Of a stretch of DNA of 64,000 bases, positions 1-64,000 are shown piece after piece. This stretch comes from Lachnospiraceae oral taxon 107 str. F0167 (GTDB lineage Bacteria; Bacillota; Clostridia; Lachnospirales; Lachnospiraceae): contig GL890594.1 of assembly GCA_000209465.1 (NCBI GenBank), forward strand, positions 8,634 to 72,633. Direction: 5' to 3'. Under the pieces are notes generated by a model. It was not told where the DNA came from. It searched no databases and saw only the letters and a list, made by a program, of their open reading frames with translations. Position 1 is the stretch's first letter. Each line of letters begins with the position of its first letter. A program made the translations under genes and the position numbers.

Positions 1-1
1 A

Positions 2-430
2 CTTACAGGACTTGGTGCAAAGGGAGATACTCCAAGGGATGGAGATTGGTCATGTCATCAGCTTGGAATGTCTATATCATCACTTTTTGATTCTACACAT
101 GGTGCGACTCTCAGTGCATTATGGGTTTCATGGGCAAATTATGTAAAGGATGAGAATATAGCAAGATTTGCAAGGTTTGCAAGAAGAGTATATGGAATAG
201 CGGAAAGTGATGATGAAAAAGCTGCTGCTGCAGGTATCAAAAAAACGGAGGAATTTTTTAAATCCGTAGATATGCCTACAAGTCTGCATGAGCTTCTTGG
301 CAGAGAGGTGAGTGATAAAGATATAGAAGATTTGGCTTTGAACTGTTCATATAATAAATCAAGAAGTATAGGATGCTTTAAGTCTTTGGATTATCAGGAT
401 ATGTATAATATATATAATAATGCAATATAA
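2..430 (+). CDS. Iron-containing alcohol dehydrogenase, C-terminal part (butanol dehydrogenase-like)
   Basis: The 5' part lies outside the window; the frame is open from base 2 to the stop at 428-430. The visible protein (about 142 residues) has the group III iron alcohol dehydrogenase pattern: a CHQLGMS segment followed about 10 residues later by DSTHGATLS. In this family those histidines bind the catalytic metal. The all-helical C-terminal domain and the short tail match the end of NADH-dependent butanol dehydrogenases. It would reduce an aldehyde to an alcohol in the cytoplasm. Substrate cannot be told from this part. It is followed directly by a strong terminator, so it ends its operon. 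Confidence 0.85.
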   Translation, partial: LTGLGAKGDTPRDGDWSCHQLGMSISSLFDSTHGATLSALWVSWANYVKDENIARFARFARRVYGIAESDDEKAAAAGIKKTEEFFKSVDMPTSLHELLGREVSDKDIEDLALNCSYNKSRSIGCFKSLDYQDMYNIYNNAI

Positions 431-447
431 TAGTCTAATAAATTGTG

Positions 448-483
448 AAAAAGGTTTTAGAGGAAATTTTCTAAAACCTTTTT
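448..483 (+). terminator. Intrinsic terminator of the alcohol dehydrogenase gene
   Basis: A 13-bp perfect stem (448-460 with 471-483) with a 10-nt loop. The 3' arm itself ends in a run of T. It lies 18 bases after the stop codon. Confidence 0.85.
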
Positions 484-605
484 AATTTATCTGGTTAAGG
501 CCGAAGTGTATATTATTAAATATTTAGGTATAAATGACCAAAATACAAATGTATTTATAGGATTCATAGTGCTTTAAAAAATATTTAAGGATTGGTAATT
601 GTAAT

Positions 606-641
606 AAAAACTTCCTGATAATTTTATAATATTATCAGGAA
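606..641 (-). terminator. Intrinsic terminator of the CYTH gene
   Basis: Perfect 11-bp inverted repeat, 612-622 with 631-641. On the minus strand it is followed by a T-run (complement of 604-609). It lies just past the end of the minus-strand CYTH gene. Confidence 0.75.
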
Positions 642-654
642 AAGAATACCGGCT

Positions 655-1113
655 TTATATCCCATACCTTGATATATAAGAATTATGATATCTTTTATCT
701 GAGGTTACATCCTCTCCAAACCAGGAAGGAGGGATAAATGACTTTGCTTCATCAATTGACTTAAACTCAACTTCAACCAAAGTTAAGCTTTCAAGCTCAC
801 CTTTAAATATGTCAAGTTCGGCTACGAGGTCATTTTTTATAGGAATTTTGTAGCGGGTTTTTGAAATAATTATTCCGTCACATTTTTTAAGAAGATGATT
901 AAATGACTCTTCATTCAGCGGCAGATTGTATTCGCTATGTGAGAGCAGACCGCTTCCCTTATAGGTAAGCACATAATCATCATTTTCCCGTCTTATTCTG
1001 ACAACAGGAGCGGTGTTTAAATAGCCCTGAGTCATATCTGTCTTTTCAAAGTTGTTTAAATTATCAGGTATCTCTTTTACAAGAAACTTTCTCTCTATTT
1101 CTATATTTTCCAT
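655..1113 (-). CDS. CYTH-domain (triphosphate tunnel) phosphatase
   Basis: The 152-residue protein starts with the CYTH signature EIERKFLV (residues 5-12). It continues with alternating basic and acidic strands (VRIRRE, YKG, ELDIFKGEL, LVEVEF), as in the eight-stranded triphosphate tunnel fold. Bacterial members of this length hydrolyse triphosphates such as inorganic triphosphate or thiamine triphosphate with a divalent metal; the family also includes CyaB-type adenylate cyclases. The length covers one CYTH domain with no CHAD domain. It is a single gene, divergent from tig, with its own terminator. Substrate is not predictable from sequence. Confidence 0.85.
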   Translation of the reverse strand: MENIEIERKFLVKEIPDNLNNFEKTDMTQGYLNTAPVVRIRRENDDYVLTYKGSGLLSHSEYNLPLNEESFNHLLKKCDGIIISKTRYKIPIKNDLVAELDIFKGELESLTLVEVEFKSIDEAKSFIPPSWFGEDVTSDKRYHNSYISRYGI

Positions 1114-1411
1114 ACTTCTCCTTTTGATTAACAGGTGTTTTTTTAATAAAATATAATAAAAGCTTTGAGGAATAGTTATATAGCTTTTACATACCTGAAT
1201 TATAAGGGCATTTCTCTGTATTTTCCAGCTGCATTTATAGGTTTTATTTGGATGTAAATGGGATATTTTGCAGAATGCGTAAAATCCTGCAAAGTTTTAA
1301 GAAAGAGTTGTGATTAGGATTGTAAAACAAAAACTCTAAAGGGGATACCTGAACCGTAATGCAAATAATTCTAAAATATCCTAAAATATATTTTAAACTT
1401 TTTAATCACTG
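1114..1411. other. Intergenic region between the divergent CYTH gene and tig
   Basis: AT-rich, no convincing open frame. Two short inverted repeats are visible: AAAAGCT at 1158-1164 with AGCTTTT at 1182-1188, in the leader of the minus-strand gene, and TTGCAG at 1268-1273 with CTGCAA at 1288-1293. Neither has a clear role. The tig promoter is at the right edge. Confidence 0.5.
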
Positions 1412-1440
1412 TTGTATGAGATTTATCTTTATGCTATAAT
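1412..1440 (+). promoter_or_regulatory. SigA-type promoter of tig
   Basis: TTGTAT (1412-1417), 17-bp spacer, TATAAT (1435-1440). Transcription would start near 1447. The short inverted repeat ATGCC (1453-1457) / GGCAT (1465-1469) then sits at the extreme 5' end of the mRNA, where it could act as a stabilising stem. Confidence 0.8.
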
Positions 1441-1492
1441 GGTTAATTAGATATGCCTCTTTTGGGCATTTATGAAACAAGGAGAAACTTTA

Positions 1493-2779
1493 ATGAGCGT
1501 AGAAGTACAAAAATTAGAAAAAAACATGGCAAAGCTTACAGTCACAGTAGAAGCTAAAGAATTTGATAAGGCTATAGCTGATTCCTTTAAGAAAAATAAA
1601 AATAGATTCAATGTTCCGGGATTTAGAAAGGGACATGTTACACAGGAAGTTTTTGAGAAGATGTACGGTTCGGACAACCTGATTCCAGATGCTATAGATT
1701 TTTCACTTGATGCTACATATCCGGGCGCTGCAAAAGAGTCAGGGCTTGAAATAGTTTCAAGACCGCAGATAAATATTAAGAATGCTAAAAAGGGTGAAGA
1801 TTTTGTATACGAGGCTTTGATTGCTGTAAGACCTGAGGTTACTCTTGGAGAGTACAAGGGTATTGAGGTAGCTAAGGCTGATGAAGTTGTAAATGATGAT
1901 GATATAGCAAGTGCATTAAAGAGCGAGCAGGAAAAGAACGCAAGACTTATTACTGTAGAGGGCAGACCTGTAGAAAAGGGTGACAATATTTCACTTGACT
2001 TTGAAGGAAGCATTGACGGAGTGCCTTTCAACGGCGGAAAGGGAGAGGACTATCCGCTTGTTATCGGTTCAGGTGCCTTTATTCCGGGATTTGAAGATCA
2101 GATTATCGGACATAATGCAGGCGAGGATTTTAATGTAAATATAACATTCCCTGAGAATTATCAGATGAAGGATCTTGCAGGTAAGGCAGCCGTATTTGCT
2201 TGTAAAGTAAAGGAAATCAGGAAAAAAGAGCTTCCTGAGCTTGATGATGATTTCGCAGGTGAGATCAGCGAGTTTGAGACAATGGCTGAGTACAAGGAAG
2301 ATTTAAAGAAGCAGCTTGCAGAGGCTAAGGCTAAGAGAGCGGCTACAGAAAATGAGAATGCTATTGTAGATAAATTGATTGAGACTTCTACAATGGATAT
2401 TCCCGATCCGATGATTGATGCACAGGTTGAAGGACTTGTAGCTGATTATGGCAGAAGAATGCAGTCTCAGGGCATTTCACTTGATCAGTATCTTCAGATT
2501 ACAGGTATGACAAGAGAGGATCTTAATAATCAGTTTAAGCCTCAGGCTTTAAAGCAGATTAAGACAAGACTTGTACTTGAAGAAGTGGCTAAGGCTGAAA
2601 ACATTACAGCAACCGAGGCTGAGATAGAAGAAGAGTTACAGAAGATAGCAGATTCTTACAAAATGGAATTAGACAAGATCAAAGGATTCTTTGGAGAAAA
2701 TGAGAGAAAGCAGATGTCTGAGGATCTTGCAGTTCAAAAAGCAATTGACTTTTTAGTGGAAAATGCTAAATTAGTATAA
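1493..2779 (+). CDS. tig: Trigger factor, ribosome-associated chaperone and peptidyl-prolyl isomerase
   Basis: At 428 residues it has the normal trigger-factor length. The N-terminal ribosome-binding domain carries the signature FRKGHVT (usually GFRxGKxP). A central FKBP domain follows (VEKGDNISLDFEGSIDG, then GSGAFIPGFEDQIIG), and then the helical C-terminal cradle. It binds the ribosome exit tunnel and holds nascent chains. The start at 1493 is preferred over the in-frame ATG at 1472, because AAGGAG (1479-1484) sits 8 bases before it and would lie inside the longer frame. It is first in the tig-clpP-clpX-lon-engB quality-control block, an order common in Firmicutes. Confidence 0.97.
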   Translation: MSVEVQKLEKNMAKLTVTVEAKEFDKAIADSFKKNKNRFNVPGFRKGHVTQEVFEKMYGSDNLIPDAIDFSLDATYPGAAKESGLEIVSRPQINIKNAKKGEDFVYEALIAVRPEVTLGEYKGIEVAKADEVVNDDDIASALKSEQEKNARLITVEGRPVEKGDNISLDFEGSIDGVPFNGGKGEDYPLVIGSGAFIPGFEDQIIGHNAGEDFNVNITFPENYQMKDLAGKAAVFACKVKEIRKKELPELDDDFAGEISEFETMAEYKEDLKKQLAEAKAKRAATENENAIVDKLIETSTMDIPDPMIDAQVEGLVADYGRRMQSQGISLDQYLQITGMTREDLNNQFKPQALKQIKTRLVLEEVAKAENITATEAEIEEELQKIADSYKMELDKIKGFFGENERKQMSEDLAVQKAIDFLVENAKLV

Positions 2780-2786
2780 TGTATAA

Positions 2787-2814
2787 AAATAAGTCAGCCA
2801 GGAGGCTGGCTTAT
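2787..2814 (+). promoter_or_regulatory. Intercistronic hairpin between tig and clpP
   Basis: 12-bp stem (2787-2798 with 2803-2814, one G-T pair) with a 4-nt loop and no following T-run. It is more likely an mRNA-stability or processing element, or a leaky attenuator, than a full terminator. Confidence 0.5.
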
Positions 2815-2861
2815 TGGAGCATTAAAGGATTTAATAAATCAGACAGTCAGATAGGAGAATT

Positions 2862-3443
2862 ATGAGTTTAGTACCTACAGTCATTGAGTCTACAAGCAGA
2901 GGTGAGAGAGCCTTTGATATATACTCAAGATTATTAAAAGATAGAATAATATTTTTAGGAGAAGAGGTAAATGATGTTACTGCAAGTCTTGTGGTTGCAC
3001 AGATTCTTTTCCTTGAGTCTGAAGATCCTACAAAGGATATAAATCTGTATATAAACAGCCCCGGCGGAAGTGTTGTAGCCGGCATGGCTATATATGATAC
3101 AATGCAATATGTAAAATGTGATGTATCCACTATATGCATGGGTATGGCGGCAAGCATGGGAGCCTTCCTTCTTGCAGGCGGTACAAAGGGAAAAAGATAT
3201 GCCCTTCCGAATGCGGAGATTATGATTCATCAGCCGTCAGGCGGTGCACAGGGACAGGCTACAGAGATTAGGATAGCCGCAGAACAGATTTTGAAGACAA
3301 AAGAAAAAATGAATAAGATTTTGGCTGAGAATACAAATCGGCCTATTGAGGTCATAGAAAGAGATACCGAAAGAGACAATTATATGTCTGCAAAAGAGGC
3401 TCTTGACTATGGAATTATAGATAAGGTTATAGAACACCACTAA
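2862..3443 (+). CDS. clpP: ATP-dependent Clp protease proteolytic subunit
   Basis: 193 residues, the usual length. The catalytic triad is visible as Ser98 (GMAASMGAF), His123 ([10 protein letters not shown]) and Asp172 (ERDNYM), one residue off the Bacillus subtilis numbering. The oxyanion segment SPGGSV and the C-terminal ALDYGIID are conserved. ClpP forms a double heptamer that degrades proteins fed by Clp ATPases. AGGAG lies just before the ATG. clpX follows after 9 bases, so the protease and its ATPase are co-expressed. Confidence 0.98.
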
Positions 3444-3452
3444 GGAGGTATT

Positions 3453-4736
3453 ATGGCCAATAAGGACAAAATATGTTGTTCATTTTGTGGGAAAACATCT
3501 GATCAGGTGAGAAGACTTTTATCAGGTCCAAATGGAGTGTATATTTGTGATGAATGTATAGAATTATGTTCGGAAATACTTGAGGAGGAGCTTGAAGGGG
3601 TTTCAGACCACTATGATGTTTCAAATGATATAAATCTCTTAAAGCCGAAGGAAATAAAAAACTTTTTGGATGAGTATGTTATCGGACAGGATAGTGCAAA
3701 GAAAGTATTATCCGTAGCGGTATATAATCATTATAAGAGAATAAAGTCTAAAAAAAGTGCAGAGGTTGAGATCCAAAAGAGTAATATCTTGATGCTTGGA
3801 CCTACAGGTTCGGGAAAAACATATTTGGCACAGACTCTTGCAAAGATTTTGAATGTTCCTTTCGCTATTGCGGATGCGACTACACTTACAGAAGCGGGAT
3901 ATGTAGGAGAGGATGTTGAAAATATTCTCTTAAAGCTTATTCAGGCTGCCGACGGTGATATAAACAGAGCCGAGTATGGTATAATTTATATAGATGAGAT
4001 AGATAAGATTACAAAGAAGTCCGAGAATGTATCAATCACCAGAGATGTATCGGGTGAGGGTGTACAGCAGGCATTATTAAAGATACTGGAAGGCTCGATG
4101 GCATCGGTTCCGCCGCAGGGAGGCAGAAAGCATCCTCAGCAGGAACTTATCCATATAGACACCACCAATATATTGTTTATATGCGGCGGTGCTTTTGACG
4201 GACTTGAGAAGATTGTCGAGAACAGACTTTCAAAGGGAAGCATAGGATTTAATTCAGATGTAGTGGAGAAAAACTCAAAGTCTGTAGATGAATTATTTAA
4301 GATGGTACTTCCGGGTGATTTGACAAAGTTCGGTCTTATACCTGAGTTTATAGGTCGTGTGCCTGTGACGGTATCACTTGATATGCTGGATAAGGATGCG
4401 CTTGTACAGATAATGACAAAACCTAAGAATGCTATCACAAAGCAGTATCAAAAGCTGTTTGAGCTGGATGATGTTAAGCTTGAGTTTGATGAAAAGGCTG
4501 TTGAAGAGGTGGCAAATCTGGCATTGGAGAGAAAAATCGGTGCAAGAGGTTTAAGGTCAATACTTGAGGGTGTTATGACAGATATGATGTATGAGATACC
4601 TTCGGATCCGAATATCGGAATTTGCACTATCACAAAGGAAACAATAGACGGTGGGGAGCCGGATATTGTGTACAGAGATAAATCTGTAAGAAAAAAGAAG
4701 ATAAAAGATACAAATGAAAACAGCGAAAGTGCTTAA
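3453..4736 (+). CDS. clpX: ATP-dependent Clp protease ATP-binding subunit ClpX
   Basis: 427 residues. The N-terminal zinc-binding domain has two Cys pairs (CSFC at 9-12 and CDEC at 32-35). An AAA+ module follows with Walker A GPTGSGKT (near residue 116) and Walker [11 protein letters not shown], then the sensor/ClpX C-terminal domain with [10 protein letters not shown]. ClpX recognises tagged or specific substrates, unfolds them and passes them to ClpP. A good AAGGAGGT lies before the start. A lysine-rich tail (RKKKIKD) ends the protein. Confidence 0.98.
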
Positions 4737-4739
4737 GAA

Positions 4740-4767
4740 TTTTACCCTCGGTTCCCCGGGGGTAAAA
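4740..4767 (+). promoter_or_regulatory. Intercistronic hairpin between clpX and lon
   Basis: 8-bp stem (4740-4747 with 4760-4767) with a GC-rich loop that can itself pair (CCCC/GGGG). It is followed by A-rich, not T-rich, sequence, so it is not a typical terminator. It probably affects mRNA processing or partial read-through into lon. Confidence 0.45.
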
Positions 4768-4789
4768 AAATATAAAAAATAGGAAAAAG

Positions 4790-7078
4790 ATGGATAGATT
4801 AAAGGTTGTAATAGTCAGAGGACAGATAATTTTTCCGGGAGAGGTAATCGGATTTTCATCCATTGAATCGGATAAAATCAAGATGCAGCTGGAAGCCTTT
4901 GACAATGATGAAGAACTGTTTTTAACAAGATATAAATCAGATAATGAAGATGAAACAGATTTTCCGGAAATAGAGACAAATGGTGTCATTATAAAGGTAG
5001 AAACTGTAAAAAACAAGGACAATGGTGCTACCGAAATAATGGCAAAGGCATTAAGAAGAGCAAAACTGAAAACATTGTACCCAAAAAGTCCATATGATAT
5101 GGAGGGTGATGTAGAAGAATATATAAAGTCCAAAGAGGGCTTTGATACAATGTTTAACAGTATTCAAACCGCCATGCGGCAATATGGTGAGGTGAATACG
5201 AAGTTTAGAAAAAACTTCCTTGAGGATCTTCTTGCAGAGGACAATTTACCGGATTTATTGGACGGATTAAGGCTGGCATTGCCGCTTGATTATACAAACA
5301 GAATTGCAGTCAATGATGCAAATACCCCTATAGATGAAGCAAAGATTCTTATGAGTATTATGGCTGAGGCGGTAAACAGAAAGCTTATAGCCGATACCAT
5401 AAAGGTGGAAGTGGATAAGGACATTTCAAAAAATCAAAGGGATTATATTCTTAGAGAACATCTAAAGGTAATTCAAAATGAAATGGCAAAAAACAGCGGT
5501 TATGAAACCGTATCTGATGAATATGAAGAAAAACTGGCTAAATTAAAGCTGGCTGATGAATATAAAGAAAAACTAAAAAAAGATATTTCCAGATTAAATA
5601 ATGCCGGAAGCAACGGGGCTGAGGGTAATGTGCTGAGAACATATCTTGACACTGTTTTTGAAATGCCTTTTGAGGTATATAGTGAGGACTTTAATGATAT
5701 ACTCCGTGCCAAAAAAGTATTGGATGAGGATCACTATGGCTTGGAAAAGGTAAAGGACAGAATTTTGGAATATCTGTCGGTCAGGATATTAAATCCTATA
5801 GGAAATTCTCCGATATTATGTCTGGTGGGACCGCCGGGAACCGGTAAGACCTCTATTGCCAAGAGTGTTGCAAAGGCGCTTGGAAGAAAATATGTGAGAA
5901 TAAGTCTTGGCGGAGTAGGGGATGAAGCGGAGATAAGGGGGCATAGAAGAACCTATGTAGGTGCTATGCCGGGAAGAATAGTGGAGGCTATAAAGAATGC
6001 CAAAGTTTCAAATCCTCTTCTTTTGCTGGATGAGATAGATAAGAGCTCAAGAGATTATAAGGGAGATGTATCATCGGCGCTTTTGGAGGTGCTTGACGGC
6101 GAGCAGAATAAGACTTTCAGAGACAGATATCTGGAGATACCTTTGGATTTGTCAAAGGTGTTGTTTATAGCTACCGCAAATACTCTTGATACCATCCCAA
6201 GACCACTGCTTGACAGAATGGATATTATAGAAATCAGTTCCTATACCGAAAATGAAAAATATCATATAGCAAAGAAGTATTTAATACCTAAGGAAGTGGA
6301 GGCAAACGGACTTAGGGATATAGAAATAAGCTTTAGTGATAAGGCTATAAAAAAGGTAATCCACAATTATACAAGGGAAGCGGGAGTCAGAAATCTTTCA
6401 AGAAGAATAGGAGATATTTGCAGAAAATGTGCCAGAGAATCTCTTGAGGGAAAAAAGAAATTTAAAATCACTGAAAAGAGTGTTTATAAATATCTCGGAA
6501 AAGAAAAAGTGAGATTTGATGAGATAGAAAAAGAACCTCAGGTAGGAGTGGTTACAGGGCTTGCATGGACCAGTGTGGGCGGAGATACTTTAAGCATTGA
6601 AGTAAATATAATGCCGGGAAAGGGTGTACTTACATTAACCGGAAATATGGGTGATGTAATGAAGGAGAGTGCCGGAATCGCAAAGAGCCTTGTAAGAAGT
6701 ATGGCTGAGGAGTATTCTATAGCTGAGGGATTTTTTGAAAAGCATGATATACATTTGCATATTCCGGAGGGTGCAGTACCTAAGGACGGTCCAAGTGCAG
6801 GTGTTACAATGACCACAGCCCTTATATCGGCTATTACCGAAAGGAAGGTCAGAGCTGATGTGGCAATGACCGGGGAGATAACCCTCAGGGGCAAAGTTTT
6901 AGCTATAGGCGGGCTTAAGGAAAAACTTTTGGCTGCAAAACTTGCCGGAGTAAAGACTGTATGTGTACCTAAGGAAAATGAGGCGGATATTGCGGAGCTT
7001 TCCGTTGAGATTACCGGCGGACTTGAGATAGTATATGTTAGGGATATAAAGGAAGTCCTAAGTACTGCACTGATATAA
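4790..7078 (+). CDS. lon: ATP-dependent protease Lon (LonA type)
   Basis: 762 residues in three parts. The N-terminal LON substrate domain (about 1-200; it starts with VRGQIIFPGEV and is rather divergent and acidic) is followed by the AAA+ domain with Walker A GPPGTGKT (about 346-353) and Walker B LLLLDEIDK. The C-terminal protease domain has catalytic Ser669 (PKDGPSAGVTM) and the partner lysine in GGLKEKLL (about 710-712). It degrades misfolded and short-lived regulatory proteins in the cytosol. It lies 53 bases after clpX and 9 bases before engB, an arrangement shared with Bacillus and Clostridium. Confidence 0.97.
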   Translation: MDRLKVVIVRGQIIFPGEVIGFSSIESDKIKMQLEAFDNDEELFLTRYKSDNEDETDFPEIETNGVIIKVETVKNKDNGATEIMAKALRRAKLKTLYPKSPYDMEGDVEEYIKSKEGFDTMFNSIQTAMRQYGEVNTKFRKNFLEDLLAEDNLPDLLDGLRLALPLDYTNRIAVNDANTPIDEAKILMSIMAEAVNRKLIADTIKVEVDKDISKNQRDYILREHLKVIQNEMAKNSGYETVSDEYEEKLAKLKLADEYKEKLKKDISRLNNAGSNGAEGNVLRTYLDTVFEMPFEVYSEDFNDILRAKKVLDEDHYGLEKVKDRILEYLSVRILNPIGNSPILCLVGPPGTGKTSIAKSVAKALGRKYVRISLGGVGDEAEIRGHRRTYVGAMPGRIVEAIKNAKVSNPLLLLDEIDKSSRDYKGDVSSALLEVLDGEQNKTFRDRYLEIPLDLSKVLFIATANTLDTIPRPLLDRMDIIEISSYTENEKYHIAKKYLIPKEVEANGLRDIEISFSDKAIKKVIHNYTREAGVRNLSRRIGDICRKCARESLEGKKKFKITEKSVYKYLGKEKVRFDEIEKEPQVGVVTGLAWTSVGGDTLSIEVNIMPGKGVLTLTGNMGDVMKESAGIAKSLVRSMAEEYSIAEGFFEKHDIHLHIPEGAVPKDGPSAGVTMTTALISAITERKVRADVAMTGEITLRGKVLAIGGLKEKLLAAKLAGVKTVCVPKENEADIAELSVEITGGLEIVYVRDIKEVLSTALI

Positions 7079-7087
7079 GAGGTATTT

Positions 7088-7681
7088 ATGATAATAAAAA
7101 AAGCTGAGCTTGAAACTGTATGCGGTATAACCAGCAAATTTCCGGACAATAAAGAGCCGGAAATAGTATTTGCGGGGAAGTCAAATGTAGGGAAATCTTC
7201 GCTTATAAATGCATTGATGAATAGAAAATCATTGGCAAGAACATCCGGTAAGCCGGGAAAAACGCAGACAATAAATTATTATAAGGTAAATGATGATTTG
7301 TATTTTGTAGATTTGCCGGGATACGGATATGCCAATGCCAATCTTGCAACAAAAGAGAAATGGGGCAAGATGATAGAGAGGTACCTGCATACCTCAAAAC
7401 AAATCAAATGCATATTTTTACTTATTGATATAAGACATGAACCGGGTAAAAATGATAAGCAGATGTATGACTGGATTGTATATAACGGTTACAGTCCGGT
7501 AATCATAGCAACAAAGCTTGATAAACTTAAAAGAAGTCAGATAGCCAAATGTGTAAAGGCTGTGAGAGAGGGGCTTGGCTTGCCGAAAGAAGGTGTGCTT
7601 ATACCCTTCTCCTCAGAGACGAAGCAGGGCAGGGAAGAAGTATATGAGTTTATAGAAAATCTTTTGTTAAAGCAGGCTTAG
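7088..7681 (+). CDS. engB: Ribosome-assembly GTPase EngB (YsxC/YihA)
   Basis: 197 residues with a single G domain: G1 GKSNVGKSS, a G2-type TSGKPGKTQT segment, G3 DLPGYGYA, G4 TKLDKL and a G5-like PFSSETKQG. This matches the EngB/YsxC family, which acts late in 50S subunit assembly. A GAGG Shine-Dalgarno overlaps the end of lon, and lon-engB is a widely conserved pair. It is probably essential, as in other Firmicutes (family knowledge). Confidence 0.97.
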   Translation: MIIKKAELETVCGITSKFPDNKEPEIVFAGKSNVGKSSLINALMNRKSLARTSGKPGKTQTINYYKVNDDLYFVDLPGYGYANANLATKEKWGKMIERYLHTSKQIKCIFLLIDIRHEPGKNDKQMYDWIVYNGYSPVIIATKLDKLKRSQIAKCVKAVREGLGLPKEGVLIPFSSETKQGREEVYEFIENLLLKQA

Positions 7682-7691
7682 TGGGGTTTTT

Positions 7692-8363
7692 ATGAAAATA
7701 TTTATTGTAGAAGATGATGAGAATATAGTGGAACTGCTCAGTGATGAACTTAGGCAGTGGGGATATGAAACAAAATCGGTAAGGGATTTTAATGATGTTG
7801 CAAATGAGATATTTCAGTATAATCCGAATCTTGTGCTGATGGATATTACTCTGCCATATTATAACGGATTTTACTGGACACAGAAAATTAGACAAAATTC
7901 GAATGTGCCTATTATTTTCATCTCTTCTCACAATAATCAGGTAGACATGGTATCCGCCATGCAATTCGGTGCGGATGATTATATTACAAAACCTATTGAT
8001 ATAAATCTTACAAGAGTAAAAATACAGGCAATACTAAGAAGAACTTATGAATATACCATGCCTGTTGATAAGCCTGTATTTGAAGGTATAAGCCTTGATA
8101 TATCAAAGGCGAAACTTTTGGGTGAGGGATTTTGTATAGACCTTACAAAGACGGAACTTCTTATATTGGAGTATTTATTTAATATGAGAGGTAGGATTGC
8201 AAAAAGAGAGGATATTATGAATCATTGCTGGCAAGGTGATGATTTTATTGATGACAATACTTTGGCAGTAAATATTACCAGACTTAGAAAAAAATTAAGC
8301 GTTGTAGGATATAAGGAATTTATACAGACGAAAAAAGGTATGGGATATTACCTTCAGAGGTAG
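7692..8363 (+). CDS. OmpR-family response regulator, BceR/GraR-like
   Basis: 223 residues. The receiver domain (1-115) has acidic residues at EDD (7-9), phospho-acceptor Asp51 (LVLMDITLP) and Lys in ITKPID. It is followed by a winged-helix DNA-binding domain ending GMGYYLQR. The best fit is the subgroup that pairs with intramembrane-sensing kinases and BceAB transporters, because the kinase and such a transporter follow directly. Its likely operator is TTACA-N4-TGTAA at 9261-9278, just upstream of the transporter genes. The kinase gene begins 2 bases after its stop. Confidence 0.92.
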   Translation: MKIFIVEDDENIVELLSDELRQWGYETKSVRDFNDVANEIFQYNPNLVLMDITLPYYNGFYWTQKIRQNSNVPIIFISSHNNQVDMVSAMQFGADDYITKPIDINLTRVKIQAILRRTYEYTMPVDKPVFEGISLDISKAKLLGEGFCIDLTKTELLILEYLFNMRGRIAKREDIMNHCWQGDDFIDDNTLAVNITRLRKKLSVVGYKEFIQTKKGMGYYLQR

Positions 8364-8365
8364 AT

Positions 8366-9253
8366 ATGAATAAATTATGGTCTTTTTTAAAAAGTGAATA
8401 TCGTGTTTTTATTACCCTTCTATTTGTATGTTCTATATTTGGAGGGGTATTTTTGTTTGCCGGTTTAAATATGGAATATTTTGTTTTAGGGCTTGAAATT
8501 ATATTATTTGCCCTGTTTATTTTTCTTGTTATGGAATGGTTTTCCTATGTAAAAAAAGAGGATATGGCAAAAAGAATAGAGGAGCTGGAAATCGAAAATA
8601 AAGCATTGCAAAGCAAGATAATAGATGAAAGAAAAGATTTGGAAGAGTATTTTCTGCTTTGGATACATCAGATAAAAACTCCTATTACAGTTTGTAATCT
8701 TATTTTGGGCAAGCCTGATGCGGATCACAGATTGAGAGAGCAGATGATTTATATAGAGGAATATACAAATATGGCTATGAATTATTTGAAATTGCTGGAA
8801 AGAACCTCGGATATGGACATTTATGAGGTGGATTTGGATATCATAATCAGCAGTATAGTAAAAAAATATTCTCTTATATTTATCGAAAAGAAAATATCAC
8901 TTAACTATACTCCTACAAATGCAAAGGTAATAAGCGATGCCAAGTGGCTTTCCATAATGCTTGAACAGATTATTTCAAATGCATTAAAATACACAAAATC
9001 GGGAAAAATAAGTATAAATTTTGATAAGGAGCTTTTAAAACTGAGTATTAAGGACACGGGAATAGGCATTCCCTCAAAGGATATAAAGAAAATATTTGAC
9101 AGAGGATATTCGGGTTTTAACGGCAGAGTAAATGAAAAGTCCAGCGGGCTTGGGCTTTATATGGTGGGAAGAATTGCTCAGATTCTAAATATTAAAATAG
9201 AGGTGTATTCCAAATTAAATATAGGAAGTGAGTTTAACTTTATATTCAAATAG
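8366..9253 (+). CDS. Intramembrane-sensing histidine kinase, BceS/GraS-like
   Basis: 295 residues. Two membrane helices (about 14-33 and 39-58) are joined by a loop of only a few residues, so there is no real extracellular sensor domain. This is the hallmark of BceS-type kinases, which read the state of their partner ABC transporter. After a coiled linker comes the H-box with His101 (LLWIHQIKTP), the N-box (NALKYTKSG), G1 (DTGIGIPS) and G2 (SSGLGLYMVG). It would phosphorylate the adjacent regulator when the transporter meets a cell-wall-active peptide such as bacitracin (family knowledge; the actual inducer is unknown). Confidence 0.92.
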   Translation: MNKLWSFLKSEYRVFITLLFVCSIFGGVFLFAGLNMEYFVLGLEIILFALFIFLVMEWFSYVKKEDMAKRIEELEIENKALQSKIIDERKDLEEYFLLWIHQIKTPITVCNLILGKPDADHRLREQMIYIEEYTNMAMNYLKLLERTSDMDIYEVDLDIIISSIVKKYSLIFIEKKISLNYTPTNAKVISDAKWLSIMLEQIISNALKYTKSGKISINFDKELLKLSIKDTGIGIPSKDIKKIFDRGYSGFNGRVNEKSSGLGLYMVGRIAQILNIKIEVYSKLNIGSEFNFIFK

Positions 9254-9260
9254 CTTTTAA

Positions 9261-9278
9261 TCTTACAAAACTGTAAGA
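9261..9278 (+). promoter_or_regulatory. Predicted BceR-type operator upstream of the transporter genes
   Basis: Perfect inverted repeat TCTTACA (9261-9267), 4-nt spacer, TGTAAGA (9272-9278). It fits the TNACA-N4-TGTAA consensus known for BceR/VirR-type regulators. A weak -10-like TAGATA lies at 9300-9305 and no good -35 box is seen, as expected for an activator-dependent promoter. Confidence 0.75.
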
Positions 9279-9357
9279 AAAAAGGCGGGATTGTCATATT
9301 AGATAAATGCAGGAAGTTTAAAGAGAATATAGAATACAGTATATAAAGGAGGTAGAA

Positions 9358-10116
9358 ATGACAATCTTAGAATGTAAAAATATTAAAAAGGTATATAAGA
9401 CAAAGAAAATTATAACAGAGGCATTAAACGGAGTGGACTTTTCTGTAGAAAAGGGAGAGTTTATTTCTATAATGGGAGAATCCGGAGCGGGTAAGACCAC
9501 TCTTTTAAACATTATAGCAACGCTTGACAGAGCAACTTCCGGTACATTAAAGCTAAACGGCAAGGATGTGGGTACATTAAAAAACAGTGAGATATCGGCA
9601 TTTAGGAGAAAAGAATTAGGCTTTGTATTTCAGGATTTTAATCTTTTGGACCAGTTTAATAATAAAGAAAATATCTATTTGCCATTGGTACTTTCAGATG
9701 AAAAATTGGAACTGATGGAAGAGAGATTGAGTGAAATCAAAGATATAATGGGAATCGAGGAGATTTTAGACAAATATCCTTATGAAATATCAGGAGGGCA
9801 AAAACAAAGGATTGCCATTGCCAGAGCTGTTATTACAAAGCCGGCACTTTTGTTGGCGGATGAGCCTACAGGAGCGTTGGATTCGACATCCTCAGAGATG
9901 ATTTTAAATCTGTTTCGTCAGGTAAATGAACATGGACAGACCGTACTGCTTGTAACTCATTCTCTAAGAGCCGCATCCTATGCAAAGAGAGTATTATTTA
10001 TCAAAGACGGAATAGTATTTCATGAGATTTACCGAGGAGAGAATGAGGCACAGGGCGATTTTATGGAAAGAATCAGTCAGTCGGAGTTTATGCTTAGTAG
10101 AGGTAAAAGATTATGA
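9358..10116 (+). CDS. ABC transporter ATPase, BceA-like
   Basis: 252 residues with Walker A GESGAGKTT (from residue 40), Q-loop FQDFNLL, signature ISGGQKQR and Walker B LLLADEPTGALDS. It belongs to the MacB/LolD-type ATPase group. The next gene, overlapping by 4 bases, encodes a BceB-type permease, so this is the ATPase of a peptide-antibiotic resistance and sensing transporter. AAAGGAGG lies just before the ATG. Expression is likely switched on by the regulator at 7692-8363 through the operator at 9261-9278. Confidence 0.93.
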   Translation: MTILECKNIKKVYKTKKIITEALNGVDFSVEKGEFISIMGESGAGKTTLLNIIATLDRATSGTLKLNGKDVGTLKNSEISAFRRKELGFVFQDFNLLDQFNNKENIYLPLVLSDEKLELMEERLSEIKDIMGIEEILDKYPYEISGGQKQRIAIARAVITKPALLLADEPTGALDSTSSEMILNLFRQVNEHGQTVLLVTHSLRAASYAKRVLFIKDGIVFHEIYRGENEAQGDFMERISQSEFMLSRGKRL

Positions 10117-12062
10117 GTTTTTCTATGGCAAAAAAATTTGTAAAACAAAATCTGTTGGCAAACAGACTGCTTGAGATACCATTTGTTTTATCATCCGGAA
10201 TAATGCTGATGCTCTTTAATATAATGACAAGTCTGTTAAAAAATGACTACGTATTAAACAGACATGATTCGTTGCCGGATATAATACTGATAGGAGTATT
10301 TATATTGGCTGTTTTCAGCTTTATTTTTGTACAATATGCTACAAATTTTCAGTTAAAAAGGAGAAATAAGGAGTTTGCATTATATGCTGTTTTGGGACTT
10401 GAGAAAAAGCATATAGGCAAAATTATAAGCATTGAATTTTTTGTATTATTTGGAATAGTATGGATAATAAGCATTATAGGCGGATATATTTTCGGACAAT
10501 TAAGCTTTCTTTTTTTGAATTTTTTAATGAGGGATGTGGCAGGTAGACTTATGGATTATCCATTCAGTATGCACGCCCTTTTAAATACCACTATTCTTGT
10601 GACAGTACTTTATATTGTTACTGTAATCAAAACCGGGCTCAGAATCTATGTATCCACACCGGTGGAATTGCTTGAAAAGGGGCATAGAGGAGAGTGCGAG
10701 CAAAAGTCGGAAAATTATATAATGATAGCCGGATTTGTATTGTTATTTATAGGCTATGGGATTGCATTATTTGTAGAAGGTCTGCTTTCATCTATGATGT
10801 ATTTTTTTATAGCGGTTATGGCTACTATCGGAGCCACCTATTTACTATATGTGACCTTTTCAGCATTTGTTCTAAAACTTCAAAAGAAGAGCAAAAGCTT
10901 TTATACGCCAAAGAAGTTTTTAAGTATAAGCGGGATTTTGTACAGAATGAGAGGAAATGCGATTTCACTTGCAAGTATAACTGTTTTATGTACCGGAGTT
11001 ATTCTAAGTATTGCCACAACAGTGACTATCTACAGTAATATATGGAGACTTGGAAACAGTATTATGCCGAGGGAATACCATATAGCAGCGGCACATTTTG
11101 AAAAAGATATCAAAGAGATGCGGGATATATTAATGAAAAGGGTGGAATCAACCGTTTCAAGTCCCGATATGATAAAGAATGTTCTTACTGCTTTCAATAT
11201 AGATAGTGTTGCAATAAAAGAGGGTGACAGGTTGATGGCATACAAAGAAGGAGTAAAAAGTGAGCCGAAATTTGTAATAGGAATGGATTTGGCGGGGTAT
11301 AATGAGAGAACAAAACAGAATATAGAATTGGAGGAGAATGAGCTTTTACTTTGTGAGAGCAGGAAAAGCAAAGAGGATATAAAAAATCTTATTATAGGAG
11401 ATAAAACTTTTAAGATTAAAAGAATAGAAAATTTTGTTTCTCCTGAATATGTGGCACTTGATGCCTATGGTATTGTGGCTAAGGATGCAGCTACACTTAA
11501 ATATATCAATGAAATACTGGGCGGACCTGAAATATCCTGCTCTGTCGACTGGGATGTGGAAGGTGTTTTAAAGGAAGAGTATGAAAGGGAAATAGAAGTC
11601 CTAAGTAAACAATATGTTAATTTCAACTTTTTTTATCTAAGAAGTAGAACAAAGGAGATAAGAGAAAGCTACAGGTTTAACGGCGGCTTTTTATTCCTTG
11701 GGGTATTGATAGGTATAATCTTTTTAACCGGTGCCATACTCATCACATATTATAAGCAAATAAGTGAAGGATATGAGGACAGGGAAAAGTATCAGATTAT
11801 GAAAAAACTTGGGCTTTCGGATAATCTGATAAGGAAAACCACTGCTTCTCAAATAGGCTGGATGTTTTATGCACCGCTTATTGTAGCGGCAATTCATTGC
11901 ATTGTGGCATCAAAGATTATATTCAGGCTTTTAAGGCTTTTCGGTGTAGGTGATGCTTCATTGTATATGCTTTGTTTATGTATAGTGATAGCTGTATTTG
12001 CAGTTATATATTTTATTATATTCGGGCTTACCTCAAGAGTATATACAAAGATAGTTGAATAA
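10113..12062 (+). CDS. ABC transporter permease, BceB-like (FtsX family)
   Basis: 649 residues, the length of BceB-type permeases. Predicted layout: helix 1 (near 20-40), three more helices before residue 170, two around 200-245, a helix near 290, then a large extracytoplasmic domain (about 310-530), and three C-terminal helices (about 535-560, 590-610, 620-645). The large domain between helices 7 and 8 is the peptide-binding sensory domain in this family. It overlaps the ATPase gene (ATGA). The complex would free lipid-II-cycle intermediates from antimicrobial peptides and signal to the kinase at 8366-9253. Confidence 0.9.
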   Translation: MSFSMAKKFVKQNLLANRLLEIPFVLSSGIMLMLFNIMTSLLKNDYVLNRHDSLPDIILIGVFILAVFSFIFVQYATNFQLKRRNKEFALYAVLGLEKKHIGKIISIEFFVLFGIVWIISIIGGYIFGQLSFLFLNFLMRDVAGRLMDYPFSMHALLNTTILVTVLYIVTVIKTGLRIYVSTPVELLEKGHRGECEQKSENYIMIAGFVLLFIGYGIALFVEGLLSSMMYFFIAVMATIGATYLLYVTFSAFVLKLQKKSKSFYTPKKFLSISGILYRMRGNAISLASITVLCTGVILSIATTVTIYSNIWRLGNSIMPREYHIAAAHFEKDIKEMRDILMKRVESTVSSPDMIKNVLTAFNIDSVAIKEGDRLMAYKEGVKSEPKFVIGMDLAGYNERTKQNIELEENELLLCESRKSKEDIKNLIIGDKTFKIKRIENFVSPEYVALDAYGIVAKDAATLKYINEILGGPEISCSVDWDVEGVLKEEYEREIEVLSKQYVNFNFFYLRSRTKEIRESYRFNGGFLFLGVLIGIIFLTGAILITYYKQISEGYEDREKYQIMKKLGLSDNLIRKTTASQIGWMFYAPLIVAAIHCIVASKIIFRLLRLFGVGDASLYMLCLCIVIAVFAVIYFIIFGLTSRVYTKIVE

Positions 12063-12111
12063 AGTTAAAGTCTATTAAATATATAAATATAAGAACTGTA
12101 ATAAATTTCCC

Positions 12112-12141
12112 TGATACACTAAAGGTTTTATATGGTATAAT
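12112..12141 (+). promoter_or_regulatory. Probable promoter of the M18 aminopeptidase gene
   Basis: CTGATA (12112-12117), 18-bp spacer, TATAAT (12136-12141). It overlaps a possible upstream TTG start at 12141, which argues for the later start at 12183. Confidence 0.55.
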
Positions 12142-12182
12142 TGTTGGGATTATATATTGATTATATTATAGAAAGAGGCTGT

Positions 12183-13481
12183 ATGGGGATTTTAAAGGGT
12201 TTGATGGATTTTCTGGATTCATCGGTTACAATGTTTCATGCAATAAATGAATGTGAAAAGATTTTGCAAAATTCGGGTTTTACATATTTACCTGAAAATG
12301 AAAAGTGGAATATTAAGGCAGGAAAGTATTATACAAAGAGAAATTCATCAAGCCTTATTGCTTTTGATATAGCGGATGGAGATTATCATTTTCAAATAAG
12401 TGCCGCCCATTCGGATTCGCCTACATTTAAGTTAAAGGATAAGCCGGTAATAGAATCAAACGGCTATTTGAAACTAAATGTGGAGGGCTATGGCGGTATG
12501 ATTAATGCCACTTGGCTTGATAAGCCTTTGACCATTGCCGGAAGGGTGATGGTCAGTACCGATAGCGGTATTAAAGCAAGGCTTATTCATATAGACAGGG
12601 ATCTTCTTATTATCCCTAATGTACCCATACATTTTAATAGAGAAATTAACAAGGGATTTGCTTTTAACAATCAGATAGATATGCTTCCGATATTCAGTGC
12701 CGGAAATCTGAAAGAGGATGATTTTAATAAAATACCGGCAAAGGAACTGGGGGTATCACCTGATGCAATACTTGCAAAGGATTTATATCTTGTAAACAGA
12801 CAAAAAGCCTCAGTTATAGGATTTGACAATGAGTTTATATCAAGCGGAAGACTGGATGATCTTGAATGTGTATATACCTCGCTTATAGGTTTTATAGAGG
12901 CAAAAAACAACAATCATATCAATGTATTTGCCGTTTTTGATAACGAAGAGGTGGGTTCGGTGACAAAGCAGGGAGCAATGTCTACCTTCCTTTCAAGCAC
13001 ATTGGACAGAATAAATCTGTCACTTGGAAAATCAAGGGAAGACTATTACAGAGCTGTTGCAAAGAGTATGCTTATAAGCTGTGACAATGCACATGCCATT
13101 CATCCGAATCATCCGGAGCTTTTTGATATAAAGAACAGACCGGTTTTAAATAAAGGAATAGCGATTAAGGAAAGTGCAAATCAAAAATACACTACAGATG
13201 CTTTCAGCAGAGCTATACTGAAAAGCATTTTGGATAAAAGAGATATTCCATATCAGACCTTTGCAAACAGAAGCGATATAGCAGGCGGCTCCACTCTCGG
13301 TAATCTTTCCAATACTGTGGTAAGTATGAATGCGGTGGATATAGGTTTACCGCAGTTGGCAATGCACTCATCATATGAGACGGCAGGTACAAAGGATGTA
13401 GAGTTTGCAGTCTGTGCATTAAAGGCATTTTTTGAGACAAATATTGACATAAGAGATGACGGGGTATCTTTAGAGGATTAA
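12183..13481 (+). CDS. apeB: M18-family aspartyl aminopeptidase
   Basis: 432 residues. Family M18 motifs are seen in order: AAHSDSPTFKLK (metal His/Asp), SGRLDDLECVY (bridging Asp), FDNEEVGS (catalytic/metal Glu), HPNHPELFD and the C-terminal LPQLAMHSSYETAGTKD. It is a cytosolic dodecameric zinc peptidase that removes N-terminal acidic residues from peptides. ATG 12183 is chosen because AAGAGG precedes it, and the only longer frame begins with a TTG inside the -10 box. The next gene starts 3 bases after the stop, so the two are co-transcribed. Confidence 0.93.
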   Translation: MGILKGLMDFLDSSVTMFHAINECEKILQNSGFTYLPENEKWNIKAGKYYTKRNSSSLIAFDIADGDYHFQISAAHSDSPTFKLKDKPVIESNGYLKLNVEGYGGMINATWLDKPLTIAGRVMVSTDSGIKARLIHIDRDLLIIPNVPIHFNREINKGFAFNNQIDMLPIFSAGNLKEDDFNKIPAKELGVSPDAILAKDLYLVNRQKASVIGFDNEFISSGRLDDLECVYTSLIGFIEAKNNNHINVFAVFDNEEVGSVTKQGAMSTFLSSTLDRINLSLGKSREDYYRAVAKSMLISCDNAHAIHPNHPELFDIKNRPVLNKGIAIKESANQKYTTDAFSRAILKSILDKRDIPYQTFANRSDIAGGSTLGNLSNTVVSMNAVDIGLPQLAMHSSYETAGTKDVEFAVCALKAFFETNIDIRDDGVSLED

Positions 13482-13484
13482 AAG

Positions 13485-14738
13485 ATGGAAGATAGAAGAA
13501 ATGAGGAAGATAAAAACAGTATATATTTTAAATGGGGTTTGACAGCGGTTTCGGTTATTATAATAGCCTTAGTTATATCTTTGATTTTTAACAGATTGGG
13601 ATATATTGCCATGGCTGTCAGAACTGTAATATCTACTGTTTCATCAGTGCTTTACGGTGTGGTAATGGCATTTTTGATGGCACCCGTATATGATAAGATA
13701 ACGGTATGGGTGAGTGAGATACTCTCATCATTATTTCCAAAATGGAAAAAGTCCGGTAAATATGCCAAAATGATAGCAACTCTTGCATGCCTTGTTATTT
13801 TGATACTGGTGGTATTCACATTGATAATGATGATTATACCTGAACTTGCAAACAGTATAACAAATGTTATAAGCTATGCACCTTCAGGCATGGAAAATCT
13901 TGAAAATTGGCTAAAGGATATTCTGAATAAAAATCCTGATTTAGAAAGGCTCATAATAGGGAATTATCTGGATATCAGTGAGAGATTAAGTGATTTTGCA
14001 ACCACCAATGTTTTGCCGAATGTAAATACCTATGTTAAGAATCTTTCAAGCGGTGTACTAAATGCTTTGGGTGTAATAGTAAATATTATAATCGGTATGA
14101 TGGTAATGATGTATTTGCTGAATATGAAGACCACATTGGTATCTCAGGCAAAAAAAATAGTTTATGCTGTTGCCGGAGTGAGGGTTGGAAATGAAATAGT
14201 TACAGAGGCGAGATATATAAAGAATATGTTTGAGAAGTTTATTGTGGGCAAGATAATAGATTCCATAATAATAGGACTTATAAACTATATCTTTATGGCT
14301 GTAATACATATGCCCTATGCCCTGCTTATAAGTGTGGTGGTGGGAGTAACAAATGTTATACCCTTTTTCGGACCTTTTATAGGTGCGGTACCGAGTATAG
14401 TATTACTGCTTCTTATTTCACCGATTACGGCATTACAATTTGCAATCTGGATCTTGGTATTGCAGCAGGTTGACGGAAATATTATAGGACCGAAGATTTT
14501 AGGTCAGACTACAGGACTTCCAAGCTTTTGGGTACTGTTTTCGATACTTTTATTCGGAGGACTTTTCGGCATTGTAGGAATGATAATAGCAGTGCCTACC
14601 TGGGCAATAATTTACAGAACTATAGGCAGACTCGCAGAGCATTTCTTAAGGAAAAAGGGGCTGGAGCCTGACAGTAAGAACTATATGGATCTTGATTATA
14701 TAGATGAAGAGACAAGGAAATATGTAAAGATGGAATAA
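13485..14738 (+). CDS. AI-2E family (PerM/YtvI-like) membrane protein
   Basis: 417 residues. There is one helix near 18-36, two around 45-65 and 90-120, a soluble middle segment (about 120-195), and a cluster of C-terminal helices including IPFFGPFIGAVPS and DGNIIGPKILG, the two signature segments of the AI-2E exporter family. Family members include TqsA and Na+/H+ antiporter-like proteins, so the substrate is not certain. The tail is charged and soluble. It sits immediately behind the M18 gene and is followed by a strong terminator. Confidence 0.88.
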   Translation: MEDRRNEEDKNSIYFKWGLTAVSVIIIALVISLIFNRLGYIAMAVRTVISTVSSVLYGVVMAFLMAPVYDKITVWVSEILSSLFPKWKKSGKYAKMIATLACLVILILVVFTLIMMIIPELANSITNVISYAPSGMENLENWLKDILNKNPDLERLIIGNYLDISERLSDFATTNVLPNVNTYVKNLSSGVLNALGVIVNIIIGMMVMMYLLNMKTTLVSQAKKIVYAVAGVRVGNEIVTEARYIKNMFEKFIVGKIIDSIIIGLINYIFMAVIHMPYALLISVVVGVTNVIPFFGPFIGAVPSIVLLLLISPITALQFAIWILVLQQVDGNIIGPKILGQTTGLPSFWVLFSILLFGGLFGIVGMIIAVPTWAIIYRTIGRLAEHFLRKKGLEPDSKNYMDLDYIDEETRKYVKME

Positions 14739-14792
14739 TTTATATGTGACTGTTGGGAAACAAGGACTTTTAATACCTACAGAGCAAAATAG

Positions 14793-14856
14793 AAATATCC
14801 TGACAAATCTAGGGAGTTTTAGCCTTATGACTTTGTCGGGATATTTTGTTTTTCTA
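14793..14856 (+). terminator. Intrinsic terminator after the AI-2E gene
   Basis: 15-bp stem (14793-14807 with 14832-14846, one G-T pair), 24-nt loop, then a T-rich tail (TTGTTTTTCT). Confidence 0.85.
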
Positions 14857-14952
14857 TAATATTGTTTATCCGGATGTATAAAATGGAGTGCCATCATTTA
14901 AAATATATAACATTGTATTTGATACAAGGTATTTATATTTAATGTATAATTG

Positions 14953-14961
14953 TGTTATAAT
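14953..14961 (+). promoter_or_regulatory. Extended -10 promoter element of mleS
   Basis: TGTTATAAT at 14953-14961 (TGn plus consensus TATAAT). A second TATAAT lies at 14945-14950. No good -35 box is spaced correctly for either. AAAGGAGG lies just before the mleS start. No other features are seen in the 14857-14952 stretch. Confidence 0.5.
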
Positions 14962-14990
14962 GAATTCACAAAATTAAAGGAGGTTGCATT

Positions 14991-16613
14991 ATGAATGCAC
15001 ATGATATTTTGAATAACCCTTTTTTAAATAAGGGAACTGCCTTTACACTTGAAGAGCGTAAAGACCTTGGATTAGTGGGAGTTTTGCCACCTTATGTGCA
15101 AACTTTGGAGGAGCAAGCGGCGCAAACTTATGCTCATTTTTCTAAAAAAGCAACAAACTTGGAAAAGCGTTTGTTCTTGATGGAAATATTCAATACTAAT
15201 CGCACCTTGTTTTACTATCTTTTTAGCCAACACATTGCTGAGTTCAATCCGATTGTTTATGATCCAACGGTTGCAACTACGATTGAAAATTACAGCGATT
15301 TATTTGTTGATACGCAATATGCAGGCTATTTAGACATTAACCACCCTGAAAATATAGAAGCTACCCTTAAGAATGCGGCCGGAGACCGTAATATTAGACT
15401 TATTGTTGTGACAGATGCAGAAGCAATTTTAGGTATTGGTGACTGGGGAACCAATGGTGTGGATATTTCAGTTGGAAAGCTTATGGTTTACACAGGAGCG
15501 GCCGGTATTGACCCTGCAACTGTTTTACCTTTGGTAATTGATGCCGGAACTAACCGTAAAGAATTGCTGGAAAATCCTAACTATCTTGGGAACCGCCATG
15601 AACGTGTACGTGGAGACCGTTATTACGATTTCATTGATCAGTTTGTACAAACAGCTGAACGTCTTTTCCCTAAGCTCTACTTACACTGGGAAGATTTCGG
15701 TCGTCTAAATGCTGCCAATATTCTCAACAAGTACAAGGATAAAATTCCTACGTTCAATGATGATATCCAAGGAACGGGTATTGTCACACTGGGTGGTATT
15801 TACGGATCATTGGATATTAGTGGTGAAAAATTAACAGACCAAATCTATCTTTGCTTTGGCGGTGGAACAGCAGGTGCAGGAATTGCATCACGTGTTCTCA
15901 GTGAAATGATTACAGAAGGACTCTCAGAAGAAGAAGCTTACAAACGTTTCTTTATGGTAGATAAACAAGGCCTTCTTTTTGATGATATGGATGATTTGAC
16001 ACCTGAGCAACGTCCATTTGCAAAGAAGCGTTCTGACTTTGCTAATGCTGATAAGCTAACAGACTTGCTTGAAGTTGTAAAGACGGTTAAACCGACAATC
16101 TTGGTAGGAACATCAACACAACCTAATACCTTTACTAAAGAGGTTGTTGAGGCTATGTGTCATAACACTGAGCGTCCAATTATTTTCCCACTGAGTAATC
16201 CAACTGAGCTGGCAGAAGCAAGTGCTAAAGACTTGATTGAGTGGTCTGATGGAAAGGCTTTTGTAGCGACAGGAATACCTTCCGACAATGTGGATTATAA
16301 AGGGGTATCTTATCAGATTGGTCAGGCTAATAATGCTCTTATCTATCCGGGTCTGGGACTTGGAATGCTTGCTTCAGAAGCTAAGCTCTTGACAGATGAA
16401 ATGATTGGTGCAGCTGCGCATTCATTGAGCGGTATAGTTGATTCCGGTAAACCGGGTGCACCTGTCTTACCGCCATTTGCTTATGTGGCAGAAGTTTCAA
16501 GTAAAGTAGCGGAAGCTGTTGCTAAAAAAGCTCAAGAGCAGGGATTGGCACAAAGTCAAGAAACTGATATGAAGAAAGCTGTTAGTGAACTTAAGTGGTA
16601 TCCAAAGTACTAG
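14991..16613 (+). CDS. mleS: Malolactic enzyme (NAD-dependent, malate to lactate plus CO2)
   Basis: 540 residues, the length of lactic-acid-bacterial MleS. The protein carries malic-enzyme features: [13 protein letters not shown], the divalent-metal site [14 protein letters not shown], the Rossmann loop [11 protein letters not shown] and SNPT. Its wording throughout is that of streptococcal/lactococcal malolactic enzyme, not of clostridial malic enzymes. It decarboxylates L-malate directly to L-lactate, consuming a proton. The malate permease gene follows after 15 bases. Codon use is foreign: Arg is largely CGT/CGC and Gln largely CAA, whereas neighbours use AGA/AGG and CAG. It was probably acquired from a Streptococcus-like donor. 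No mleR regulator gene is present. Confidence 0.93.
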
Positions 16614-16628
16614 GAAGCGGTATATAAT

Positions 16629-17573
16629 ATGGTTTTTTTAACTTCAATTGAAAGTATTATTCCCATTATAGTCCTTATAATTCTGGGCTATTTCTTGCAG
16701 GTACGAGGATGGTTTGATGATAGTTTTGGCGGTAATTTATCTAAGCTGATTATGAATGTCGCAATGCCTGTTTCCATCTTTGTGTCTGTTTTGAAATACC
16801 TGACTTTGGATAAGTTGATTAGTCTGTCCGGTGGTATGATTTATACCTTTGGTGCTTGTATTTTAGGCTATATCTTTGCATTTGCGGCTGTAAAAATATT
16901 CAATGTTCGCCCCGGGCGCCGTGGTACGATGATTAATACCTTTGTCAATGCTAATACCATTTTCATTGGTCTGCCTTTAAATATTGCTCTTTTCGGTGAT
17001 GAGGCACTGCCTTATTTCCTCATCTACTATATCACCAATACGGTCTCTACATGGACTTTAGGTGTTTACCTAATGACAACAGACAGTAAGTCAGGGAAAA
17101 GTAAGCAAGTAGCTAAATTTAATTGGAAGAAACTCTTCCCTGCTCCCCTTGTTGGTTTCCTTGTTGCCTTGGTTTTCTTAATCTTGCGAATTTCAGTACC
17201 AAGTTTTGCAACAAACACCTTGACTTACATTGGGAATATAGTGACGCCTTTGTCTCTGCTATATATTGGAATTGTCTTAGCCAAGGCGGGATTGAAGACC
17301 ATTCGTTTTGACACCGATACCATTGTCACATTGGTAGGACGCTTTATTTTGGCACCTGCTACAATGTACCTTATATTAAAATTTGCAGCCTCCGGTATGG
17401 AGACAAAAGAATTTAATACATTTGTAGTACAATCGGCAGCTCCGGCCTTAGCCGTCCTCCCAATTTTAGCTAACCAGGGAGATGGAGATGTGGAATTTTC
17501 TACAAATGTTGTGACATTGAGCACTATACTCTTTATAATTGTCGTTCCGATTGTTGTTACCTTATTGGGTTAG
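16629..17573 (+). CDS. mleP: Malate permease, auxin efflux carrier family
   Basis: 314 residues with about ten hydrophobic helices in two halves. It has the AEC-family pattern (N-terminal IIPIIVLIILGYFLQ, central NANTIFIGLPLNIALFGD, C-terminal QSAAPALAVLPILANQ). Next to mleS the likely role is malate uptake or malate/lactate exchange at the cytoplasmic membrane. Like mleS it uses CGC/CGT arginine codons (for example around 16909-16924), unlike the flanking genes, so both travelled together. An AGGAAG overlaps the end of mleS. A strong terminator closes the two-gene unit. Confidence 0.88.
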   Translation: MVFLTSIESIIPIIVLIILGYFLQVRGWFDDSFGGNLSKLIMNVAMPVSIFVSVLKYLTLDKLISLSGGMIYTFGACILGYIFAFAAVKIFNVRPGRRGTMINTFVNANTIFIGLPLNIALFGDEALPYFLIYYITNTVSTWTLGVYLMTTDSKSGKSKQVAKFNWKKLFPAPLVGFLVALVFLILRISVPSFATNTLTYIGNIVTPLSLLYIGIVLAKAGLKTIRFDTDTIVTLVGRFILAPATMYLILKFAASGMETKEFNTFVVQSAAPALAVLPILANQGDGDVEFSTNVVTLSTILFIIVVPIVVTLLG

Positions 17574-17620
17574 TATTTTAAATATAACTAGTGGCTATCG
17601 GTAAATAGATAACTTCAAAA

Positions 17621-17668
17621 TAGGGAGTGTGTGACTCATTTTGATTCACACACTCCCTAAGTTTTTTA
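17621..17668 (+). terminator. Intrinsic terminator of the mleSP unit
   Basis: Perfect 14-bp stem (17621-17634 with 17646-17659), 11-nt loop, then GTTTTTT. It marks the right end of the foreign-looking segment. Confidence 0.92.
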
Positions 17669-17745
17669 TAAAAAGAAAAAAGAAGCCTAACCACAAACAT
17701 CTTTTGCCGCATGGGGAAGGAATGCGGATTATCTTATAAAAGATC

Positions 17746-17976
17746 ATGACCTTTCAAATATCTTCGGGAAAGCATAATATTACAGAGCATAGTGCCATTA
17801 CAGAAGATGGCAGGGGAGTGTGGAAGTCCTATGAAACACTTTTTGTGGACGGTGAAGATTTTACAAAGATAGGAGAGCATTTTGAAAGAGAGTTTGATGT
17901 TAAAACAACTACGATCGGTGATTGCAAATTAAAATTGATGAGTCAGAGAGCATTGGTGGATTTTGCAATAAAATGA
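17746..17976 (+). pseudogene. C-terminal remnant of an AAC(3)-family aminoglycoside acetyltransferase gene
   Basis: The 76 codons match only the last quarter of the Antibiotic_NAT/AAC(3) (YokD-like) family. Recognisable pieces are EDGRGVWKSY, FTKIGEHFERE, the IGDCKLKLMSQR stretch and VDFA at the end. The family is normally about 260-270 residues. The CoA-binding and catalytic His regions are absent, and an in-frame TAA sits at 17737-17739 just upstream. No upstream frame continues the homology before the mleP terminator. It reads as a gene cut off at its 5' end, plausibly by the event that brought in mleSP. It is unlikely to be functional. Confidence 0.7.
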
Positions 17977-18128
17977 ATTGAAAAAATAGAATTTAATGAT
18001 AGTAAAGGATAAATAATTGGAGACATTAAAGCTTTGGTAAAGAGTCTTGGATACTGATTTTATAAAGAGTGCAATTTTTACAAATTAGTGGTATAATCTT
18101 AGTTAGTAGAAGATAACTTGGAGGTTTT

Positions 18129-18509
18129 ATGAATACAGTAAGTATAATTATAACAATGATTATAGCGGTAATAGCGATTTTTGGACTTGTGAATTATATC
18201 AAAAAGCTAAAGAAGGGTGGGGATTGCTGTCCTGAACATGAAGAAGCCACAAAATCCGTAAAAGTAAAGGATAGAGATAAGTCACATTATCCCTATGAAG
18301 CAAAGCTTGCAATTGACGGCATGAGCTGTGGGAATTGCGTAAGGAATGTGGAGAATGCATTGAATTCACTTGAGGGTACATGGGCGAGTGTAAGTCTTGA
18401 AGATAATCAGGCAACAGTATTACTTAAGAGTCCGCCGGATATTGAAAAACTTTCAAAGGCGGTATCGGATGCCGGATATTGTGTTTTAAAAAGAAAATCA
18501 AGATATTAA
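18129..18509 (+). CDS. Membrane-anchored heavy-metal-associated (HMA) domain protein
   Basis: 126 residues. An N-terminal membrane helix (about 4-22) is followed by a basic stop-transfer stretch and a possible second metal site GGDCCPEH (30-37). An HMA domain comes next (about 57-126) with the MxCxxC motif GMSCGNC (Cys67, Cys70). CopZ-like HMA domains bind Cu(I), and here the domain is tethered to the membrane. It probably buffers or delivers copper, or zinc/cadmium, to a transporter not present in this window. GGAGG lies before the ATG and TATAAT at 18092-18097. The next gene codes for a CXXC thiol protein. Confidence 0.85.
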   Translation: MNTVSIIITMIIAVIAIFGLVNYIKKLKKGGDCCPEHEEATKSVKVKDRDKSHYPYEAKLAIDGMSCGNCVRNVENALNSLEGTWASVSLEDNQATVLLKSPPDIEKLSKAVSDAGYCVLKRKSRY

Positions 18510-18668
18510 AAATTATTTAAAACAAATAAAATTTGTAAAATATAGCGTTAATAATATGAATATGTTATAATAAATAATACAATATATTTTATAATATGAA
18601 ACGGATGTTACAATGTATAAAATTATTATATGTTTTGATATTTGTTTTGCATATTAGAAAGGATGTTT

Positions 18669-19181
18669 ATGTCAAAAAAGATTAAAGTATTTTATGATTA
18701 CACCTGTCCATATTGTTACAAGGGTTTGAGAGAACTTCAAGATATTTTACCGGATTATAAAAATGTAGAGATAGATTGGTCCCCCTGTGAGGCTCATCCA
18801 AGACCTGAACCTGCCGGAGTACATTCGGATTTGGCGGCACAGGTGGGTTTTTATATAGCAGAGAACGGCTTTGATATTAAAAAGTATAATAATTTGGTTT
18901 TTGAGGCTCATTTTGAAAATCAGAAAAGAATAGATGATGTAGATTTATTGGCTGACCTTGGACAGGAGGCGGGTGCAAAGAGAGAAGATATTATTGCACT
19001 GCTGAATGAGAATAGAAATGCAAAGAAAGTTGAGGATTCCAATACGGAGGTTTGGCAGACTCTGGAGATTCAGGCTGTGCCTTCATATACCTATGATGAT
19101 AAGATAGCCGCATCGGGTGGAGGATTGTTGGTTCCTATAGGAAAGGTAGTGGAACTCTTTAAGATAGCTTCAAAGGCTTGA
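18669..19181 (+). CDS. DsbA-family thiol oxidoreductase-like protein (FrnE-like)
   Basis: 170 residues. A thioredoxin-fold N-terminus has the active-site CPYC (Cys13, Cys16), an inserted helical domain follows, and then the cis-proline segment AVPSY. There is no signal peptide, so it is cytoplasmic. It resembles the short DsbA/FrnE (2-hydroxychromene isomerase-like) proteins thought to act in disulfide exchange. Start 18669 is chosen because AGAAAGGA (18655-18662) is well spaced for it; the upstream in-frame starts overlap that site. It lies between two independent transcription units and ends before a strong terminator. Confidence 0.8.
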   Translation: MSKKIKVFYDYTCPYCYKGLRELQDILPDYKNVEIDWSPCEAHPRPEPAGVHSDLAAQVGFYIAENGFDIKKYNNLVFEAHFENQKRIDDVDLLADLGQEAGAKREDIIALLNENRNAKKVEDSNTEVWQTLEIQAVPSYTYDDKIAASGGGLLVPIGKVVELFKIASKA

Positions 19182-19255
19182 TAAGATATTTTTAATATAA
19201 ATGTAAACAATAATTATATCAAAAATATTTAACAAAGTTTTATACTGAGTAAAGT

Positions 19256-19306
19256 AAAAGACATATTATAATGTATAATAAAAGCATTATAATATGTCTT
19301 TTTTTA
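19256..19306 (+). terminator. Intrinsic terminator after the DsbA-like gene
   Basis: Perfect 18-bp stem, 19256-19273 with 19285-19302, 11-nt loop, running into T7. Confidence 0.93.
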
Positions 19307-19379
19307 TGCAAATCAAACTAAAAAACACAAGTGAAAAGTAGAAAATAGCAGTTCGCAAAGAGATTGCAACATTTTCTTA

Positions 19380-19407
19380 TTGACATTTAACATTTATGTA
19401 ATATAAT
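19380..19407 (+). promoter_or_regulatory. Consensus promoter of the 3D-domain protein gene
   Basis: TTGACA (19380-19385), 16-bp spacer, TATAAT (19402-19407). The predicted leader (from about 19414) can form a small ACGAA/TTCGT stem (19420-19424 with 19433-19437). No known riboswitch was recognised in the 45-nt leader. Confidence 0.88.
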
Positions 19408-19458
19408 AAATTTATCCCGACGAACAAAAGGATTCGTTCTTTGCAAGAAAGGAAGAAA

Positions 19459-20052
19459 ATGATAAACAAGATAAAAAAGATTACACTGGTTGTATTCGTT
19501 TTTTCTGCATTGATTGCAGGAAGTGCTCATGCTGCCACACAGACTGAGGTGGATAATGTTACCGGTCCTGCATTTGGTCTTAATGCGGATCAGTATGAAA
19601 CAACACTCGACTCATATAAACAACAGCAGGAGGCTGAACTTGTAGCGAAGGAGGATGCGGAGATTGCTGCTCTTAGAGAGTCGGCAAGAGGGCGTTCCAT
19701 AGGTAAGTTTAAAGCATATGCTTACTCATTGGATTGTGATCCTTCCAATATAACAAGAGCAGGTACAAGACCTGTAGTAGGTAAGACTATAGCAGCTGAC
19801 TGGTCCATACTTCCAAGAGGTACAAGAGTACGTATCGGAAACAGCGACACTATCTATGTTGTAGAAGATACAGGCGGAAATATCAAGGGAAGAACTATTG
19901 ATATTTTTATGCACAATGACAGCGAGGCAAGAGCACATGGAATAAGATATCCTGAGCTTTATATCGTAGAGGGCGATGCAAAGGAAGCCCAGCAAAAGAT
20001 TGATGAGATTTTGGCAAGAAGAGCTGAAAGACAGGCAAGTCAAAACCAATAA
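19459..20052 (+). CDS. Secreted 3D-domain (MltA-like fold) cell-wall protein
   Basis: 197 residues. A signal peptide has a probable cleavage after AHA (residue 25). A charged coiled segment (about 45-75) follows, then a 3D domain (about 80-165) with KAYAYSLD, WSILPRGTRV and DTGGNIKGRTIDIFM, whose Asp residues give the domain its name. The tail is Arg/Gln-rich. 3D domains occur in Rpf/YabE/YocH-type murein hydrolases and fold like MltA lytic transglycosylases. Here the domain is alone, without LysM or G5 repeats. The ATG at 19459 follows AAAGGAAG; a TTG further upstream would include that site. It is monocistronic, with a consensus promoter and a terminator. Confidence 0.85.
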   Translation: MINKIKKITLVVFVFSALIAGSAHAATQTEVDNVTGPAFGLNADQYETTLDSYKQQQEAELVAKEDAEIAALRESARGRSIGKFKAYAYSLDCDPSNITRAGTRPVVGKTIAADWSILPRGTRVRIGNSDTIYVVEDTGGNIKGRTIDIFMHNDSEARAHGIRYPELYIVEGDAKEAQQKIDEILARRAERQASQNQ

Positions 20053-20205
20053 CAGTAGATCAAATCAAATAAACAGAACACGACAGATAAATTAATATAC
20101 AGAAATGATTGATTACAAAAGATAACAAAGATAAAATCACAATCTTTATAATGTCGCCCCTTTTATATAGGGGAAATATAATTAATACATTTGCAAAAGG
20201 GATAG

Positions 20206-20238
20206 GAGAGAAAATCGATTCGGTTTTCTCTCTTTTTA
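20206..20238 (+). terminator. Intrinsic terminator of the 3D-domain gene
   Basis: 12-bp stem (20206-20217 with 20221-20232, one G-T pair), 3-nt loop, then T5. The 20053-20205 stretch before it holds no gene. Confidence 0.85.
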
Positions 20239-20275
20239 TGTTATAAGTAAATAGATTGAAAGACAAAACTTAGTA

Positions 20276-20332
20276 TAAATAAAAAAGGTCTTAAAGTCCT
20301 GAAAATCTAATTCTCAGAACATTAAGACCTTT
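20276..20332 (-). terminator. Intrinsic terminator of the polysaccharide deacetylase gene
   Basis: 11-bp perfect arms (20284-20294 with 20322-20332) around a 27-nt partly pairing loop. On the minus strand a T-run follows (complement of 20279-20283). Confidence 0.75.
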
Positions 20333-20345
20333 ATATAAATATCAA

Positions 20346-21239
20346 TTATTTTGCAAACTGTTTTGGAGGAGTATCCATTCCAAGAAGTTCAAATCTGTAA
20401 CCGTCCGCTTTTAACTGCTCTATGATTGTAGGCAATGCATCATGTACAAATGCTGTAGACGGCATATCATGCATCAGCAATGTGGAATGCTTGTTGGCAT
20501 TTACCTGCTGTATGGTTTGATCAATAAGTGCCTGACCTCTTTTTCCCTCAACATCACCGTCAAAGGAGTTCCAGTCAAAATATATAATACCTCTATCTCT
20601 TACAGCTTGTAAAAGCTCGGTTCTGATAGCTTTATTATAGCCGGTATTACTTCCGCCGGGGAAACGAAGAAGCTTTGTTCTCTCGCCTGTGGCTTTAAGT
20701 ATTATATCATCCATGGCATCATAATCTGCAAGGAAAGCGTCTACAGAAGCGTATATCTTCTTATAGTCATGGGTTAAACTATGGACTGCTATATTATGAC
20801 CTCTGTCCTTAATCTGTTTTAACATATCCACAAGTGCATCATTTTCCATATATTGTGCCGTAACAAAAAAGCATGCTTTAATATTGTATTGATCCAGTAT
20901 GTCAAGGAGCCTTGGAGTGCCTACCCACGGACCGTCATCAAATGTAAGATAAACGATTTTGTCATCAGGTGAAGGGGTGGTTTCAGGAGCCGCAGTGGTT
21001 GTTTCAGCAGTTGTATCTGTTTCACTTTCAGATACGGCTTGTGTTTCACTTTCACCGGAAGTTTCGCCTTGAGCGGATTCTACCGTCTCGTTTGCAGTAC
21101 TTGATGAATCGGCTACTTTAACATTTTTTTTACGGGATTGCCAACCATAGGCAACCATTGCTGTGAAAACACAGCAAAAAATTAAAACTACAATGGGGAC
21201 AAAAATATTTTTTTGTCTTTTTCTACTTCTCTTTTTCAT
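20346..21239 (-). CDS. Membrane-anchored polysaccharide deacetylase (NodB homology domain)
   Basis: 297 residues. A basic N-terminus, one membrane helix (about 11-32) and a Ser/Thr/Glu-rich spacer (about 42-90) place the catalytic domain outside the cell. The NodB domain has motif 1 YLTFDDGPW (Asp101, Asp102), motif 2 HSLTHD (His153, His157) and motif 3 LRFPGGS. These are the metal and catalytic residues of peptidoglycan or N-acetylglucosamine deacetylases. Likely role: wall modification that changes lysozyme sensitivity. It is a single gene, divergent from the cation exchanger, with its own terminator. Substrate is inferred from the family only. Confidence 0.9.
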   Translation of the reverse strand: MKKRSRKRQKNIFVPIVVLIFCCVFTAMVAYGWQSRKKNVKVADSSSTANETVESAQGETSGESETQAVSESETDTTAETTTAAPETTPSPDDKIVYLTFDDGPWVGTPRLLDILDQYNIKACFFVTAQYMENDALVDMLKQIKDRGHNIAVHSLTHDYKKIYASVDAFLADYDAMDDIILKATGERTKLLRFPGGSNTGYNKAIRTELLQAVRDRGIIYFDWNSFDGDVEGKRGQALIDQTIQQVNANKHSTLLMHDMPSTAFVHDALPTIIEQLKADGYRFELLGMDTPPKQFAK

Positions 21240-21493
21240 GTCTACCTTCCTTAGATAAATTGAATGCCCTGAGTCGTGTGGAATCTACGATAGATAAATA
21301 TAGAATGTAGATGACAAACAGAGTATTCTCTATACTCAAATAGTATAGCAGATAATATGATATTTGTGTTGATGTTTTTCTTAAATACTTTTAAAGGAAT
21401 ATGAAATAGCTTTTTAAATAGTAACTGTATGATAAAATATGGATTTATGGGATTTGTCTAATAAAAAAATATTAGTATTATGGCATACTTTTG

Positions 21494-21522
21494 TTGACTT
21501 TTTTTGAATATACAGATATTAT
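21494..21522 (+). promoter_or_regulatory. Promoter of the cation exchanger gene
   Basis: TTGACT (21494-21499), 17-bp spacer, TATTAT (21517-21522). The rest of the 21240-21493 intergenic stretch is AT-rich, and no clear promoter for the divergent deacetylase gene could be fixed there. Confidence 0.75.
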
Positions 21523-21561
21523 GTCTGTGTTTAAAAATAAATTTTGTAAAGGAATAAATAT

Positions 21562-22488
21562 ATGGTATATATATGGCTTATATTGGGCTTTGTATGTCTT
21601 GTCGGAGGAGCGAATTTTTTTGTGGAAGGAGCCTCAGGGGTGGCAAGAAAGTTGAATGTGCCTTCAGTTGTAATAGGGCTTACAATAGTGGCTTTCGGAA
21701 CCAGTGCACCGGAGGCTGCGGTAAGTATTGATGCGGCGCTGAAAGGAAGCAATGCAATAGCCTTAAATAATGTAATAGGTTCAAATGTTTTCAACCTTTT
21801 GGCAGTTGTGGGTATTTGCGGAATAATAAATGCAATGCCTGTAGACAGAATGCTTTTGAAGTTTGATTATCTTGTAAATATAGCCATTACTGTAATAATG
21901 CTTGGATTTATATTGTTTACAGGTGGCATAGGCAGAATAGAAGGGGCGATATTTTTGCTGATTTTTGTTATATATATGATATATACTGTAAAAACAGCAT
22001 TAAAAGAGAAGGTTAAAGAAGAGGAGAATAAAAAGAAAATATCCATGCCTTTAGCCATTGTTTATATTGCCGGCGGACTTGCCTTAGTAGTATTTGGAGG
22101 AGATAAGGTGGTTGAATCCGCTTCCGAGATAGCTATAATGTTTGGAATGAGTGAAACTTTGGTAGGCTTGACCATAGTTGCTATAGGTACTTCTCTACCG
22201 GAGCTTGTAACAAGCATTGTGGCATCAAGCAAGGGAGAAAACGGTCTGGCACTTGGAAATGTTATAGGTTCAAATATCTTTAATATAATATTTATACTGG
22301 CATTTTCTTCTGTGCTTAATCCTATAGGAGCTGCTGCCGTGGCTGTATATGATACATTATTTTTATTATTTGCCACATTGATGGTATATATCCTGGCTAA
22401 AAATGATGGTGAGATATCTAAAAAAGAAGGTTTTGCCATGGTGTTGATTTATGTAATTTATACTATATTTATTATCATAAGACAGTAA
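21562..22488 (+). CDS. CaCA-family sodium/calcium exchanger (YrbG-like)
   Basis: 308 residues, about ten helices. The two signature alpha repeats are clear: GTSAPEAAVS with NNVIGSNVFN in the first half, and GTSLPELVTS with GNVIGSNIFN in the second. The acidic and polar residues in these repeats bind the transported cation. A charged cytoplasmic loop (about 145-160, EKVKEEENKKK) separates the halves. It would exchange Ca2+ or another cation for Na+ or H+ across the membrane. It has its own promoter and terminator. Confidence 0.93.
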   Translation: MVYIWLILGFVCLVGGANFFVEGASGVARKLNVPSVVIGLTIVAFGTSAPEAAVSIDAALKGSNAIALNNVIGSNVFNLLAVVGICGIINAMPVDRMLLKFDYLVNIAITVIMLGFILFTGGIGRIEGAIFLLIFVIYMIYTVKTALKEKVKEEENKKKISMPLAIVYIAGGLALVVFGGDKVVESASEIAIMFGMSETLVGLTIVAIGTSLPELVTSIVASSKGENGLALGNVIGSNIFNIIFILAFSSVLNPIGAAAVAVYDTLFLLFATLMVYILAKNDGEISKKEGFAMVLIYVIYTIFIIIRQ

Positions 22489-22521
22489 TATAGGGCGGAT
22501 ATATAATAAAAAATAAATTTT

Positions 22522-22568
22522 AAAATGGATGCCTTCCTGTGTGAAACAGGCTGCATCCATTTTTATTT
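22522..22568. terminator. Terminator between the convergent exchanger and atoE genes
   Basis: 11-bp stem (22522-22532 with 22553-22563) with a second inner stem CCTGT/ACAGG (22536-22540 with 22546-22550). T-rich sequence follows on the plus strand. It may serve both converging genes. Confidence 0.75.
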
Positions 22569-22616
22569 TAAATTGCTAAATTATTATAAAGAGCTATATT
22601 AAAAATAAAGCTTGTA

Positions 22617-23984
22617 TTATGCCAGGAAAGGTACAAGGAATAGGAAACCGCATCCTATGATAATTCCTGTAACTATAAGTACTATGGCACAATATCCCAT
22701 AATATCTCTGGCACCAAGTCCTGCAATACCGAGAGCCGGTAAAGCCCAGAAAGGTTGGAGCATATTTGTCCATGCATCACCCCATGCAATAGCCATGGCG
22801 GATACTGCCGGAGAGACTCCAAGAGCGTTTCCTGCAGGCATTACTATAGGAGCCTGCACAGCCCACTGACCGCCTCCTGAAGGTACGAAGAAGTTTACAA
22901 TACCTGCTGAGAGGAAGGTGAACAATGGGAAAGTGGTTTGATTTGAGATATTTACAAAGAAATCACTTATAGCACCTGCAAGAGATTGTCCTGTAGGACC
23001 TGTAGCAGTCATAATACCCATAATACCTGCATAGAATGGGAACTGCAATATAATACCGCCTGCACTTTTAGCGGCATCTGTAATAGCGTTTACATAGCCT
23101 ATAGGTGTTCCGTGGAATATAATTCCAAGTGTAAGGAAAATCAAATTTACTATATTAAGTGACAGAGTGATACTTCCCTTGGTCATATATGTGTATATCA
23201 AATAAACTATGGCAAGTATTGCCACGAGTATTGAAAGCAGAGGAAAGCTCTCAAGCCATTCAGCCGGTGTCATTGTTTTATCCGTAACCTTGGCAGCTTC
23301 GGTTTCTGCCAGCAGCTTAGGATCTACAGTAACGGTATCCTCAGGAGCGGGATGCATCTGAGCGTTTACAAATGCTATAACTACAATTATAGCTATTACA
23401 ATTATAAGATTCCAAGCTGAGAATATTGTCTGTGAAGTAGGTATTGATTCGGTTACAGCACCTGCCGTTTGTGTACCTATAGCTTCACTGTATGATGCAA
23501 GCTGAAGAGGTATGGAACCTGAGAAACCTGCATGCCAGATTACGAAACCTGAATAAGCCGATGCGATAAGAAGTCTGTAGTCAACGCCTTTTACTTTTTT
23601 TGCGATTTCCTTTGCAAGTATGGCGCCGACTACAAGTCCGAATCCCCAGTTAAGCCAGCAGGCAATCATTGAAACAACGGTAATAAAAATAATTGCCGAT
23701 GTAGGAGATTTAGGAACTCCTGCAGCCGCATTTATAGCCCTCTTTACCAGCGGTGCGGTAGCAAGTGCCGTACCGAGAACAAGTACCAAAGCCATCTGCA
23801 TTGAAAATCCGAGTAATGACCACATACTCTCGCCCCAAGCATTGGCTATTTCAAACGGGTTCATTTTACTTACAGGCATTGCTGCTATAAATACCAATAT
23901 GGTAAGTATGATACAAAAAATAAATGCATCAGGCAAAAATTTTTGAACTATATTTACGCATGCGTTTGTAAATTTTTTAAACAT
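22617..23984 (-). CDS. atoE: Short-chain fatty acid transporter, AtoE family
   Basis: 455 residues, about 12 hydrophobic segments. Recognisable AtoE features include PDAFIFCIILTI near the N-terminus, NWGFGLVVGA, FVPSGGGQWAVQAP and a C-terminus of small hydrophobic residues. The family moves acetoacetate and short-chain acids such as butyrate across the membrane. It lies next to the CoA-transferase genes but as a separate transcript, with a terminator-like hairpin between. AAAGGAGG precedes the start. The promoter (TATAAT on the minus strand at 24028-24033) is overlapped by a Rex-like site, suggesting control by the NADH/NAD ratio. Confidence 0.93.
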   Translation of the reverse strand: MFKKFTNACVNIVQKFLPDAFIFCIILTILVFIAAMPVSKMNPFEIANAWGESMWSLLGFSMQMALVLVLGTALATAPLVKRAINAAAGVPKSPTSAIIFITVVSMIACWLNWGFGLVVGAILAKEIAKKVKGVDYRLLIASAYSGFVIWHAGFSGSIPLQLASYSEAIGTQTAGAVTESIPTSQTIFSAWNLIIVIAIIVVIAFVNAQMHPAPEDTVTVDPKLLAETEAAKVTDKTMTPAEWLESFPLLSILVAILAIVYLIYTYMTKGSITLSLNIVNLIFLTLGIIFHGTPIGYVNAITDAAKSAGGIILQFPFYAGIMGIMTATGPTGQSLAGAISDFFVNISNQTTFPLFTFLSAGIVNFFVPSGGGQWAVQAPIVMPAGNALGVSPAVSAMAIAWGDAWTNMLQPFWALPALGIAGLGARDIMGYCAIVLIVTGIIIGCGFLFLVPFLA

Positions 23985-24005
23985 TTATCTGCCTCCTTTT
24001 GCAAA

Positions 24006-24023
24006 TTGTTTAATTATTAACAC
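24006..24023 (-). promoter_or_regulatory. Rex-like redox operator at the atoE promoter
   Basis: The 18-bp site matches the clostridial Rex consensus TTGTTAA-N4-TTAACAA at 12 of 14 fixed positions (left half TTGTTTA, right half TTAACAC). A minus-strand -10 box (24028-24033) and a weak -35 (24051-24056) place transcription start near 24021, inside the site. That suits a repressor. No rex gene is in the window. Confidence 0.6.
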
Positions 24024-24111
24024 TAACATTATATCAAGATTGGACTATACTTTCCAGTGGCAAAAACAATGAAAACATACAAATATATTATATATATCAC
24101 ACAAAAATACC

Positions 24112-24161
24112 AAATAATAGGCAAAAGCAATATAAATCAGATGATTATATTACTTTTGCCT
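24112..24161 (-). terminator. Probable terminator of the thl-atoD-atoA operon
   Basis: 17-bp stem with one mismatch (24119-24135 with 24145-24161) and a 9-nt loop. On the minus strand it is followed by a moderately T-rich tail. It lies about 60 bases after the atoA stop. Confidence 0.55.
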
Positions 24162-24221
24162 TAATTAAAAAGTAAGTTTCAAATATATAATATCCCTGTT
24201 TTGATATAAAACGGTAAATAT

Positions 24222-24866
24222 TTAGAATGTCTTCAAATCATCCGCAACCTTTAAAGTTGCTTCTGTCTTTGCAATAACATCATCTACGCTTACACCTTCA
24301 GCTACCTCTGTAAGTAATAGACCATCATCTGTAACCTTGATTACAGCCAATTCAGTAACAATCTCATCAACGGCATGAATTGCTGTAGCAGGTAGGGTGA
24401 TATCCTTTAAAATCTTTGGAGCACCGTCTTTTGCGGTATGTGTCATAGCGACAACAACCTTCTTAGAACCTGTAACAAGATCCATGGCACCGCCCATACC
24501 CGGAACCATCTTTCCGGGAACTATATGGCTTGCAAGATTTCCATGTGCATCCACCTGCAATGCACCTAAAACAGTCATATCCACATGTCCGCCGCGGATG
24601 ATTACAAATGAGAAAGCGCTGTCAAAATATGCGGCACCCGGAAGTACTGTGACATTCTGACCTCCTGCATTTATCAGATGCTTATTGGCTGTTTCCGGAG
24701 AAGCCAAAGCTCCCATACCAAGGATACCGTTCTCTGATTGAAGTGTAATTTCTATTCCCTCAGGAACATAATCCGCCACCATAGTAGGAAGTCCGATACC
24801 TAAGTTTACTACATCACCATCATGTAATTCACTTGCAACTCGCCTAGCAATCTTTTCTTTTGACAT
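24222..24866 (-). CDS. atoA: Acetate/acetoacetate CoA-transferase, subunit beta
   Basis: 214 residues. The subunit-B motif QSENGILGMG holds the catalytic Glu45, which forms the acyl-CoA thioester intermediate. The GLPTMVADY segment and GGAMDLV are also family features. With the alpha subunit it moves CoA between acetate, acetoacetate and butyrate in the cytoplasm, giving one route from butyryl-CoA to free butyrate. The start overlaps the atoD stop by one base (TAATG), so the subunits are translationally coupled. Confidence 0.95.
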   Translation of the reverse strand: MSKEKIARRVASELHDGDVVNLGIGLPTMVADYVPEGIEITLQSENGILGMGALASPETANKHLINAGGQNVTVLPGAAYFDSAFSFVIIRGGHVDMTVLGALQVDAHGNLASHIVPGKMVPGMGGAMDLVTGSKKVVVAMTHTAKDGAPKILKDITLPATAIHAVDEIVTELAVIKVTDDGLLLTEVAEGVSVDDVIAKTEATLKVADDLKTF

Positions 24867-25516
24867 TATGACTCACCTCCTACAAGATAATCTACAAATA
24901 TGGCAGGTACTGCAACATTCTCAGGCTGTATACCGCCTACGGGAACAATAAGTTCCGCACCTGCGATAACAACATCGGCAGCAGTAGCCATAACAGTATT
25001 AAAGTTTTTGGTTGTAGCTGTAAAATAAAGATTTCCTTTTTCATCAGCTATAGTAGCTCCTATAAGAGCAAAATCGGCTCTTAAAGGTTTCTCCAAAAGA
25101 TAATCCTTACCGTCTATATTAAGTACCTGCTTACCTTCGGCAACCTCAGTACCCACACCTGTAGGTGTAAGTACACCGCCAAGTCCTGCGCCACCTGAGC
25201 GTATTCTCTCTGCAAGAGTTCCCTGAGGAGAAAGCTCCACCTCCATACTGCCATCCTGCATTTTCTGTCCGGTTACAGGGTTTGTACCGATATGTGTTGC
25301 AATAACTTTCTTTACCTGATTGTTGACAATCAGTTTTCCTATACCTGTGGTAGGAGTACCGGTGTCATTACAAATAAGTGTTAAATCCTTTACGCCTTTT
25401 TCAACTAATGCATCAATAATCGGCTCAGGTGTACCACATGCTAAAAATCCACCTACCATGATAGTAGCGCCATCATTGATACCTGCAATAGCATCCTTGA
25501 GTGAAACTATTTTCAT
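24866..25516 (-). CDS. atoD: Acetate/acetoacetate CoA-transferase, subunit alpha
   Basis: 216 residues from the ATG at 25516. The alpha-subunit signature [14 protein letters not shown] (usually GGFG-type) is followed by [18 protein letters not shown] and the C-terminal [11 protein letters not shown]. The start at 25516 overlaps the thiolase stop (ATGA) and is preceded by AAAGGGAG; a longer frame would run back into the thiolase gene. It forms the heterotetramer with AtoA. Confidence 0.95.
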
Positions 25517-26700
25517 TTTGTCTCCCTTTCTACAACAATTGCTGTGCCCATTCCACCACCTATACATAGTGAAGCAAGGCCGCATTTCACATCTCTTTTT
25601 TCCATCTCAAAGAGTAAAGTGGTAAGTATTCTTGCACCGGATGCTCCGATAGGATGTCCAAGTGCTATTGCACCACCGTTTACATTTGTGATTTCGCTCT
25701 TAAAGCCAAGTTCCCTGCATACTGCAAGAGCCTGTGCCGCAAAAGCTTCATTTGCCTCTACAAGGTCCAAATCATCAACTGTAATACCTGCTTTTTCCAT
25801 TGCTTTTCTTGATGCAGGGATTACTCCAAGTCCCATTACACTAGGATCCACACCGCCTGAAGCATAGCCCTTTATAGTAGCCATGATAGGAAGTTTGAGT
25901 TCCAGTGCTTTTTCCTTGGATGCGATAATAAACATAGCGGCACCGTCATTGATACCTGATGCATTACCTGCGGTTACTGTACCGTCTTTTTTGAAAGCCG
26001 GTTTAAGTTTTGCAAGATTTTCGATTGTAGTATTAAACTTAGGATATTCATCCGTATCAAATACCTTAGGATCACCTTTTCTTTGTGGAATCAGTACAGG
26101 AACTATCTCATCCTTAAGTCTGCCGGTCTCTATGGCAACTTGAGCTCTTCTTTGGCTTTCAACAGAAAATACATCCTGATCCTCTCTGCTGATACCCTTT
26201 TGCTCCGCTATATTCTCCGCTGTTACGCCCATGTGATAGTTATTGAAAGCATCCCAAAGACCATCTGTGATCATTTCATCTATAAAGGTCTGATTGCCCA
26301 TCTTTACGCCGAATCTTGCTCCTTTAACAACATATGGAGCATTTGACATACTCTCGGTACCGCCTGCCAGGATGATATCAGCATCACCGGCTTTGATTAT
26401 TTGAGCTGCCAATTCAATAGTTCTTAGACCTGAACCGCAAACTTTATTTATTGAAAATGCAGGGGTGGTGTTTGGAAGACCTGCACCAAGTATGACCTGA
26501 CGAGCTATATTCTGTCCAAGACCTGCACTAAGTACATTTCCGATGATGGCTTCATCAATAAGAGAAGCATCAATACCTGCACGCTCGATAGCGCCCTTTG
26601 CTGCTGTCACACCCAAATCTACTGCACTCACACCTGCCAATGAACCGCCAAAGCTACCAATAGCTGTTCTTGCAGCACTAACGATAACTACTTCTTTCAT
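25513..26700 (-). CDS. thlA: Acetyl-CoA acetyltransferase (thiolase)
   Basis: 395 residues from the ATG at 26700. Active-site Cys88 ([10 protein letters not shown]), [10 protein letters not shown] (catalytic His) and the C-terminal Cys in CIGGGMG are all present. It condenses two acetyl-CoA to acetoacetyl-CoA, the entry step to butyrate. The start is chosen by the family-typical [15 protein letters not shown]; in-frame codons upstream add an atypical N-terminus. Unusually for the pathway, thl sits with atoDA on the minus strand and faces away from crt-hbd-bcd-etfBA, so the two halves of the pathway can be tuned separately. Confidence 0.96.
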
Positions 26701-27086
26701 ATTCTCATACCTCATATCTTCTATAAAATTAGACAATACCAATAGAGTAAACATTTCCGCCTTGTATTGTCACATATATGTATCATATATAGCATAACAT
26801 AAGTCAAATCAATTATCCACCCCTATACTATTGAAAATTGCTATAAAAAAAACTATAAATATTTATATATATATTATTTAAACAAAGTGTTATAATAGAT
26901 AAAAGTCCGTATATGTCAAAAATACTATAGGAAACAGTTGTTTAATCTTTTGAGACTGCTAAAAAATATATGAAAATAATTTTACTAAATATAATATATA
27001 AAATTACATGTTTTTTGCATACAGCTATTTTTTATATTGGAATATGCTTATGCAAAATAGATATAATGATTAGTCAAAAAAACTGA
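26701..27086. other. Divergent intergenic region between thl and crt
   Basis: Very AT-rich with no plausible gene. A perfect 7-bp inverted repeat with 3-nt spacer (ATATATG/CATATAT, 26774-26790) lies in the thl leader or promoter, where minus-strand TTGACT- and TATATA-like boxes occur. Its base composition makes chance likely. No other structure was fixed. Confidence 0.4.
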
Positions 27087-27140
27087 TTGATTGTCGGATA
27101 TATATATGTTATATTTTTATCATATGGATTGACATGTCAA
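27087..27140 (+). promoter_or_regulatory. Predicted crt promoter with downstream palindrome
   Basis: TTGATT (27087-27092), 17-bp spacer, TATATT (27110-27115). A perfect 12-bp palindrome, TTGACATGTCAA, lies at 27129-27140 just after the expected start site near 27122, a position suited to a repressor. The regulator is unknown. Confidence 0.5.
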
Positions 27141-27175
27141 AAAACGGACATGAAGTATTGACGAGGAGGTGTTTT

Positions 27176-27952
27176 ATGGGTTTTGTAAGGTTTGATACAG
27201 AAGGTGCTGTAGGGATTATTACCATTGATAGACCGAAGGCGCTTAATGCTTTGAACTCCGAAGTGCTGGCTGAACTGGATGCCTGCTTTGACGGTATTGA
27301 TGTAAATTCTGTCAGAGCGGTTATTTTGACAGGTTCGGGAGAGAAGTCTTTTGTGGCAGGTGCGGACATAGGTGAGATGAGTAAATTAAGCCCTGCAGAG
27401 GGTGAAGCTTTCGGAAAAAAGGGAAATGATGTTTTCCGTAAGATTGAAACCTTCCCTATACCGGTAATTGCGGCTGTAAACGGATTTGCACTTGGTGGCG
27501 GATGTGAGATAGCAATGAGCTGTGATATTCGCATATGCTCAGACAATGCAATGTTTGGTCAGCCTGAGGTTGGGCTTGGTATCACACCGGGATTTGGCGG
27601 AACACAAAGACTGGCGAGAATAGTAGGTGTAGGTATGGCAAAGCAACTTATTTACACAGCCAAAACCATAAAAGCGGATGAGGCGTTAAGAATCGGACTT
27701 GTAAATGCCGTATATACACAGGAAGAACTTATGGTTGCAGCAAGGAAGATGGCAAATACCATAGCACAGAATGCCCCTATTGCTGTTCGTGCATGTAAAA
27801 AGGCTATCAATGACGGACTGGATGCCAAGATGGATGATGCTATTGTTATAGAAGAGAAGCTGTTTGGAAGCTGCTTTGAGACACATGATCAGATAGAGGG
27901 AATGAATGCTTTCCTTGAAAAGAGAAAAGAGAAGAATTTTACCAATTCATAA
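27176..27952 (+). CDS. crt: 3-hydroxybutyryl-CoA dehydratase (crotonase)
   Basis: 258 residues from the ATG at 27176, which follows GAGGAGGT. Enoyl-CoA hydratase family: oxyanion-hole segment VAGADIGEM, then GGGCEIAMSCD with Glu111 and GQPEVGLGITPGFGG with Glu131, the two catalytic acids. It dehydrates 3-hydroxybutyryl-CoA to crotonyl-CoA. It is the first gene of the crt-hbd-bcd-etfB-etfA group. An in-frame ATG further upstream (27134) lacks a ribosome-binding site. Confidence 0.95.
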   Translation: MGFVRFDTEGAVGIITIDRPKALNALNSEVLAELDACFDGIDVNSVRAVILTGSGEKSFVAGADIGEMSKLSPAEGEAFGKKGNDVFRKIETFPIPVIAAVNGFALGGGCEIAMSCDIRICSDNAMFGQPEVGLGITPGFGGTQRLARIVGVGMAKQLIYTAKTIKADEALRIGLVNAVYTQEELMVAARKMANTIAQNAPIAVRACKKAINDGLDAKMDDAIVIEEKLFGSCFETHDQIEGMNAFLEKRKEKNFTNS

Positions 27953-28028
27953 GAATTTGGCAGATATAAATTTTTAGTATATTTTAAAATTATTTACAAA
28001 ACATTTTTGTTTCAGAAAGGATAAGAAG

Positions 28029-28865
28029 ATGAAAGTTGGTATTATTGGTGCAGGTACAATGGGTTCAGGCATTGCTCAGGCTTTTGCAATGACAGACGGA
28101 TATGAAGTAAGACTTTGCGATATTAAGGAAGAGTTTGCGCAGGCAGGCTTTGCAAAGATCCAAAAGAATATCAATTTCCTTGTAGGAAAAGAGAAGATAA
28201 CAAAGGAAGCCGGAGATGCAATTATTTCAAAGATAAAAGTAGGCCTTAGCGATATTTGCAGCGACTGTGATTTAATAGTTGAAGTAGCATTAGAGAAGAT
28301 GGAAGTTAAGCAGCAGATTTTTAAAGAACTTCAAAACATTGTTCCTAAGGATTGTATCTTTGCTTCAAATACATCATCACTTTCCATTACAAGAATCGGT
28401 GAAGCACTTGACAGACCTGTAGTAGGAATGCATTTTTTCAATCCTGCTGACAGAATGAAGCTTGTTGAGGTAATAGGCGGAGAAAAGACACCTGCCGATT
28501 TGGTTGAGAAGATTAAAAAGATATCTGAAGATATCGGAAAAACACCTGTACAGGTTAAGGAAGCACCGGGATTTGTAGTAAATCGTATACTTGTTCCGAT
28601 GATCAATGAAGCTATCAATGTATGGGCTGCAGGAACAGCAGATGCTGAGGGCGTAGATACAGCGATGATTCTTGGATGTGCACATCCTATGGGACCACTT
28701 CACTTGGCGGATCTTATCGGTCTTGATATTTGTCTGGCTATTATGGAAGTTATTCACAATGAGACAGGGGATGATAAGTATTTACCTGCTCCGAAGTTAA
28801 AAGAGCTTGTAGCGGCAGGTAAGCTTGGTAAGAAAACAGGAGAAGGAATATTCTCTTATAAGTAA
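28029..28865 (+). CDS. hbd: 3-hydroxybutyryl-CoA dehydrogenase
   Basis: 278 residues. The N-terminal Rossmann domain starts MKVGIIGAGTMGSG. The catalytic His/Glu region is HFFNPADRMKLVEVI, and the C-terminal helical domain includes GPLHLADLIGLD. It reduces acetoacetyl-CoA to 3-hydroxybutyryl-CoA with NAD(P)H. AGAAAGGA precedes the start. It lies 76 bases after crt; a strong hairpin and a structured leader separate it from bcd. Confidence 0.96.
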   Translation: MKVGIIGAGTMGSGIAQAFAMTDGYEVRLCDIKEEFAQAGFAKIQKNINFLVGKEKITKEAGDAIISKIKVGLSDICSDCDLIVEVALEKMEVKQQIFKELQNIVPKDCIFASNTSSLSITRIGEALDRPVVGMHFFNPADRMKLVEVIGGEKTPADLVEKIKKISEDIGKTPVQVKEAPGFVVNRILVPMINEAINVWAAGTADAEGVDTAMILGCAHPMGPLHLADLIGLDICLAIMEVIHNETGDDKYLPAPKLKELVAAGKLGKKTGEGIFSYK

Positions 28866-28872
28866 AATATAT

Positions 28873-29028
28873 ATCCCCCTTTTTACACCAGAATGTAAGA
28901 AGGGGGATTAATACGATATAGATACAAAAGGCGGGTTTGTATTTACTATATAGGTGAAAGAAAACTAAGAAAGGATAACGCAAACAAAGACTTTCACCAT
29001 TTATGTTTGCACTTGGATTTATTCAAGT
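28873..29028 (+). promoter_or_regulatory. Structured leader upstream of bcd: hairpin plus interlocking helices
   Basis: Three elements. First, a 14-bp hairpin (28873-28886 with 28895-28908, C5/G5 core, no T-run). Second, two interlocked helices: GGTGAAAG (28953-28960) with CTTTCACC (28991-28998), and GCAAACA (28980-28986) with TGTTTGC (29004-29010). Each strand of one falls inside the loop of the other, the order of an H-type pseudoknot or of two mutually exclusive folds. Third, a small stem ACTTG/CAAGT (29011-29015 with 29024-29028) touching the bcd ribosome-binding site AGTAGGG (29026-29032). It matches no riboswitch class that I recognise. Function is inferred. Confidence 0.5.
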
Positions 29029-29040
29029 AGGGTATGATTC

Positions 29041-30195
29041 ATGGATTTTACTTTAGACAAGAAACATGAGATGGCAAGAACCCTATTCAGGGAGTTTGCC
29101 GAAAAGGAAGTAAAACCTCTTGCAGTAGAGGTGGATGAAACAGAAGTATTTCCAAGAGAAACTGTAAGGAAGATGGCAAAATACGGTTTCCTTGGTATTC
29201 CTGTAGCAAAGGAATTTGGAGGTCAGGGTGCCGATCCGTTGGCATATGTTATGTGTGTAGAAGAGATATCAAAGGTTTGTGCCACAACAGGCGTTATCGT
29301 CTCAGCTCATACATCCCTTTGTGCCGATCCTATTGCTATGTATGGTACACCGGCTCAAAAGGAAAAGTATCTCATTCCCCTGGCAAAGGGTGAAAAACTC
29401 GGAGCTTTTGCGCTCACAGAGCCTAATGCCGGTACTGATGCACAGGGTGCTGTTACAAAGGCGGTACTTGATGGTGATGATTATGTGTTAAACGGCTCAA
29501 AAATCTTTATTACAAACGGTAAAGAGGCTGATATATATGTTGTAATTGCATGTACAGAGATAAAGGTGGATGCAAAGGGCAGACAGAAAAAGATTTTCTC
29601 GGCATTTATAGTTGAGAAGGATACACCGGGATTCGGCTTTGGAACAAAGGAAAAGAAGATGGGTATCAGAGGCTCATCCACATACGAACTTATTTTTACC
29701 GATTGCAGAGTACCGAAGGAAAATATGTTAGGTCCTGCAGGTAAGGGCTTCGGTATTGCAATGCATACTCTTGACGGCGGTCGTATAGGTATTGCCGCAC
29801 AGGCACTCGGTATTGCAGAGGGTGCACTTGAGAGAACTATTGCATATGTAAAAGAAAGAAAGCAGTTTGGAAGATCTATCGGAGCTTTCCAGAATACTCA
29901 GTTTGAGTTGGCAAATATGGCAACCAAAGTAAAAGCGGCACAGATGCTTGTATATAGAGCTGCAATGGCTAAAGCTACACAGAAGACATATTCAGAAGAA
30001 GCTGCAATGGCAAAGCTGTTTGCGGCGGAGGTAGCTATGGAAGTTACCACCAAGGCGGTTCAGCTTCATGGTGGATACGGATATACAAGAGAGTATGAAA
30101 TTGAGAGAATGATGCGTGATGCTAAGATTACAGAAGTGTACGAGGGTACAAGTGAAGTACAAAGAATGGTAATTGCCGGTTCATTGCTTAAATAA
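29041..30195 (+). CDS. bcd: Butyryl-CoA dehydrogenase
   Basis: 384 residues, acyl-CoA dehydrogenase family. FAD-contact segments ALTEPNAGTD and FITNG are followed by the C-terminal helical bundle with QLHGGYGYTREY and catalytic Glu368 (YEGTSEVQR). Together with EtfAB encoded next it reduces crotonyl-CoA to butyryl-CoA, and in anaerobes the complex bifurcates electrons to ferredoxin (family knowledge). The start at 29041 has AGTAGGG eight bases upstream. Confidence 0.96.
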   Translation: MDFTLDKKHEMARTLFREFAEKEVKPLAVEVDETEVFPRETVRKMAKYGFLGIPVAKEFGGQGADPLAYVMCVEEISKVCATTGVIVSAHTSLCADPIAMYGTPAQKEKYLIPLAKGEKLGAFALTEPNAGTDAQGAVTKAVLDGDDYVLNGSKIFITNGKEADIYVVIACTEIKVDAKGRQKKIFSAFIVEKDTPGFGFGTKEKKMGIRGSSTYELIFTDCRVPKENMLGPAGKGFGIAMHTLDGGRIGIAAQALGIAEGALERTIAYVKERKQFGRSIGAFQNTQFELANMATKVKAAQMLVYRAAMAKATQKTYSEEAAMAKLFAAEVAMEVTTKAVQLHGGYGYTREYEIERMMRDAKITEVYEGTSEVQRMVIAGSLLK

Positions 30196-30221
30196 TAGTG
30201 CTATTACGAATGGAGGATGTC

Positions 30222-31004
30222 ATGAAGATAGTTGTTTGTATTAAACAAGTGCCGGATACCAAGGGCGGTGTTGTTTTTAACCCTGACGGCACATTAAACA
30301 GAGGAGCCATGCTCACAATTATGAATCCCGATGATAAGGCGGGACTTGAGGCGGCGCTCAGAATTAAGGATAAATACGGTGCGGAAGTTACAGTAGTTAC
30401 TATGGGACTTCCAAAAGCTGATGAAGTACTTAGAGAAGCTATGGCAATGGGAGCTGATAAGGCGGTACTTATTACAGACAGAGTACTTGGAGGAGCAGAT
30501 ACCTGGGCTACATCACAGACTATTGCGGGAGCATTAAGAAAGCTGGAATATGATCTTATAATTACAGGTCGTCAGGCTATTGACGGTGATACTGCACAGG
30601 TCGGACCTCAGATTTCAGAACATCTTGATATACCTGTTATCAGCTATGCACAAAAGATAGAAATTGAAGGCGACAGTGTGATAGTGGAGCGCCAGTTTGA
30701 TGATAGATATCATGTTTTAAAAGCAAAGATGCCTGTACTTATTACAGCCCTTTCAGAGCTTAATGAGCCGAGATATATGACTCTGGGCGGTATTTTTGAT
30801 GCTTATGAGAAGGAAGTATGCGTACTTTCAAGAGCCGATCTTGTGGATGTAGACGATTCAAATATCGGATTGAAGGGTTCACCGACACAGATTGCAAAAG
30901 CATCCGATAAGGTAAGAAAGGGTGCGGGGGAACAGGTAAACCTTGGTGCATCAGAATCTGTTGATTACATCATAGGCAAGTTAAAAGAAACACATATCAT
31001 CTAA
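30222..31004 (+). CDS. etfB: Electron transfer flavoprotein, beta subunit
   Basis: 260 residues starting MKIVVCIKQVPD. The signature ITGRQAIDGDTAQVGPQ and the C-terminal region after residue 200 match EtfB. The start at 30222 follows TGGAGG closely; a start a few codons upstream is not preceded by a site. It forms the Etf heterodimer with EtfA and serves Bcd. It lies 26 bases after bcd. Confidence 0.96.
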   Translation: MKIVVCIKQVPDTKGGVVFNPDGTLNRGAMLTIMNPDDKAGLEAALRIKDKYGAEVTVVTMGLPKADEVLREAMAMGADKAVLITDRVLGGADTWATSQTIAGALRKLEYDLIITGRQAIDGDTAQVGPQISEHLDIPVISYAQKIEIEGDSVIVERQFDDRYHVLKAKMPVLITALSELNEPRYMTLGGIFDAYEKEVCVLSRADLVDVDDSNIGLKGSPTQIAKASDKVRKGAGEQVNLGASESVDYIIGKLKETHII

Positions 31005-31017
31005 AAAGGAGTCGTTT

Positions 31018-32070
31018 ATGAGACAGAATACAGAGGAATACAGGGGAGTGTTTACATTTGCCCAACAGGTAGACGGCAAATTGAGCGGTATTTCCCTTGA
31101 ACTTATTGGTAAAGGTAAGGATTTGGCTGCTGACCTTAATACAGAAGTAACAGCAGTACTTTTGGGATCTGATATAAAGGGTTTGGTTGATGAACTCGCT
31201 GAACATGGTGCGGACAAAATAATAGTAGTAGATGATTCCAAATTAAAAGAGTATCGTACAGAGCCATATACACAGGCACTTGCAGCAGTTATAAATGAGT
31301 TTAAGCCTGAGATATTTATTATCGGAGCTACAGCTATAGGAAGAGATCTTGGTCCAAGAGTTTCAGCAAGAGTCGGAACCGGACTTACAGCAGACTGTAC
31401 ACAGCTTGAAATAGGAGATTATCCATTGGTAGCTATTGCAGGAAGAGAGCAAAAACATAATCAGCTTCTTATGACCAGACCTGCATTTGGTGGAAATACC
31501 ATAGCAACTATTGCATGTCCTGAGAACAGACCGCAGATGGCAACAGTCCGTCCGGGTGTTATGCAAAAGAAGGAGAGAGTTGCGGGAGCAAAGGCACAGA
31601 TAATAGACTTTGATGCAAAGCTGACAGAAAATGATAAATATGTGGAGATTTTGGAGATTGTAAAGAATGCCAAGACTACAGAAGATATCATGGCTGCAAA
31701 GATTTTGGTATCAGGAGGTAGAGGTGTAGGTTCAGCCGAGAACTTCAAGATACTTAAGGATTTGGCAGATGTACTTCACGGTACTGTAAGCTGTTCAAGG
31801 GCTGTAGTGGATGCAGGCTGGATGCCTAAGGATATTCAGGTAGGACAGACCGGTAAAACAGTCCGTCCGCATCTATACTTTGCAATAGGTATCTCAGGTG
31901 CAATACAGCATCTTGCAGGTATGGAAGAAAGTGATATCATCATCGCTATAAATAAAGATGAGACAGCACCTATTTTCAGTGTTGCGGATTACGGTATTGT
32001 AGGTGATTTGAATAAGATAGTACCTGCACTTACAGAGAAGATAAAGGCTGAGCTTGCAAAGGAAGAATGA
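31018..32070 (+). CDS. etfA: Electron transfer flavoprotein, alpha subunit
   Basis: 350 residues. The N-terminal adenine-nucleotide-like domain is followed by a C-terminal FAD-binding domain with SGGRGVGS, SRAVVDAGWMP, QVGQTGKTV and AIGISGAIQH, the classical EtfA motifs. AAAGGAG lies before the ATG and a strong terminator follows, so it ends the butyrate operon. Confidence 0.96.
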   Translation: MRQNTEEYRGVFTFAQQVDGKLSGISLELIGKGKDLAADLNTEVTAVLLGSDIKGLVDELAEHGADKIIVVDDSKLKEYRTEPYTQALAAVINEFKPEIFIIGATAIGRDLGPRVSARVGTGLTADCTQLEIGDYPLVAIAGREQKHNQLLMTRPAFGGNTIATIACPENRPQMATVRPGVMQKKERVAGAKAQIIDFDAKLTENDKYVEILEIVKNAKTTEDIMAAKILVSGGRGVGSAENFKILKDLADVLHGTVSCSRAVVDAGWMPKDIQVGQTGKTVRPHLYFAIGISGAIQHLAGMEESDIIIAINKDETAPIFSVADYGIVGDLNKIVPALTEKIKAELAKEE

Positions 32071-32109
32071 TTACATTAGATATTAAAATCTTAGATAATC
32101 TTTAAAATA

Positions 32110-32156
32110 AAAATCGCTATAAACTACTTAACGGAGTTTATAGCGATTTTTTGTTT
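32110..32156 (+). terminator. Intrinsic terminator of the butyrate operon
   Basis: Perfect 16-bp stem (32110-32125 with 32135-32150), 9-nt loop, then TTGTTT. Confidence 0.93.
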
Positions 32157-32179
32157 ATAAGAGAGTGCATATTTCCTGC

Positions 32180-32208
32180 TTGACATAAATCAAAAATTAT
32201 TTTATAAT
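32180..32208 (+). promoter_or_regulatory. Full-consensus promoter of cooS
   Basis: TTGACA (32180-32185), exactly 17 bp, TATAAT (32203-32208). Start is expected near 32215, giving a leader of about 70 nt. A perfect consensus suggests strong or repressor-controlled transcription; no clear operator was found. Confidence 0.9.
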
Positions 32209-32283
32209 CAAAAAACATTTTAACATACTAAACTAATAGGTAAATAGGCCATTGAGTTTTTTAAAAAGCAGGAAGGAAGTCTC

Positions 32284-34446
32284 ATGGGAAAGAAAGAACA
32301 TAATCATGAACATAGCCATAAACACAGTCATGAACATAGTCATGAACATCATCATGATGAGCATGGAGTAGATCATATCCATAGCCATAGAAATTTAATA
32401 GGCTTTGATGAACATGGTATACCGACAATTACTTTAAAATCGGATCATGAAGAGGATGGGGATGATAAGGCATTTATAAGAGATTACATGAATGCGGTTT
32501 CAGAATATAGAAAAACTTTTCCGTCAAAGGATGAGGTACTTGAAAACACTCCGGATCCGGCTGTAAAAGAAATGATTTTACGACAGAATCAGCTTGGATT
32601 TGATACCACCTTTGACAGATTTGACAAACAGCAGCCACAATGTAGTTTCGGTATGGCGGGTATTTGCTGTAAAATCTGTAATATGGGACCATGTAAGATA
32701 ACTTCAAAAAGTCCTAAAGGAATTTGTGGTGCCGATGCGGACTTAATAGTTGCAAGAAATTTACTTCGTTCCGCCGCTGCAGGTGTTGCACAGCATGGTA
32801 TGCATGGGCGTGAGGTTATATTGTCTTTAAAATGGGCGGCTGAAGGGAAACTTGACTTGCCTATTTTAGGACAGCAAAAGATAAAGGATGTTGCAAAGGC
32901 TTTTGGAATAAAGACAGAGAGAAGAAGTATTAAAAAGATTGCCTCAGAGCTTGCAGATATACTTTTAGATGATATGAGCCGTACAGTGCCGGGAGAGTAT
33001 AAAATAATTGAAGCACTGGGTTTGGAAGAAAGAAAAAATACCTGGAAAAAGTTGGATATTTTGCCGATAAGTGCCTATCATGAGGTCTTTGAAGCTTATC
33101 ATAAAACAGGTGTGGGTACAGATGGTGATTGGAAGAGTGTTATGCAGCAGTTTCTGCGATGCGGTCTTGCATTTACATATTCAGGTGTGGTAAGCACAGC
33201 CATAGCTACAGACGGGCTTTTTGGAGTAGGTGACAGGGTGACTTCAAAGGTAAATATAGGGGCACTGAAAAAGGGCTATGTAAATATTGCGGTACATGGA
33301 CATCTTCCTACTTTAGTCAGCGAGATAGTAAAGGTAGGACAGGAAGAGAAGTATATAGATTTGGCTAAAAAAGCAGGTGCAAAGGGTATAAGATTCTATG
33401 GAATCTGCTGTTCGGGGCTTTCTGCAATGTATCGATATGCCGGAGTTATTCCTCTTTCAAATGCGGTATCTGCCGAGCTGGTGCTTGGAACAGGTGCACT
33501 TGATCTTTGGATTGCGGATGTACAGGATGTATTCCCGGCTATAATGGAGGTGGCAAATTGCTTTAGAACCACAGTTATTACAACCAGTGAGTCTGCAAGG
33601 CTTCCGGGAGCGGAAAGATTTGAATATGACCATCATCATTCAAACATAGGAGAAACAAGAGAGCTTGCGGAAAAAATAATACTCAGGGGAATTGAAAGCT
33701 TCAAAGACAGACAGGGTATACCTGTATATATTCCACCATATGAGGTGGATGCTGAGGTGGGATTTTCACCTGAATATGTACATAAGCACTATGGCTCAAT
33801 GAGACCTCTGTATGAAGCACTAAAGGAAGGTAAGATACTGGGTATTGTAAATCTGGTGGGATGTAATAATCCGAAGGTGGTTTATGAAAAATGTATTATT
33901 GATGTAGCCAATGCATTATTAAGAAATAATATTTTGATTCTTACAAACGGTTGTGCATCATTTCCACTTATGAAGATGGGATATTGCAATATTTCAGGTC
34001 AGGATCATGCAGGTGAGGGATTAAAGGAATTTCTTGGAGATCTTCCGCCGGTATGGCATGTTGGAGAATGTATTGATAATACAAGATCAAGCGGTATACT
34101 GTCAGGAGTAGCGGGTGAGGCAGGCAAGGCTTTATTTGAAATGCCTTTTGCATTTACTTCTCCCGAGTGGAGCAATGAAAAGGGAATAGATGCCGCACTT
34201 GGCTTCAGACTTATGGGAATCAATTCATATCACTGTGTAGAGGCTCAAATTCACGGTTCAAAGAATGTAATAGAATTTTTGAAGGAGGGAACGAAGGAAT
34301 TACTTGGCTCTGTTATGGTTGTAGATACAAATCCCGACTCTCTGGGTGAAAAAATAGTTGCAGATATTATTGAGAAGAGGAAAGCACTTGGATGGGCTGT
34401 ACCTGATGAGATAGTTCATAAAGAGGAAGAATTGGTTTTAGTATAG
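32284..34446 (+). CDS. cooS: CooS-type anaerobic carbon monoxide dehydrogenase homologue with His-rich N-terminus
   Basis: 720 residues, longer than the roughly 635 of typical CooS because of an N-terminal extension with 15 His in residues 6-35. Cluster ligands compared with a remembered Carboxydothermus CODH-II sequence: D-cluster Cys120 and Cys128; B-cluster Cys129, Cys132, Cys137, Cys148; C-cluster His338, Cys376, Cys527, Cys557, Cys596. The position of the remaining C-cluster ligand (Cys333 of CODH-II) is Asp415, in ADVQDVF where the reference has DYQC. Candidate acid-base residues (AAGVAQHGMH and NEKG) are kept. It stands alone: no cooC, cooF, acsA/B or hydrogenase genes are near. It may oxidise CO or, given the altered site, be a CooS-V-like variant with another reaction. 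Confidence 0.88.
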   Translation: MGKKEHNHEHSHKHSHEHSHEHHHDEHGVDHIHSHRNLIGFDEHGIPTITLKSDHEEDGDDKAFIRDYMNAVSEYRKTFPSKDEVLENTPDPAVKEMILRQNQLGFDTTFDRFDKQQPQCSFGMAGICCKICNMGPCKITSKSPKGICGADADLIVARNLLRSAAAGVAQHGMHGREVILSLKWAAEGKLDLPILGQQKIKDVAKAFGIKTERRSIKKIASELADILLDDMSRTVPGEYKIIEALGLEERKNTWKKLDILPISAYHEVFEAYHKTGVGTDGDWKSVMQQFLRCGLAFTYSGVVSTAIATDGLFGVGDRVTSKVNIGALKKGYVNIAVHGHLPTLVSEIVKVGQEEKYIDLAKKAGAKGIRFYGICCSGLSAMYRYAGVIPLSNAVSAELVLGTGALDLWIADVQDVFPAIMEVANCFRTTVITTSESARLPGAERFEYDHHHSNIGETRELAEKIILRGIESFKDRQGIPVYIPPYEVDAEVGFSPEYVHKHYGSMRPLYEALKEGKILGIVNLVGCNNPKVVYEKCIIDVANALLRNNILILTNGCASFPLMKMGYCNISGQDHAGEGLKEFLGDLPPVWHVGECIDNTRSSGILSGVAGEAGKALFEMPFAFTSPEWSNEKGIDAALGFRLMGINSYHCVEAQIHGSKNVIEFLKEGTKELLGSVMVVDTNPDSLGEKIVADIIEKRKALGWAVPDEIVHKEEELVLV
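32302..32349 (+). repeat. Tandem 12-bp repeat encoding the His-rich tail
   Basis: Four head-to-tail 12-mers; the last two are identical (AGTCATGAACAT, 32326-32337 and 32338-32349) and the first two are diverged. Each adds four residues, two of them His. Such in-frame repeats can grow or shrink without a frameshift. Confidence 0.85.
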
Positions 34447-34496
34447 TTTTGTAAAACAGTATAAATTATAGAACATTTTGAATATAGATATAAGTA

Positions 34497-34524
34497 TTGA
34501 CAACTGATATAGAAGATGTACAAT
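34497..34524 (+). promoter_or_regulatory. Promoter of the 35-residue membrane protein gene
   Basis: TTGACA (34497-34502), 16-bp spacer, TACAAT (34519-34524). Start is expected near 34531. Confidence 0.75.
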
Positions 34525-34574
34525 GAAAATAAGCAAAAGCTTTGTGAATCAACTTATAATGGGGAGGATAAGTT

Positions 34575-34682
34575 ATGGATATGCAGTTGTTTTGGGATGC
34601 TTTGGCACCGGTTATAAATATAGGAGTTTGGGTTGGTCTTGGACTTTTTATAAGGTATTTAATAATAAGACTTAAAAAGTAA
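34575..34682 (+). CDS. Small single-span membrane protein (35 residues)
   Basis: ATG 34575 follows GGGGAGG (34561-34567) at 7 bases. The product begins MDMQLFWDALAPVINIG, has one hydrophobic helix (about 11-31), and ends in a basic tail RLKK, giving an N-out/C-in orientation by the positive-inside rule. It has its own promoter and a strong terminator 31 bases after the stop, so it is a free-standing transcription unit between cooS and the convergent VWA gene. I do not recognise the family. It could be a small regulatory membrane peptide or a toxin-like peptide; neither is shown. Confidence 0.7.
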   Translation: MDMQLFWDALAPVINIGVWVGLGLFIRYLIIRLKK

Positions 34683-34713
34683 GAGGCAGTTAAACAGGAT
34701 GTATAGCCGGTAT

Positions 34714-34753
34714 AAAAAGAGTAGTTTGCCGTTTTGGCAAACTACTCTTTTTT
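34714..34753. terminator. Bidirectional terminator between the small-protein gene and the VWA gene
   Basis: Perfect 17-bp stem, 34714-34730 with 34736-34752, 5-nt loop, T-rich in both directions. It overlaps the stop codon of the minus-strand VWA gene. Confidence 0.93.
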
Positions 34754-36452
34754 ACATTCTCCTTATTTCCGCCTGTATCATATTTCCGACCAAAGATGCA
34801 AAATTATCAAGAGATTTTACTTTTACAAAACTTCTGCCGAAGATTTTTTGAACATTCGGTATATCGGCATCATCACCGGTAAAGGCGCAGAGTACATAGA
34901 TATTTTCCAGTTTAGCTCTATGAACAAGCTCGGTCATATCTTCTATAGCGATATCACCGCTGTAGTTGGTGGATTTTTGGCTTACCTCCATTATATCATT
35001 GGGTTTGACATCGGTAAGCCAGATTACCACTCTATGGGTGGCTGTATTTTCTCTCATCTGACATAATATGGCATTTAGAGCCAAACCGTCTCTATTTGCA
35101 CCTGTAGTAAAGAATCTGAATATTTCTTTGTTTTTTGAGCTTTCACTATAATTGCGATAAAGATTCATTACAGTATATCCGTTCATAGATGAATATCCCC
35201 ACACTCTTACAGGAACATGGCAGTTATCAAGAGCTTTGGCAATGATATATCCCTGTGCGGAAACTGTATCCATACGATGTATCTGTGAGGCGGAGGCGTC
35301 AAGTAAAATATCGACACTGATATTACCGCTGCCCTCAACGACTTGTTTTTCAAAAATCTTATTGTTATTAAGATATAGAGCCTTCCAAACAAGAGAAGGT
35401 TTAAGTTTTCCGGTCTTTGAGCAGACGGCGGTAGGCTCCAGCTGTGTAAGAAGAGCGTTTTTTATTCTATGAGTAAGCTCGGAAATTGCCGCATTATTTA
35501 TTTTCATATTTGAAAAGAATGCAGCTTCATTTTTCTCACGCTGTTTTTTCATTTCTTTTCTCATTTTGGCGGCAAAGCCCGTGACCTTTTCTTCATCCTC
35601 ACCTCTTGTGAAAAATATTCGAGTACCTAAGTGATTGCCGGTACAACATTCTCTTTGAATTTTTTCGGAAGTTTTATCATCATATATGGATTTGCCGAAA
35701 TAACTGCTGATATATTTTCTAAGTCCTTCCTCCGTGACTCGGTTGAATTTTTCGGAGTCGGTTTCAAAGGCTGAGGTATCGGAACCTCCCTGATTTTCGA
35801 CATAACCTACAACAAGTTTTTTTGCACCTGATATTTCACTCGATACTCCGGCTTTTTTTCCAAAGAAGAGTCTTGGTATGGGTATTTTAAACTTTCGTTT
35901 TTGTCCCTTTGAACCGACTCCCGGAAGATAGGTAAAATACTTTGCCAAAGTGGATGAAAGACTTTTTATAAAGCCTTCCGTATCAACATCTCCTGAGATT
36001 TCCAGCTCATCAAGAAGCTTTCTGTCCACAAGATCCGGAAGTCCGCTGTCCTCTCCTATGGATGTTTTATAATGTCCTTCAAGTATCCATCCCTCTCTGC
36101 TTTCTGCTATGCTTGGCATAAATTCACGAAGCTTTTTTTTGCAATATTCTGTTCGCAAAAGCAAAAGCCCCGGTCTTTTATCTTTTTCCTTTTCAAAGGT
36201 GGTATTTTCAAGTGCAATCCAAAATAATGCCTCGTAGGTGCCCTGACCGACTGTTTCATGAAAGGTATTATAAAATTCTTTCAGCTTTTTCCAGTCAAAA
36301 TGGGCATAGCTGCTTCCAAGTATCGTATTCCAATATAAATCAGCTTTTGCATCATCATCATACATACGAAAACCGACAGAAACATTATAATTTCCGGCTG
36401 CATTCCAAATCATATTTGCAGCCCTCTTTTTTTCAAATTCTGTTAAAATCAT
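34752..36452 (-). CDS. VWA-domain (CoxE/NorD-like) protein
   Basis: 566 residues. The C-terminal third holds a von Willebrand factor A domain with MIDAS motif DASAS (Asp385, Ser387, Ser389), Thr in FFTTGAN and the acidic WLTDVKPND. The N-terminal half has no recognisable domain. Basic and Cys-containing segments (RECCTGNH, about 268-274) are present. Its start overlaps the stop of the MoxR ATPase gene (ATGA). Such MoxR/VWA pairs (CbbQ/CbbO, NorQ/NorD, CoxD/CoxE) insert metals or remodel enzymes. It converges on cooS, so a role in maturing that enzyme is possible but only inferred. Confidence 0.8.
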   Translation of the reverse strand: MILTEFEKKRAANMIWNAAGNYNVSVGFRMYDDDAKADLYWNTILGSSYAHFDWKKLKEFYNTFHETVGQGTYEALFWIALENTTFEKEKDKRPGLLLLRTEYCKKKLREFMPSIAESREGWILEGHYKTSIGEDSGLPDLVDRKLLDELEISGDVDTEGFIKSLSSTLAKYFTYLPGVGSKGQKRKFKIPIPRLFFGKKAGVSSEISGAKKLVVGYVENQGGSDTSAFETDSEKFNRVTEEGLRKYISSYFGKSIYDDKTSEKIQRECCTGNHLGTRIFFTRGEDEEKVTGFAAKMRKEMKKQREKNEAAFFSNMKINNAAISELTHRIKNALLTQLEPTAVCSKTGKLKPSLVWKALYLNNNKIFEKQVVEGSGNISVDILLDASASQIHRMDTVSAQGYIIAKALDNCHVPVRVWGYSSMNGYTVMNLYRNYSESSKNKEIFRFFTTGANRDGLALNAILCQMRENTATHRVVIWLTDVKPNDIMEVSQKSTNYSGDIAIEDMTELVHRAKLENIYVLCAFTGDDADIPNVQKIFGRSFVKVKSLDNFASLVGNMIQAEIRRM

Positions 36453-37366
36453 GAAAAAATATTCTCCCCGGGAAGGCTCTTTGGCAATCTGGCATTTACA
36501 ATATCCAGCACCAGCTGTCTTTCATATTCATCAAAGCATTTATTGATAAGCCCCATTTCAAGCGCCTTTGTTACATTTAGACCTTTTTTCATCATACCTA
36601 TACATGAGATAAGACCTCTTAAATCAAGACTTCTTGTGGATATTTCACCACCTTCTCCCTTTTTTCTTATTTCATCAAAAAGAGAGGTGAACTGTGAGAT
36701 ATACTCGGGTTTTAATGTAGGGTATTTATCCTTTATAAGTTTGCCAAGGTTTTCACCTGTTATAACAGGCATATGAAGTACCATAAATCTGGATGCAAGT
36801 GCTTCATTCATCTCCCTTGTACCGGCATATCCGTAGTTCATGGTACCGATAAATCTGGTAGCTTCATGGAGATTTATCCTGTCATATCCGGGTAAATCGA
36901 TAACACGCCTAAAGTCAAGCACCGCATGAAGTACGGCAAGGGATTCGTTTTTTGCCATATTTATTTCATCCAGTACACCAAAGCCGCCCTTTATTGCACA
37001 ATTTAATACAGGGCCTTTTCTTAATTTTACTTCTCCATTCTCAAAGGTATCCGAACCTATAAGGGATGACGCATCGGTATTGATATAAAGCGATATATCC
37101 CATTCGGGACGGGCAAAGGCTGTGGCAAGATTTTCAGCCAGTACATTTTTTCCTGTAGCCTTTGCGCCGTCCAGTAAAATATTTTCACCTGCGATTATCG
37201 CTGTAGCCGCCTCCTCCCAGATTTCTTTTCCATAGTAGAGATAGGACTCTTTTGGAATCCTTTGTTCTTCTTCCTTTTCAAGCTTATAAAACTTGCGAAA
37301 TGAAATTATTTCTGAAATTATTTTATCTGATATATTTTCCTGTTTTAAAAATTCTAAAATTTCCAT
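36449..37366 (-). CDS. MoxR-family AAA ATPase
   Basis: 305 residues. The Walker A is atypical, GAKATGKN (67-74), with Asn where Thr or Ser usually follows the Lys. Walker B is GVLDEINMA (Asp133, Glu134), followed by sensor-1 TMNYGYAGT and the arginine-finger region ASRF. This is the CbbQ/NorQ-like layout. It is the first gene of a two-gene operon with the VWA protein, with AGAGGA upstream. It probably works as a hexameric motor with the VWA partner as adaptor. The Walker A change may alter nucleotide handling. Confidence 0.85.
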   Translation of the reverse strand: MEILEFLKQENISDKIISEIISFRKFYKLEKEEEQRIPKESYLYYGKEIWEEAATAIIAGENILLDGAKATGKNVLAENLATAFARPEWDISLYINTDASSLIGSDTFENGEVKLRKGPVLNCAIKGGFGVLDEINMAKNESLAVLHAVLDFRRVIDLPGYDRINLHEATRFIGTMNYGYAGTREMNEALASRFMVLHMPVITGENLGKLIKDKYPTLKPEYISQFTSLFDEIRKKGEGGEISTRSLDLRGLISCIGMMKKGLNVTKALEMGLINKCFDEYERQLVLDIVNARLPKSLPGENIFS

Positions 37367-37397
37367 AGTATCCTCTGTTTATTTTTATTGATTTATG

Positions 37398-37413
37398 GGT
37401 AAATATATTTACC
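37398..37413 (-). promoter_or_regulatory. Perfect 16-bp palindrome in the MoxR-VWA promoter region
   Basis: GGTAAATATATTTACC lies between a possible minus-strand promoter (TTGTCG, 18 bp, TATACC at 37419-37424) and the MoxR start. It is a candidate operator; the regulator is unknown. Confidence 0.5.
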
Positions 37414-37451
37414 TAAAAGGTATAGAATTGTTTCATAAAAAACGACAATTC

Positions 37452-37496
37452 TAAAAAACTCCCAAGACAGTATTATATTACAACTGTCTTGGGAGT
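37452..37496 (-). terminator. Intrinsic terminator of the cstA-like gene
   Basis: Perfect 14-bp stem (37458-37471 with 37483-37496), 11-nt loop, and a T-run on the minus strand (complement of 37454-37458). Confidence 0.92.
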
Positions 37497-37508
37497 AGCA
37501 ATAATTTA

Positions 37509-39050
37509 TTATGCCGGATCTGCAGGAGTGGTACCGCCTTTTTTACCTCTCCAAAGAATAAGAACTGCATAAACAGCAGCAACAACTGCACCGCCTATAT
37601 AAGCAACACCCCAGCTTTGTCCAAAGCCAAGCTTTGCATTTAAGATATAGCAGGCACAAATATATGTGTAGAACACTCCGGGGATGAGAGTCATCCACGC
37701 CCATTTTACCTTATTATGTATAATCAGATAAATGCTTGCCGCAGCAAGAGGGAAGAGTGCCATTGTCTGGTTTGACCATGCAAAATATCTCCATAAGATA
37801 TTAAATCCCTTAGGATCAACCTTTGCCCAAACAAGAATTCCACCTACTATAATAAAAATAGGTAATGCAAGGCTAAGTCTACGAGGATTATTATCCTGCT
37901 TGATGTGGAATGTATCCGCAATTGTAAGTCTGAGTGCACGAAGCGCTGTATCTCCTGAAGTAACAGGTAGTATAATAATACCGATAAGTGCAACCGCTCC
38001 ACCTACAGGACCGAGTGCCTTTCTGCAAAGTACACCGACAACACTGGTAGGAGAAATAGCAACCAACTCTCCACCCTTTTGAATCATATACTGCCATACG
38101 CCCTTATCACTAAGTTGCATTGTGATACCGCCGTTTGCAGCTGTAAACTGAATCAATGCCATTGTACCGGCAGCCCATACCATTGCGATAAAGCCCTCAA
38201 CAACCATCATATTGTAGAAAGTCATACGACCGTCTTTTTCACTCTTTATTGTACGCGCAACAAGAGCTGTCTGAGATGAGTGGAATCCTGAAAGGATACC
38301 GCAGGCTACAGTAACAAAGAAAATAGGAACAAAATGTCCTTCCTTGAAGTATGCGGCATAGTCAAATGATGTTGTTGCCCAATCACCCCAAACCTCTACA
38401 AGCGGATAATGGAAAATAACCATTGCGGCGAATACACCGATTGCGGAGAATACAAGGATTGCACCGAATATAGGATAAACTCTTCCTATAATCTTATCGA
38501 TAGGGAATACTGTTGCAACCAAGTAATAGACGAAAATAACTCCATAAATAACCCAGGTCGAAACCTCTGTAGGAGCACCGCTGAAACCAAAAACCTGAGT
38601 TGCGGCGATATCACCCGGTGTATAAATGAATACGGTACCTACCAATAGAAGCAATAAGCATACAAATGCGTCATATATCCAGAAGACTGTTTTATTGGTA
38701 TATTTACGAACCATTTCAGGCATTTGAGCACCACCGTCTCTGGTACAGATCATTCCGGCAAAATAATCGTGAACAGCACCGCCGATTACATTACCTATCG
38801 GTATTGTAAGGAGTGCAATAGGTCCGAATAAGATACCCTGGATCGGTCCAAGGATAGGTCCGGTACCTGCGATATTGAGCAGGTTGATTAAAGCATTTTT
38901 CCATGTTGGCATAGGAACATAGTCAACGCCGTCCTGTCTGGAAAAGGCGGGTGTTTCTCTGTCATCAGGCTGGAAAACATGGTCACAAAGGCGCCCCATA
39001 ATAAATCCACCTACGATCAGGATAACAAGACCAATCATAAATGTTGCCAT
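37509..39050 (-). CDS. cstA: CstA-family carbon-starvation / pyruvate-type transporter
   Basis: 513 residues, a short CstA, with about 13-15 hydrophobic segments. Typical CstA segments include GTGPILGPIQGILFG near the N-terminus, GGAVHDYFAGM and the central SGFHSSQTALVARTI. The family imports pyruvate or peptides under carbon limitation. It is monocistronic, with a terminator right after the stop. A minus-strand TATAAT with a TGTCAT box lies about 110 bases upstream of the start. Substrate is inferred from the family only. Confidence 0.9.
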   Translation of the reverse strand: MATFMIGLVILIVGGFIMGRLCDHVFQPDDRETPAFSRQDGVDYVPMPTWKNALINLLNIAGTGPILGPIQGILFGPIALLTIPIGNVIGGAVHDYFAGMICTRDGGAQMPEMVRKYTNKTVFWIYDAFVCLLLLLVGTVFIYTPGDIAATQVFGFSGAPTEVSTWVIYGVIFVYYLVATVFPIDKIIGRVYPIFGAILVFSAIGVFAAMVIFHYPLVEVWGDWATTSFDYAAYFKEGHFVPIFFVTVACGILSGFHSSQTALVARTIKSEKDGRMTFYNMMVVEGFIAMVWAAGTMALIQFTAANGGITMQLSDKGVWQYMIQKGGELVAISPTSVVGVLCRKALGPVGGAVALIGIIILPVTSGDTALRALRLTIADTFHIKQDNNPRRLSLALPIFIIVGGILVWAKVDPKGFNILWRYFAWSNQTMALFPLAAASIYLIIHNKVKWAWMTLIPGVFYTYICACYILNAKLGFGQSWGVAYIGGAVVAAVYAVLILWRGKKGGTTPADPA

Positions 39051-39230
39051 AGAAAATTCCTCTCTTTCTTTCTATGTTAAATTGTTGTATATGTAAAGAT
39101 ACTACTTGTTAATATTTTTTTCAATATTTTTTAATAAAACATCAGAGAGAGTTATTATAAAAATAAAAGAAATACATGACATTTTATCTGTAATTAATTA
39201 AAGAATAATTAAATTATTAAGATAAATATG

Positions 39231-39260
39231 GTTAGCAACAGCTAACTGTGTTAATATAAG
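39231..39260 (+). promoter_or_regulatory. Inverted repeat overlapping a weak promoter upstream of the M14-like gene
   Basis: Perfect GTTAGC-N4-GCTAAC repeat (39231-39246). A weak promoter, TTAGCA (39232-39237), 17 bp, TATAAG (39255-39260), has its -35 inside the repeat, so a bound regulator would block it. The rest of the 39051-39296 region is AT-rich and holds the divergent cstA leader. Confidence 0.5.
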
Positions 39261-39296
39261 CATAACGATTAATTATCATCAGGAAAGGTTAAATTT

Positions 39297-40223
39297 GTGA
39301 AAATAGGAGAAATTTTAATAAAAAAAGGAGAGAAGAAAAAGTTTAAAACCGGTCAGATAAGCGGTGTGATTTTTTGTGGTAAAAATGAAGGTAAAACTCT
39401 TGTAATAACAGCCGGAGTACATGGTTGTGAGTATGTCGGAATAGAGACTTCACTAAGGCTTATAAATGAGCTTAATCCAAAGAAAATGTCAGGAAATATT
39501 ATTATTTGTCCTATTTTGAATACGGACGGATTTTATAATGGTGTAAAGCAAATCTCCACAGTGGATGGAAAAAATTTAAACAGAGAATTTCCGGGAGATA
39601 AGGAAGGCAGCATTACTCAAAAAATTGCCCATGATGTGGAAAAATATCTATATCCATTGGCTGATTTTATAGTGGATTTGCATGGTGGAGATATAAATGA
39701 AAGCCTTACACCTCTTATATTTTTCCCATACGCTTCGGGAGAGGAGATAAAAAGCTATGTAGGAGATATAGCCTCCAGAATGAATGTGGATTTTAGAGTG
39801 GGTTCGTATGCAAATAACGGTCTCTACAGCTATGCCACAAAGAAAGAAATTCCCGCAATGCTTTATGAAAGAGGTTCTAAAGGTCTATGGAGTGAGGCTG
39901 ATGTACTTGCTGAAAAGGAAGATCTTTACAGGCTTATGGAGATGCTTGGAATATTAAAAGAAGGTTATGATATAAGTATAAATAAAAATCAAAAAGAAAT
40001 AGTGAAGGCTGAATATGTGGAAGCAAGGAGTGAGGGGCTGTGGTATCCACATGTTAAAAAAAGTGATAATGTAAAAAAAGGTGAATTGCTTGGGATTTTA
40101 AAAGATATTGAAGGGAATATCCTGCAAGAAGTCAGGGCGGAGTTTGATGCCCGGGTTTTATACTATACCTTATCCTTAGGTGTAAGACAAAATGATGCTT
40201 TAATAGCTTATGGAAGAGAATAA
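39297..40223 (+). CDS. M14-like succinylglutamate desuccinylase/aspartoacylase family protein
   Basis: 308 residues with a GTG start at 39297, about 8 bases after AGGAAAGG. The zinc site of the AstE/aspartoacylase group is visible: HGCE (His42, Glu45), then DLHGGD (His129). NREFPG and the late LYERG fit substrate binding and the catalytic Glu. The C-terminal third (about 230-308) is a beta-rich domain with VKKGELLGIL, like a biotinyl/barrel hybrid. It would hydrolyse an N-acyl amino acid or similar amide in the cytosol; the actual substrate is unknown. A terminator-like palindrome follows before fabH. Confidence 0.82.
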   Translation: MKIGEILIKKGEKKKFKTGQISGVIFCGKNEGKTLVITAGVHGCEYVGIETSLRLINELNPKKMSGNIIICPILNTDGFYNGVKQISTVDGKNLNREFPGDKEGSITQKIAHDVEKYLYPLADFIVDLHGGDINESLTPLIFFPYASGEEIKSYVGDIASRMNVDFRVGSYANNGLYSYATKKEIPAMLYERGSKGLWSEADVLAEKEDLYRLMEMLGILKEGYDISINKNQKEIVKAEYVEARSEGLWYPHVKKSDNVKKGELLGILKDIEGNILQEVRAEFDARVLYYTLSLGVRQNDALIAYGRE

Positions 40224-40258
40224 AATACTTAAAAAAATCATATCATGCTCTAAAACAC

Positions 40259-40287
40259 TTGACAAAGTTCTATTGCAAAATTAAAAT
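40259..40287 (+). promoter_or_regulatory. Promoter of the fatty-acid synthesis operon
   Basis: TTGACA (40259-40264), 17-bp spacer, TAAAAT (40282-40287). Start is expected near 40294, inside the FabT-like palindrome. Confidence 0.85.
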
Positions 40288-40309
40288 ACTTTGAGTATCA
40301 AAGTATTTT
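40283..40309 (+). promoter_or_regulatory. FabT-like operator overlapping the fab promoter
   Basis: Perfect 12-bp arms (40283-40294 with 40298-40309) around GTA. The core matches the streptococcal FabT consensus (A-N-TTTGA-TT-A-TCAAA-TT) at 14 of 16 fixed positions. It covers the -10 box and start site, ideal for repression by FabT and acyl-ACP. Being followed by T-rich sequence, it could also terminate transcription from the upstream gene. No fabT gene is in the window. Confidence 0.75.
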
Positions 40310-40348
40310 TTTGCTTTGATGAAAGTCTTATGAAAGGGCTTATAGAAG

Positions 40349-41290
40349 ATGAAGATAGCACTTGCAGGAACCGGCTCAAAACTGCCGTCTAAGATTTTAA
40401 CAAATGATGATCTTAGTAAAATCGTAGATACAAGTGATGAATGGATCAGTCAAAGGACAGGTATCAAACAAAGACATATTATAGGTGAGAATGAGAACCT
40501 TGTAAGTCTGGCGTTTGAAGCGGGAAGAGATGCATTAAAAGCCGCAAATATTAAGGGCGAAGATTTGGGACTTATAATAGTGGGAACATCTACTCAGGAT
40601 AAGAGACTTCCAAATACCGCTTGTGAATTGCAACCGCTTTTGGGAGCAAAGGACTGTGCATGTATGGATGTAAGTTCAGCATGTTCGGGATTTATATATG
40701 CACTGAGTATTGCATATTCCATGATGAACACTTTGGATATAGAGCATGCTCTTGTTATCGGCGGAGATGTACTCTCAAGAGAAATGGACTGGACCGACAG
40801 AACCACCTGTGTACTGTTTGGTGACGGTGTGGGAGCGGCGGTACTTAAAAGATCGGATATAGAAGAGGGATTCTTAAGTTTTGATATCGGAGCCGACGGA
40901 AGTAAGGGGTTTGCACTATATGACAATTCCTATGGTGATGACAGGTATATAAGAATGGACGGACAGGAAGTCTTTAAATTTACTGTCAGAACAGTGCCTC
41001 AAAGCATTGAGAATGCGATTAAAAAGGCAGGAGTACATAAGGATGATATAGATGTATATCTTTTACATCAGGCAAATTTAAGGATACTTGAGGCAGTATC
41101 AAAAAAGCTGGATATACCTCTTGAAAAACTGCCGCATAATCTTGAAAACACAGGAAATACTTCAGCCGGAAGTGTACCTTTACTGCTGGATGAGGTGATA
41201 AAAAAGGGCATAGCAAAAAAGGGAGATTTGATTTTGTTATGCGGATTCGGAGCAGGTTTAACCTGGGGAAGTTGTGTATTAAGATTGTAA
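40349..41290 (+). CDS. fabH: 3-oxoacyl-ACP synthase III (KAS III)
   Basis: 313 residues. The catalytic triad is Cys112 (DVSSACSGF), His240 (LLHQANLRI) and Asn270 (NTGNTSAGS), as in FabH. It starts fatty-acid synthesis by condensing acetyl-CoA (or another acyl-CoA) with malonyl-ACP. It is the first gene of an operon whose order, fabH-acpP-fabK-fabD-fabG-fabF-accB-fabZ-accC-accD/A, matches that of streptococci. Confidence 0.97.
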   Translation: MKIALAGTGSKLPSKILTNDDLSKIVDTSDEWISQRTGIKQRHIIGENENLVSLAFEAGRDALKAANIKGEDLGLIIVGTSTQDKRLPNTACELQPLLGAKDCACMDVSSACSGFIYALSIAYSMMNTLDIEHALVIGGDVLSREMDWTDRTTCVLFGDGVGAAVLKRSDIEEGFLSFDIGADGSKGFALYDNSYGDDRYIRMDGQEVFKFTVRTVPQSIENAIKKAGVHKDDIDVYLLHQANLRILEAVSKKLDIPLEKLPHNLENTGNTSAGSVPLLLDEVIKKGIAKKGDLILLCGFGAGLTWGSCVLRL

Positions 41291-41349
41291 TTATTTACAA
41301 CTTATATATAAAAAATAAAAAGCCTTGGGCTTAAAGAATGGAGAAAATT

Positions 41350-41586
41350 ATGTCAGAGAAAATGAAATCAATTATTGCAGAGCAGCTAAATATCGATGCA
41401 TCAGAAATCAGCCTGGAGTCAAGCTTTAAGGATGATTTGAATGCGGATTCACTTGACCTTTTCGAGATGGTAATGGCACTTGAGGACAATTACGGTGTTG
41501 AAATACCTTCTGAGGATTTAGAGAAGCTTTTAACTGTAGGTGATGTGGTAAATTACCTTAAGGATAAGGGCGTAGACAATTTATAA
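41350..41586 (+). CDS. acpP: Acyl carrier protein
   Basis: 78 acidic residues. The phosphopantetheine attachment site is Ser34 in [11 protein letters not shown]. The start at 41350 is chosen because GGAG lies 6 bases before it; the in-frame ATG at 41338 overlaps that site. It carries acyl chains for all Fab enzymes encoded around it. A hairpin with T-run follows, which may let more acpP mRNA accumulate than downstream message. Confidence 0.96.
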
Positions 41587-41592
41587 AAATAA

Positions 41593-41617
41593 AAAACGCC
41601 TTCTTTAGGCGTTTTCT
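41593..41617 (+). terminator. Weak internal terminator/attenuator after acpP
   Basis: 8-bp stem AAAACGCC/GGCGTTTT (41593-41600 with 41608-41615), 7-nt loop, tail CTT. Short and within the operon, it probably gives partial termination that raises the acpP:fabK mRNA ratio. Confidence 0.55.
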
Positions 41618-41637
41618 TAAAAAGGTAGAGGAAATTA

Positions 41638-42576
41638 ATGCAAACAGATATAACAAAGTTATTAGGTGTAGAATATCCGATAATTCAAGGCGGTATGGCA
41701 TGGGTTGCCGAGCATAACCTGGCAGCCGCTGTAAGTGCCGCAGGAGGTCTTGGTTTAATCGGCGGAGCGAATGCGCCGGCTGATGTCATAAGGAATGAGA
41801 TAAGAGGGGCGAGAAAGCTTACAGATAAGCCTTTTGGAGTAAATGTAATGCTTATGTCGCCACATGCGGAAGAAATCGCCAAAGTAGTGGTGGAAGAAGG
41901 TATAAAGGTAGTTACTACCGGTGCAGGTTCTCCTGAAAAGTACATGAAAATGTGGAAGGAAGCCGGAATAGTTGTAATTCCGGTCGTTGCAAGTGTTGCA
42001 CTTGCAAGGAGAATGGAAAGATGCGGAGCCGATGCAGTGGTTGCCGAGGGTACTGAAAGCGGCGGACATATAGGCGAGGCTACCACTATGACCTTGGTAC
42101 CTCAGGTAGCGGATGCTATAGATATACCTGTAATTGCTGCAGGAGGTATTGCTGACGGCAGAGGTCTGGCGGCTGCGCTTATGCTTGGTGCAAAGGCGGT
42201 ACAGATAGGTACAAGATTTGTAGTGGCAAATGAGTCCATAGTGCATGAAAACTATAAAGACAGGGTAATAGCTGCAAAGGATATAGACTCGGCTGTTACA
42301 GGAAGAAGCCACGGACATCCGGTAAGATGTCTTAGAAATGCAATGACCAGAGAGTACACTAAGCTTGAGGCTGAGGGAAAGAGCTTTGAGGAACTGGAGT
42401 ATCTGACTCTTGGAACTCTCAGAAAAGCTGTAATGGAAGGTGATACCGTAAACGGAACCGTTATGGCAGGTCAGATAGCAGGACTTATAAATAAAAAGCA
42501 AAGTGCAAAAGAAATAATTGACGAGATAATAGCTGAGGCAGGTAATCTTTTAAAGAATGCAGGGAGCTTGGTATAA
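41638..42576 (+). CDS. fabK: Enoyl-ACP reductase II (FMN-dependent)
   Basis: 312 residues, nitropropane dioxygenase-like TIM barrel. Family segments are YPIIQGGMAWVAEH, EGTESGGHIGE (catalytic His in GGHIG), PVIAAGGIADGRG and GTRFVVANES. FabK reduces the enoyl-ACP double bond with NADH/FMN, in place of FabI, as in streptococci and many Clostridia. It lies between acpP and fabD. Confidence 0.95.
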   Translation: MQTDITKLLGVEYPIIQGGMAWVAEHNLAAAVSAAGGLGLIGGANAPADVIRNEIRGARKLTDKPFGVNVMLMSPHAEEIAKVVVEEGIKVVTTGAGSPEKYMKMWKEAGIVVIPVVASVALARRMERCGADAVVAEGTESGGHIGEATTMTLVPQVADAIDIPVIAAGGIADGRGLAAALMLGAKAVQIGTRFVVANESIVHENYKDRVIAAKDIDSAVTGRSHGHPVRCLRNAMTREYTKLEAEGKSFEELEYLTLGTLRKAVMEGDTVNGTVMAGQIAGLINKKQSAKEIIDEIIAEAGNLLKNAGSLV

Positions 42577-42578
42577 AT

Positions 42579-43496
42579 ATGAAGATAGCATTTTTATTCC
42601 CGGGACAGGGAGCTCAAAAACAAAATATGGGCAAAAGTTTTTATGAAAATGATGCGGATTCAAGGGCGGTTTTTGACAGTGTCAAAACGGTCACGGGAAT
42701 AGATGCATGTGATCTGATTTTTAAGGAAAATGATGAATTAAATAATACCAGATTTACACAGATAGCCATGGTGGCAACAGGAATTGCCATGTTAAAGGCT
42801 ATAGAAAAAACAGGGCTGAAGGCTGATATATGTGCAGGGCTGAGCCTTGGAGAGTATGAAGCACTGTATCTTAGCGGTGCAATAAATGAAACTGATGCAA
42901 TTGCCATAGTGAATAAAAGAGGTCGGTATATGTCTGAAATAAAGGGCGGTGCCATGAGTGCGGTGCTCTCACTTTCAAATGAGACTATTAAAGCCATAGT
43001 GGATGATATAGAGGGGTGTTGGGTGGCAAATTATAATTGCCCCGGTCAGACCGTAATATCAGGAACAACGGAGGCTGTGGCTCTTGCCGGTGAAAAATTA
43101 AAGGAAGCCGGTGCAAAGAGAGTATTGCCGCTAAAGGTAAGCGGAGCTTTTCATTCCGGACTGATGAAAGAAGCCGGTGACAAACTGGGAAAAGTACTTG
43201 ATGATATCGAAATAAAAGATATACGGATACCTTATGTGGCAAATATCAATGCAGAGATTGTCACAGATAAGAATGATATACGGAAAAATTTGATAGAGCA
43301 GGTATCGGGAAGCGTACATTTGGAACAGAGCATTAGAAAAATGATTGAATGGGGAGTGGATACCTTTGTGGAAATCGGTCCCGGAAAGACAATGGCAGGC
43401 TTTGTTAAAAAAATTGATGCCGATGTAAAAATATTCAATATTGAAGAATATGAGGATATTGAAAAAGTTTGTAGTCAGATTTTGGAGGCAAAATGA
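42579..43496 (+). CDS. fabD: Malonyl-CoA:ACP transacylase
   Basis: 305 residues. The N-terminus is FLFPGQGAQ. Catalytic Ser89 lies in AGLSLGEYEAL and His192 in SGAFHSGLM. It loads malonyl groups on ACP. It begins 2 bases after fabK and overlaps fabG by 4 bases (ATGA), so translation is coupled. Confidence 0.97.
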   Translation: MKIAFLFPGQGAQKQNMGKSFYENDADSRAVFDSVKTVTGIDACDLIFKENDELNNTRFTQIAMVATGIAMLKAIEKTGLKADICAGLSLGEYEALYLSGAINETDAIAIVNKRGRYMSEIKGGAMSAVLSLSNETIKAIVDDIEGCWVANYNCPGQTVISGTTEAVALAGEKLKEAGAKRVLPLKVSGAFHSGLMKEAGDKLGKVLDDIEIKDIRIPYVANINAEIVTDKNDIRKNLIEQVSGSVHLEQSIRKMIEWGVDTFVEIGPGKTMAGFVKKIDADVKIFNIEEYEDIEKVCSQILEAK

Positions 43497-44239
43497 AAAG
43501 ATTAGAAGGCAAGACAGCATTGGTAACAGGTGCGGGCAGAGGTATAGGTGCGGCTATAGCAAAAAAACTTGCCGCTGACGGTGCACTTGTATATGTAAAT
43601 TATGCGGCATCCAAAGAGGCTGCAAATGCTGTGGCAAAAGAGATAGAAGATAATGGCGGAAAGGCTTTGCTTTGCCAATGTAATATATCGGATTATGACA
43701 GCACAAAGGAGATGATTGAAAATATTATTTCAAAAGAGGGTGCTATTGATATATTGGTAAACAATGCCGGAATTACAAAAGATAATATAATGATGAGAAT
43801 GAAACCGGAAGACTTTGATGTGGTAATAGCTACCAATCTTAAGGGTACTTTTAATACCATGCAGGCGGTTTCAAAGTATATGATAAAGAAAAGAAGCGGA
43901 AGAATAATAAATATTTCTTCTGTAAGCGGTGTTATGGGTAATGCAGGTCAGATAAATTATGCGGCATCAAAGGCGGGAGTCATCGGTATGACAAAGACTG
44001 CAGCAAGAGAGATGGCAGGCAGAAATATAACTGTAAATGCGATAGCGCCGGGATATATAAGAACAGATATGACAGATGCCATGCCGGAGGATGCAAAGGC
44101 AAAGATAAATTCATTTATCCCGCTGGGATATCAAGGTGAGGCGGAGGATATCGCCAATATGGTAGCATATTTAGCCGGAGAAGAGGGCAGATATATTACA
44201 GGCCAGGTCATCAAAATAGATGGCGGAATGAGTATGTAA
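43493..44239 (+). CDS. fabG: 3-oxoacyl-ACP reductase
   Basis: 248 residues, classical short-chain dehydrogenase. It has the NADPH loop TGAGRGIG (12-19), NNAG (90-93), the catalytic Ser143/Tyr156/Lys160 set (ISSVSG and INYAASKAG), and C-terminal DGGMSM. It reduces 3-oxoacyl-ACP to 3-hydroxyacyl-ACP. Confidence 0.97.
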   Translation: MKRLEGKTALVTGAGRGIGAAIAKKLAADGALVYVNYAASKEAANAVAKEIEDNGGKALLCQCNISDYDSTKEMIENIISKEGAIDILVNNAGITKDNIMMRMKPEDFDVVIATNLKGTFNTMQAVSKYMIKKRSGRIINISSVSGVMGNAGQINYAASKAGVIGMTKTAAREMAGRNITVNAIAPGYIRTDMTDAMPEDAKAKINSFIPLGYQGEAEDIANMVAYLAGEEGRYITGQVIKIDGGMSM

Positions 44240-44266
44240 GCAGTTTAGTGAAAAAATGAGGTGACT

Positions 44267-45502
44267 ATGAGAAGAAGGGTTGTTATTACAGGTATGGGAG
44301 CTATCACTCCTATAGGTCTGAATGTCAATGATTTTTGGAAAAATATAAAAGAAGGTGTACATGGTATTGGACCTATAACATACTTTGATACCACAGATTA
44401 TAAGGCGAAGCTGGCTGCCGAGGTAAAGGGCTTTGATGCCAAAAATTATATGGACCCGAAATCCGCCAGAAGAATGGAGCAATTTTCACAGTTTGCAGTA
44501 GCTGCGGCAAAGGAGGCTATGGAAGATGCAAAGCTTGATATAGCAAATGAAGATCCTTATATGGTGGGTGTTGCGGTAGGCTCGGGAATAGGTTCACTCC
44601 AATCAATGGAAAAGGAATACGGCAAGCTTTTGGAAAAGGGCCCCGGTAGAGTGGCACCCCTTTTGGTACCTATGATGATTTCAAATATGGCGGCGGGAAA
44701 TGTTGCCATTGCTTTCGGATGTAAGGGAAAGAATATAAATGTAGTAACAGCCTGTGCTACAGGAACAAATTGTATAGGTGAGGCTTTCAGATCCATTGTT
44801 TACGGTGAGGCTGATGTTATGCTTGCCGGTGGAGCCGAGAGCTCTATAACTCCTATAGGTGTTGCCGGATTTACTTCACTTACCGCATTAAACACTGTAG
44901 ATGATCCTGACAGAGCATCAATACCTTTTGATCAGGACAGAAACGGCTTTATTATGGGAGAGGGTGCGGGAGTACTTATCTTAGAGGAGCTTGAGCATGC
45001 AAAAAAAAGGGGAGCACATATATATGCCGAGATGGCAGGATATGGTTCAACCTGTGACGCCTTTCATATAACATCACCTGCCGAGGACGGTTCCGGTGCT
45101 GCAAAAGCCATGGAGCTTGCAATAAATGATGCAGGCATGAAGCCTGAGGATATTGACTATGTAAATGCACATGGTACAGGTACACATCACAATGATCTGT
45201 TTGAAACAAAGGCTATAAAAACAGCTTTGGGAGAGCATGCATATAAAGTGGGAATAAGCTCTACAAAGTCAATGGTAGGACATTTGCTGGGTGCTGCAGG
45301 CGCAGTAGAGGCAATTGTATGTGTGAAGTCTATAGAGGATGGTTTCATCCATAAGAATGTAGGTCTTATAAATAAGGATCCTGAATGCGATTTGGACTTT
45401 TTGACCGAGTCAAGAGATGCCAAGGTAACAGGAACCATCAGCAATTCGCTCGGTTTTGGCGGTCACAATGCAAGTATAGTTATAAAAAAATTCGTGGAGT
45501 AG
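44267..45502 (+). CDS. fabF: 3-oxoacyl-ACP synthase II (KAS II)
   Basis: 411 residues from the ATG at 44267, which follows GAGGTGA. Catalytic Cys163 (TACATGTNC), His302 (AHGTGTHHND) and His339 (MVGHLLGAAG) are present. It elongates acyl-ACP with malonyl-ACP. It lies between fabG and accB in the streptococcal-type order. Confidence 0.97.
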   Translation: MRRRVVITGMGAITPIGLNVNDFWKNIKEGVHGIGPITYFDTTDYKAKLAAEVKGFDAKNYMDPKSARRMEQFSQFAVAAAKEAMEDAKLDIANEDPYMVGVAVGSGIGSLQSMEKEYGKLLEKGPGRVAPLLVPMMISNMAAGNVAIAFGCKGKNINVVTACATGTNCIGEAFRSIVYGEADVMLAGGAESSITPIGVAGFTSLTALNTVDDPDRASIPFDQDRNGFIMGEGAGVLILEELEHAKKRGAHIYAEMAGYGSTCDAFHITSPAEDGSGAAKAMELAINDAGMKPEDIDYVNAHGTGTHHNDLFETKAIKTALGEHAYKVGISSTKSMVGHLLGAAGAVEAIVCVKSIEDGFIHKNVGLINKDPECDLDFLTESRDAKVTGTISNSLGFGGHNASIVIKKFVE

Positions 45503-45506
45503 TACT

Positions 45507-45941
45507 ATGCAGATAGATGAAATTATAAAGCTGATAGAAACAGTAAGTAAGAATGATGTTGATTCATTAAACTATGCTACAGATTCAGAAAAGATTGTTA
45601 TAAAAAAGAACAAAAAAAAGTTTGTTACAGGTGAGATTCAGGCTGCCCCGGTACTGCAAAGTGTAAGCTTTGAGGCTTTAAGTGAAAAAGAAAACACCAA
45701 GGTTTCCGGGCATACGGTTACATCACCTCTTGTAGGTACATTCTACAGTGCACCTTCACCGGATGCTCCAAGTTTTGTAAATGTCGGAGACAGAGTTAAA
45801 AAAGGACAGGTAATAGGTATTATCGAGGCTATGAAGCTTATGAATGAGCTGGAAAGCGACTTTGACGGAGTTATAAAGGAAATCCTGGTTAAGGATGAGG
45901 ATGTGGTAGAGTTTGGACAGCCACTGTTTATATTGGAATAA
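45507..45941 (+). CDS. accB: Biotin carboxyl carrier protein of acetyl-CoA carboxylase
   Basis: 144 residues. A variable N-terminal part is followed by a biotinyl domain with TSPLVGTFYSAPSP and the biotin site IEAMKLMNE (Lys110). It carries CO2 between AccC and AccDA. It begins 4 bases after fabF. Confidence 0.96.
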   Translation: MQIDEIIKLIETVSKNDVDSLNYATDSEKIVIKKNKKKFVTGEIQAAPVLQSVSFEALSEKENTKVSGHTVTSPLVGTFYSAPSPDAPSFVNVGDRVKKGQVIGIIEAMKLMNELESDFDGVIKEILVKDEDVVEFGQPLFILE

Positions 45942-45967
45942 TCATAGTATTGATAAAAGGAATATTT

Positions 45968-46393
45968 ATGTTGGGAATCAAGGAAATTCAGGAAATAATA
46001 CCTCATAGGCATCCTTTTTTGCTGATTGACTGCATTGAGGAATTGGAGCCGGGTAAAAAAAGCGTAGGATATAAATGTATTACATATAATGAGCCGCAGT
46101 TTTTGGGGCATTTTCCACAGGAGCCTGTAATGCCGGGTGTGCTTATGATAGAAGCGCTTGCACAGACAGGAGCGGTTGCAATACTCTCATTGCCTGAAAA
46201 CAAGAGTAAGACCGCATATTTCGGAGCTATAAATTCTGCTAAATTTAAAAGAAAAGTAGTTCCCGGAGATAAGCTTAAATTATCCTGTGAGATAATCAGG
46301 TCAAAGGGAAGAATAGGAATAGGAAAAGCTATAGCAAGTGTGGACGGTGAGATTGCGGTGGATGCCGAACTTACCTTTATCATTGGAGAATAA
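45968..46393 (+). CDS. fabZ: 3-hydroxyacyl-ACP dehydratase
   Basis: 141 residues from the ATG at 45968, preceded by AAAAGG. Active-site His48 and Glu62 lie in GHFPQEPVMPGVLMIEALAQ; PHRHPFLLID is at 12-21. It dehydrates 3-hydroxyacyl-ACP. It is joined to accC without a gap (TAAATG). Confidence 0.96.
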   Translation: MLGIKEIQEIIPHRHPFLLIDCIEELEPGKKSVGYKCITYNEPQFLGHFPQEPVMPGVLMIEALAQTGAVAILSLPENKSKTAYFGAINSAKFKRKVVPGDKLKLSCEIIRSKGRIGIGKAIASVDGEIAVDAELTFIIGE

Positions 46394-47737
46394 ATGTTTA
46401 GAAAAGTATTGATAGCAAACAGAGGAGAAATTGCAGTCAGAATCATCAGAGCGCTTAGAGAGATGGGTATTATGAGTGTTGCCGTATATTCGGAGGCGGA
46501 TAGAGACAGCTTACATACCATGCTTGCGGATGAGGCTGTTTGTATAGGGCCGGCGCCGGCAATCAAGAGCTATCTTGATATGGAAAGAATACTCAGTGCA
46601 GCTATTACAACAGGTGCGGAGGCTATTCATCCGGGATTCGGCTTTCTTTCAGAGAATGAAAAATTTGCAAGGCTTTGTAGCGAGGTGGGTATAAAATTTA
46701 TCGGACCTAAGTCTGAAACCATTGCAAAGCTTGGGGATAAATCAGAGGCAAGAATAACTATGCAAAAGGCAAATATTCCCGTAATACCGGGTACTGACGG
46801 AAGTGTAAAGGAAGTTGGTGAAGCCTTAAGTCTTGCAAAAACAATAGGATTTCCGGTAATGATAAAAGCCGCACTCGGCGGTGGCGGAAAAGGAATGAGA
46901 ATATCAAGAGGTGAGAATGATTTTGCGGAAAACTTTATGACTGCAAAGGCTGAGGCACTTAAAGGCTTTTCCGATGATTCCATGTATATTGAAAAATATA
47001 TTGAAAGACCGAGACATATAGAGTTTCAGATTATGGCTGACAGCCATGGCAATGTAATCCATCTTGGGGAGAGGGATTGCTCCATACAAAGAAGACATCA
47101 AAAAGTTTTGGAGGAGGCACCTTCGGTATTTCTTGATGAAGAGCTTAGAGGAAAGATGGGAATGGCGGCTGTAAATGCTGCAAGGGCTGCAGGCTATGAA
47201 AATGCCGGAACTATAGAATTTCTTGTAGACAAAAATAAGAATTTTTATTTTATGGAAATGAATACAAGAATACAGGTGGAACATCCGGTTACAGAGATGA
47301 TCACAGGAATGGATCTTATAAAGGAGCAGATAAAAGTGGCGGCGGGCGAAAAGCTTTCCATTACACAAAAGGATGTGAGAATAGAAGGTCATTCTATAGA
47401 ATGTAGAATAAATGCTGAAAATCCTGAAAAGAACTTTGCACCTTCTCCGGGAAGAATAACAAGTATGCATTTGCCGGGAGGAAACGGAGTCAGGGTGGAT
47501 ACACATATATATGATGATTATACAGTATCTCCTTTCTATGATTCAATGCTTCTAAAGCTTATTGTACACGGCAAGTCAAGACAGGAAGCTATTGCAAAGA
47601 TGAGATCCGCTCTAGGTGAGATTGTAATAGAGGGTGTGGATACAAATATCGACTTTAATTATGAGATAATAAATAATCCATATTTTATAGAGGCTGATAT
47701 AGATACTTCATTTATTGAAAAACAGTTTAAAATGTAG
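46394..47737 (+). CDS. accC: Biotin carboxylase subunit of acetyl-CoA carboxylase
   Basis: 447 residues. The ATP-grasp fold has KAALGGGGKGMR, EKYIERPRHIEFQI, the RDCSIQRRHQK segment and MNTRIQVEHPVTE, all standard for AccC. It carboxylates the biotin of AccB using bicarbonate and ATP. Confidence 0.98.
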   Translation: MFRKVLIANRGEIAVRIIRALREMGIMSVAVYSEADRDSLHTMLADEAVCIGPAPAIKSYLDMERILSAAITTGAEAIHPGFGFLSENEKFARLCSEVGIKFIGPKSETIAKLGDKSEARITMQKANIPVIPGTDGSVKEVGEALSLAKTIGFPVMIKAALGGGGKGMRISRGENDFAENFMTAKAEALKGFSDDSMYIEKYIERPRHIEFQIMADSHGNVIHLGERDCSIQRRHQKVLEEAPSVFLDEELRGKMGMAAVNAARAAGYENAGTIEFLVDKNKNFYFMEMNTRIQVEHPVTEMITGMDLIKEQIKVAAGEKLSITQKDVRIEGHSIECRINAENPEKNFAPSPGRITSMHLPGGNGVRVDTHIYDDYTVSPFYDSMLLKLIVHGKSRQEAIAKMRSALGEIVIEGVDTNIDFNYEIINNPYFIEADIDTSFIEKQFKM

Positions 47738-47761
47738 CGATGAAAGTTTTGAGGTGTTGTC

Positions 47762-49462
47762 ATGTTTAGAAATATGTTTAAAAAGACATATGCAAAAATA
47801 GAGCCGGAAAGCGAAAAGATAGATATTCCAAAAGGGCTTTGGAAAAAATGCAGAATCTGTAAAGAGCCTATTTTTGCAGAGGATGTAAAGGCAAATCTTT
47901 ATACCTGTCCGAAATGTGGCGGATATTTTAGAGTTCATGCATACAGAAGAATAGAGATGCTGGTGGATGACGGAAGCTTCATCGAGTGGAATAAGACAAT
48001 GCCCATATCAAATCCTCTTGATTTTCCGGATTATGAAATCAAGCTTGAAGAAGAAAGACAAAAGTGCAAGCTTAATGAAGCTGTGGTTACCGGAGAAGCT
48101 ACAATAGGCAATGTAAGAATTGCCATAGCCGTATGTGATGCAAGGTTTATGATGTCATCCATGGGAAGAGTTGTGGGTGAAAAGATAACGGCTGCTATAG
48201 AAAATGCTACAAAGGAGAAAATGCCGATTGTTATTTTCTCATGCTCGGGAGGTGCCAGAATGCAGGAGGGGCTTATTTCACTTATGCAGATGGCAAAGAC
48301 CTCAGCCGCTCTAAAAAGGCATCATGAAGCAGGTCAGCTCTTTATAAGTTTTCTTACAGATCCTACTATGGGAGGAGTGAGTGCATCCTTTGCAATGCTT
48401 GGAGATATAATACTTGCAGAACCAAAGGCGCTTATAGGCTTTGCAGGTCCAAGAGTAATAGCGCAGACCATCGGTGCGAAGCTCCCTGAAGGTTTTCAAA
48501 GTGCGGAGTTTTTACTTGAACACGGTTTTATAGATGCGATAGTTGAAAGAACGGAACAAAGAAGTGTTTTAAAGAGAATCTTAAGAGCACATACCTCCGG
48601 CTTTAAGAAAGTAAATCGTATAGAGAGTAAAGATGACAGTGTAGAAAATAAAAAGGAAAAGCATCAGAAGGTAAAAGAACCTAAGAGCGCCTGGGACAGT
48701 GTGGTTTTATCAAGAAGACCTGACAGACCTACGGCAAAAGACTATATCGAAAGATTATTCAGTTTCTTTTTGGAAATGCATGGAGACAGATTATCCGGAG
48801 ATGACGGAGCTATCATTGGAGGTATTGCCAATTATTATGGCAGACCTGTTATGGTGGTTGCACAGCAAAAGGGTAAGAATCTAAAGGAAAATAAGATAAG
48901 AAACTTCGGAATGCCGAACCCCTGTGGATATCGAAAGGCTTTAAGGCTTATGAAGCATGCAAAAAAGTTTGATATGCCTATTATATGTATAGTGGATACC
49001 CCGGGAGCATTCTGCGGTATAGAGGCTGAGGAAAAGGGGCAGGCTGAGGCTATTGCACGTGCATTATTTGAAATGAGCGATATTACAGTGCCGATACTCT
49101 CACTGGTAATAGGGGAGGGAGGTTCAGGCGGTGCGCTTGCACTTGCTGTTGCAAATGAAGTCTGGATGATGGAGCATTCAATATATTCAATACTTTCACC
49201 GGAGGGCTTTGCATCCATATTGTATAAGGATGCAAAAAAGAGCAAAGAGGCTGCCGAGGTAATGAAGATCACATCAAAGGAACTTTTCGATCTGGGAGTT
49301 ATAGACAGAGTTATAAAAGAAGATATACCTCTGACGTTGGACGGTATGGATACGGTAGTGGAGGATTTGACCTCAAATATTGATGATTTTTTTGAGAAAT
49401 ATACTTCAAAATCAAAAGCTGAGATAGAAGAGGACAGATATAACAGGTTCAGAAAGTTTTAA
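47762..49462 (+). CDS. accDA: Fused acetyl-CoA carboxylase carboxyltransferase beta-alpha (AccD-AccA)
   Basis: 566 residues. Residues 1 to about 285 are AccD, with the zinc ribbon Cys30, Cys33, Cys49 and Cys52, then FSCSGGARMQEG and DPTMGGVSASFAM. Residues about 305-566 are AccA, with SRRPDRPTAKDYI, FGMPNPCGYRKALRL, DTPGAFCGIEAEEKGQ and IGEGGSGGALAL. The parts are joined in one frame by a charged linker (about 285-305, with ENKKEKHQKVKEPK). No stop or second ribosome-binding site was found at the joint. In most Firmicutes these are two genes. It transfers the carboxyl group from biotin to acetyl-CoA. GAGGTG precedes the start. Confidence 0.95.
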   Translation: MFRNMFKKTYAKIEPESEKIDIPKGLWKKCRICKEPIFAEDVKANLYTCPKCGGYFRVHAYRRIEMLVDDGSFIEWNKTMPISNPLDFPDYEIKLEEERQKCKLNEAVVTGEATIGNVRIAIAVCDARFMMSSMGRVVGEKITAAIENATKEKMPIVIFSCSGGARMQEGLISLMQMAKTSAALKRHHEAGQLFISFLTDPTMGGVSASFAMLGDIILAEPKALIGFAGPRVIAQTIGAKLPEGFQSAEFLLEHGFIDAIVERTEQRSVLKRILRAHTSGFKKVNRIESKDDSVENKKEKHQKVKEPKSAWDSVVLSRRPDRPTAKDYIERLFSFFLEMHGDRLSGDDGAIIGGIANYYGRPVMVVAQQKGKNLKENKIRNFGMPNPCGYRKALRLMKHAKKFDMPIICIVDTPGAFCGIEAEEKGQAEAIARALFEMSDITVPILSLVIGEGGSGGALALAVANEVWMMEHSIYSILSPEGFASILYKDAKKSKEAAEVMKITSKELFDLGVIDRVIKEDIPLTLDGMDTVVEDLTSNIDDFFEKYTSKSKAEIEEDRYNRFRKF

Positions 49463-49481
49463 ACAGCTATGAAAGGGAAAT

Positions 49482-50669
49482 ATGGAATTCTTAAAAATAG
49501 GTGACAGAAGTTTACTCTATCCGATCATTCAGGGAGGTATGGGAGTAGGTATCAGTCTTTCATCTTTGGCGGCACATGTAGCAGGCAATGGTGGAATGGG
49601 CATCATATCCACAGCACAAATAGGCTTTAGAGAAGATGATTTTTATAAAAATCCGATAGTTGCCAATCTTCGTGCTATAAAGACGGAACTTCAAAAAGCC
49701 AGAGATTTGGCTGTACAAGTATTTGAAAACAGTTTTAAGGTTTCAGAGCAGGCTGCAGGTTTTATAGACAAATTAAAAAATTATAAACCCTTTATAGGCT
49801 TTAATATAATGGTGGCAACAAATAAATATGCCGATTATGTAATAGAGGCTGTAAAAGCGGGAGCCGATATAATTATATCGGGAGCCGGACTGCCGGTGGA
49901 TTTGCCCGAACTTGTACAAAAAGCTCAGGAAATCAGCGATAATGAAAAAAGAACCTGTATAGCGCCGATAGTCTCAGGCAGAAAAAGTGCCAAGGTCATT
50001 TTAAAAATGTGGGACAGAAAGTATAAGACCACGGCGGATGCAATAGTTATAGAAGGTCCGCTTGCAGGAGGACATTTGGGATTTTCCTATGATGAACTTC
50101 ATGAGCTTGGAGCCGATACTATGGCAAGCAGGAATTATAAGAGGGAAAAGTATGATGCCGAGATAAAGGAAATCATAGAAGAAGTACGAATATATGAAGA
50201 AAAATTCGGAAAAAAAATTCCGGTATTTGTGGCAGGAGGCATATATACAAGGGAGGATATAGCACATGTTATAAGCCTTGGTGCTGACGGAGTGCAGATG
50301 GGTACAAGATTTGTGACCACCTATGAATGTGATGCTCCGGATGACTATAAGCAGACCTATATAAACGCAAAGGAAGAGGACATAGTTATTACAAAATCAC
50401 CTGTAGGTATGCCGGGAAGAGCTATCAGAAATGATTTTATGGACAGATTAAAGTCGGGCCCTATACCTATAAGGCATTGCCATAATTGCTTATCACATTC
50501 AATCTGTGACAGAAAGACCATACCGTATTGTATAACAGATGCACTTTGCTCTGCTGCAAATTCGGATGAAAATCATGCATTGCTTTTTTGCGGTTCCAAT
50601 GCTTATAGAGCTACGGGGCTTGAATATGTAAAAGATATTATGCATGAGCTGACAGAGGATATGAAATAA
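49482..50669 (+). CDS. FMN-dependent nitronate monooxygenase/FabK-like oxidoreductase
   Basis: 395 residues, same TIM-barrel family as FabK but longer, with a different N-terminus (YPIIQGGMGVGISLSSLA) and a Cys-rich C-terminal segment (CHNCLSHSICDRKTIPYC, about 336-353) that could bind a metal cluster. The conserved GPLAGGHLGF (catalytic-type His) and FVAGGIYTREDI fit the flavin barrel. It closes the fab operon and may be a second enoyl reductase or a nitronate/lipid detoxifying enzyme. It lies 19 bases after accDA with AAAGGGAAA upstream. Confidence 0.85.
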   Translation: MEFLKIGDRSLLYPIIQGGMGVGISLSSLAAHVAGNGGMGIISTAQIGFREDDFYKNPIVANLRAIKTELQKARDLAVQVFENSFKVSEQAAGFIDKLKNYKPFIGFNIMVATNKYADYVIEAVKAGADIIISGAGLPVDLPELVQKAQEISDNEKRTCIAPIVSGRKSAKVILKMWDRKYKTTADAIVIEGPLAGGHLGFSYDELHELGADTMASRNYKREKYDAEIKEIIEEVRIYEEKFGKKIPVFVAGGIYTREDIAHVISLGADGVQMGTRFVTTYECDAPDDYKQTYINAKEEDIVITKSPVGMPGRAIRNDFMDRLKSGPIPIRHCHNCLSHSICDRKTIPYCITDALCSAANSDENHALLFCGSNAYRATGLEYVKDIMHELTEDMK

Positions 50670-50676
50670 AAAATTT

Positions 50677-50712
50677 AAAGGGCGGAATCGCAGAGCGGTT
50701 TTGCTCTTTTTT
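50677..50712 (+). terminator. Terminator of the fatty-acid operon
   Basis: The AAAGGGC...GCTCTTT outer pairing (50677-50683 with 50703-50709) competes with a short AGAGC/GCTCT stem (50692-50696 with 50703-50707), followed by T6. The stem is imperfect, but position and tail fit. Confidence 0.6.
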
Positions 50713-50757
50713 ATTAATTATTCATTGTATTTTTCTTAAACTATTATTTATATACTT

Positions 50758-50780
50758 TACTAAAATGGTACAGTTTAGTA
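50758..50780 (+). promoter_or_regulatory. Candidate operator upstream of the carboxypeptidase gene
   Basis: 10-bp arms with one mismatch (TACTAAAATG at 50758-50767, CAGTTTAGTA at 50771-50780), 3-nt spacer. A TATAAT at 50833-50838 is the probable -10 box; the -35 is weak. The TACTA...TAGTA ends recall BlaI-family sites, but the regulator is not identified. Nothing else is seen in 50713-50933. Confidence 0.45.
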
Positions 50781-50933
50781 TAAAATCATTGCTATGTAAG
50801 GTTTATGTAATACTTATGTGTAATAAATGTGATATAATATTAATAAGTTAGAGTATTAAATCATAAGAGTTCATTCTAAATCTATGACATCAAATATGAA
50901 CCGTAAAGTAAAATAATAAAGTAGGAAGAAAAG

Positions 50934-52301
50934 ATGAAAATTAAAAAATTAGTTGCCGGTGGCTTATCTATACTATTGTCTATAGGCATGATAAGTTTTT
51001 CATCGGAATACGCTATGGTAACACATGCAGCCATTCCCCCTGATATAAAATCACAGGGAGCGGCGGTTTATAATGCAAACACGGGTGAGTTTTTGTATGA
51101 AAAAAACGGAGACAGGCAGTTTTATCCCGCATCCATCACAAAGATAATGACCACTTTGATTGTTTTAGAGCAGGCAAATTTGAATGACACAGTTGTATTT
51201 TCAAGGGCTGCCACCACCAATTTGGAAGCAGGTGCTACCAGACTTGGTGTAAGTGAAGGCGACAAAATGAGTGTAAGAGATGCTCTTTACGGAACAATGC
51301 TTGCATCGGCAAATGAGGTTTCAAACGGACTTGCCGAGTATGTGGGAGGTTCTATAGCAGGTTTTTCAAGTATGATGAATGCAAGGGCAAGAGAAATCGG
51401 AGCTACAAATACAAATTTTGTAAATCCCAGCGGGTTAAACAATCAAAACCATGTGACAACAGCAAAAGATATGGCTCGTATCGCAGCTGAAGCATTTAGA
51501 AATCCTGATTTTAGGGTGATTGCAGGTACTAAGGTATATAATTTTCCGGCGATAAAGACTAAGGCTGAAGTTACACCTATAAAAATGCATCATAGAATGG
51601 TCAACGGAAGCGATAATTATCCGGGAGTTATAGGCGGAAAGACGGGATATACAAGAAGTGCCGGAAATACTCTTGTCACCTGTGCCGAAAGAAACGGCGT
51701 AAGGCTGATAGTGGTAGTATTAAAGAGTCCGTCCACACATTATGCCGATACAAGGGCACTGCTTGACTACGGCTTTGAAGTTGCTACAACAGGCGGGGTA
51801 AATATATCCTCAAAGGATACAGGAGCAAAAAATGCTGTTGTAAAAGCCAAACAGGAGACAAAGGCTGTAGTTGAAAGTACTTCACAGGCACAGGTAGCCA
51901 TAGCCGACAGTGCAAAGGTGGATGCAGCCCCCAAATCAATCAGTACCTCAGATATAAGAGCTGAGAACTATGGTCCGGGAATGGCTCCTGATATAGGATG
52001 GAAAGAAAGTAACGGCAATTGGTTCTATATAAAATCAGACAGAAGCAGCGCAAGAGCCGAAGTTTTAAATATAAACGGGGAAAAATACTGGTTTGATTCA
52101 AACGGATATATGGCAAGAGGCTGGAGACAGGATACAAGCGGTGCATGGTATTTTATGGAAGATTCAGGTGCTATGAATGCATCGGCATGGCTTAAATATA
52201 ATGGACTATGGTATTATTTTGGAAGTGATGGTAAAATGTTGACAAATACCACCACACCTGACGGCTACACTTTAAATAGTGAAGGAGTTTGGGTAAGCTA
52301 G
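50934..52301 (+). CDS. D-alanyl-D-alanine carboxypeptidase with C-terminal cell-wall-binding repeats
   Basis: 455 residues. A signal peptide (about 1-32) is followed by a low-molecular-weight PBP domain (S11 family) with SxxK Ser67-Lys70 (PASITK), SxN 125-127 (SAN) and KTG 236-238. Residues about 290-345 form a Lys/Ala/Ser-rich linker. Residues about 350-455 hold aromatic repeats of the choline-binding/CW_binding_1 type (GNWFYI, GEKYWF, GAWYFM, GLWYYF). Usual DacA proteins end with a PBP5-type beta domain and amphipathic helix, which are absent; wall binding by repeats seems to replace membrane anchoring. It trims the terminal D-Ala of stem peptides. Confidence 0.93.
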   Translation: MKIKKLVAGGLSILLSIGMISFSSEYAMVTHAAIPPDIKSQGAAVYNANTGEFLYEKNGDRQFYPASITKIMTTLIVLEQANLNDTVVFSRAATTNLEAGATRLGVSEGDKMSVRDALYGTMLASANEVSNGLAEYVGGSIAGFSSMMNARAREIGATNTNFVNPSGLNNQNHVTTAKDMARIAAEAFRNPDFRVIAGTKVYNFPAIKTKAEVTPIKMHHRMVNGSDNYPGVIGGKTGYTRSAGNTLVTCAERNGVRLIVVVLKSPSTHYADTRALLDYGFEVATTGGVNISSKDTGAKNAVVKAKQETKAVVESTSQAQVAIADSAKVDAAPKSISTSDIRAENYGPGMAPDIGWKESNGNWFYIKSDRSSARAEVLNINGEKYWFDSNGYMARGWRQDTSGAWYFMEDSGAMNASAWLKYNGLWYYFGSDGKMLTNTTTPDGYTLNSEGVWVS

Positions 52302-52308
52302 GAGTTTA

Positions 52309-53184
52309 ATGAAAAATATATTTTCTAAAATTTTAGGATTGGGAGTAGTGGGGTGTAGTGCCTTGCTGCTCCGTTCTTTTTATGAGAGAAAGAATTTTAA
52401 AACAGTACAATATGATGTAATAAGCAAAAAAATTGATACTAAAAAGAAAATAGTCTTTTTGACGGATTTACATAATAACAGCTTCGGTAAAAATAATGAA
52501 AAGCTTTTTTATGCAATAGACAGCATATCTCCGGATTTGATACTTATAGGCGGAGATATGATAACCGTAAAAGATAAGCTTGGTATAGAGAATGTATTGC
52601 CGCTTTTAAAAAGGCTTTCAGGCAGATATAAATGTATATATGCAAACGGAAATCACGAGCAAAGACTCGGTGAAAATAAATTCGGATTAAACTATCTTCA
52701 ATATAAGCAGATAATCGAGGGCATGGGCATAGTATATCTTTCAAATAACAGTTTGGATATAGATGATAATATCTGTGTTCACGGTTTGGATTTGTTGAAA
52801 AAATATTATTACAGAAGATATAAAGGCGGTATGGATACAGGTTATATAAAGGAGCATATTGCTATAGACAGAGATAAGTTTAATATTTTGCTGGCACATT
52901 CTCCACTTTTTATAAAGGATTATGAAGAAAGCGGGGTAGATCTTGCACTTGCAGGACATTTTCACGGAGGTACCATAAGATTGCCCGGAGGCATAGGGCT
53001 TATGACACCACAGTTTCATTTTTTCAGCAGATTGGTTGTGGGGATGAAAAGACTTGGGAATATGGTGCAGATAATAGGAGCCGGACTTGGAACACATAGT
53101 GTCAATATCAGATTAAATGATATGTCTGAAATAGTGGTGATAAATCTTAAGCCTCGCAAAAAAAACATTAATTTGGTACAATAG
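52309..53184 (+). CDS. Membrane-associated metallophosphoesterase (YaeI/YkuE-like)
   Basis: 291 residues. An N-terminal hydrophobic helix (about 7-23) is followed by a calcineurin-like phosphoesterase domain with FLTDLHNN, GGDMI, NGNHE, LAHSP and GHFHGG, the five metal-binding motifs. Related YkuE/LpxG-type proteins act on lipid or nucleotide phosphates at the membrane; the substrate here is unknown. AGGAG lies just before the start and 8 bases separate it from the carboxypeptidase gene. Confidence 0.87.
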   Translation: MKNIFSKILGLGVVGCSALLLRSFYERKNFKTVQYDVISKKIDTKKKIVFLTDLHNNSFGKNNEKLFYAIDSISPDLILIGGDMITVKDKLGIENVLPLLKRLSGRYKCIYANGNHEQRLGENKFGLNYLQYKQIIEGMGIVYLSNNSLDIDDNICVHGLDLLKKYYYRRYKGGMDTGYIKEHIAIDRDKFNILLAHSPLFIKDYEESGVDLALAGHFHGGTIRLPGGIGLMTPQFHFFSRLVVGMKRLGNMVQIIGAGLGTHSVNIRLNDMSEIVVINLKPRKKNINLVQ

Positions 53185-53221
53185 TAAGGTTTGGAGATAT
53201 ACCTATATATGTGAGGTGAGT

Positions 53222-54016
53222 ATGGAGATTTCATACAAATTGGAAAGATTTGAAGGACCGCTGGATCTACTCTTATATCTTATAGAAAGAGACAGAATAG
53301 ATATATATGATATTCCTATCGTAAGTATAACGGAGCAGTACTTAAACTATATGAATCATTTGGAAACGGATGATCTGGATTTGATGAGTGAATTTATAGT
53401 GATGGCTACCACACTTCTTGATATAAAGGCAAGGATGCTTCTGCCTCCGAAAGAGGATGAGGAAACTAAGGAATTTATCGATCCGAGGGCGGAGCTTGTG
53501 GAAAGGCTTTTGGAATATAAAAAATATAAACTGATGGCAAATGAACTTGCCGGCAAATATTTTGAAGCCGAAAAGATGATTTTTAAAGAGCCGAGTATCC
53601 CAAGTGAAGTGGCGGAATATAGTGAGCCTGTAAATCTGGATGAACTTTTCGGTGATTTAAATTTGCATAAGCTAAAAGAAGTTTTTGACAATGTGATGAA
53701 GCAAAAGGAAAATCGGATAGATAAGGTCAGAAGCAATTTCGGCACTATAAAAAAAGAGCCGGTTTCCCTTGAGGATAAGATAAAGGAAGTAATGGAATAT
53801 GCAAGAAAACACAGGAAGTTTACATTTTATTCGCTTTTGGAAAAGCAGGCTACAAAGCTTGAGGTTGTAGTTACATTTTTAAGTGTATTGGAGCTTATGA
53901 AAATCGGAAAGATACAGCTTTCACAGGAGGAGACCTTTGGTGAAATGCAAATAGAAACTTTGGAAGAAGAGGGGAAGGAGGAAACGCTAGATCTTAGCGA
54001 TATATTGGATGGCTAA
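53222..54016 (+). CDS. scpA: Segregation and condensation protein A
   Basis: 264 residues from the ATG at 53222 (after GAGGTGA). The ScpA/kleisin N-terminus YKLERFEGPLDLLLYLIE is clear. An acidic helical middle is followed by the C-terminal winged helix (RKFTFYSLLEKQATKLEVVVTFLSVLELMK region) that contacts SMC. It bridges SMC heads in chromosome condensation. It overlaps scpB by 8 bases. Confidence 0.96.
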   Translation: MEISYKLERFEGPLDLLLYLIERDRIDIYDIPIVSITEQYLNYMNHLETDDLDLMSEFIVMATTLLDIKARMLLPPKEDEETKEFIDPRAELVERLLEYKKYKLMANELAGKYFEAEKMIFKEPSIPSEVAEYSEPVNLDELFGDLNLHKLKEVFDNVMKQKENRIDKVRSNFGTIKKEPVSLEDKIKEVMEYARKHRKFTFYSLLEKQATKLEVVVTFLSVLELMKIGKIQLSQEETFGEMQIETLEEEGKEETLDLSDILDG

Positions 54017-54614
54017 ATTGAGTAAGGCGGAGGCTTCCATAGAAGCAATACTTTTTGCACTTGGGGCATCTGTAGAAATCAGACAATTATGTGCCGCACT
54101 TGAAATGCAGGAGAGCGAAGTGATTAAGAATCTGGACTCTTTAAAAGAAAAGTATGAAAAAGACAATAGAGGCATACAAATAATTGATTTGGGTAATTGC
54201 GTACAGATGTGCACAAGAACAGAGTATTATGAGCAGCTTATCAAAGTTTGTAAGACTCCAAAAAAACAGGTGCTTACGGATGCCCTGCTTGAGACTCTGT
54301 CTATTATTGCCTACAAGCAGCCTATAACAAAGGCTGAGATAGAAAAAATAAGAGGAGTCTCATCGGATTATATGGTAAGCAGACTTGTGGAATTCGGTCT
54401 GGTATATGAGGCGGGAAAACTGGATGCTCCCGGAAGACCGGCACAGTTTGCCACTACGGAAGAATTTTTAAGGAGATTCGGAATGGAATCAAAGGAGTCT
54501 CTACCAAGGCTTAACTCCGATTTGGAGGCTGAGATTGTGCATGAGGTGGAAGAAGAAACCGGATGGAAATTCGGTTTTGAAAGTGAAATAAACAAAACAG
54601 GTGAAGATAAATAA
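54009..54614 (+). CDS. scpB: Segregation and condensation protein B
   Basis: 201 residues with two winged-helix domains. The family motif is [25 protein letters not shown], followed by [17 protein letters not shown]. It binds ScpA in the SMC complex. The start lies inside the end of scpA, so the two are translationally coupled. The tail is acidic and divergent. Confidence 0.96.
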
Positions 54615-54619
54615 AATAT

Positions 54620-55051
54620 ATGAAGTTAAAGATAAAGTATTTAAGTAAAGAGATTGATAAATTAAAGTTTATAGACGGAAAAAGTGATTGGATTGACCTT
54701 AGGTCGGCTGAAAGAGTGGAATTAAAGTCGGGAGAATACAGACTGATAAGACTTGGAGTAGCTATAGAATTGCCAAAGGGCTATGAGGCATTGGTGGTTC
54801 CAAGAAGTTCTACATTTAAAAACTTCGGAATTTTACAGACAAATTCCATAGGAGTTATTGATGAGTCATATTGCGGTGACAATGATGAATGGAAGTATCC
54901 CGCACTGGCAATGAGGGATACGGTAATAAATATAAATGACAGGATATGTCAGTTTAGAATAATAAAACATCAGGATTTTTTTGAATTTGAAGAAGTTGAT
55001 AAACTGAACGGGGTTGACAGAGGTGGCTTTGGAAGTACAGGGAAGAATTAA
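54620..55051 (+). CDS. dUTPase-family nucleotidohydrolase
   Basis: 143 residues. The five dUTPase motifs are present in order: DLRS (26-29; shortened motif 1), PRSSTFKN (motif 2), [10 protein letters not shown] (motif 3, with the catalytic Asp), RICQF (motif 4) and GGFGSTG (motif 5). It would hydrolyse dUTP to dUMP and PPi as a trimer. Motif 1 lacks the usual AGYD start, so a related specificity is possible. It begins 5 bases after scpB. Its 3' end overlaps the next reading frame. Confidence 0.85.
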
Positions 55052-55868
55052 AAAACTATTTATAACAGCAATATTTGCAATACTTTTACTCAGCGGATGT
55101 TCTGCAAATGAAAAAAAGAACTTTGAAAACGGTAAGGCACTACTTGATGAGGGTAAATATACAGAGGCTGTGGAAGCTTTTGATAAGGCAATAAGTGCAC
55201 ATGGAAGTAAAAATATCAGAGGTCTTGAAATAGATATCCTAAGATATAGGGCGGAGGCTGAATATAAGGCGGGAGATTATAAGGCTGCGGAGCATACCTA
55301 TAAGCTTTTGATGTCTGCCGATGAAGAAAGAAGAGAGTATATGGATATGTTATCCATTATATATACAAATCTTTGCAATATAGATATGGATATTGATATA
55401 GAAGATGCCATAGAAATGTATGAAAGGTCGGAGAACCTTGAGGATAGAAGCGATTTGCATATCAATGCCGGAGTAAGTATTGTAGAATACTATGAAGATA
55501 TGTATGATAAAAATCTTGAAACAACATATCTTGATAAGGCTGAAGATTTTTTGGAAAAATTATTAAAAGAAACCAATAGGAAAAATGCAAAAGTTTTAGC
55601 CGTTTATGCAAAGCATCTGGCTATGAGAGAGGACTATGACAGGGCACTTGAAGCAGTAGAAGAGGGAATTGCACTTTTAGAGAATAAAAGCCTTAATGAA
55701 CATGATGATGAGGTTTTAAAATCATTGATGTTTTCAAAAGCTTCCTGCTATGAATATATGAGCGATTATAATACCGCATTGGAATGCTTTAATGCATATA
55801 TTGAAAAATATGGCGAGGATGAGGCGGTTTCTCATGAAGTGGCTTTTTTAAAGTCCAGAATAAGATAG
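55029..55868 (+). CDS. TPR-repeat lipoprotein
   Basis: 279 residues if started at TTG 55029. The start is uncertain: no ATG lies before the signal peptide, and GTG 55023 or TTG 55014 are also in frame; AGAGGTGG favours 55029. The signal peptide [17 protein letters not shown] ends in a lipobox with Cys24. The rest is helical with tetratricopeptide-like units (for example [20 protein letters not shown] and [16 protein letters not shown]). It is probably an outer-surface scaffold for protein interaction; no enzymatic motif is seen. It overlaps the dUTPase gene by 23 bases. Confidence 0.8.
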
Positions 55869-55875
55869 GTAATAT

Positions 55876-57123
55876 ATGAATACATACGAAACAAAGGAAA
55901 TAGTGGAAAGAGTTATTCTGCTGGGTGTGGATGTAGGTGATGATACAAAGGAGTCTGTAAAAGAGCTGGCTGATTTGGTGGATACTGCCGGAGCTATAGT
56001 ATTGGACAGCATTATACAGACAAGAGAGAGAATACATCCTGGTACTTACCTTGGAAAGGGTAAGATAGAAGAAGTTAAAGAAAGAGTTATGGAGCTGGAT
56101 GCCACGGGTGTGGTATGTGATGATGAGCTTACTCCCGCACAGCTTAGAAATCTGGAGGATCTTTTGGATACCAAGGTAATGGACAGAACTATGGTTATCC
56201 TTGATATATTTGCAAAAAGAGCGACCACAAGTGAGGGTAAAATACAGGTTGAGCTTGCCCAGTTGAAATTTTCGGCGGCAAGACTTGTAGGACTTAGAAA
56301 CAGTCTTTCAAGACTTGGAGGAGGTATCGGCACCAGAGGACCGGGTGAGAAAAAGCTTGAAATGGACAGGAGACTTATTCATGAGAGGATTTCTCAATTA
56401 AAAGCCGAGTTAAAAAAGGTTGAAAATCACAGAGAGCTTATAAGAAAGTCAAGAGATGAAAATCTTGCCTTTAATGTGGCAATAGTGGGCTATACCAATG
56501 CGGGAAAATCCACATTGCTCAATAAGTTGACCGATGCGGGTATTTTGGCGGAGGACAAGCTTTTTGCAACCCTTGATCCAACAACAAGAAAGTTAAAGCT
56601 TGGAAGCGGTCAGGAAATACTGGTAACGGATACGGTAGGCTTTATCAGAAAGCTTCCCCATCATCTTATAGAGGCATTCAAATCCACTTTGGAAGAGGCA
56701 AAATATGCCAATCTTTTGATACATATGGTGGATGCCGCAAATGAAGAGGCTACATCACAAATGCTGGTGGTATATGATACATTAAGAAGTCTGGATGTGG
56801 TGGATAAGGATATTATAACAGTCTTTAATAAGACCGATTTGATGGAAGAGGGAATGGAACTTCCAAGAGATTTTCATGCGGATAAGGTTTTAAAAATGTC
56901 GGCAAAAACCGGAGAGGGTATAGATGAACTGAAAAATACCATTGAGGATATTTTGAAAAAACAAAGAGTATATCTCGAGCATGTGTTTTCTTATAAGGAT
57001 GCGGGCAAAATAGCAGTTATAAGAAAATTCGGAGAAATACTTAGTGAGGAATATATAGACGAGGGTATTTCCATAAAGGCATATATACCTGCCGAAATTT
57101 TCGGAAAAGTAATTTCCACTTGA
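55876..57123 (+). CDS. hflX: Ribosome-splitting GTPase HflX
   Basis: 415 residues. The N-terminal HflX domain has HPGTYLGKGKIEEV and DDELTPAQLRNLE. A coiled-coil segment with GGIGTRGPGEKKLE follows, then a G domain with G1 GYTNAGKST, G3 DTVGFIRKLPHHL, G4 NKTD and G5 SAKTGEG. It binds the 50S subunit and splits stalled or hibernating ribosomes (family knowledge). It lies 7 bases after the lipoprotein gene. Confidence 0.96.
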   Translation: MNTYETKEIVERVILLGVDVGDDTKESVKELADLVDTAGAIVLDSIIQTRERIHPGTYLGKGKIEEVKERVMELDATGVVCDDELTPAQLRNLEDLLDTKVMDRTMVILDIFAKRATTSEGKIQVELAQLKFSAARLVGLRNSLSRLGGGIGTRGPGEKKLEMDRRLIHERISQLKAELKKVENHRELIRKSRDENLAFNVAIVGYTNAGKSTLLNKLTDAGILAEDKLFATLDPTTRKLKLGSGQEILVTDTVGFIRKLPHHLIEAFKSTLEEAKYANLLIHMVDAANEEATSQMLVVYDTLRSLDVVDKDIITVFNKTDLMEEGMELPRDFHADKVLKMSAKTGEGIDELKNTIEDILKKQRVYLEHVFSYKDAGKIAVIRKFGEILSEEYIDEGISIKAYIPAEIFGKVIST

Positions 57124-57155
57124 AAAAGATGTTCAGGTAATATATATTAGTCTTG

Positions 57156-57178
57156 CCTAACTTAGTTAAACCTAACTT
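57156..57178 (+). repeat. Direct repeat in the leader of the LRAT-domain gene
   Basis: CCTAACTT occurs twice (57156-57163 and 57171-57178), 15 bases apart. A TAAC-TTA-GTTA inverted repeat starts in the first copy. It may be a regulator site; nothing else is seen in this 85-base gap. Confidence 0.4.
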
Positions 57179-57208
57179 GGCAAAATCAGTATATTACTTG
57201 GAGCATAT

Positions 57209-57904
57209 ATGTTATTAGCACTTTTGATTGCCGGAAAGATATTGATGCAGCATAGTGGAGACAGACCTAATAAAGAAGAAATAGTCAGAGGCAAACAGTA
57301 TTTTTGGAGAGATATAAAGGAAGAAAACGGTTATAGATTACAGTACCATCAGCTGGATGGAAGTGTAAGAATATTGGATAAAAACAATATAAGAAAAGCC
57401 ATAGGAACAATGAGTGCAATGGAAGAGAAATTTGAAAGACTTGTATCTGAGAGTTTTTTAAAGCCGGGTGATGTAATAGGTGTTTCCAGAACATTGTATG
57501 ATCACTATGGTATTTATATAGGTGACGACAGGGTTATTCATTATGCGGACAAATCAAAGGATTTCGGTAAAAATATCAGCATATATGAAACCGGGCTTAA
57601 GGAGTTTAAAGGAGAATCAAAGGATTATTTTGTATTGCATTTCCCAAAGAGCGGAGGGCCGCCGAGAAAGCTGAGGAGCAGCACAAATTTCAGTGTAAAT
57701 CCGAGGGAAAACACAGGAGTGTTTGATTTTTTATTTAAGGCAAAGTATAAGCTGTTTTCACCTGAAGAGACTATAGAGAGAGCAAAGTCAAGGCTTGGGG
57801 AGAAATCCTATAATTTTGCTAAAAATAATTGTGAACATTTTGCATTGTGGTGTAAAACGGGGATATCATTTTCCAGGCAGGTGGATATGGTATTATCAAT
57901 ATAA
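57209..57904 (+). CDS. LRAT-domain (NlpC/P60-superfamily) protein
   Basis: 231 residues. The N-terminus is hydrophobic (about 1-13), possibly membrane-attached. The LRAT-like papain fold starts at about 85: LKPGDVIGVSR, then HYGIYIGDDRVIHYA (His99, His111), with the catalytic-type Cys208 in NNCEHFALWC. Eukaryotic relatives are acyltransferases or phospholipases A; bacterial ones are largely unstudied. The middle basic segment (150-170, PPRKLRSSTN) is specific. GGAG precedes the ATG. It may be transcribed with hflX and is followed by a strong terminator. Confidence 0.8.
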   Translation: MLLALLIAGKILMQHSGDRPNKEEIVRGKQYFWRDIKEENGYRLQYHQLDGSVRILDKNNIRKAIGTMSAMEEKFERLVSESFLKPGDVIGVSRTLYDHYGIYIGDDRVIHYADKSKDFGKNISIYETGLKEFKGESKDYFVLHFPKSGGPPRKLRSSTNFSVNPRENTGVFDFLFKAKYKLFSPEETIERAKSRLGEKSYNFAKNNCEHFALWCKTGISFSRQVDMVLSI

Positions 57905-57942
57905 TATTAAGTTTTGCCGGGAGAACTTGAAGTCATACGGAT

Positions 57943-57976
57943 AAAAAGCTTTTGGATATTTTCCAAAAGCTTTTTT
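57943..57976 (+). terminator. Intrinsic terminator after the LRAT gene
   Basis: 14-bp stem (57943-57956 with 57962-57975), 5-nt loop, T6 tail. Confidence 0.92.
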
Positions 57977-58035
57977 ATGTACCGGGATAATAAATAAACC
58001 GGAACTACTATTTTCTGATTTTATAGTATTTTATC

Positions 58036-58090
58036 TTGAAAAAAACATAATAATATTATAATATACATACATACGGTTGGTATGTATATT
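58036..58090 (+). promoter_or_regulatory. Promoter and predicted autoregulatory operator of the TetR gene
   Basis: TTGAAA (58036-58041), 15 bp, TATAAT (58057-58062). A perfect inverted repeat with 11-bp arms, AATATACATAC (58060-58070) and GTATGTATATT (58080-58090), overlaps the -10 and expected start, a classic place for a TetR-family repressor. An alternative pairing CATAC/GTATG (58070-58074 with 58080-58084) shares the right half. Confidence 0.7.
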
Positions 58091-58166
58091 TTAAGTTTCG
58101 TACTAAATATATTCGAAAGAGCTAAGAAGGGATAAATAATTTTTAATAAGAGATACCGGAGGAGAT

Positions 58167-58820
58167 ATGCCAAGAAATAAATACCCTGAAAAAACAGTGG
58201 AGAGAATATTGCAGACATCTTATTACCTTTTTACCACAAGGGGCTATGATAATGTGTCCATACAAAATATTGTGGATGAGCTGGGTGATATAACAAAGGG
58301 GGCTATATACCATCATTTTAAATCAAAGGATGATATTCTCAGTGCAATCTTTGATAAATTATGTGAAGAGTACAGCTTTACGAATATGATAAAAAATCAT
58401 ACAGGATTAAACGCATTGGAAAAAATCAGGGTAAGTTTTAAGAAAGCCGCCAATGATGAGAATGTCAGGAGAATGAATATGGAAACCATCCCTCTGATTC
58501 ATAATCCGCATTTTTTTACTCAATTGGTTGAAACTGTTTTAAAAAATATTTCACCTCAGATAGAAGCTCTTATAAAGGAGGGGAATGAGGACGGCTCTAT
58601 GAGAGTTGATCCCAAATACACCAAGGAGGTGGCGGAGGTATTCGGTCTGCTTTCAAAGGTCTGGCTATTGCCTACACTGACAGATAACAGTATGGAGGGT
58701 GCATTTAGAAAAATAGATATGCTCAAAGTGATTCTTGATGCCATAGGTATTCCGCTGTTGGATGAGGAAATGACGGAAGTTTCAAAACAATATGTAAGAA
58801 GGTTTTATATTGACGAATAA
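58167..58820 (+). CDS. TetR-family transcriptional regulator
   Basis: 217 residues. The N-terminal helix-turn-helix (about 9-50) has the TetR pattern RGYDNVSIQNIVDELG...KGAIYHHFKSKDDIL. The C-terminal ligand domain is variable. GGAGGAG precedes the ATG. It is the first gene of an operon with an ABC transporter and a HlyD-like protein, so it probably represses that exporter through the 58060-58090 operator and is released by an exported compound. Ligand unknown. Confidence 0.93.
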   Translation: MPRNKYPEKTVERILQTSYYLFTTRGYDNVSIQNIVDELGDITKGAIYHHFKSKDDILSAIFDKLCEEYSFTNMIKNHTGLNALEKIRVSFKKAANDENVRRMNMETIPLIHNPHFFTQLVETVLKNISPQIEALIKEGNEDGSMRVDPKYTKEVAEVFGLLSKVWLLPTLTDNSMEGAFRKIDMLKVILDAIGIPLLDEEMTEVSKQYVRRFYIDE

Positions 58821-58837
58821 ACATATGAGGTAGAACT

Positions 58838-59542
58838 ATGGAAGAACTTATAATTGCAAGAAATGTACATAAGGAATTTCTTCTTGGGGAAGTAAAGGTA
58901 AATGCACTTGATGATGTAAGCTTTGAGGTATATAAAGGGGAACTTGTGGTTATTTTGGGACCTTCAGGCTCAGGAAAGTCCACGCTCTTAAATATCCTTG
59001 GAGGAATCGAAACCGTAAGCTCAGGGAGTATAAGCTACAACGGAATTGATTTAAGCAGTATGACAGAAAGAGAACTTACCTCCTTTAGGCGAGCAAATAT
59101 AGGCTTTATTTTTCAGTTTTATAATCTGATGCCGAACTTAAATGCTCTTGAAAATGTGGAACTGGCGGCGGAACTCTCACCAAATCCGCTTGATCCTAAG
59201 GAGCTTCTTACTCAGGTCGGATTATGGGATAGAAGAGATCATTATCCGGGAAAAATGAGCGGAGGTCAGCAGCAAAGAGTGGCGATTGCCAGAGCAATCT
59301 GTAAAAATCCGGACCTTTTGCTTTGTGATGAGCCTACAGGTGCTTTGGATATATCCACAGGAGTACAGATACTTAAAATACTCCTTGAGTTTAATAAAAA
59401 ATATAATAAAACCATTATGATAATAACCCATAATGAAAATGTGGCAAAGATTGCAAACAGAGTCTTTTATCTTAAGGACGGCAATATCAGAAAAATAGTG
59501 ACAAATGAGCATCCCATAAGTCCGGATGAGGTGGTGTGGTAA
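58838..59542 (+). CDS. ABC transporter ATPase (MacB/LolD type)
   Basis: 234 residues with Walker A GPSGSGKST, Q-loop FQFYNLMPN, signature MSGGQQQRVAIARA and Walker B LLLCDEPTGALDIS. It is the ATPase of the TetR-linked exporter. GAGGT lies before the ATG. The stop overlaps the permease start (TAATG). Confidence 0.94.
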   Translation: MEELIIARNVHKEFLLGEVKVNALDDVSFEVYKGELVVILGPSGSGKSTLLNILGGIETVSSGSISYNGIDLSSMTERELTSFRRANIGFIFQFYNLMPNLNALENVELAAELSPNPLDPKELLTQVGLWDRRDHYPGKMSGGQQQRVAIARAICKNPDLLLCDEPTGALDISTGVQILKILLEFNKKYNKTIMIITHNENVAKIANRVFYLKDGNIRKIVTNEHPISPDEVVW

Positions 59543-61887
59543 TGAAATATTTTGCAAAAAATTTATTCAGATCCGCAAAAAGGAATTTGGGAACATATAT
59601 AGGTGCCGCTCTTATAATGGCTCTTGGAGTTTTTATATTTGTTTCAATGAATGATACATTTATAAATCTTAAAGGGCAGGTATATAGCTATTATAAAGAA
59701 AATAATATGGCTGATATTTTTGCAAATGTTATCTCCATGCCGAAAGAAAGGTTAAAGGAATTTGAAGATTATCCTGGCATAAAGAGAGCTTCAGGTATTT
59801 TGAGTGCAGATCTGAGAATTGCCGGAGAGGGTATCGGTGATATAGCAAATCTGCATGTACTCTCCTATGATGAGGAAGCTTATTTAAACAGACCTCTTTT
59901 AAAGCCTGACATTCCTCCAAACAGTGAGCAGATATTTATAGGCTCAAAGATGATGAAAGCCAGAAACTTAAAAAAAGGCGATATCATAAGTCTTATACAT
60001 AATGGTGAGAGTTATGATTTTATAATTGCAGGAGTTGCGTCCGCACCCAATTATATATATGCCATTCCTCCAAGTGGTGCGGTAATATCTGACGGAAGAG
60101 ATTATGATATTGCAATTGTAAATTCGGATAAGCTTGAAAAGATACTTGGAAGGGAGAATATTGTAAATGAAATAAGCTTTGAAATGGAAAGCGATTATTC
60201 CTATGAGGAAGTCAGATACAGTTTAAGGGAGCATTTATCAGAGTACGGATTGCAGGGATTTTCAAATAAGGAAAAGCAAAGCAGCTACAATATGGTAGAC
60301 GGTGAGATTACAGAACTTACAGGTACAGGTACCATATTGCCGGTTGTATTTATGTCAATGTCTGTATTTATGCTATATACGGTGCTGAAAAAAATGATTG
60401 ATAATGACAGAAGTCTTATAGGAACAATGAAGGCGATGGGGCTTAGAAACAGTGAGCTTTTAGGCGCATATCTGGTACAGGCGATTATGATAAGTTTTAT
60501 GGGTGCTTTTATCGGCTGCATACTTGCAAGACCTTTCGGAATGTATATGTTTAATCAGTATGCGGAGTTTTTTTCATTGCCGTCACCAAGCTATATCGAT
60601 CCGCTTTCCACAAAGCTTAAAGGATTTTTAATAGCGGCCACCTCAAGTATTGCGGCTGTGATTTTGGGAGTGGGCGGTATAACAAAAATACAGGCTGCGG
60701 AGGCTATGAGGGCAGCCGCACCGAGTGTCGGAAATAATTTTTCTCCGAGTATAATAAGACATTTTAATGTTATGCATAAAATGGGCATACGCTCTATTTT
60801 AAGAAGTCCGTTCAGAACATTTTTTATTGCCTTTGCGATTGCCTTTCCGTTTGCACTTTCATGTGCTTTGCTGGCATCGGAAAATGTGGTCAATAAGATG
60901 TTTGTAGGATATTTTGAAGATATTGCAAAATATGATGTAAAAATAACTATGGAAAATTATTCCTCTTTTAACAGTGTATTTAATTCACTTGACAGTATAG
61001 ACGGAGTGGGGGAGAGAGAGATTATTTGTGAGATACCTGTAACATTAAAATCTCAAAATCATACAAAGCCGACATTACTTACAGGCATAGGCAGAGGTTC
61101 AAAGCTTTATAGGATATGTGATGTGGATGATGTATTTTATGAGCCTCCAAGACAAGGAATTATTTTAAATTCAAGGATTGCAAAGGATTTGAATGTAAAA
61201 GAGGGCGACAGTATTGAAATCAGTACAGGCTATGCCCCTAAGAAAAAAACGAAATTGCCTGTAAGTAAGATTATTTTTGAGGCATTTGGAAGCGGCTGTT
61301 ATGTGGATATAAAAAATATAAATCAATACCTTTCATTGCAGAGCTTCTCAAATACATTGATTTTTAATACACAAAGAGGAATGGAAGATAATATTAAAAA
61401 GAGGCTTACAGATGACAGTGCAAATATTACTTCATTTTCAAGTAAGAGAGATACTTTGAGGATTTATCAGGATAGAATGAAAAGCTCCAAATTTATGCTC
61501 AGAATGTTTATATATCTGGCATTATTTTCAGGTGTGGTACTTATATACAATATTTCTTTGATAAGCATAAGGGAGAGAAAAACGGAATTTGCCACTATGA
61601 AGATTATGGGGGTGCTTGATACGGAACTTAAACAGATGATTTTTATGGAACAGCTGGTATATCTTATATGCGGACTTATCTTAAGTATTCCGCTTTTAAA
61701 ATTATTCAAATGGTTGCTTGAGAGTTTGCTGGTTTCAGAATCCTTTACTCTGAAATTAAATATAGAGATATCAATGTATATATCCTCACTTATATTTTGT
61801 ATATTGATGCTATATATATCCGGAATGGCAATTCTTAAAACCATTGATAAAATAAATCCGAATGACAGTTTAAAAGAAAGAGGTTAA
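59542..61887 (+). CDS. ABC transporter permease, FtsX/MacB family, large form
   Basis: 781 residues from the ATG at 59542 (after GAGGTGGTG). An N-terminal helix (about 18-38) is followed by an extracytoplasmic domain, then helices around 270-390, a second half starting with a helix (about 430-455), another outer domain and a final group of helices (from about 655). It thus carries two FtsX-like modules in tandem, as in large export permeases. With the ATPase and the HlyD-like protein it would form an efflux machine for peptides or lipids. Substrate unknown. Confidence 0.88.
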   Translation: MKYFAKNLFRSAKRNLGTYIGAALIMALGVFIFVSMNDTFINLKGQVYSYYKENNMADIFANVISMPKERLKEFEDYPGIKRASGILSADLRIAGEGIGDIANLHVLSYDEEAYLNRPLLKPDIPPNSEQIFIGSKMMKARNLKKGDIISLIHNGESYDFIIAGVASAPNYIYAIPPSGAVISDGRDYDIAIVNSDKLEKILGRENIVNEISFEMESDYSYEEVRYSLREHLSEYGLQGFSNKEKQSSYNMVDGEITELTGTGTILPVVFMSMSVFMLYTVLKKMIDNDRSLIGTMKAMGLRNSELLGAYLVQAIMISFMGAFIGCILARPFGMYMFNQYAEFFSLPSPSYIDPLSTKLKGFLIAATSSIAAVILGVGGITKIQAAEAMRAAAPSVGNNFSPSIIRHFNVMHKMGIRSILRSPFRTFFIAFAIAFPFALSCALLASENVVNKMFVGYFEDIAKYDVKITMENYSSFNSVFNSLDSIDGVGEREIICEIPVTLKSQNHTKPTLLTGIGRGSKLYRICDVDDVFYEPPRQGIILNSRIAKDLNVKEGDSIEISTGYAPKKKTKLPVSKIIFEAFGSGCYVDIKNINQYLSLQSFSNTLIFNTQRGMEDNIKKRLTDDSANITSFSSKRDTLRIYQDRMKSSKFMLRMFIYLALFSGVVLIYNISLISIRERKTEFATMKIMGVLDTELKQMIFMEQLVYLICGLILSIPLLKLFKWLLESLLVSESFTLKLNIEISMYISSLIFCILMLYISGMAILKTIDKINPNDSLKERG

Positions 61888-61889
61888 CT

Positions 61890-63233
61890 ATGAAAAAAAA
61901 TAGTTTAGCACAGCTTTTTGAAGGAAGAAAAAAATATATACTGATTTCTATTATTATCTTAGTGATTATATCAGTCTTTATTATAAATAATCTTAATAAG
62001 GCTATAGATGTGGAGGTCTATACCGTAAAGCAAGAAGAGGTGAATGATACATATAAGGAAAATGCGGTCATAAGTCTTGGAAAGGAGTATCATATTATTT
62101 CAAAGGTGAACGGAAGTATTGAAGAGGTTTTGGTAAATGAGAATTCACCGGTAAAAAAGGGAGATGTGCTTATAAAAATATCAAGCAGAGATCTTTTGTA
62201 TCAAAAGCAGTTAAGACAGAGCAGCTTGGATTCATATATGGCAAAAAAGGAAGAAAGTGATATAGGTAAGCTTATGGCAACATCTCCTATGGAGTATATA
62301 AGCGGACTGAAATCAAGTCTTGATACTGCAAAAGCAGCTTATGAGGCGGCACAGACAGATTACTCGGCAAAACAGGCACTTTTTGAAGCACAGAGTGTAT
62401 CATTGATTGAATTTGAAACTTCCAGGGCAAATTTTGAAAATGCCAAATCAAATTTTGAAACCGCATCAAAAAGGCTTGATGAAAGCAATAAATATCTGCA
62501 AACTCTCAAAGGTCAGGGCTTAAGTGAAAAGGATATCAGTGAGAAGTTTTATGAAAGTACAAAAAAGCAGATTGAGGCGGCGATTGAATCCGAAAAAACA
62601 TCTATAGCACAGTTGGAACATCAAATAGAAGATTGTGAAGTAAAAGCGGAATATGACGGAATTATTTCTAAGATACCTGCAAAGGATATATCAATGGCTG
62701 TAGCAGGTCAGGAACTTGCGGTAATTGATACAAACAATAATGAGTACAGACTGGAGTGCAGTGTTTTAACGGATGTTATACCCTATCTGCATGTAGGTGA
62801 TGTAATGGAGGCTGAGTTTAATCTAAGAGGGATAAAGAAAAACTACAGCGGAAAGATAAGTGAAATATATGATTTTGCGACTGAGGAAAAGTCTCCTCTG
62901 GGATTAAAGGAGTACAGGGTAAAACTTGTGGCAATATTAGATAATGCAGGGAATGATATATTAAAAAGCGGTTATGGTGTGGATGCGATATTTACACTAT
63001 ATAAAAATGATAATGCGATTGCCGTACCGATAGGTGCTGTTTTTACTGAAGATGAAGTGGACTATGTGTTTAAGATAGAGGATAAAAAGGCTAAGAAAAC
63101 CCCTGTAAGCATAAGCTATAAATCATCCACACAGGCAGTTATAAGCGAAGGTCTGAAAGAGGATGATAAAATAATTATAAATTCGGATGAAGAAAAGCTT
63201 AATGACGGCAGCAATGTCAGAGAAAAGAAATAA
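61890..63233 (+). CDS. Membrane fusion protein (HlyD/MacA-like)
   Basis: 447 residues. An N-terminal anchor helix (about 15-33) is followed by a lipoyl-type half-domain (GSIEEVLVNENSPVKKGDVLIKI), a long coiled-coil hairpin (about 95-235), the second lipoyl half (EYDGIISKIP), and a C-terminal beta-barrel/membrane-proximal domain. It is the adaptor subunit of the exporter encoded upstream and starts 2 bases after the permease. In Gram-positives such proteins extend into the wall. A terminator follows. Confidence 0.92.
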   Translation: MKKNSLAQLFEGRKKYILISIIILVIISVFIINNLNKAIDVEVYTVKQEEVNDTYKENAVISLGKEYHIISKVNGSIEEVLVNENSPVKKGDVLIKISSRDLLYQKQLRQSSLDSYMAKKEESDIGKLMATSPMEYISGLKSSLDTAKAAYEAAQTDYSAKQALFEAQSVSLIEFETSRANFENAKSNFETASKRLDESNKYLQTLKGQGLSEKDISEKFYESTKKQIEAAIESEKTSIAQLEHQIEDCEVKAEYDGIISKIPAKDISMAVAGQELAVIDTNNNEYRLECSVLTDVIPYLHVGDVMEAEFNLRGIKKNYSGKISEIYDFATEEKSPLGLKEYRVKLVAILDNAGNDILKSGYGVDAIFTLYKNDNAIAVPIGAVFTEDEVDYVFKIEDKKAKKTPVSISYKSSTQAVISEGLKEDDKIIINSDEEKLNDGSNVREKK

Positions 63234-63270
63234 AGATGTAGAAGCTTGATAATAAATGTTCAAGAATTTT

Positions 63271-63302
63271 TAACCGGTTACAATTGTGACCGGTTACTTT
63301 TT
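63271..63302 (+). terminator. Intrinsic terminator of the TetR-exporter operon
   Basis: 11-bp stem (63271-63281 with 63286-63296, one G-T pair), 4-nt loop, CTTTTT tail. Confidence 0.88.
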
Positions 63303-63378
63303 GGAAATAGGATTCTTGTTACAGATCAGGTAAGACACAACTTGATTATTTAAGAAATTTCAGTATTGTATCCGGTAT

Positions 63379-63406
63379 TTGATTTTTTGAGATTTTATTA
63401 TATTAT
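63379..63406 (+). promoter_or_regulatory. Promoter of the YigZ-family gene
   Basis: TTGATT (63379-63384), 16 bp, TATTAT (63401-63406). Confidence 0.6.
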
Positions 63407-63447
63407 AGAAGAGAAAATACTTTGTTCAAAAATATGAGGTGAATAGA

Positions 63448-63489
63448 ATGATATATGATTATATTAAAAAACAGGGGAGAAATCTATGA
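63448..63489 (+). CDS. 13-codon leader reading frame coupled to yigZ
   Basis: ATG 63448 follows GAGGTGAAT with good spacing. It encodes MIYDYIKKQGRNL, and its TGA overlaps the ATG of the next gene (ATGA). The next gene has its own site inside the frame (AGGGGAG). It could couple or regulate translation. No function is known, and it may only be a spacer frame. Confidence 0.45.
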   Translation: MIYDYIKKQGRNL

Positions 63490-64000
63490 AAATCATTCTG
63501 GAAAGCAAAGAAGCGGAGATTGTTGAGAAGAAATCAAGATTTATAGCCAATATAGCGGCGGTGGGTTCTGAGGAAGAGGCTTTAGAATTTATAGATAAGA
63601 TAAAGAAAAAATACTATGATGCGAGGCATAATTGCTATGCATATATTATAGGAGAGGATGGAAATAAGAAAAAATGCTCTGATGACGGAGAACCGCAAAG
63701 AAGTGCAGGAATGCCCATGATGGAGGTATTGGAAAATCAGGGATATTTTGATATAGTTGCAGTGGTAACAAGATATTTTGGCGGAACTTTACTTGGGGTG
63801 GGAGGACTTATCCGTGCATATCAGGGAGCGGTGATAGAAGGACTTGATAAGAGTAAAAGCGGAGAGATTAGAAGCGGATTCAGGGTAAAGTACAGATTCG
63901 GATATGATTTTTACGGAAAAATAAAATATATTGCAGAGAGCGAAAATATAGTTATAGAGGATACCGTATTTGATGAGATGGTAAATATAAGCCTTATATT
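63486..64000 (+). CDS. yigZ: YigZ/IMPACT-family protein, N-terminal part
   Basis: The frame is open to the window end (at least 171 residues). The UPF0029/IMPACT N-terminal domain is clear: KSRFIANIAAV, ARHNCYAY, SDDGEPQRSAGMPM and TRYFGGTLLGVGGLIRAY. The start of the C-terminal domain follows. Bacterial YigZ/YvyE proteins are of uncertain function, and eukaryotic IMPACT regulates GCN2. The start at 63486 follows AGGGGAG and overlaps the stop of the 13-codon frame. The 3' end lies outside the window. Confidence 0.9.
   Translation, partial: MKIILESKEAEIVEKKSRFIANIAAVGSEEEALEFIDKIKKKYYDARHNCYAYIIGEDGNKKKCSDDGEPQRSAGMPMMEVLENQGYFDIVAVVTRYFGGTLLGVGGLIRAYQGAVIEGLDKSKSGEIRSGFRVKYRFGYDFYGKIKYIAESENIVIEDTVFDEMVNISLI

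Follow-up and report, generated by a model that had tools for sequence, protein, structure and literature searches.

A predicted clade B CooS with a histidine-rich head and an aspartate at a C-cluster ligand position in Lachnospiraceae oral taxon 107

The closest described relatives of the protein studied here belong to clade B of the Ni-CODH catalytic subunits (CooS). Inoue et al. (2019; PMC6344411) characterize structural group B-1 by an Asp or Glu at one C-cluster ligand position and an N-terminal His-rich region. They also associate clade B with ABC transporters of the NitT/TauT type and suggest that Ni enters through the transporter and is inserted by the His region. Katayama et al. (2024; PMC11338639) describe ABC contexts in genomes from the gut. 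A 2026 eLife survey (PMC13056359) counts 64% of clade B operons with ABC genes and 24% with no neighbor, and reports that maturases are almost always missing. In its passages on clade B, the survey does not deduce a function, raises a non-canonical or degenerated one, and awaits biochemical characterization, so that the function of the clade is an open question by its own account. Our search of open-access titles and abstract openings (subscription journals were outside its scope) returned no characterized clade B enzyme and no description of its urease or Lar neighbors.

Here, we analyzed a 64,000-nucleotide stretch of the Lachnospiraceae oral taxon 107 str. F0167 genome (contig GL890594.1; hereafter, the window) that carries a cooS gene. 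See Table 1 for the coordinates of all features. A profile search matched the window CooS to TIGR01702 at 503 bits (cut-off 478), and a sequence comparison with the PDB indicates that the closest solved chain is 6t7j, at an E value of 3.4e-123. The protein belongs to the Prismane superfamily, as does HCP, and the host genome holds one second match to this family, a 616-aa protein identified by eye as HCP. Four loci titled Lachnoanaerobaculum are 93–94% identical to the window gene over the best segment, which places the host in or near that genus. The window CooS has D415, a His-rich N-terminus, a type II D-cluster, and both H171 and K633, and is predicted to be a member of the published clade B, structural group B-1. 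The pairing of an Asp/Glu ligand with a His head has published precedent and is not unprecedented.

Table 1. Features of the cooS region, in window coordinates
Feature	Position	Strand	Basis or conservation
Intrinsic-terminator-like hairpin (15-bp stem, 9-nt loop, T tract)	32111..32149	+	Between etfA and cooS; read from sequence
Predicted promoter, TTGACA-17-TATAAT (12/12)	32180..32208	+	Pattern scan
Ribosome-binding-site-like AGGAAGGAAG	32270..32279	+	Read from sequence
cooS, predicted clade B Ni-CODH catalytic subunit	32284..34446	+	720 aa, ATG start
His-rich N-terminal head, residues 1–36	32284..32391	+	15 His in 6–35; recurs in relatives
Linker motif HSHRxLIGFDEHGIPT, residues 33–51	32380..32436	+	Conserved in 24-row alignment
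D-/B-cluster C120, C128, C129, C132, C137, C148	32641..32727	+	In 79/79 relatives (best 80 of 126)
Phe297 (CODH-II Asp219 position)	33172..33174	+	F in 108/108 Asp/Glu rows
His340 (CODH-II His261, Fe ligand)	33301..33303	+	Alignment via 1su6 chain
Cys376 (CODH-II Cys295)	33409..33411	+	Alignment via 1su6 chain
Asp415 (CODH-II Cys333), changed C-cluster ligand	33526..33528	+	D in 97, E in 11 of 108 rows
Cys527 (CODH-II Cys446)	33862..33864	+	Alignment via 1su6 chain
Cys557 (CODH-II Cys476)	33952..33954	+	Alignment via 1su6 chain
Glu595-Cys596 (CODH-II Ser525-Cys526)	34066..34071	+	E 108/108, C 108/108 rows
Lys633 (Lys563, acid-base) and Ala637 (Ile567)	34180..34194	+	K 107/107, A 107/107 rows with a letter

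CODH-II numbering was obtained by aligning L109, a classic relative, with chain 1su6, counting residues, and carrying the count through a 149-row alignment. The count put C333, H261, C295, C446, C476, C526, K563, H93, D219, and I567 at their expected places. The first-pass annotation had matched Asp415 to CODH-II Cys333 by manual alignment, with the D- and B-cluster cysteines, the four other C-cluster cysteines, and the His all in place. Both statements hold, as Asp415 faces the second C-cluster Cys in three PDB chain alignments and in the 1su6 count, and the 1su6 mapping recovers the other ligands. The D-cluster cysteines are C120 and C128, and those of the B-cluster are C129, C132, C137, and C148; the D-cluster spacing, C-X7-CC (C120-X7-C128-C129), is type II. 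The acid-base histidine is retained as well (H171, CODH-II H93). We take CODH-II Cys526, the counterpart of Cys596, to be a Ni ligand. The D-, B-, and remaining C-cluster ligands are unvaried in 79 relatives (from the best 80 of 126), with one gap at K563; locus L030 is absent from this alignment and present in the later residue table and neighborhood count. Forty-one other CODH rows have Cys in the Cys333 column, which itself defines both groups.

Cys426 had been named as a nearby residue that might fill the role of Cys333. This was not borne out, and Cys426 was rejected as a substitute: it aligns with CODH-II Cys344, and because Cys344 stands beside Cys333 in CODH-II, Cys426 is probably not the displaced ligand. 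An AlphaFold model of the window CooS has a mean pLDDT of 65.8, falling below 50 at residues 414–417, and is too poor for the geometry of Asp415.

The changed ligand is accompanied by other changes. The Asp/Glu rows replace Asp219 with Phe, Asn298 with Leu, and Ser525 with Glu (each 108 of 108), as well as Ile567 with Ala (107 of 107), and they retain H93, H261, C295, C446, C476, C526, and K563 in every row with a letter there. Comparison of the Asp/Glu rows with 13 classic rows gave clade-specific conserved residues at 33 positions, using a 107-row list that excludes L154, which has a late start. Asp219, Ile567, and Asn298 are conserved in the 13 classic rows and changed in all Asp/Glu rows. 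In CODH-II, Asp219 and Ile567 presumably have roles near the cluster, shaping the CO pocket, and the changes at these two positions and at Asn298 could point to another substrate. D219F, N298L, S525E, and I567A appear to be new relative to the published passages on group B-1; Table 2 of PMC6344411 lists cluster ligands and acid-base residues only.

The N-terminal head of the window CooS had been described as 15 His within residues 6–35 fused to CooS, and a count on the translation gives the same number, at positions 6, 8, 10, 12, 14, 16, 18, 20, 22, 23, 24, 27, 31, 33, and 35. This density is far above chance. Ahead of the core, 78 of 79 aligned relatives (from the best 80 of 126) have 4–27 His, and the exception, L082, is truncated by a contig end. 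Every complete Asp/Glu row whose N-terminus was inspected has at least three N-terminal His. The linker shows no variation at H33, H35, R36, I39, G40, F41, D42, G45, and P47 in the 24-row alignment.

We then placed these rows on a tree, which included 76 of the 149 rows, thinned at 88% identity, and was built by a quick method with a midpoint root and some long branches. The clade B loci that group with the window CooS, in this tree without the published reference accessions, carry the titles Ruminococcus, Butyrivibrio, and Pseudobutyrivibrio; going by locus titles, the hosts of the close clade B relatives are anaerobes of the gut, the rumen, and the mouth. One branch, with a support of 100, splits the Cys rows from the Asp/Glu rows, and Asp/Glu at the Cys333 position appears to have a single origin on this tree. 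The step from Asp to Glu requires two changes. The nearest Cys row, L191, sits on a long branch, is without a His head, and has the same ABC operon. The dN/dS of the core is 0.033–0.035 against L003, L005, and L036, a rough ratio with dS near 1, and this low value speaks for selection on what would be a working protein. Decay is unlikely, given a dN/dS of about 0.035 and the retention of H93, K563, and every C-cluster ligand apart from Cys333.

The window cooS seems to be transcribed alone, from its own promoter. Promoter-like sites number 14, versus 10.1 expected in shuffles, and the sole 12/12 match is the one in Table 1. Both of its hexamers are kept in the window and in the four Lachnoanaerobaculum loci aligned with it, and AGGAAGGAA is conserved in all five sequences aligned. 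The hairpin upstream was missed by the pattern scan because its 9-nt loop exceeds the loop limit of 8. A like stem and T tract occur in L003, L004, and L036, and the 3' arm occurs in L005. Coupling of cooS to the upstream butyrate genes was considered and rejected, as the T-tract hairpin and the 12/12 promoter intervene after etfA. On the 3' side of cooS, the opposite strand encodes a VWA-like protein and a MoxR-type ATPase. Inspection by eye of the window open reading frames (at least 80 aa at 25000–42000 and at least 200 aa elsewhere) found no cooC, cooF, or acs, in agreement with the first-pass annotation. That annotation read the absence as a sign of non-canonical use, but missing maturase genes are reported as usual for clade B (PMC13056359) and do not single out the window gene.

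Next, we examined the neighborhoods of relatives in 81 loci (the best 80 of 126 relatives plus the window) and in 20 further loci, calling neighbors by HMM on six-frame open reading frames within 8 kb; 31 of the 81 have less than 4.5 kb on one side. An ABC solute-binding protein is present in 67 of the 81 and a permease in 65, along with two small membrane proteins that we call c3 (47) and c4 (46), LarB (4), LarC (3), LarE (3), CbiM (3), and UreC (2). The 20 further loci have 15 solute-binding proteins, 15 permeases, no c3 or c4, two LarE, and one UreC. Across all 101 loci (the relatives again being the best 80 of 126, plus the 20), the nearest c3, c4, and solute-binding matches lie on the CooS strand throughout, at median gaps to CooS of 44, 308.5, and 68 bp, respectively. 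None of these neighbors was found in 4 of the 81 loci (the window, L004, L007, and L036) and 5 of the 20 others.

Nickel-named genes (Lar, CbiM, and UreC) occur within 8 kb in 6 of the 81 loci (the window and the best 80 of 126 relatives) and 3 of the 20, as raw counts. Directly 3' of CooS and on the same strand, two loci from congeners of the host (L003 and L005) carry AmiS/UreI, ureA, ureB, ureC, UreE, UreF, UreG, UreD, CbiM, CbiQ, and CbiO. In L003, UreI, UreC, UreE, UreF, UreG, UreD, and CbiM were named by Pfam or NCBIfam, and the other L003 and L005 genes were named by eye. Genome G377, listed under the same genus as the host, is apparently the genome of L003 and is not independent. A distant clade B locus (L203, 62% identical) has ureC upstream of CooS, with ureAB, ureF, ureG, and ureD-like genes by eye. 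In L081, the order is CbiM-CbiQ-CbiO-LarE-LarB-LarC-CooS followed by the ABC genes, with CbiM, CbiQ, LarE, LarB, and LarC identified by NCBIfam or Pfam. L008 and L009 share LarE-LarB-LarC-CooS, and L063 has LarB. No CO-metabolism partner gene adjoining CooS was seen in the loci read.

Other genes were seen near some of these loci. By eye, Rrf2-like genes lie near some, cysteine synthase-like genes near 7, and O-acetylhomoserine sulfhydrylase-like genes near 10. A SLAC1-family gene stands immediately upstream of CooS in L198 and, by eye, in L197. A scan of the window and 27 other loci found no SAM, T-box, NiCo, TPP, or guanidine element at the Rfam gathering score; the matches were tRNAs, Clostridiales-1, RAGATH-18, TwoAYGGAY, and pemK. 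Sulfur-type genes are near some loci, but no sulfur-type Rfam element was detected in those scanned, and sulfur assimilation was set aside except as a component of the other-reaction alternative below.

The proteins c3 and c4 have no Pfam, NCBIfam, or convincing PHROG name. Weak matches of c3 to NF045849 (17 bits, cut-off 40) and of c4 to phrog_33013 (unknown function; E = 0.0003 over 27 residues) were set aside. In a sample of 291 genomes of the host's class, c3 is found in 32, none of which is among the 12 genomes with an Asp/Glu CooS. An untyped CooS fragment lies in one c3 genome (G149). LarC occurs in 28 of the 32 c3 genomes versus 98 of 259 others (Fisher p = 6e-8), in 27 of 31 without one fragmentary c3 match (p = 1.4e-7), and, counted by genus, in 15 of 17 versus 74 of 164 (p = 0.0007). 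By eye, LarC is on the same contig within about 2.2 kb of c3 in 11 of 31 strong cases. LarB, LarC, or LarE is present in 7 of 20 c3 stretches read and absent from 13, several of which are short; neighbors were counted over the whole stretch, and the open reading frame picker missed c3 in L169, L170, L173, L178, L180, and L181. The c3/c4 pair thus leans toward nickel settings where CooS is missing as well. For the 12 genomes with an Asp/Glu CooS, the association with LarC is weak and uncorrected for kinship (10 of 12 versus 116 of 279, p = 0.006). We infer a role for c3/c4 in nickel, and the nickel argument beyond the 6 of 81 and 3 of 20 loci runs through this pair.

The ABC solute-binding protein is NMT1_2/SsuA-like, scoring under the SsuA cut-off, and it is closest to Staphylococcus aureus 3un6 (E = 2.6e-60), described by Inoue et al. 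as a metal-binding protein (PMC6344411). H52, H118, H150, E177, E194, C221, and C222 are invariant among the 81 solute-binding proteins (in rows with a letter) and shared with the 3un6 piece. A His at the H150 place is not specific, since nitrate-type 3e4r has one too. These residues suit binding of a metal or metal chelate without amounting to proof.

The host genome, a draft that is 95.8% complete, yielded no c3, LarC, urease, ACS family, or NiFe hydrogenase. The ABC solute-binding protein was also not found there (eight genome entries searched, two of them seemingly the same genome, with no positive control). With c3, LarC, urease, and the solute-binding protein all undetected in the host, the nickel context is that of relatives. 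CooS is the only candidate nickel enzyme in the host among the families searched, given that urease, ACS, NiFe hydrogenase, and LarC were not found. On another contig, the host has one CbiMNQO set (CbiM by search, the rest by eye), which may transport cobalt or nickel.

With moderate confidence, we favor reading the product of the window gene as a Ni,Fe-CODH of clade B (B-1), maintained by selection and probably active, with CO oxidation as its likeliest reaction. That the window CooS is a nickel enzyme seems likely, and CO/CO2 chemistry is the somewhat more probable chemistry for it. By sequence, the D-/B-cluster wire, the Ni ligand Cys596, the Fe ligands His340 and Cys376, and the acid-base residues His171 and Lys633 are intact, and the scaffold ligand Cys333 is replaced by Asp. 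The His head would capture Ni(II) and hand it to the C-cluster, replacing CooC/CooJ, and the Asp/Glu would ligate the [3Fe-4S] part of the C-cluster, shifting its potential and Ni loading. Electrons would pass via the D-cluster to or from the ferredoxin or flavodoxin pool of a fermenting Lachnoanaerobaculum, with CO oxidation to CO2 serving as low-level CO scavenging that feeds ferredoxin. In most relatives, cooS is in line with genes for transporters or other membrane proteins, some of them nickel-linked; the window cooS stands alone behind a promoter of its own. The reaction is the weakest step, because the residues that we take to shape the CO pocket differ.

This step is where a nickel enzyme with another reaction has to be weighed, in which the changed pocket and lost Asp219 would serve a substrate other than CO, for example a small sulfur, nitrogen, or C1 compound imported by the SsuA-like ABC transporter or a SLAC1-type channel. 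The pocket changes Ile567 to Ala and Trp570 to Gly, Ala, or Ser, the uniform replacements in 107–108 rows, the SsuA-like protein adjoining CooS in 67 of the 81 loci (the window and the best 80 of 126 relatives), the cysteine synthase-like and O-acetylhomoserine sulfhydrylase-like genes seen by eye near 7 and 10 loci, and the SLAC1-family gene upstream in L198 and (by eye) L197 all speak for it. Yet these rows retain the acid-base pair His93 and Lys563 together with the Ni/Fe1 ligands used in CO chemistry, and no sulfur-type riboswitch reached gathering score in the 28 sources scanned. Furthermore, L191 carries the same ABC genes with the classic Cys333, which uncouples the transporter from the ligand change. 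We regard this alternative as unlikely. A wider version, which we hold to be slightly less likely still, makes clade B a separate nickel enzyme with a carboxylate-ligated C-cluster and a non-CO/CO2 reaction, matured by the His head instead of CooC and supplied with nickel by c3/c4 in many hosts; c3/c4 would then be an undescribed nickel system of two small membrane proteins, with a second role in making the nickel-pincer cofactor.

A protein that keeps the CODH fold and has lost turnover, as a nickel store or a redox or CO sensor, would account for the lost cluster ligand and the large His reservoir, and the survey speaks of a possibly degenerated function and of maturases missing from nearly all clade B operons (PMC13056359). 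A store would not need the catalytic His and Lys or the D/B wire, however, and these are invariant in the rows read; core dN/dS is about 0.035. This makes a non-catalytic protein improbable. Very improbable is a hydroxylamine or NO reductase of the HCP or CooS-V type with a nickel-free hybrid cluster. The superfamily (Prismane) is the same and CODH variants can show hydroxylamine reductase activity (PMC6344411), but the HCP-type Glu ligands are absent (C376 and N631, the latter position counted from K633 = K563, with the HCP equivalences at the C295 and H561 Glu positions from PMC10502027), the host already has its separate 616-aa HCP (by eye), and some relatives have nickel neighbors.

The first-pass annotation had left two readings, a CODH that stores nickel itself and has an unusual ligand, or a CooS relative with another redox reaction, and had pointed to CooS-V. 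Since nickel genes surround some relatives, the own-nickel-store reading is the best fit, and kinship with CooS-V is not supported by the residues compared below. What this analysis adds to the earlier picture is the single-origin Asp/Glu with its accompanying pocket changes, the nickel surroundings of some relatives, and the gene's own promoter. With a ligand change of single origin, a pocket signature that does not vary, and nickel genes beside some relatives, nickel dependence becomes directly testable, and c3/c4 is a candidate nickel component.

Compared with known systems, the window CooS is most like group B-1, with which it shares Asp/Glu for the second C-cluster Cys, the His-rich N-terminus, the type II D-cluster, and the acid-base His and Lys (PMC6344411). 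It differs from the usual clade B setting in that the NitT/TauT ABC genes are absent beside it, which does not exclude clade B membership because the figure for the clade is only 64% (PMC13056359). Canonical CO-oxidizing Ni-CODHs (clades A, E, and F) have five C-cluster Cys plus His, whereas the second Cys is Asp415 here. With CODH-II (1su6) and the classic CODHs, it shares the fold family, the D- and B-cluster ligands, the C-cluster ligands other than Cys333, His93, and Lys563, and it differs from them by Cys333 to Asp, Asp219 to Phe, Ile567 to Ala, and the added His head. In CooS-V (group D-1), Glu replaces C295 and Tyr replaces H93 (PMC6344411), where the window CooS retains C376 and H171. 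HCPs are marked by a persulfide Cys in addition to the two Glu ligands. Clade B departs from HCP too, as HCP keeps Cys at the 333 position (PMC10502027); in both CooS-V and HCP, C295 is replaced by Glu and the 333-type Cys is kept, and the window CooS, of the same superfamily, is the reverse. Finally, the HxH-repeat head resembles those of the His-rich nickel proteins CooJ and HypB, a comparison made in PMC6344411, but in the window CooS the head is fused to the enzyme and its metal binding is putative.

Within the 5' leader of cooS, the block ACATACTAA...TAGGTAAATAGG is conserved in Lachnoanaerobaculum and has no match in Rfam. This block could be a regulator site. The region 3' of cooS encodes a 566-aa protein beside a MoxR/AAA_5 ATPase. 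The 566-aa protein has no Pfam match and appears VWA-like by eye. This site is variable, as the pair occupies the same place in the Lachnoanaerobaculum locus L004 and is absent there in the congeneric loci L003, L005, and L036.

Features beside cooS (window coordinates)
Feature	Position	Strand	Remark
cooS 5' leader	32209-32283		holds the conserved block
566-aa protein and neighbouring MoxR/AAA_5 ATPase	34752-37366	-	convergent with cooS

In some Lachnospiraceae loci lacking the ABC genes, CooS is adjoined by a SLAC1/TDT-family anion channel gene, directly upstream in L197 and L198 and divergent in L201 (named using Pfam for L198 and by eye for L197 and L201). Separately, the H96 position is Arg, not His, in 11 Asp-type enzymes (L192-L195, L153, and L185-L190).

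The small membrane proteins c3 and c4 form an unnamed family that is probably nickel-linked. The FEHxWHxE motif of c3 is invariant in a nine-row alignment. Among the c3 stretches L165-L184, several genomes in which clade B CooS was not found have c3/c4 adjoining genes for LarB/C/E, DUF362, DUF3842, or an ArsP-like permease (L166, L175, L176, and others).

Ruminobacter, together with MAGs whose titles read proteobacterium or Campylobacter, carries clade B relatives with 72-76% identity to the cooS product, P0001 (L061, L067, L042, L070, and L044). An ABC solute-binding gene accompanies CooS in all five, as do c3/c4 genes in four. These relatives and their neighbours suggest gene transfer among gut bacteria.
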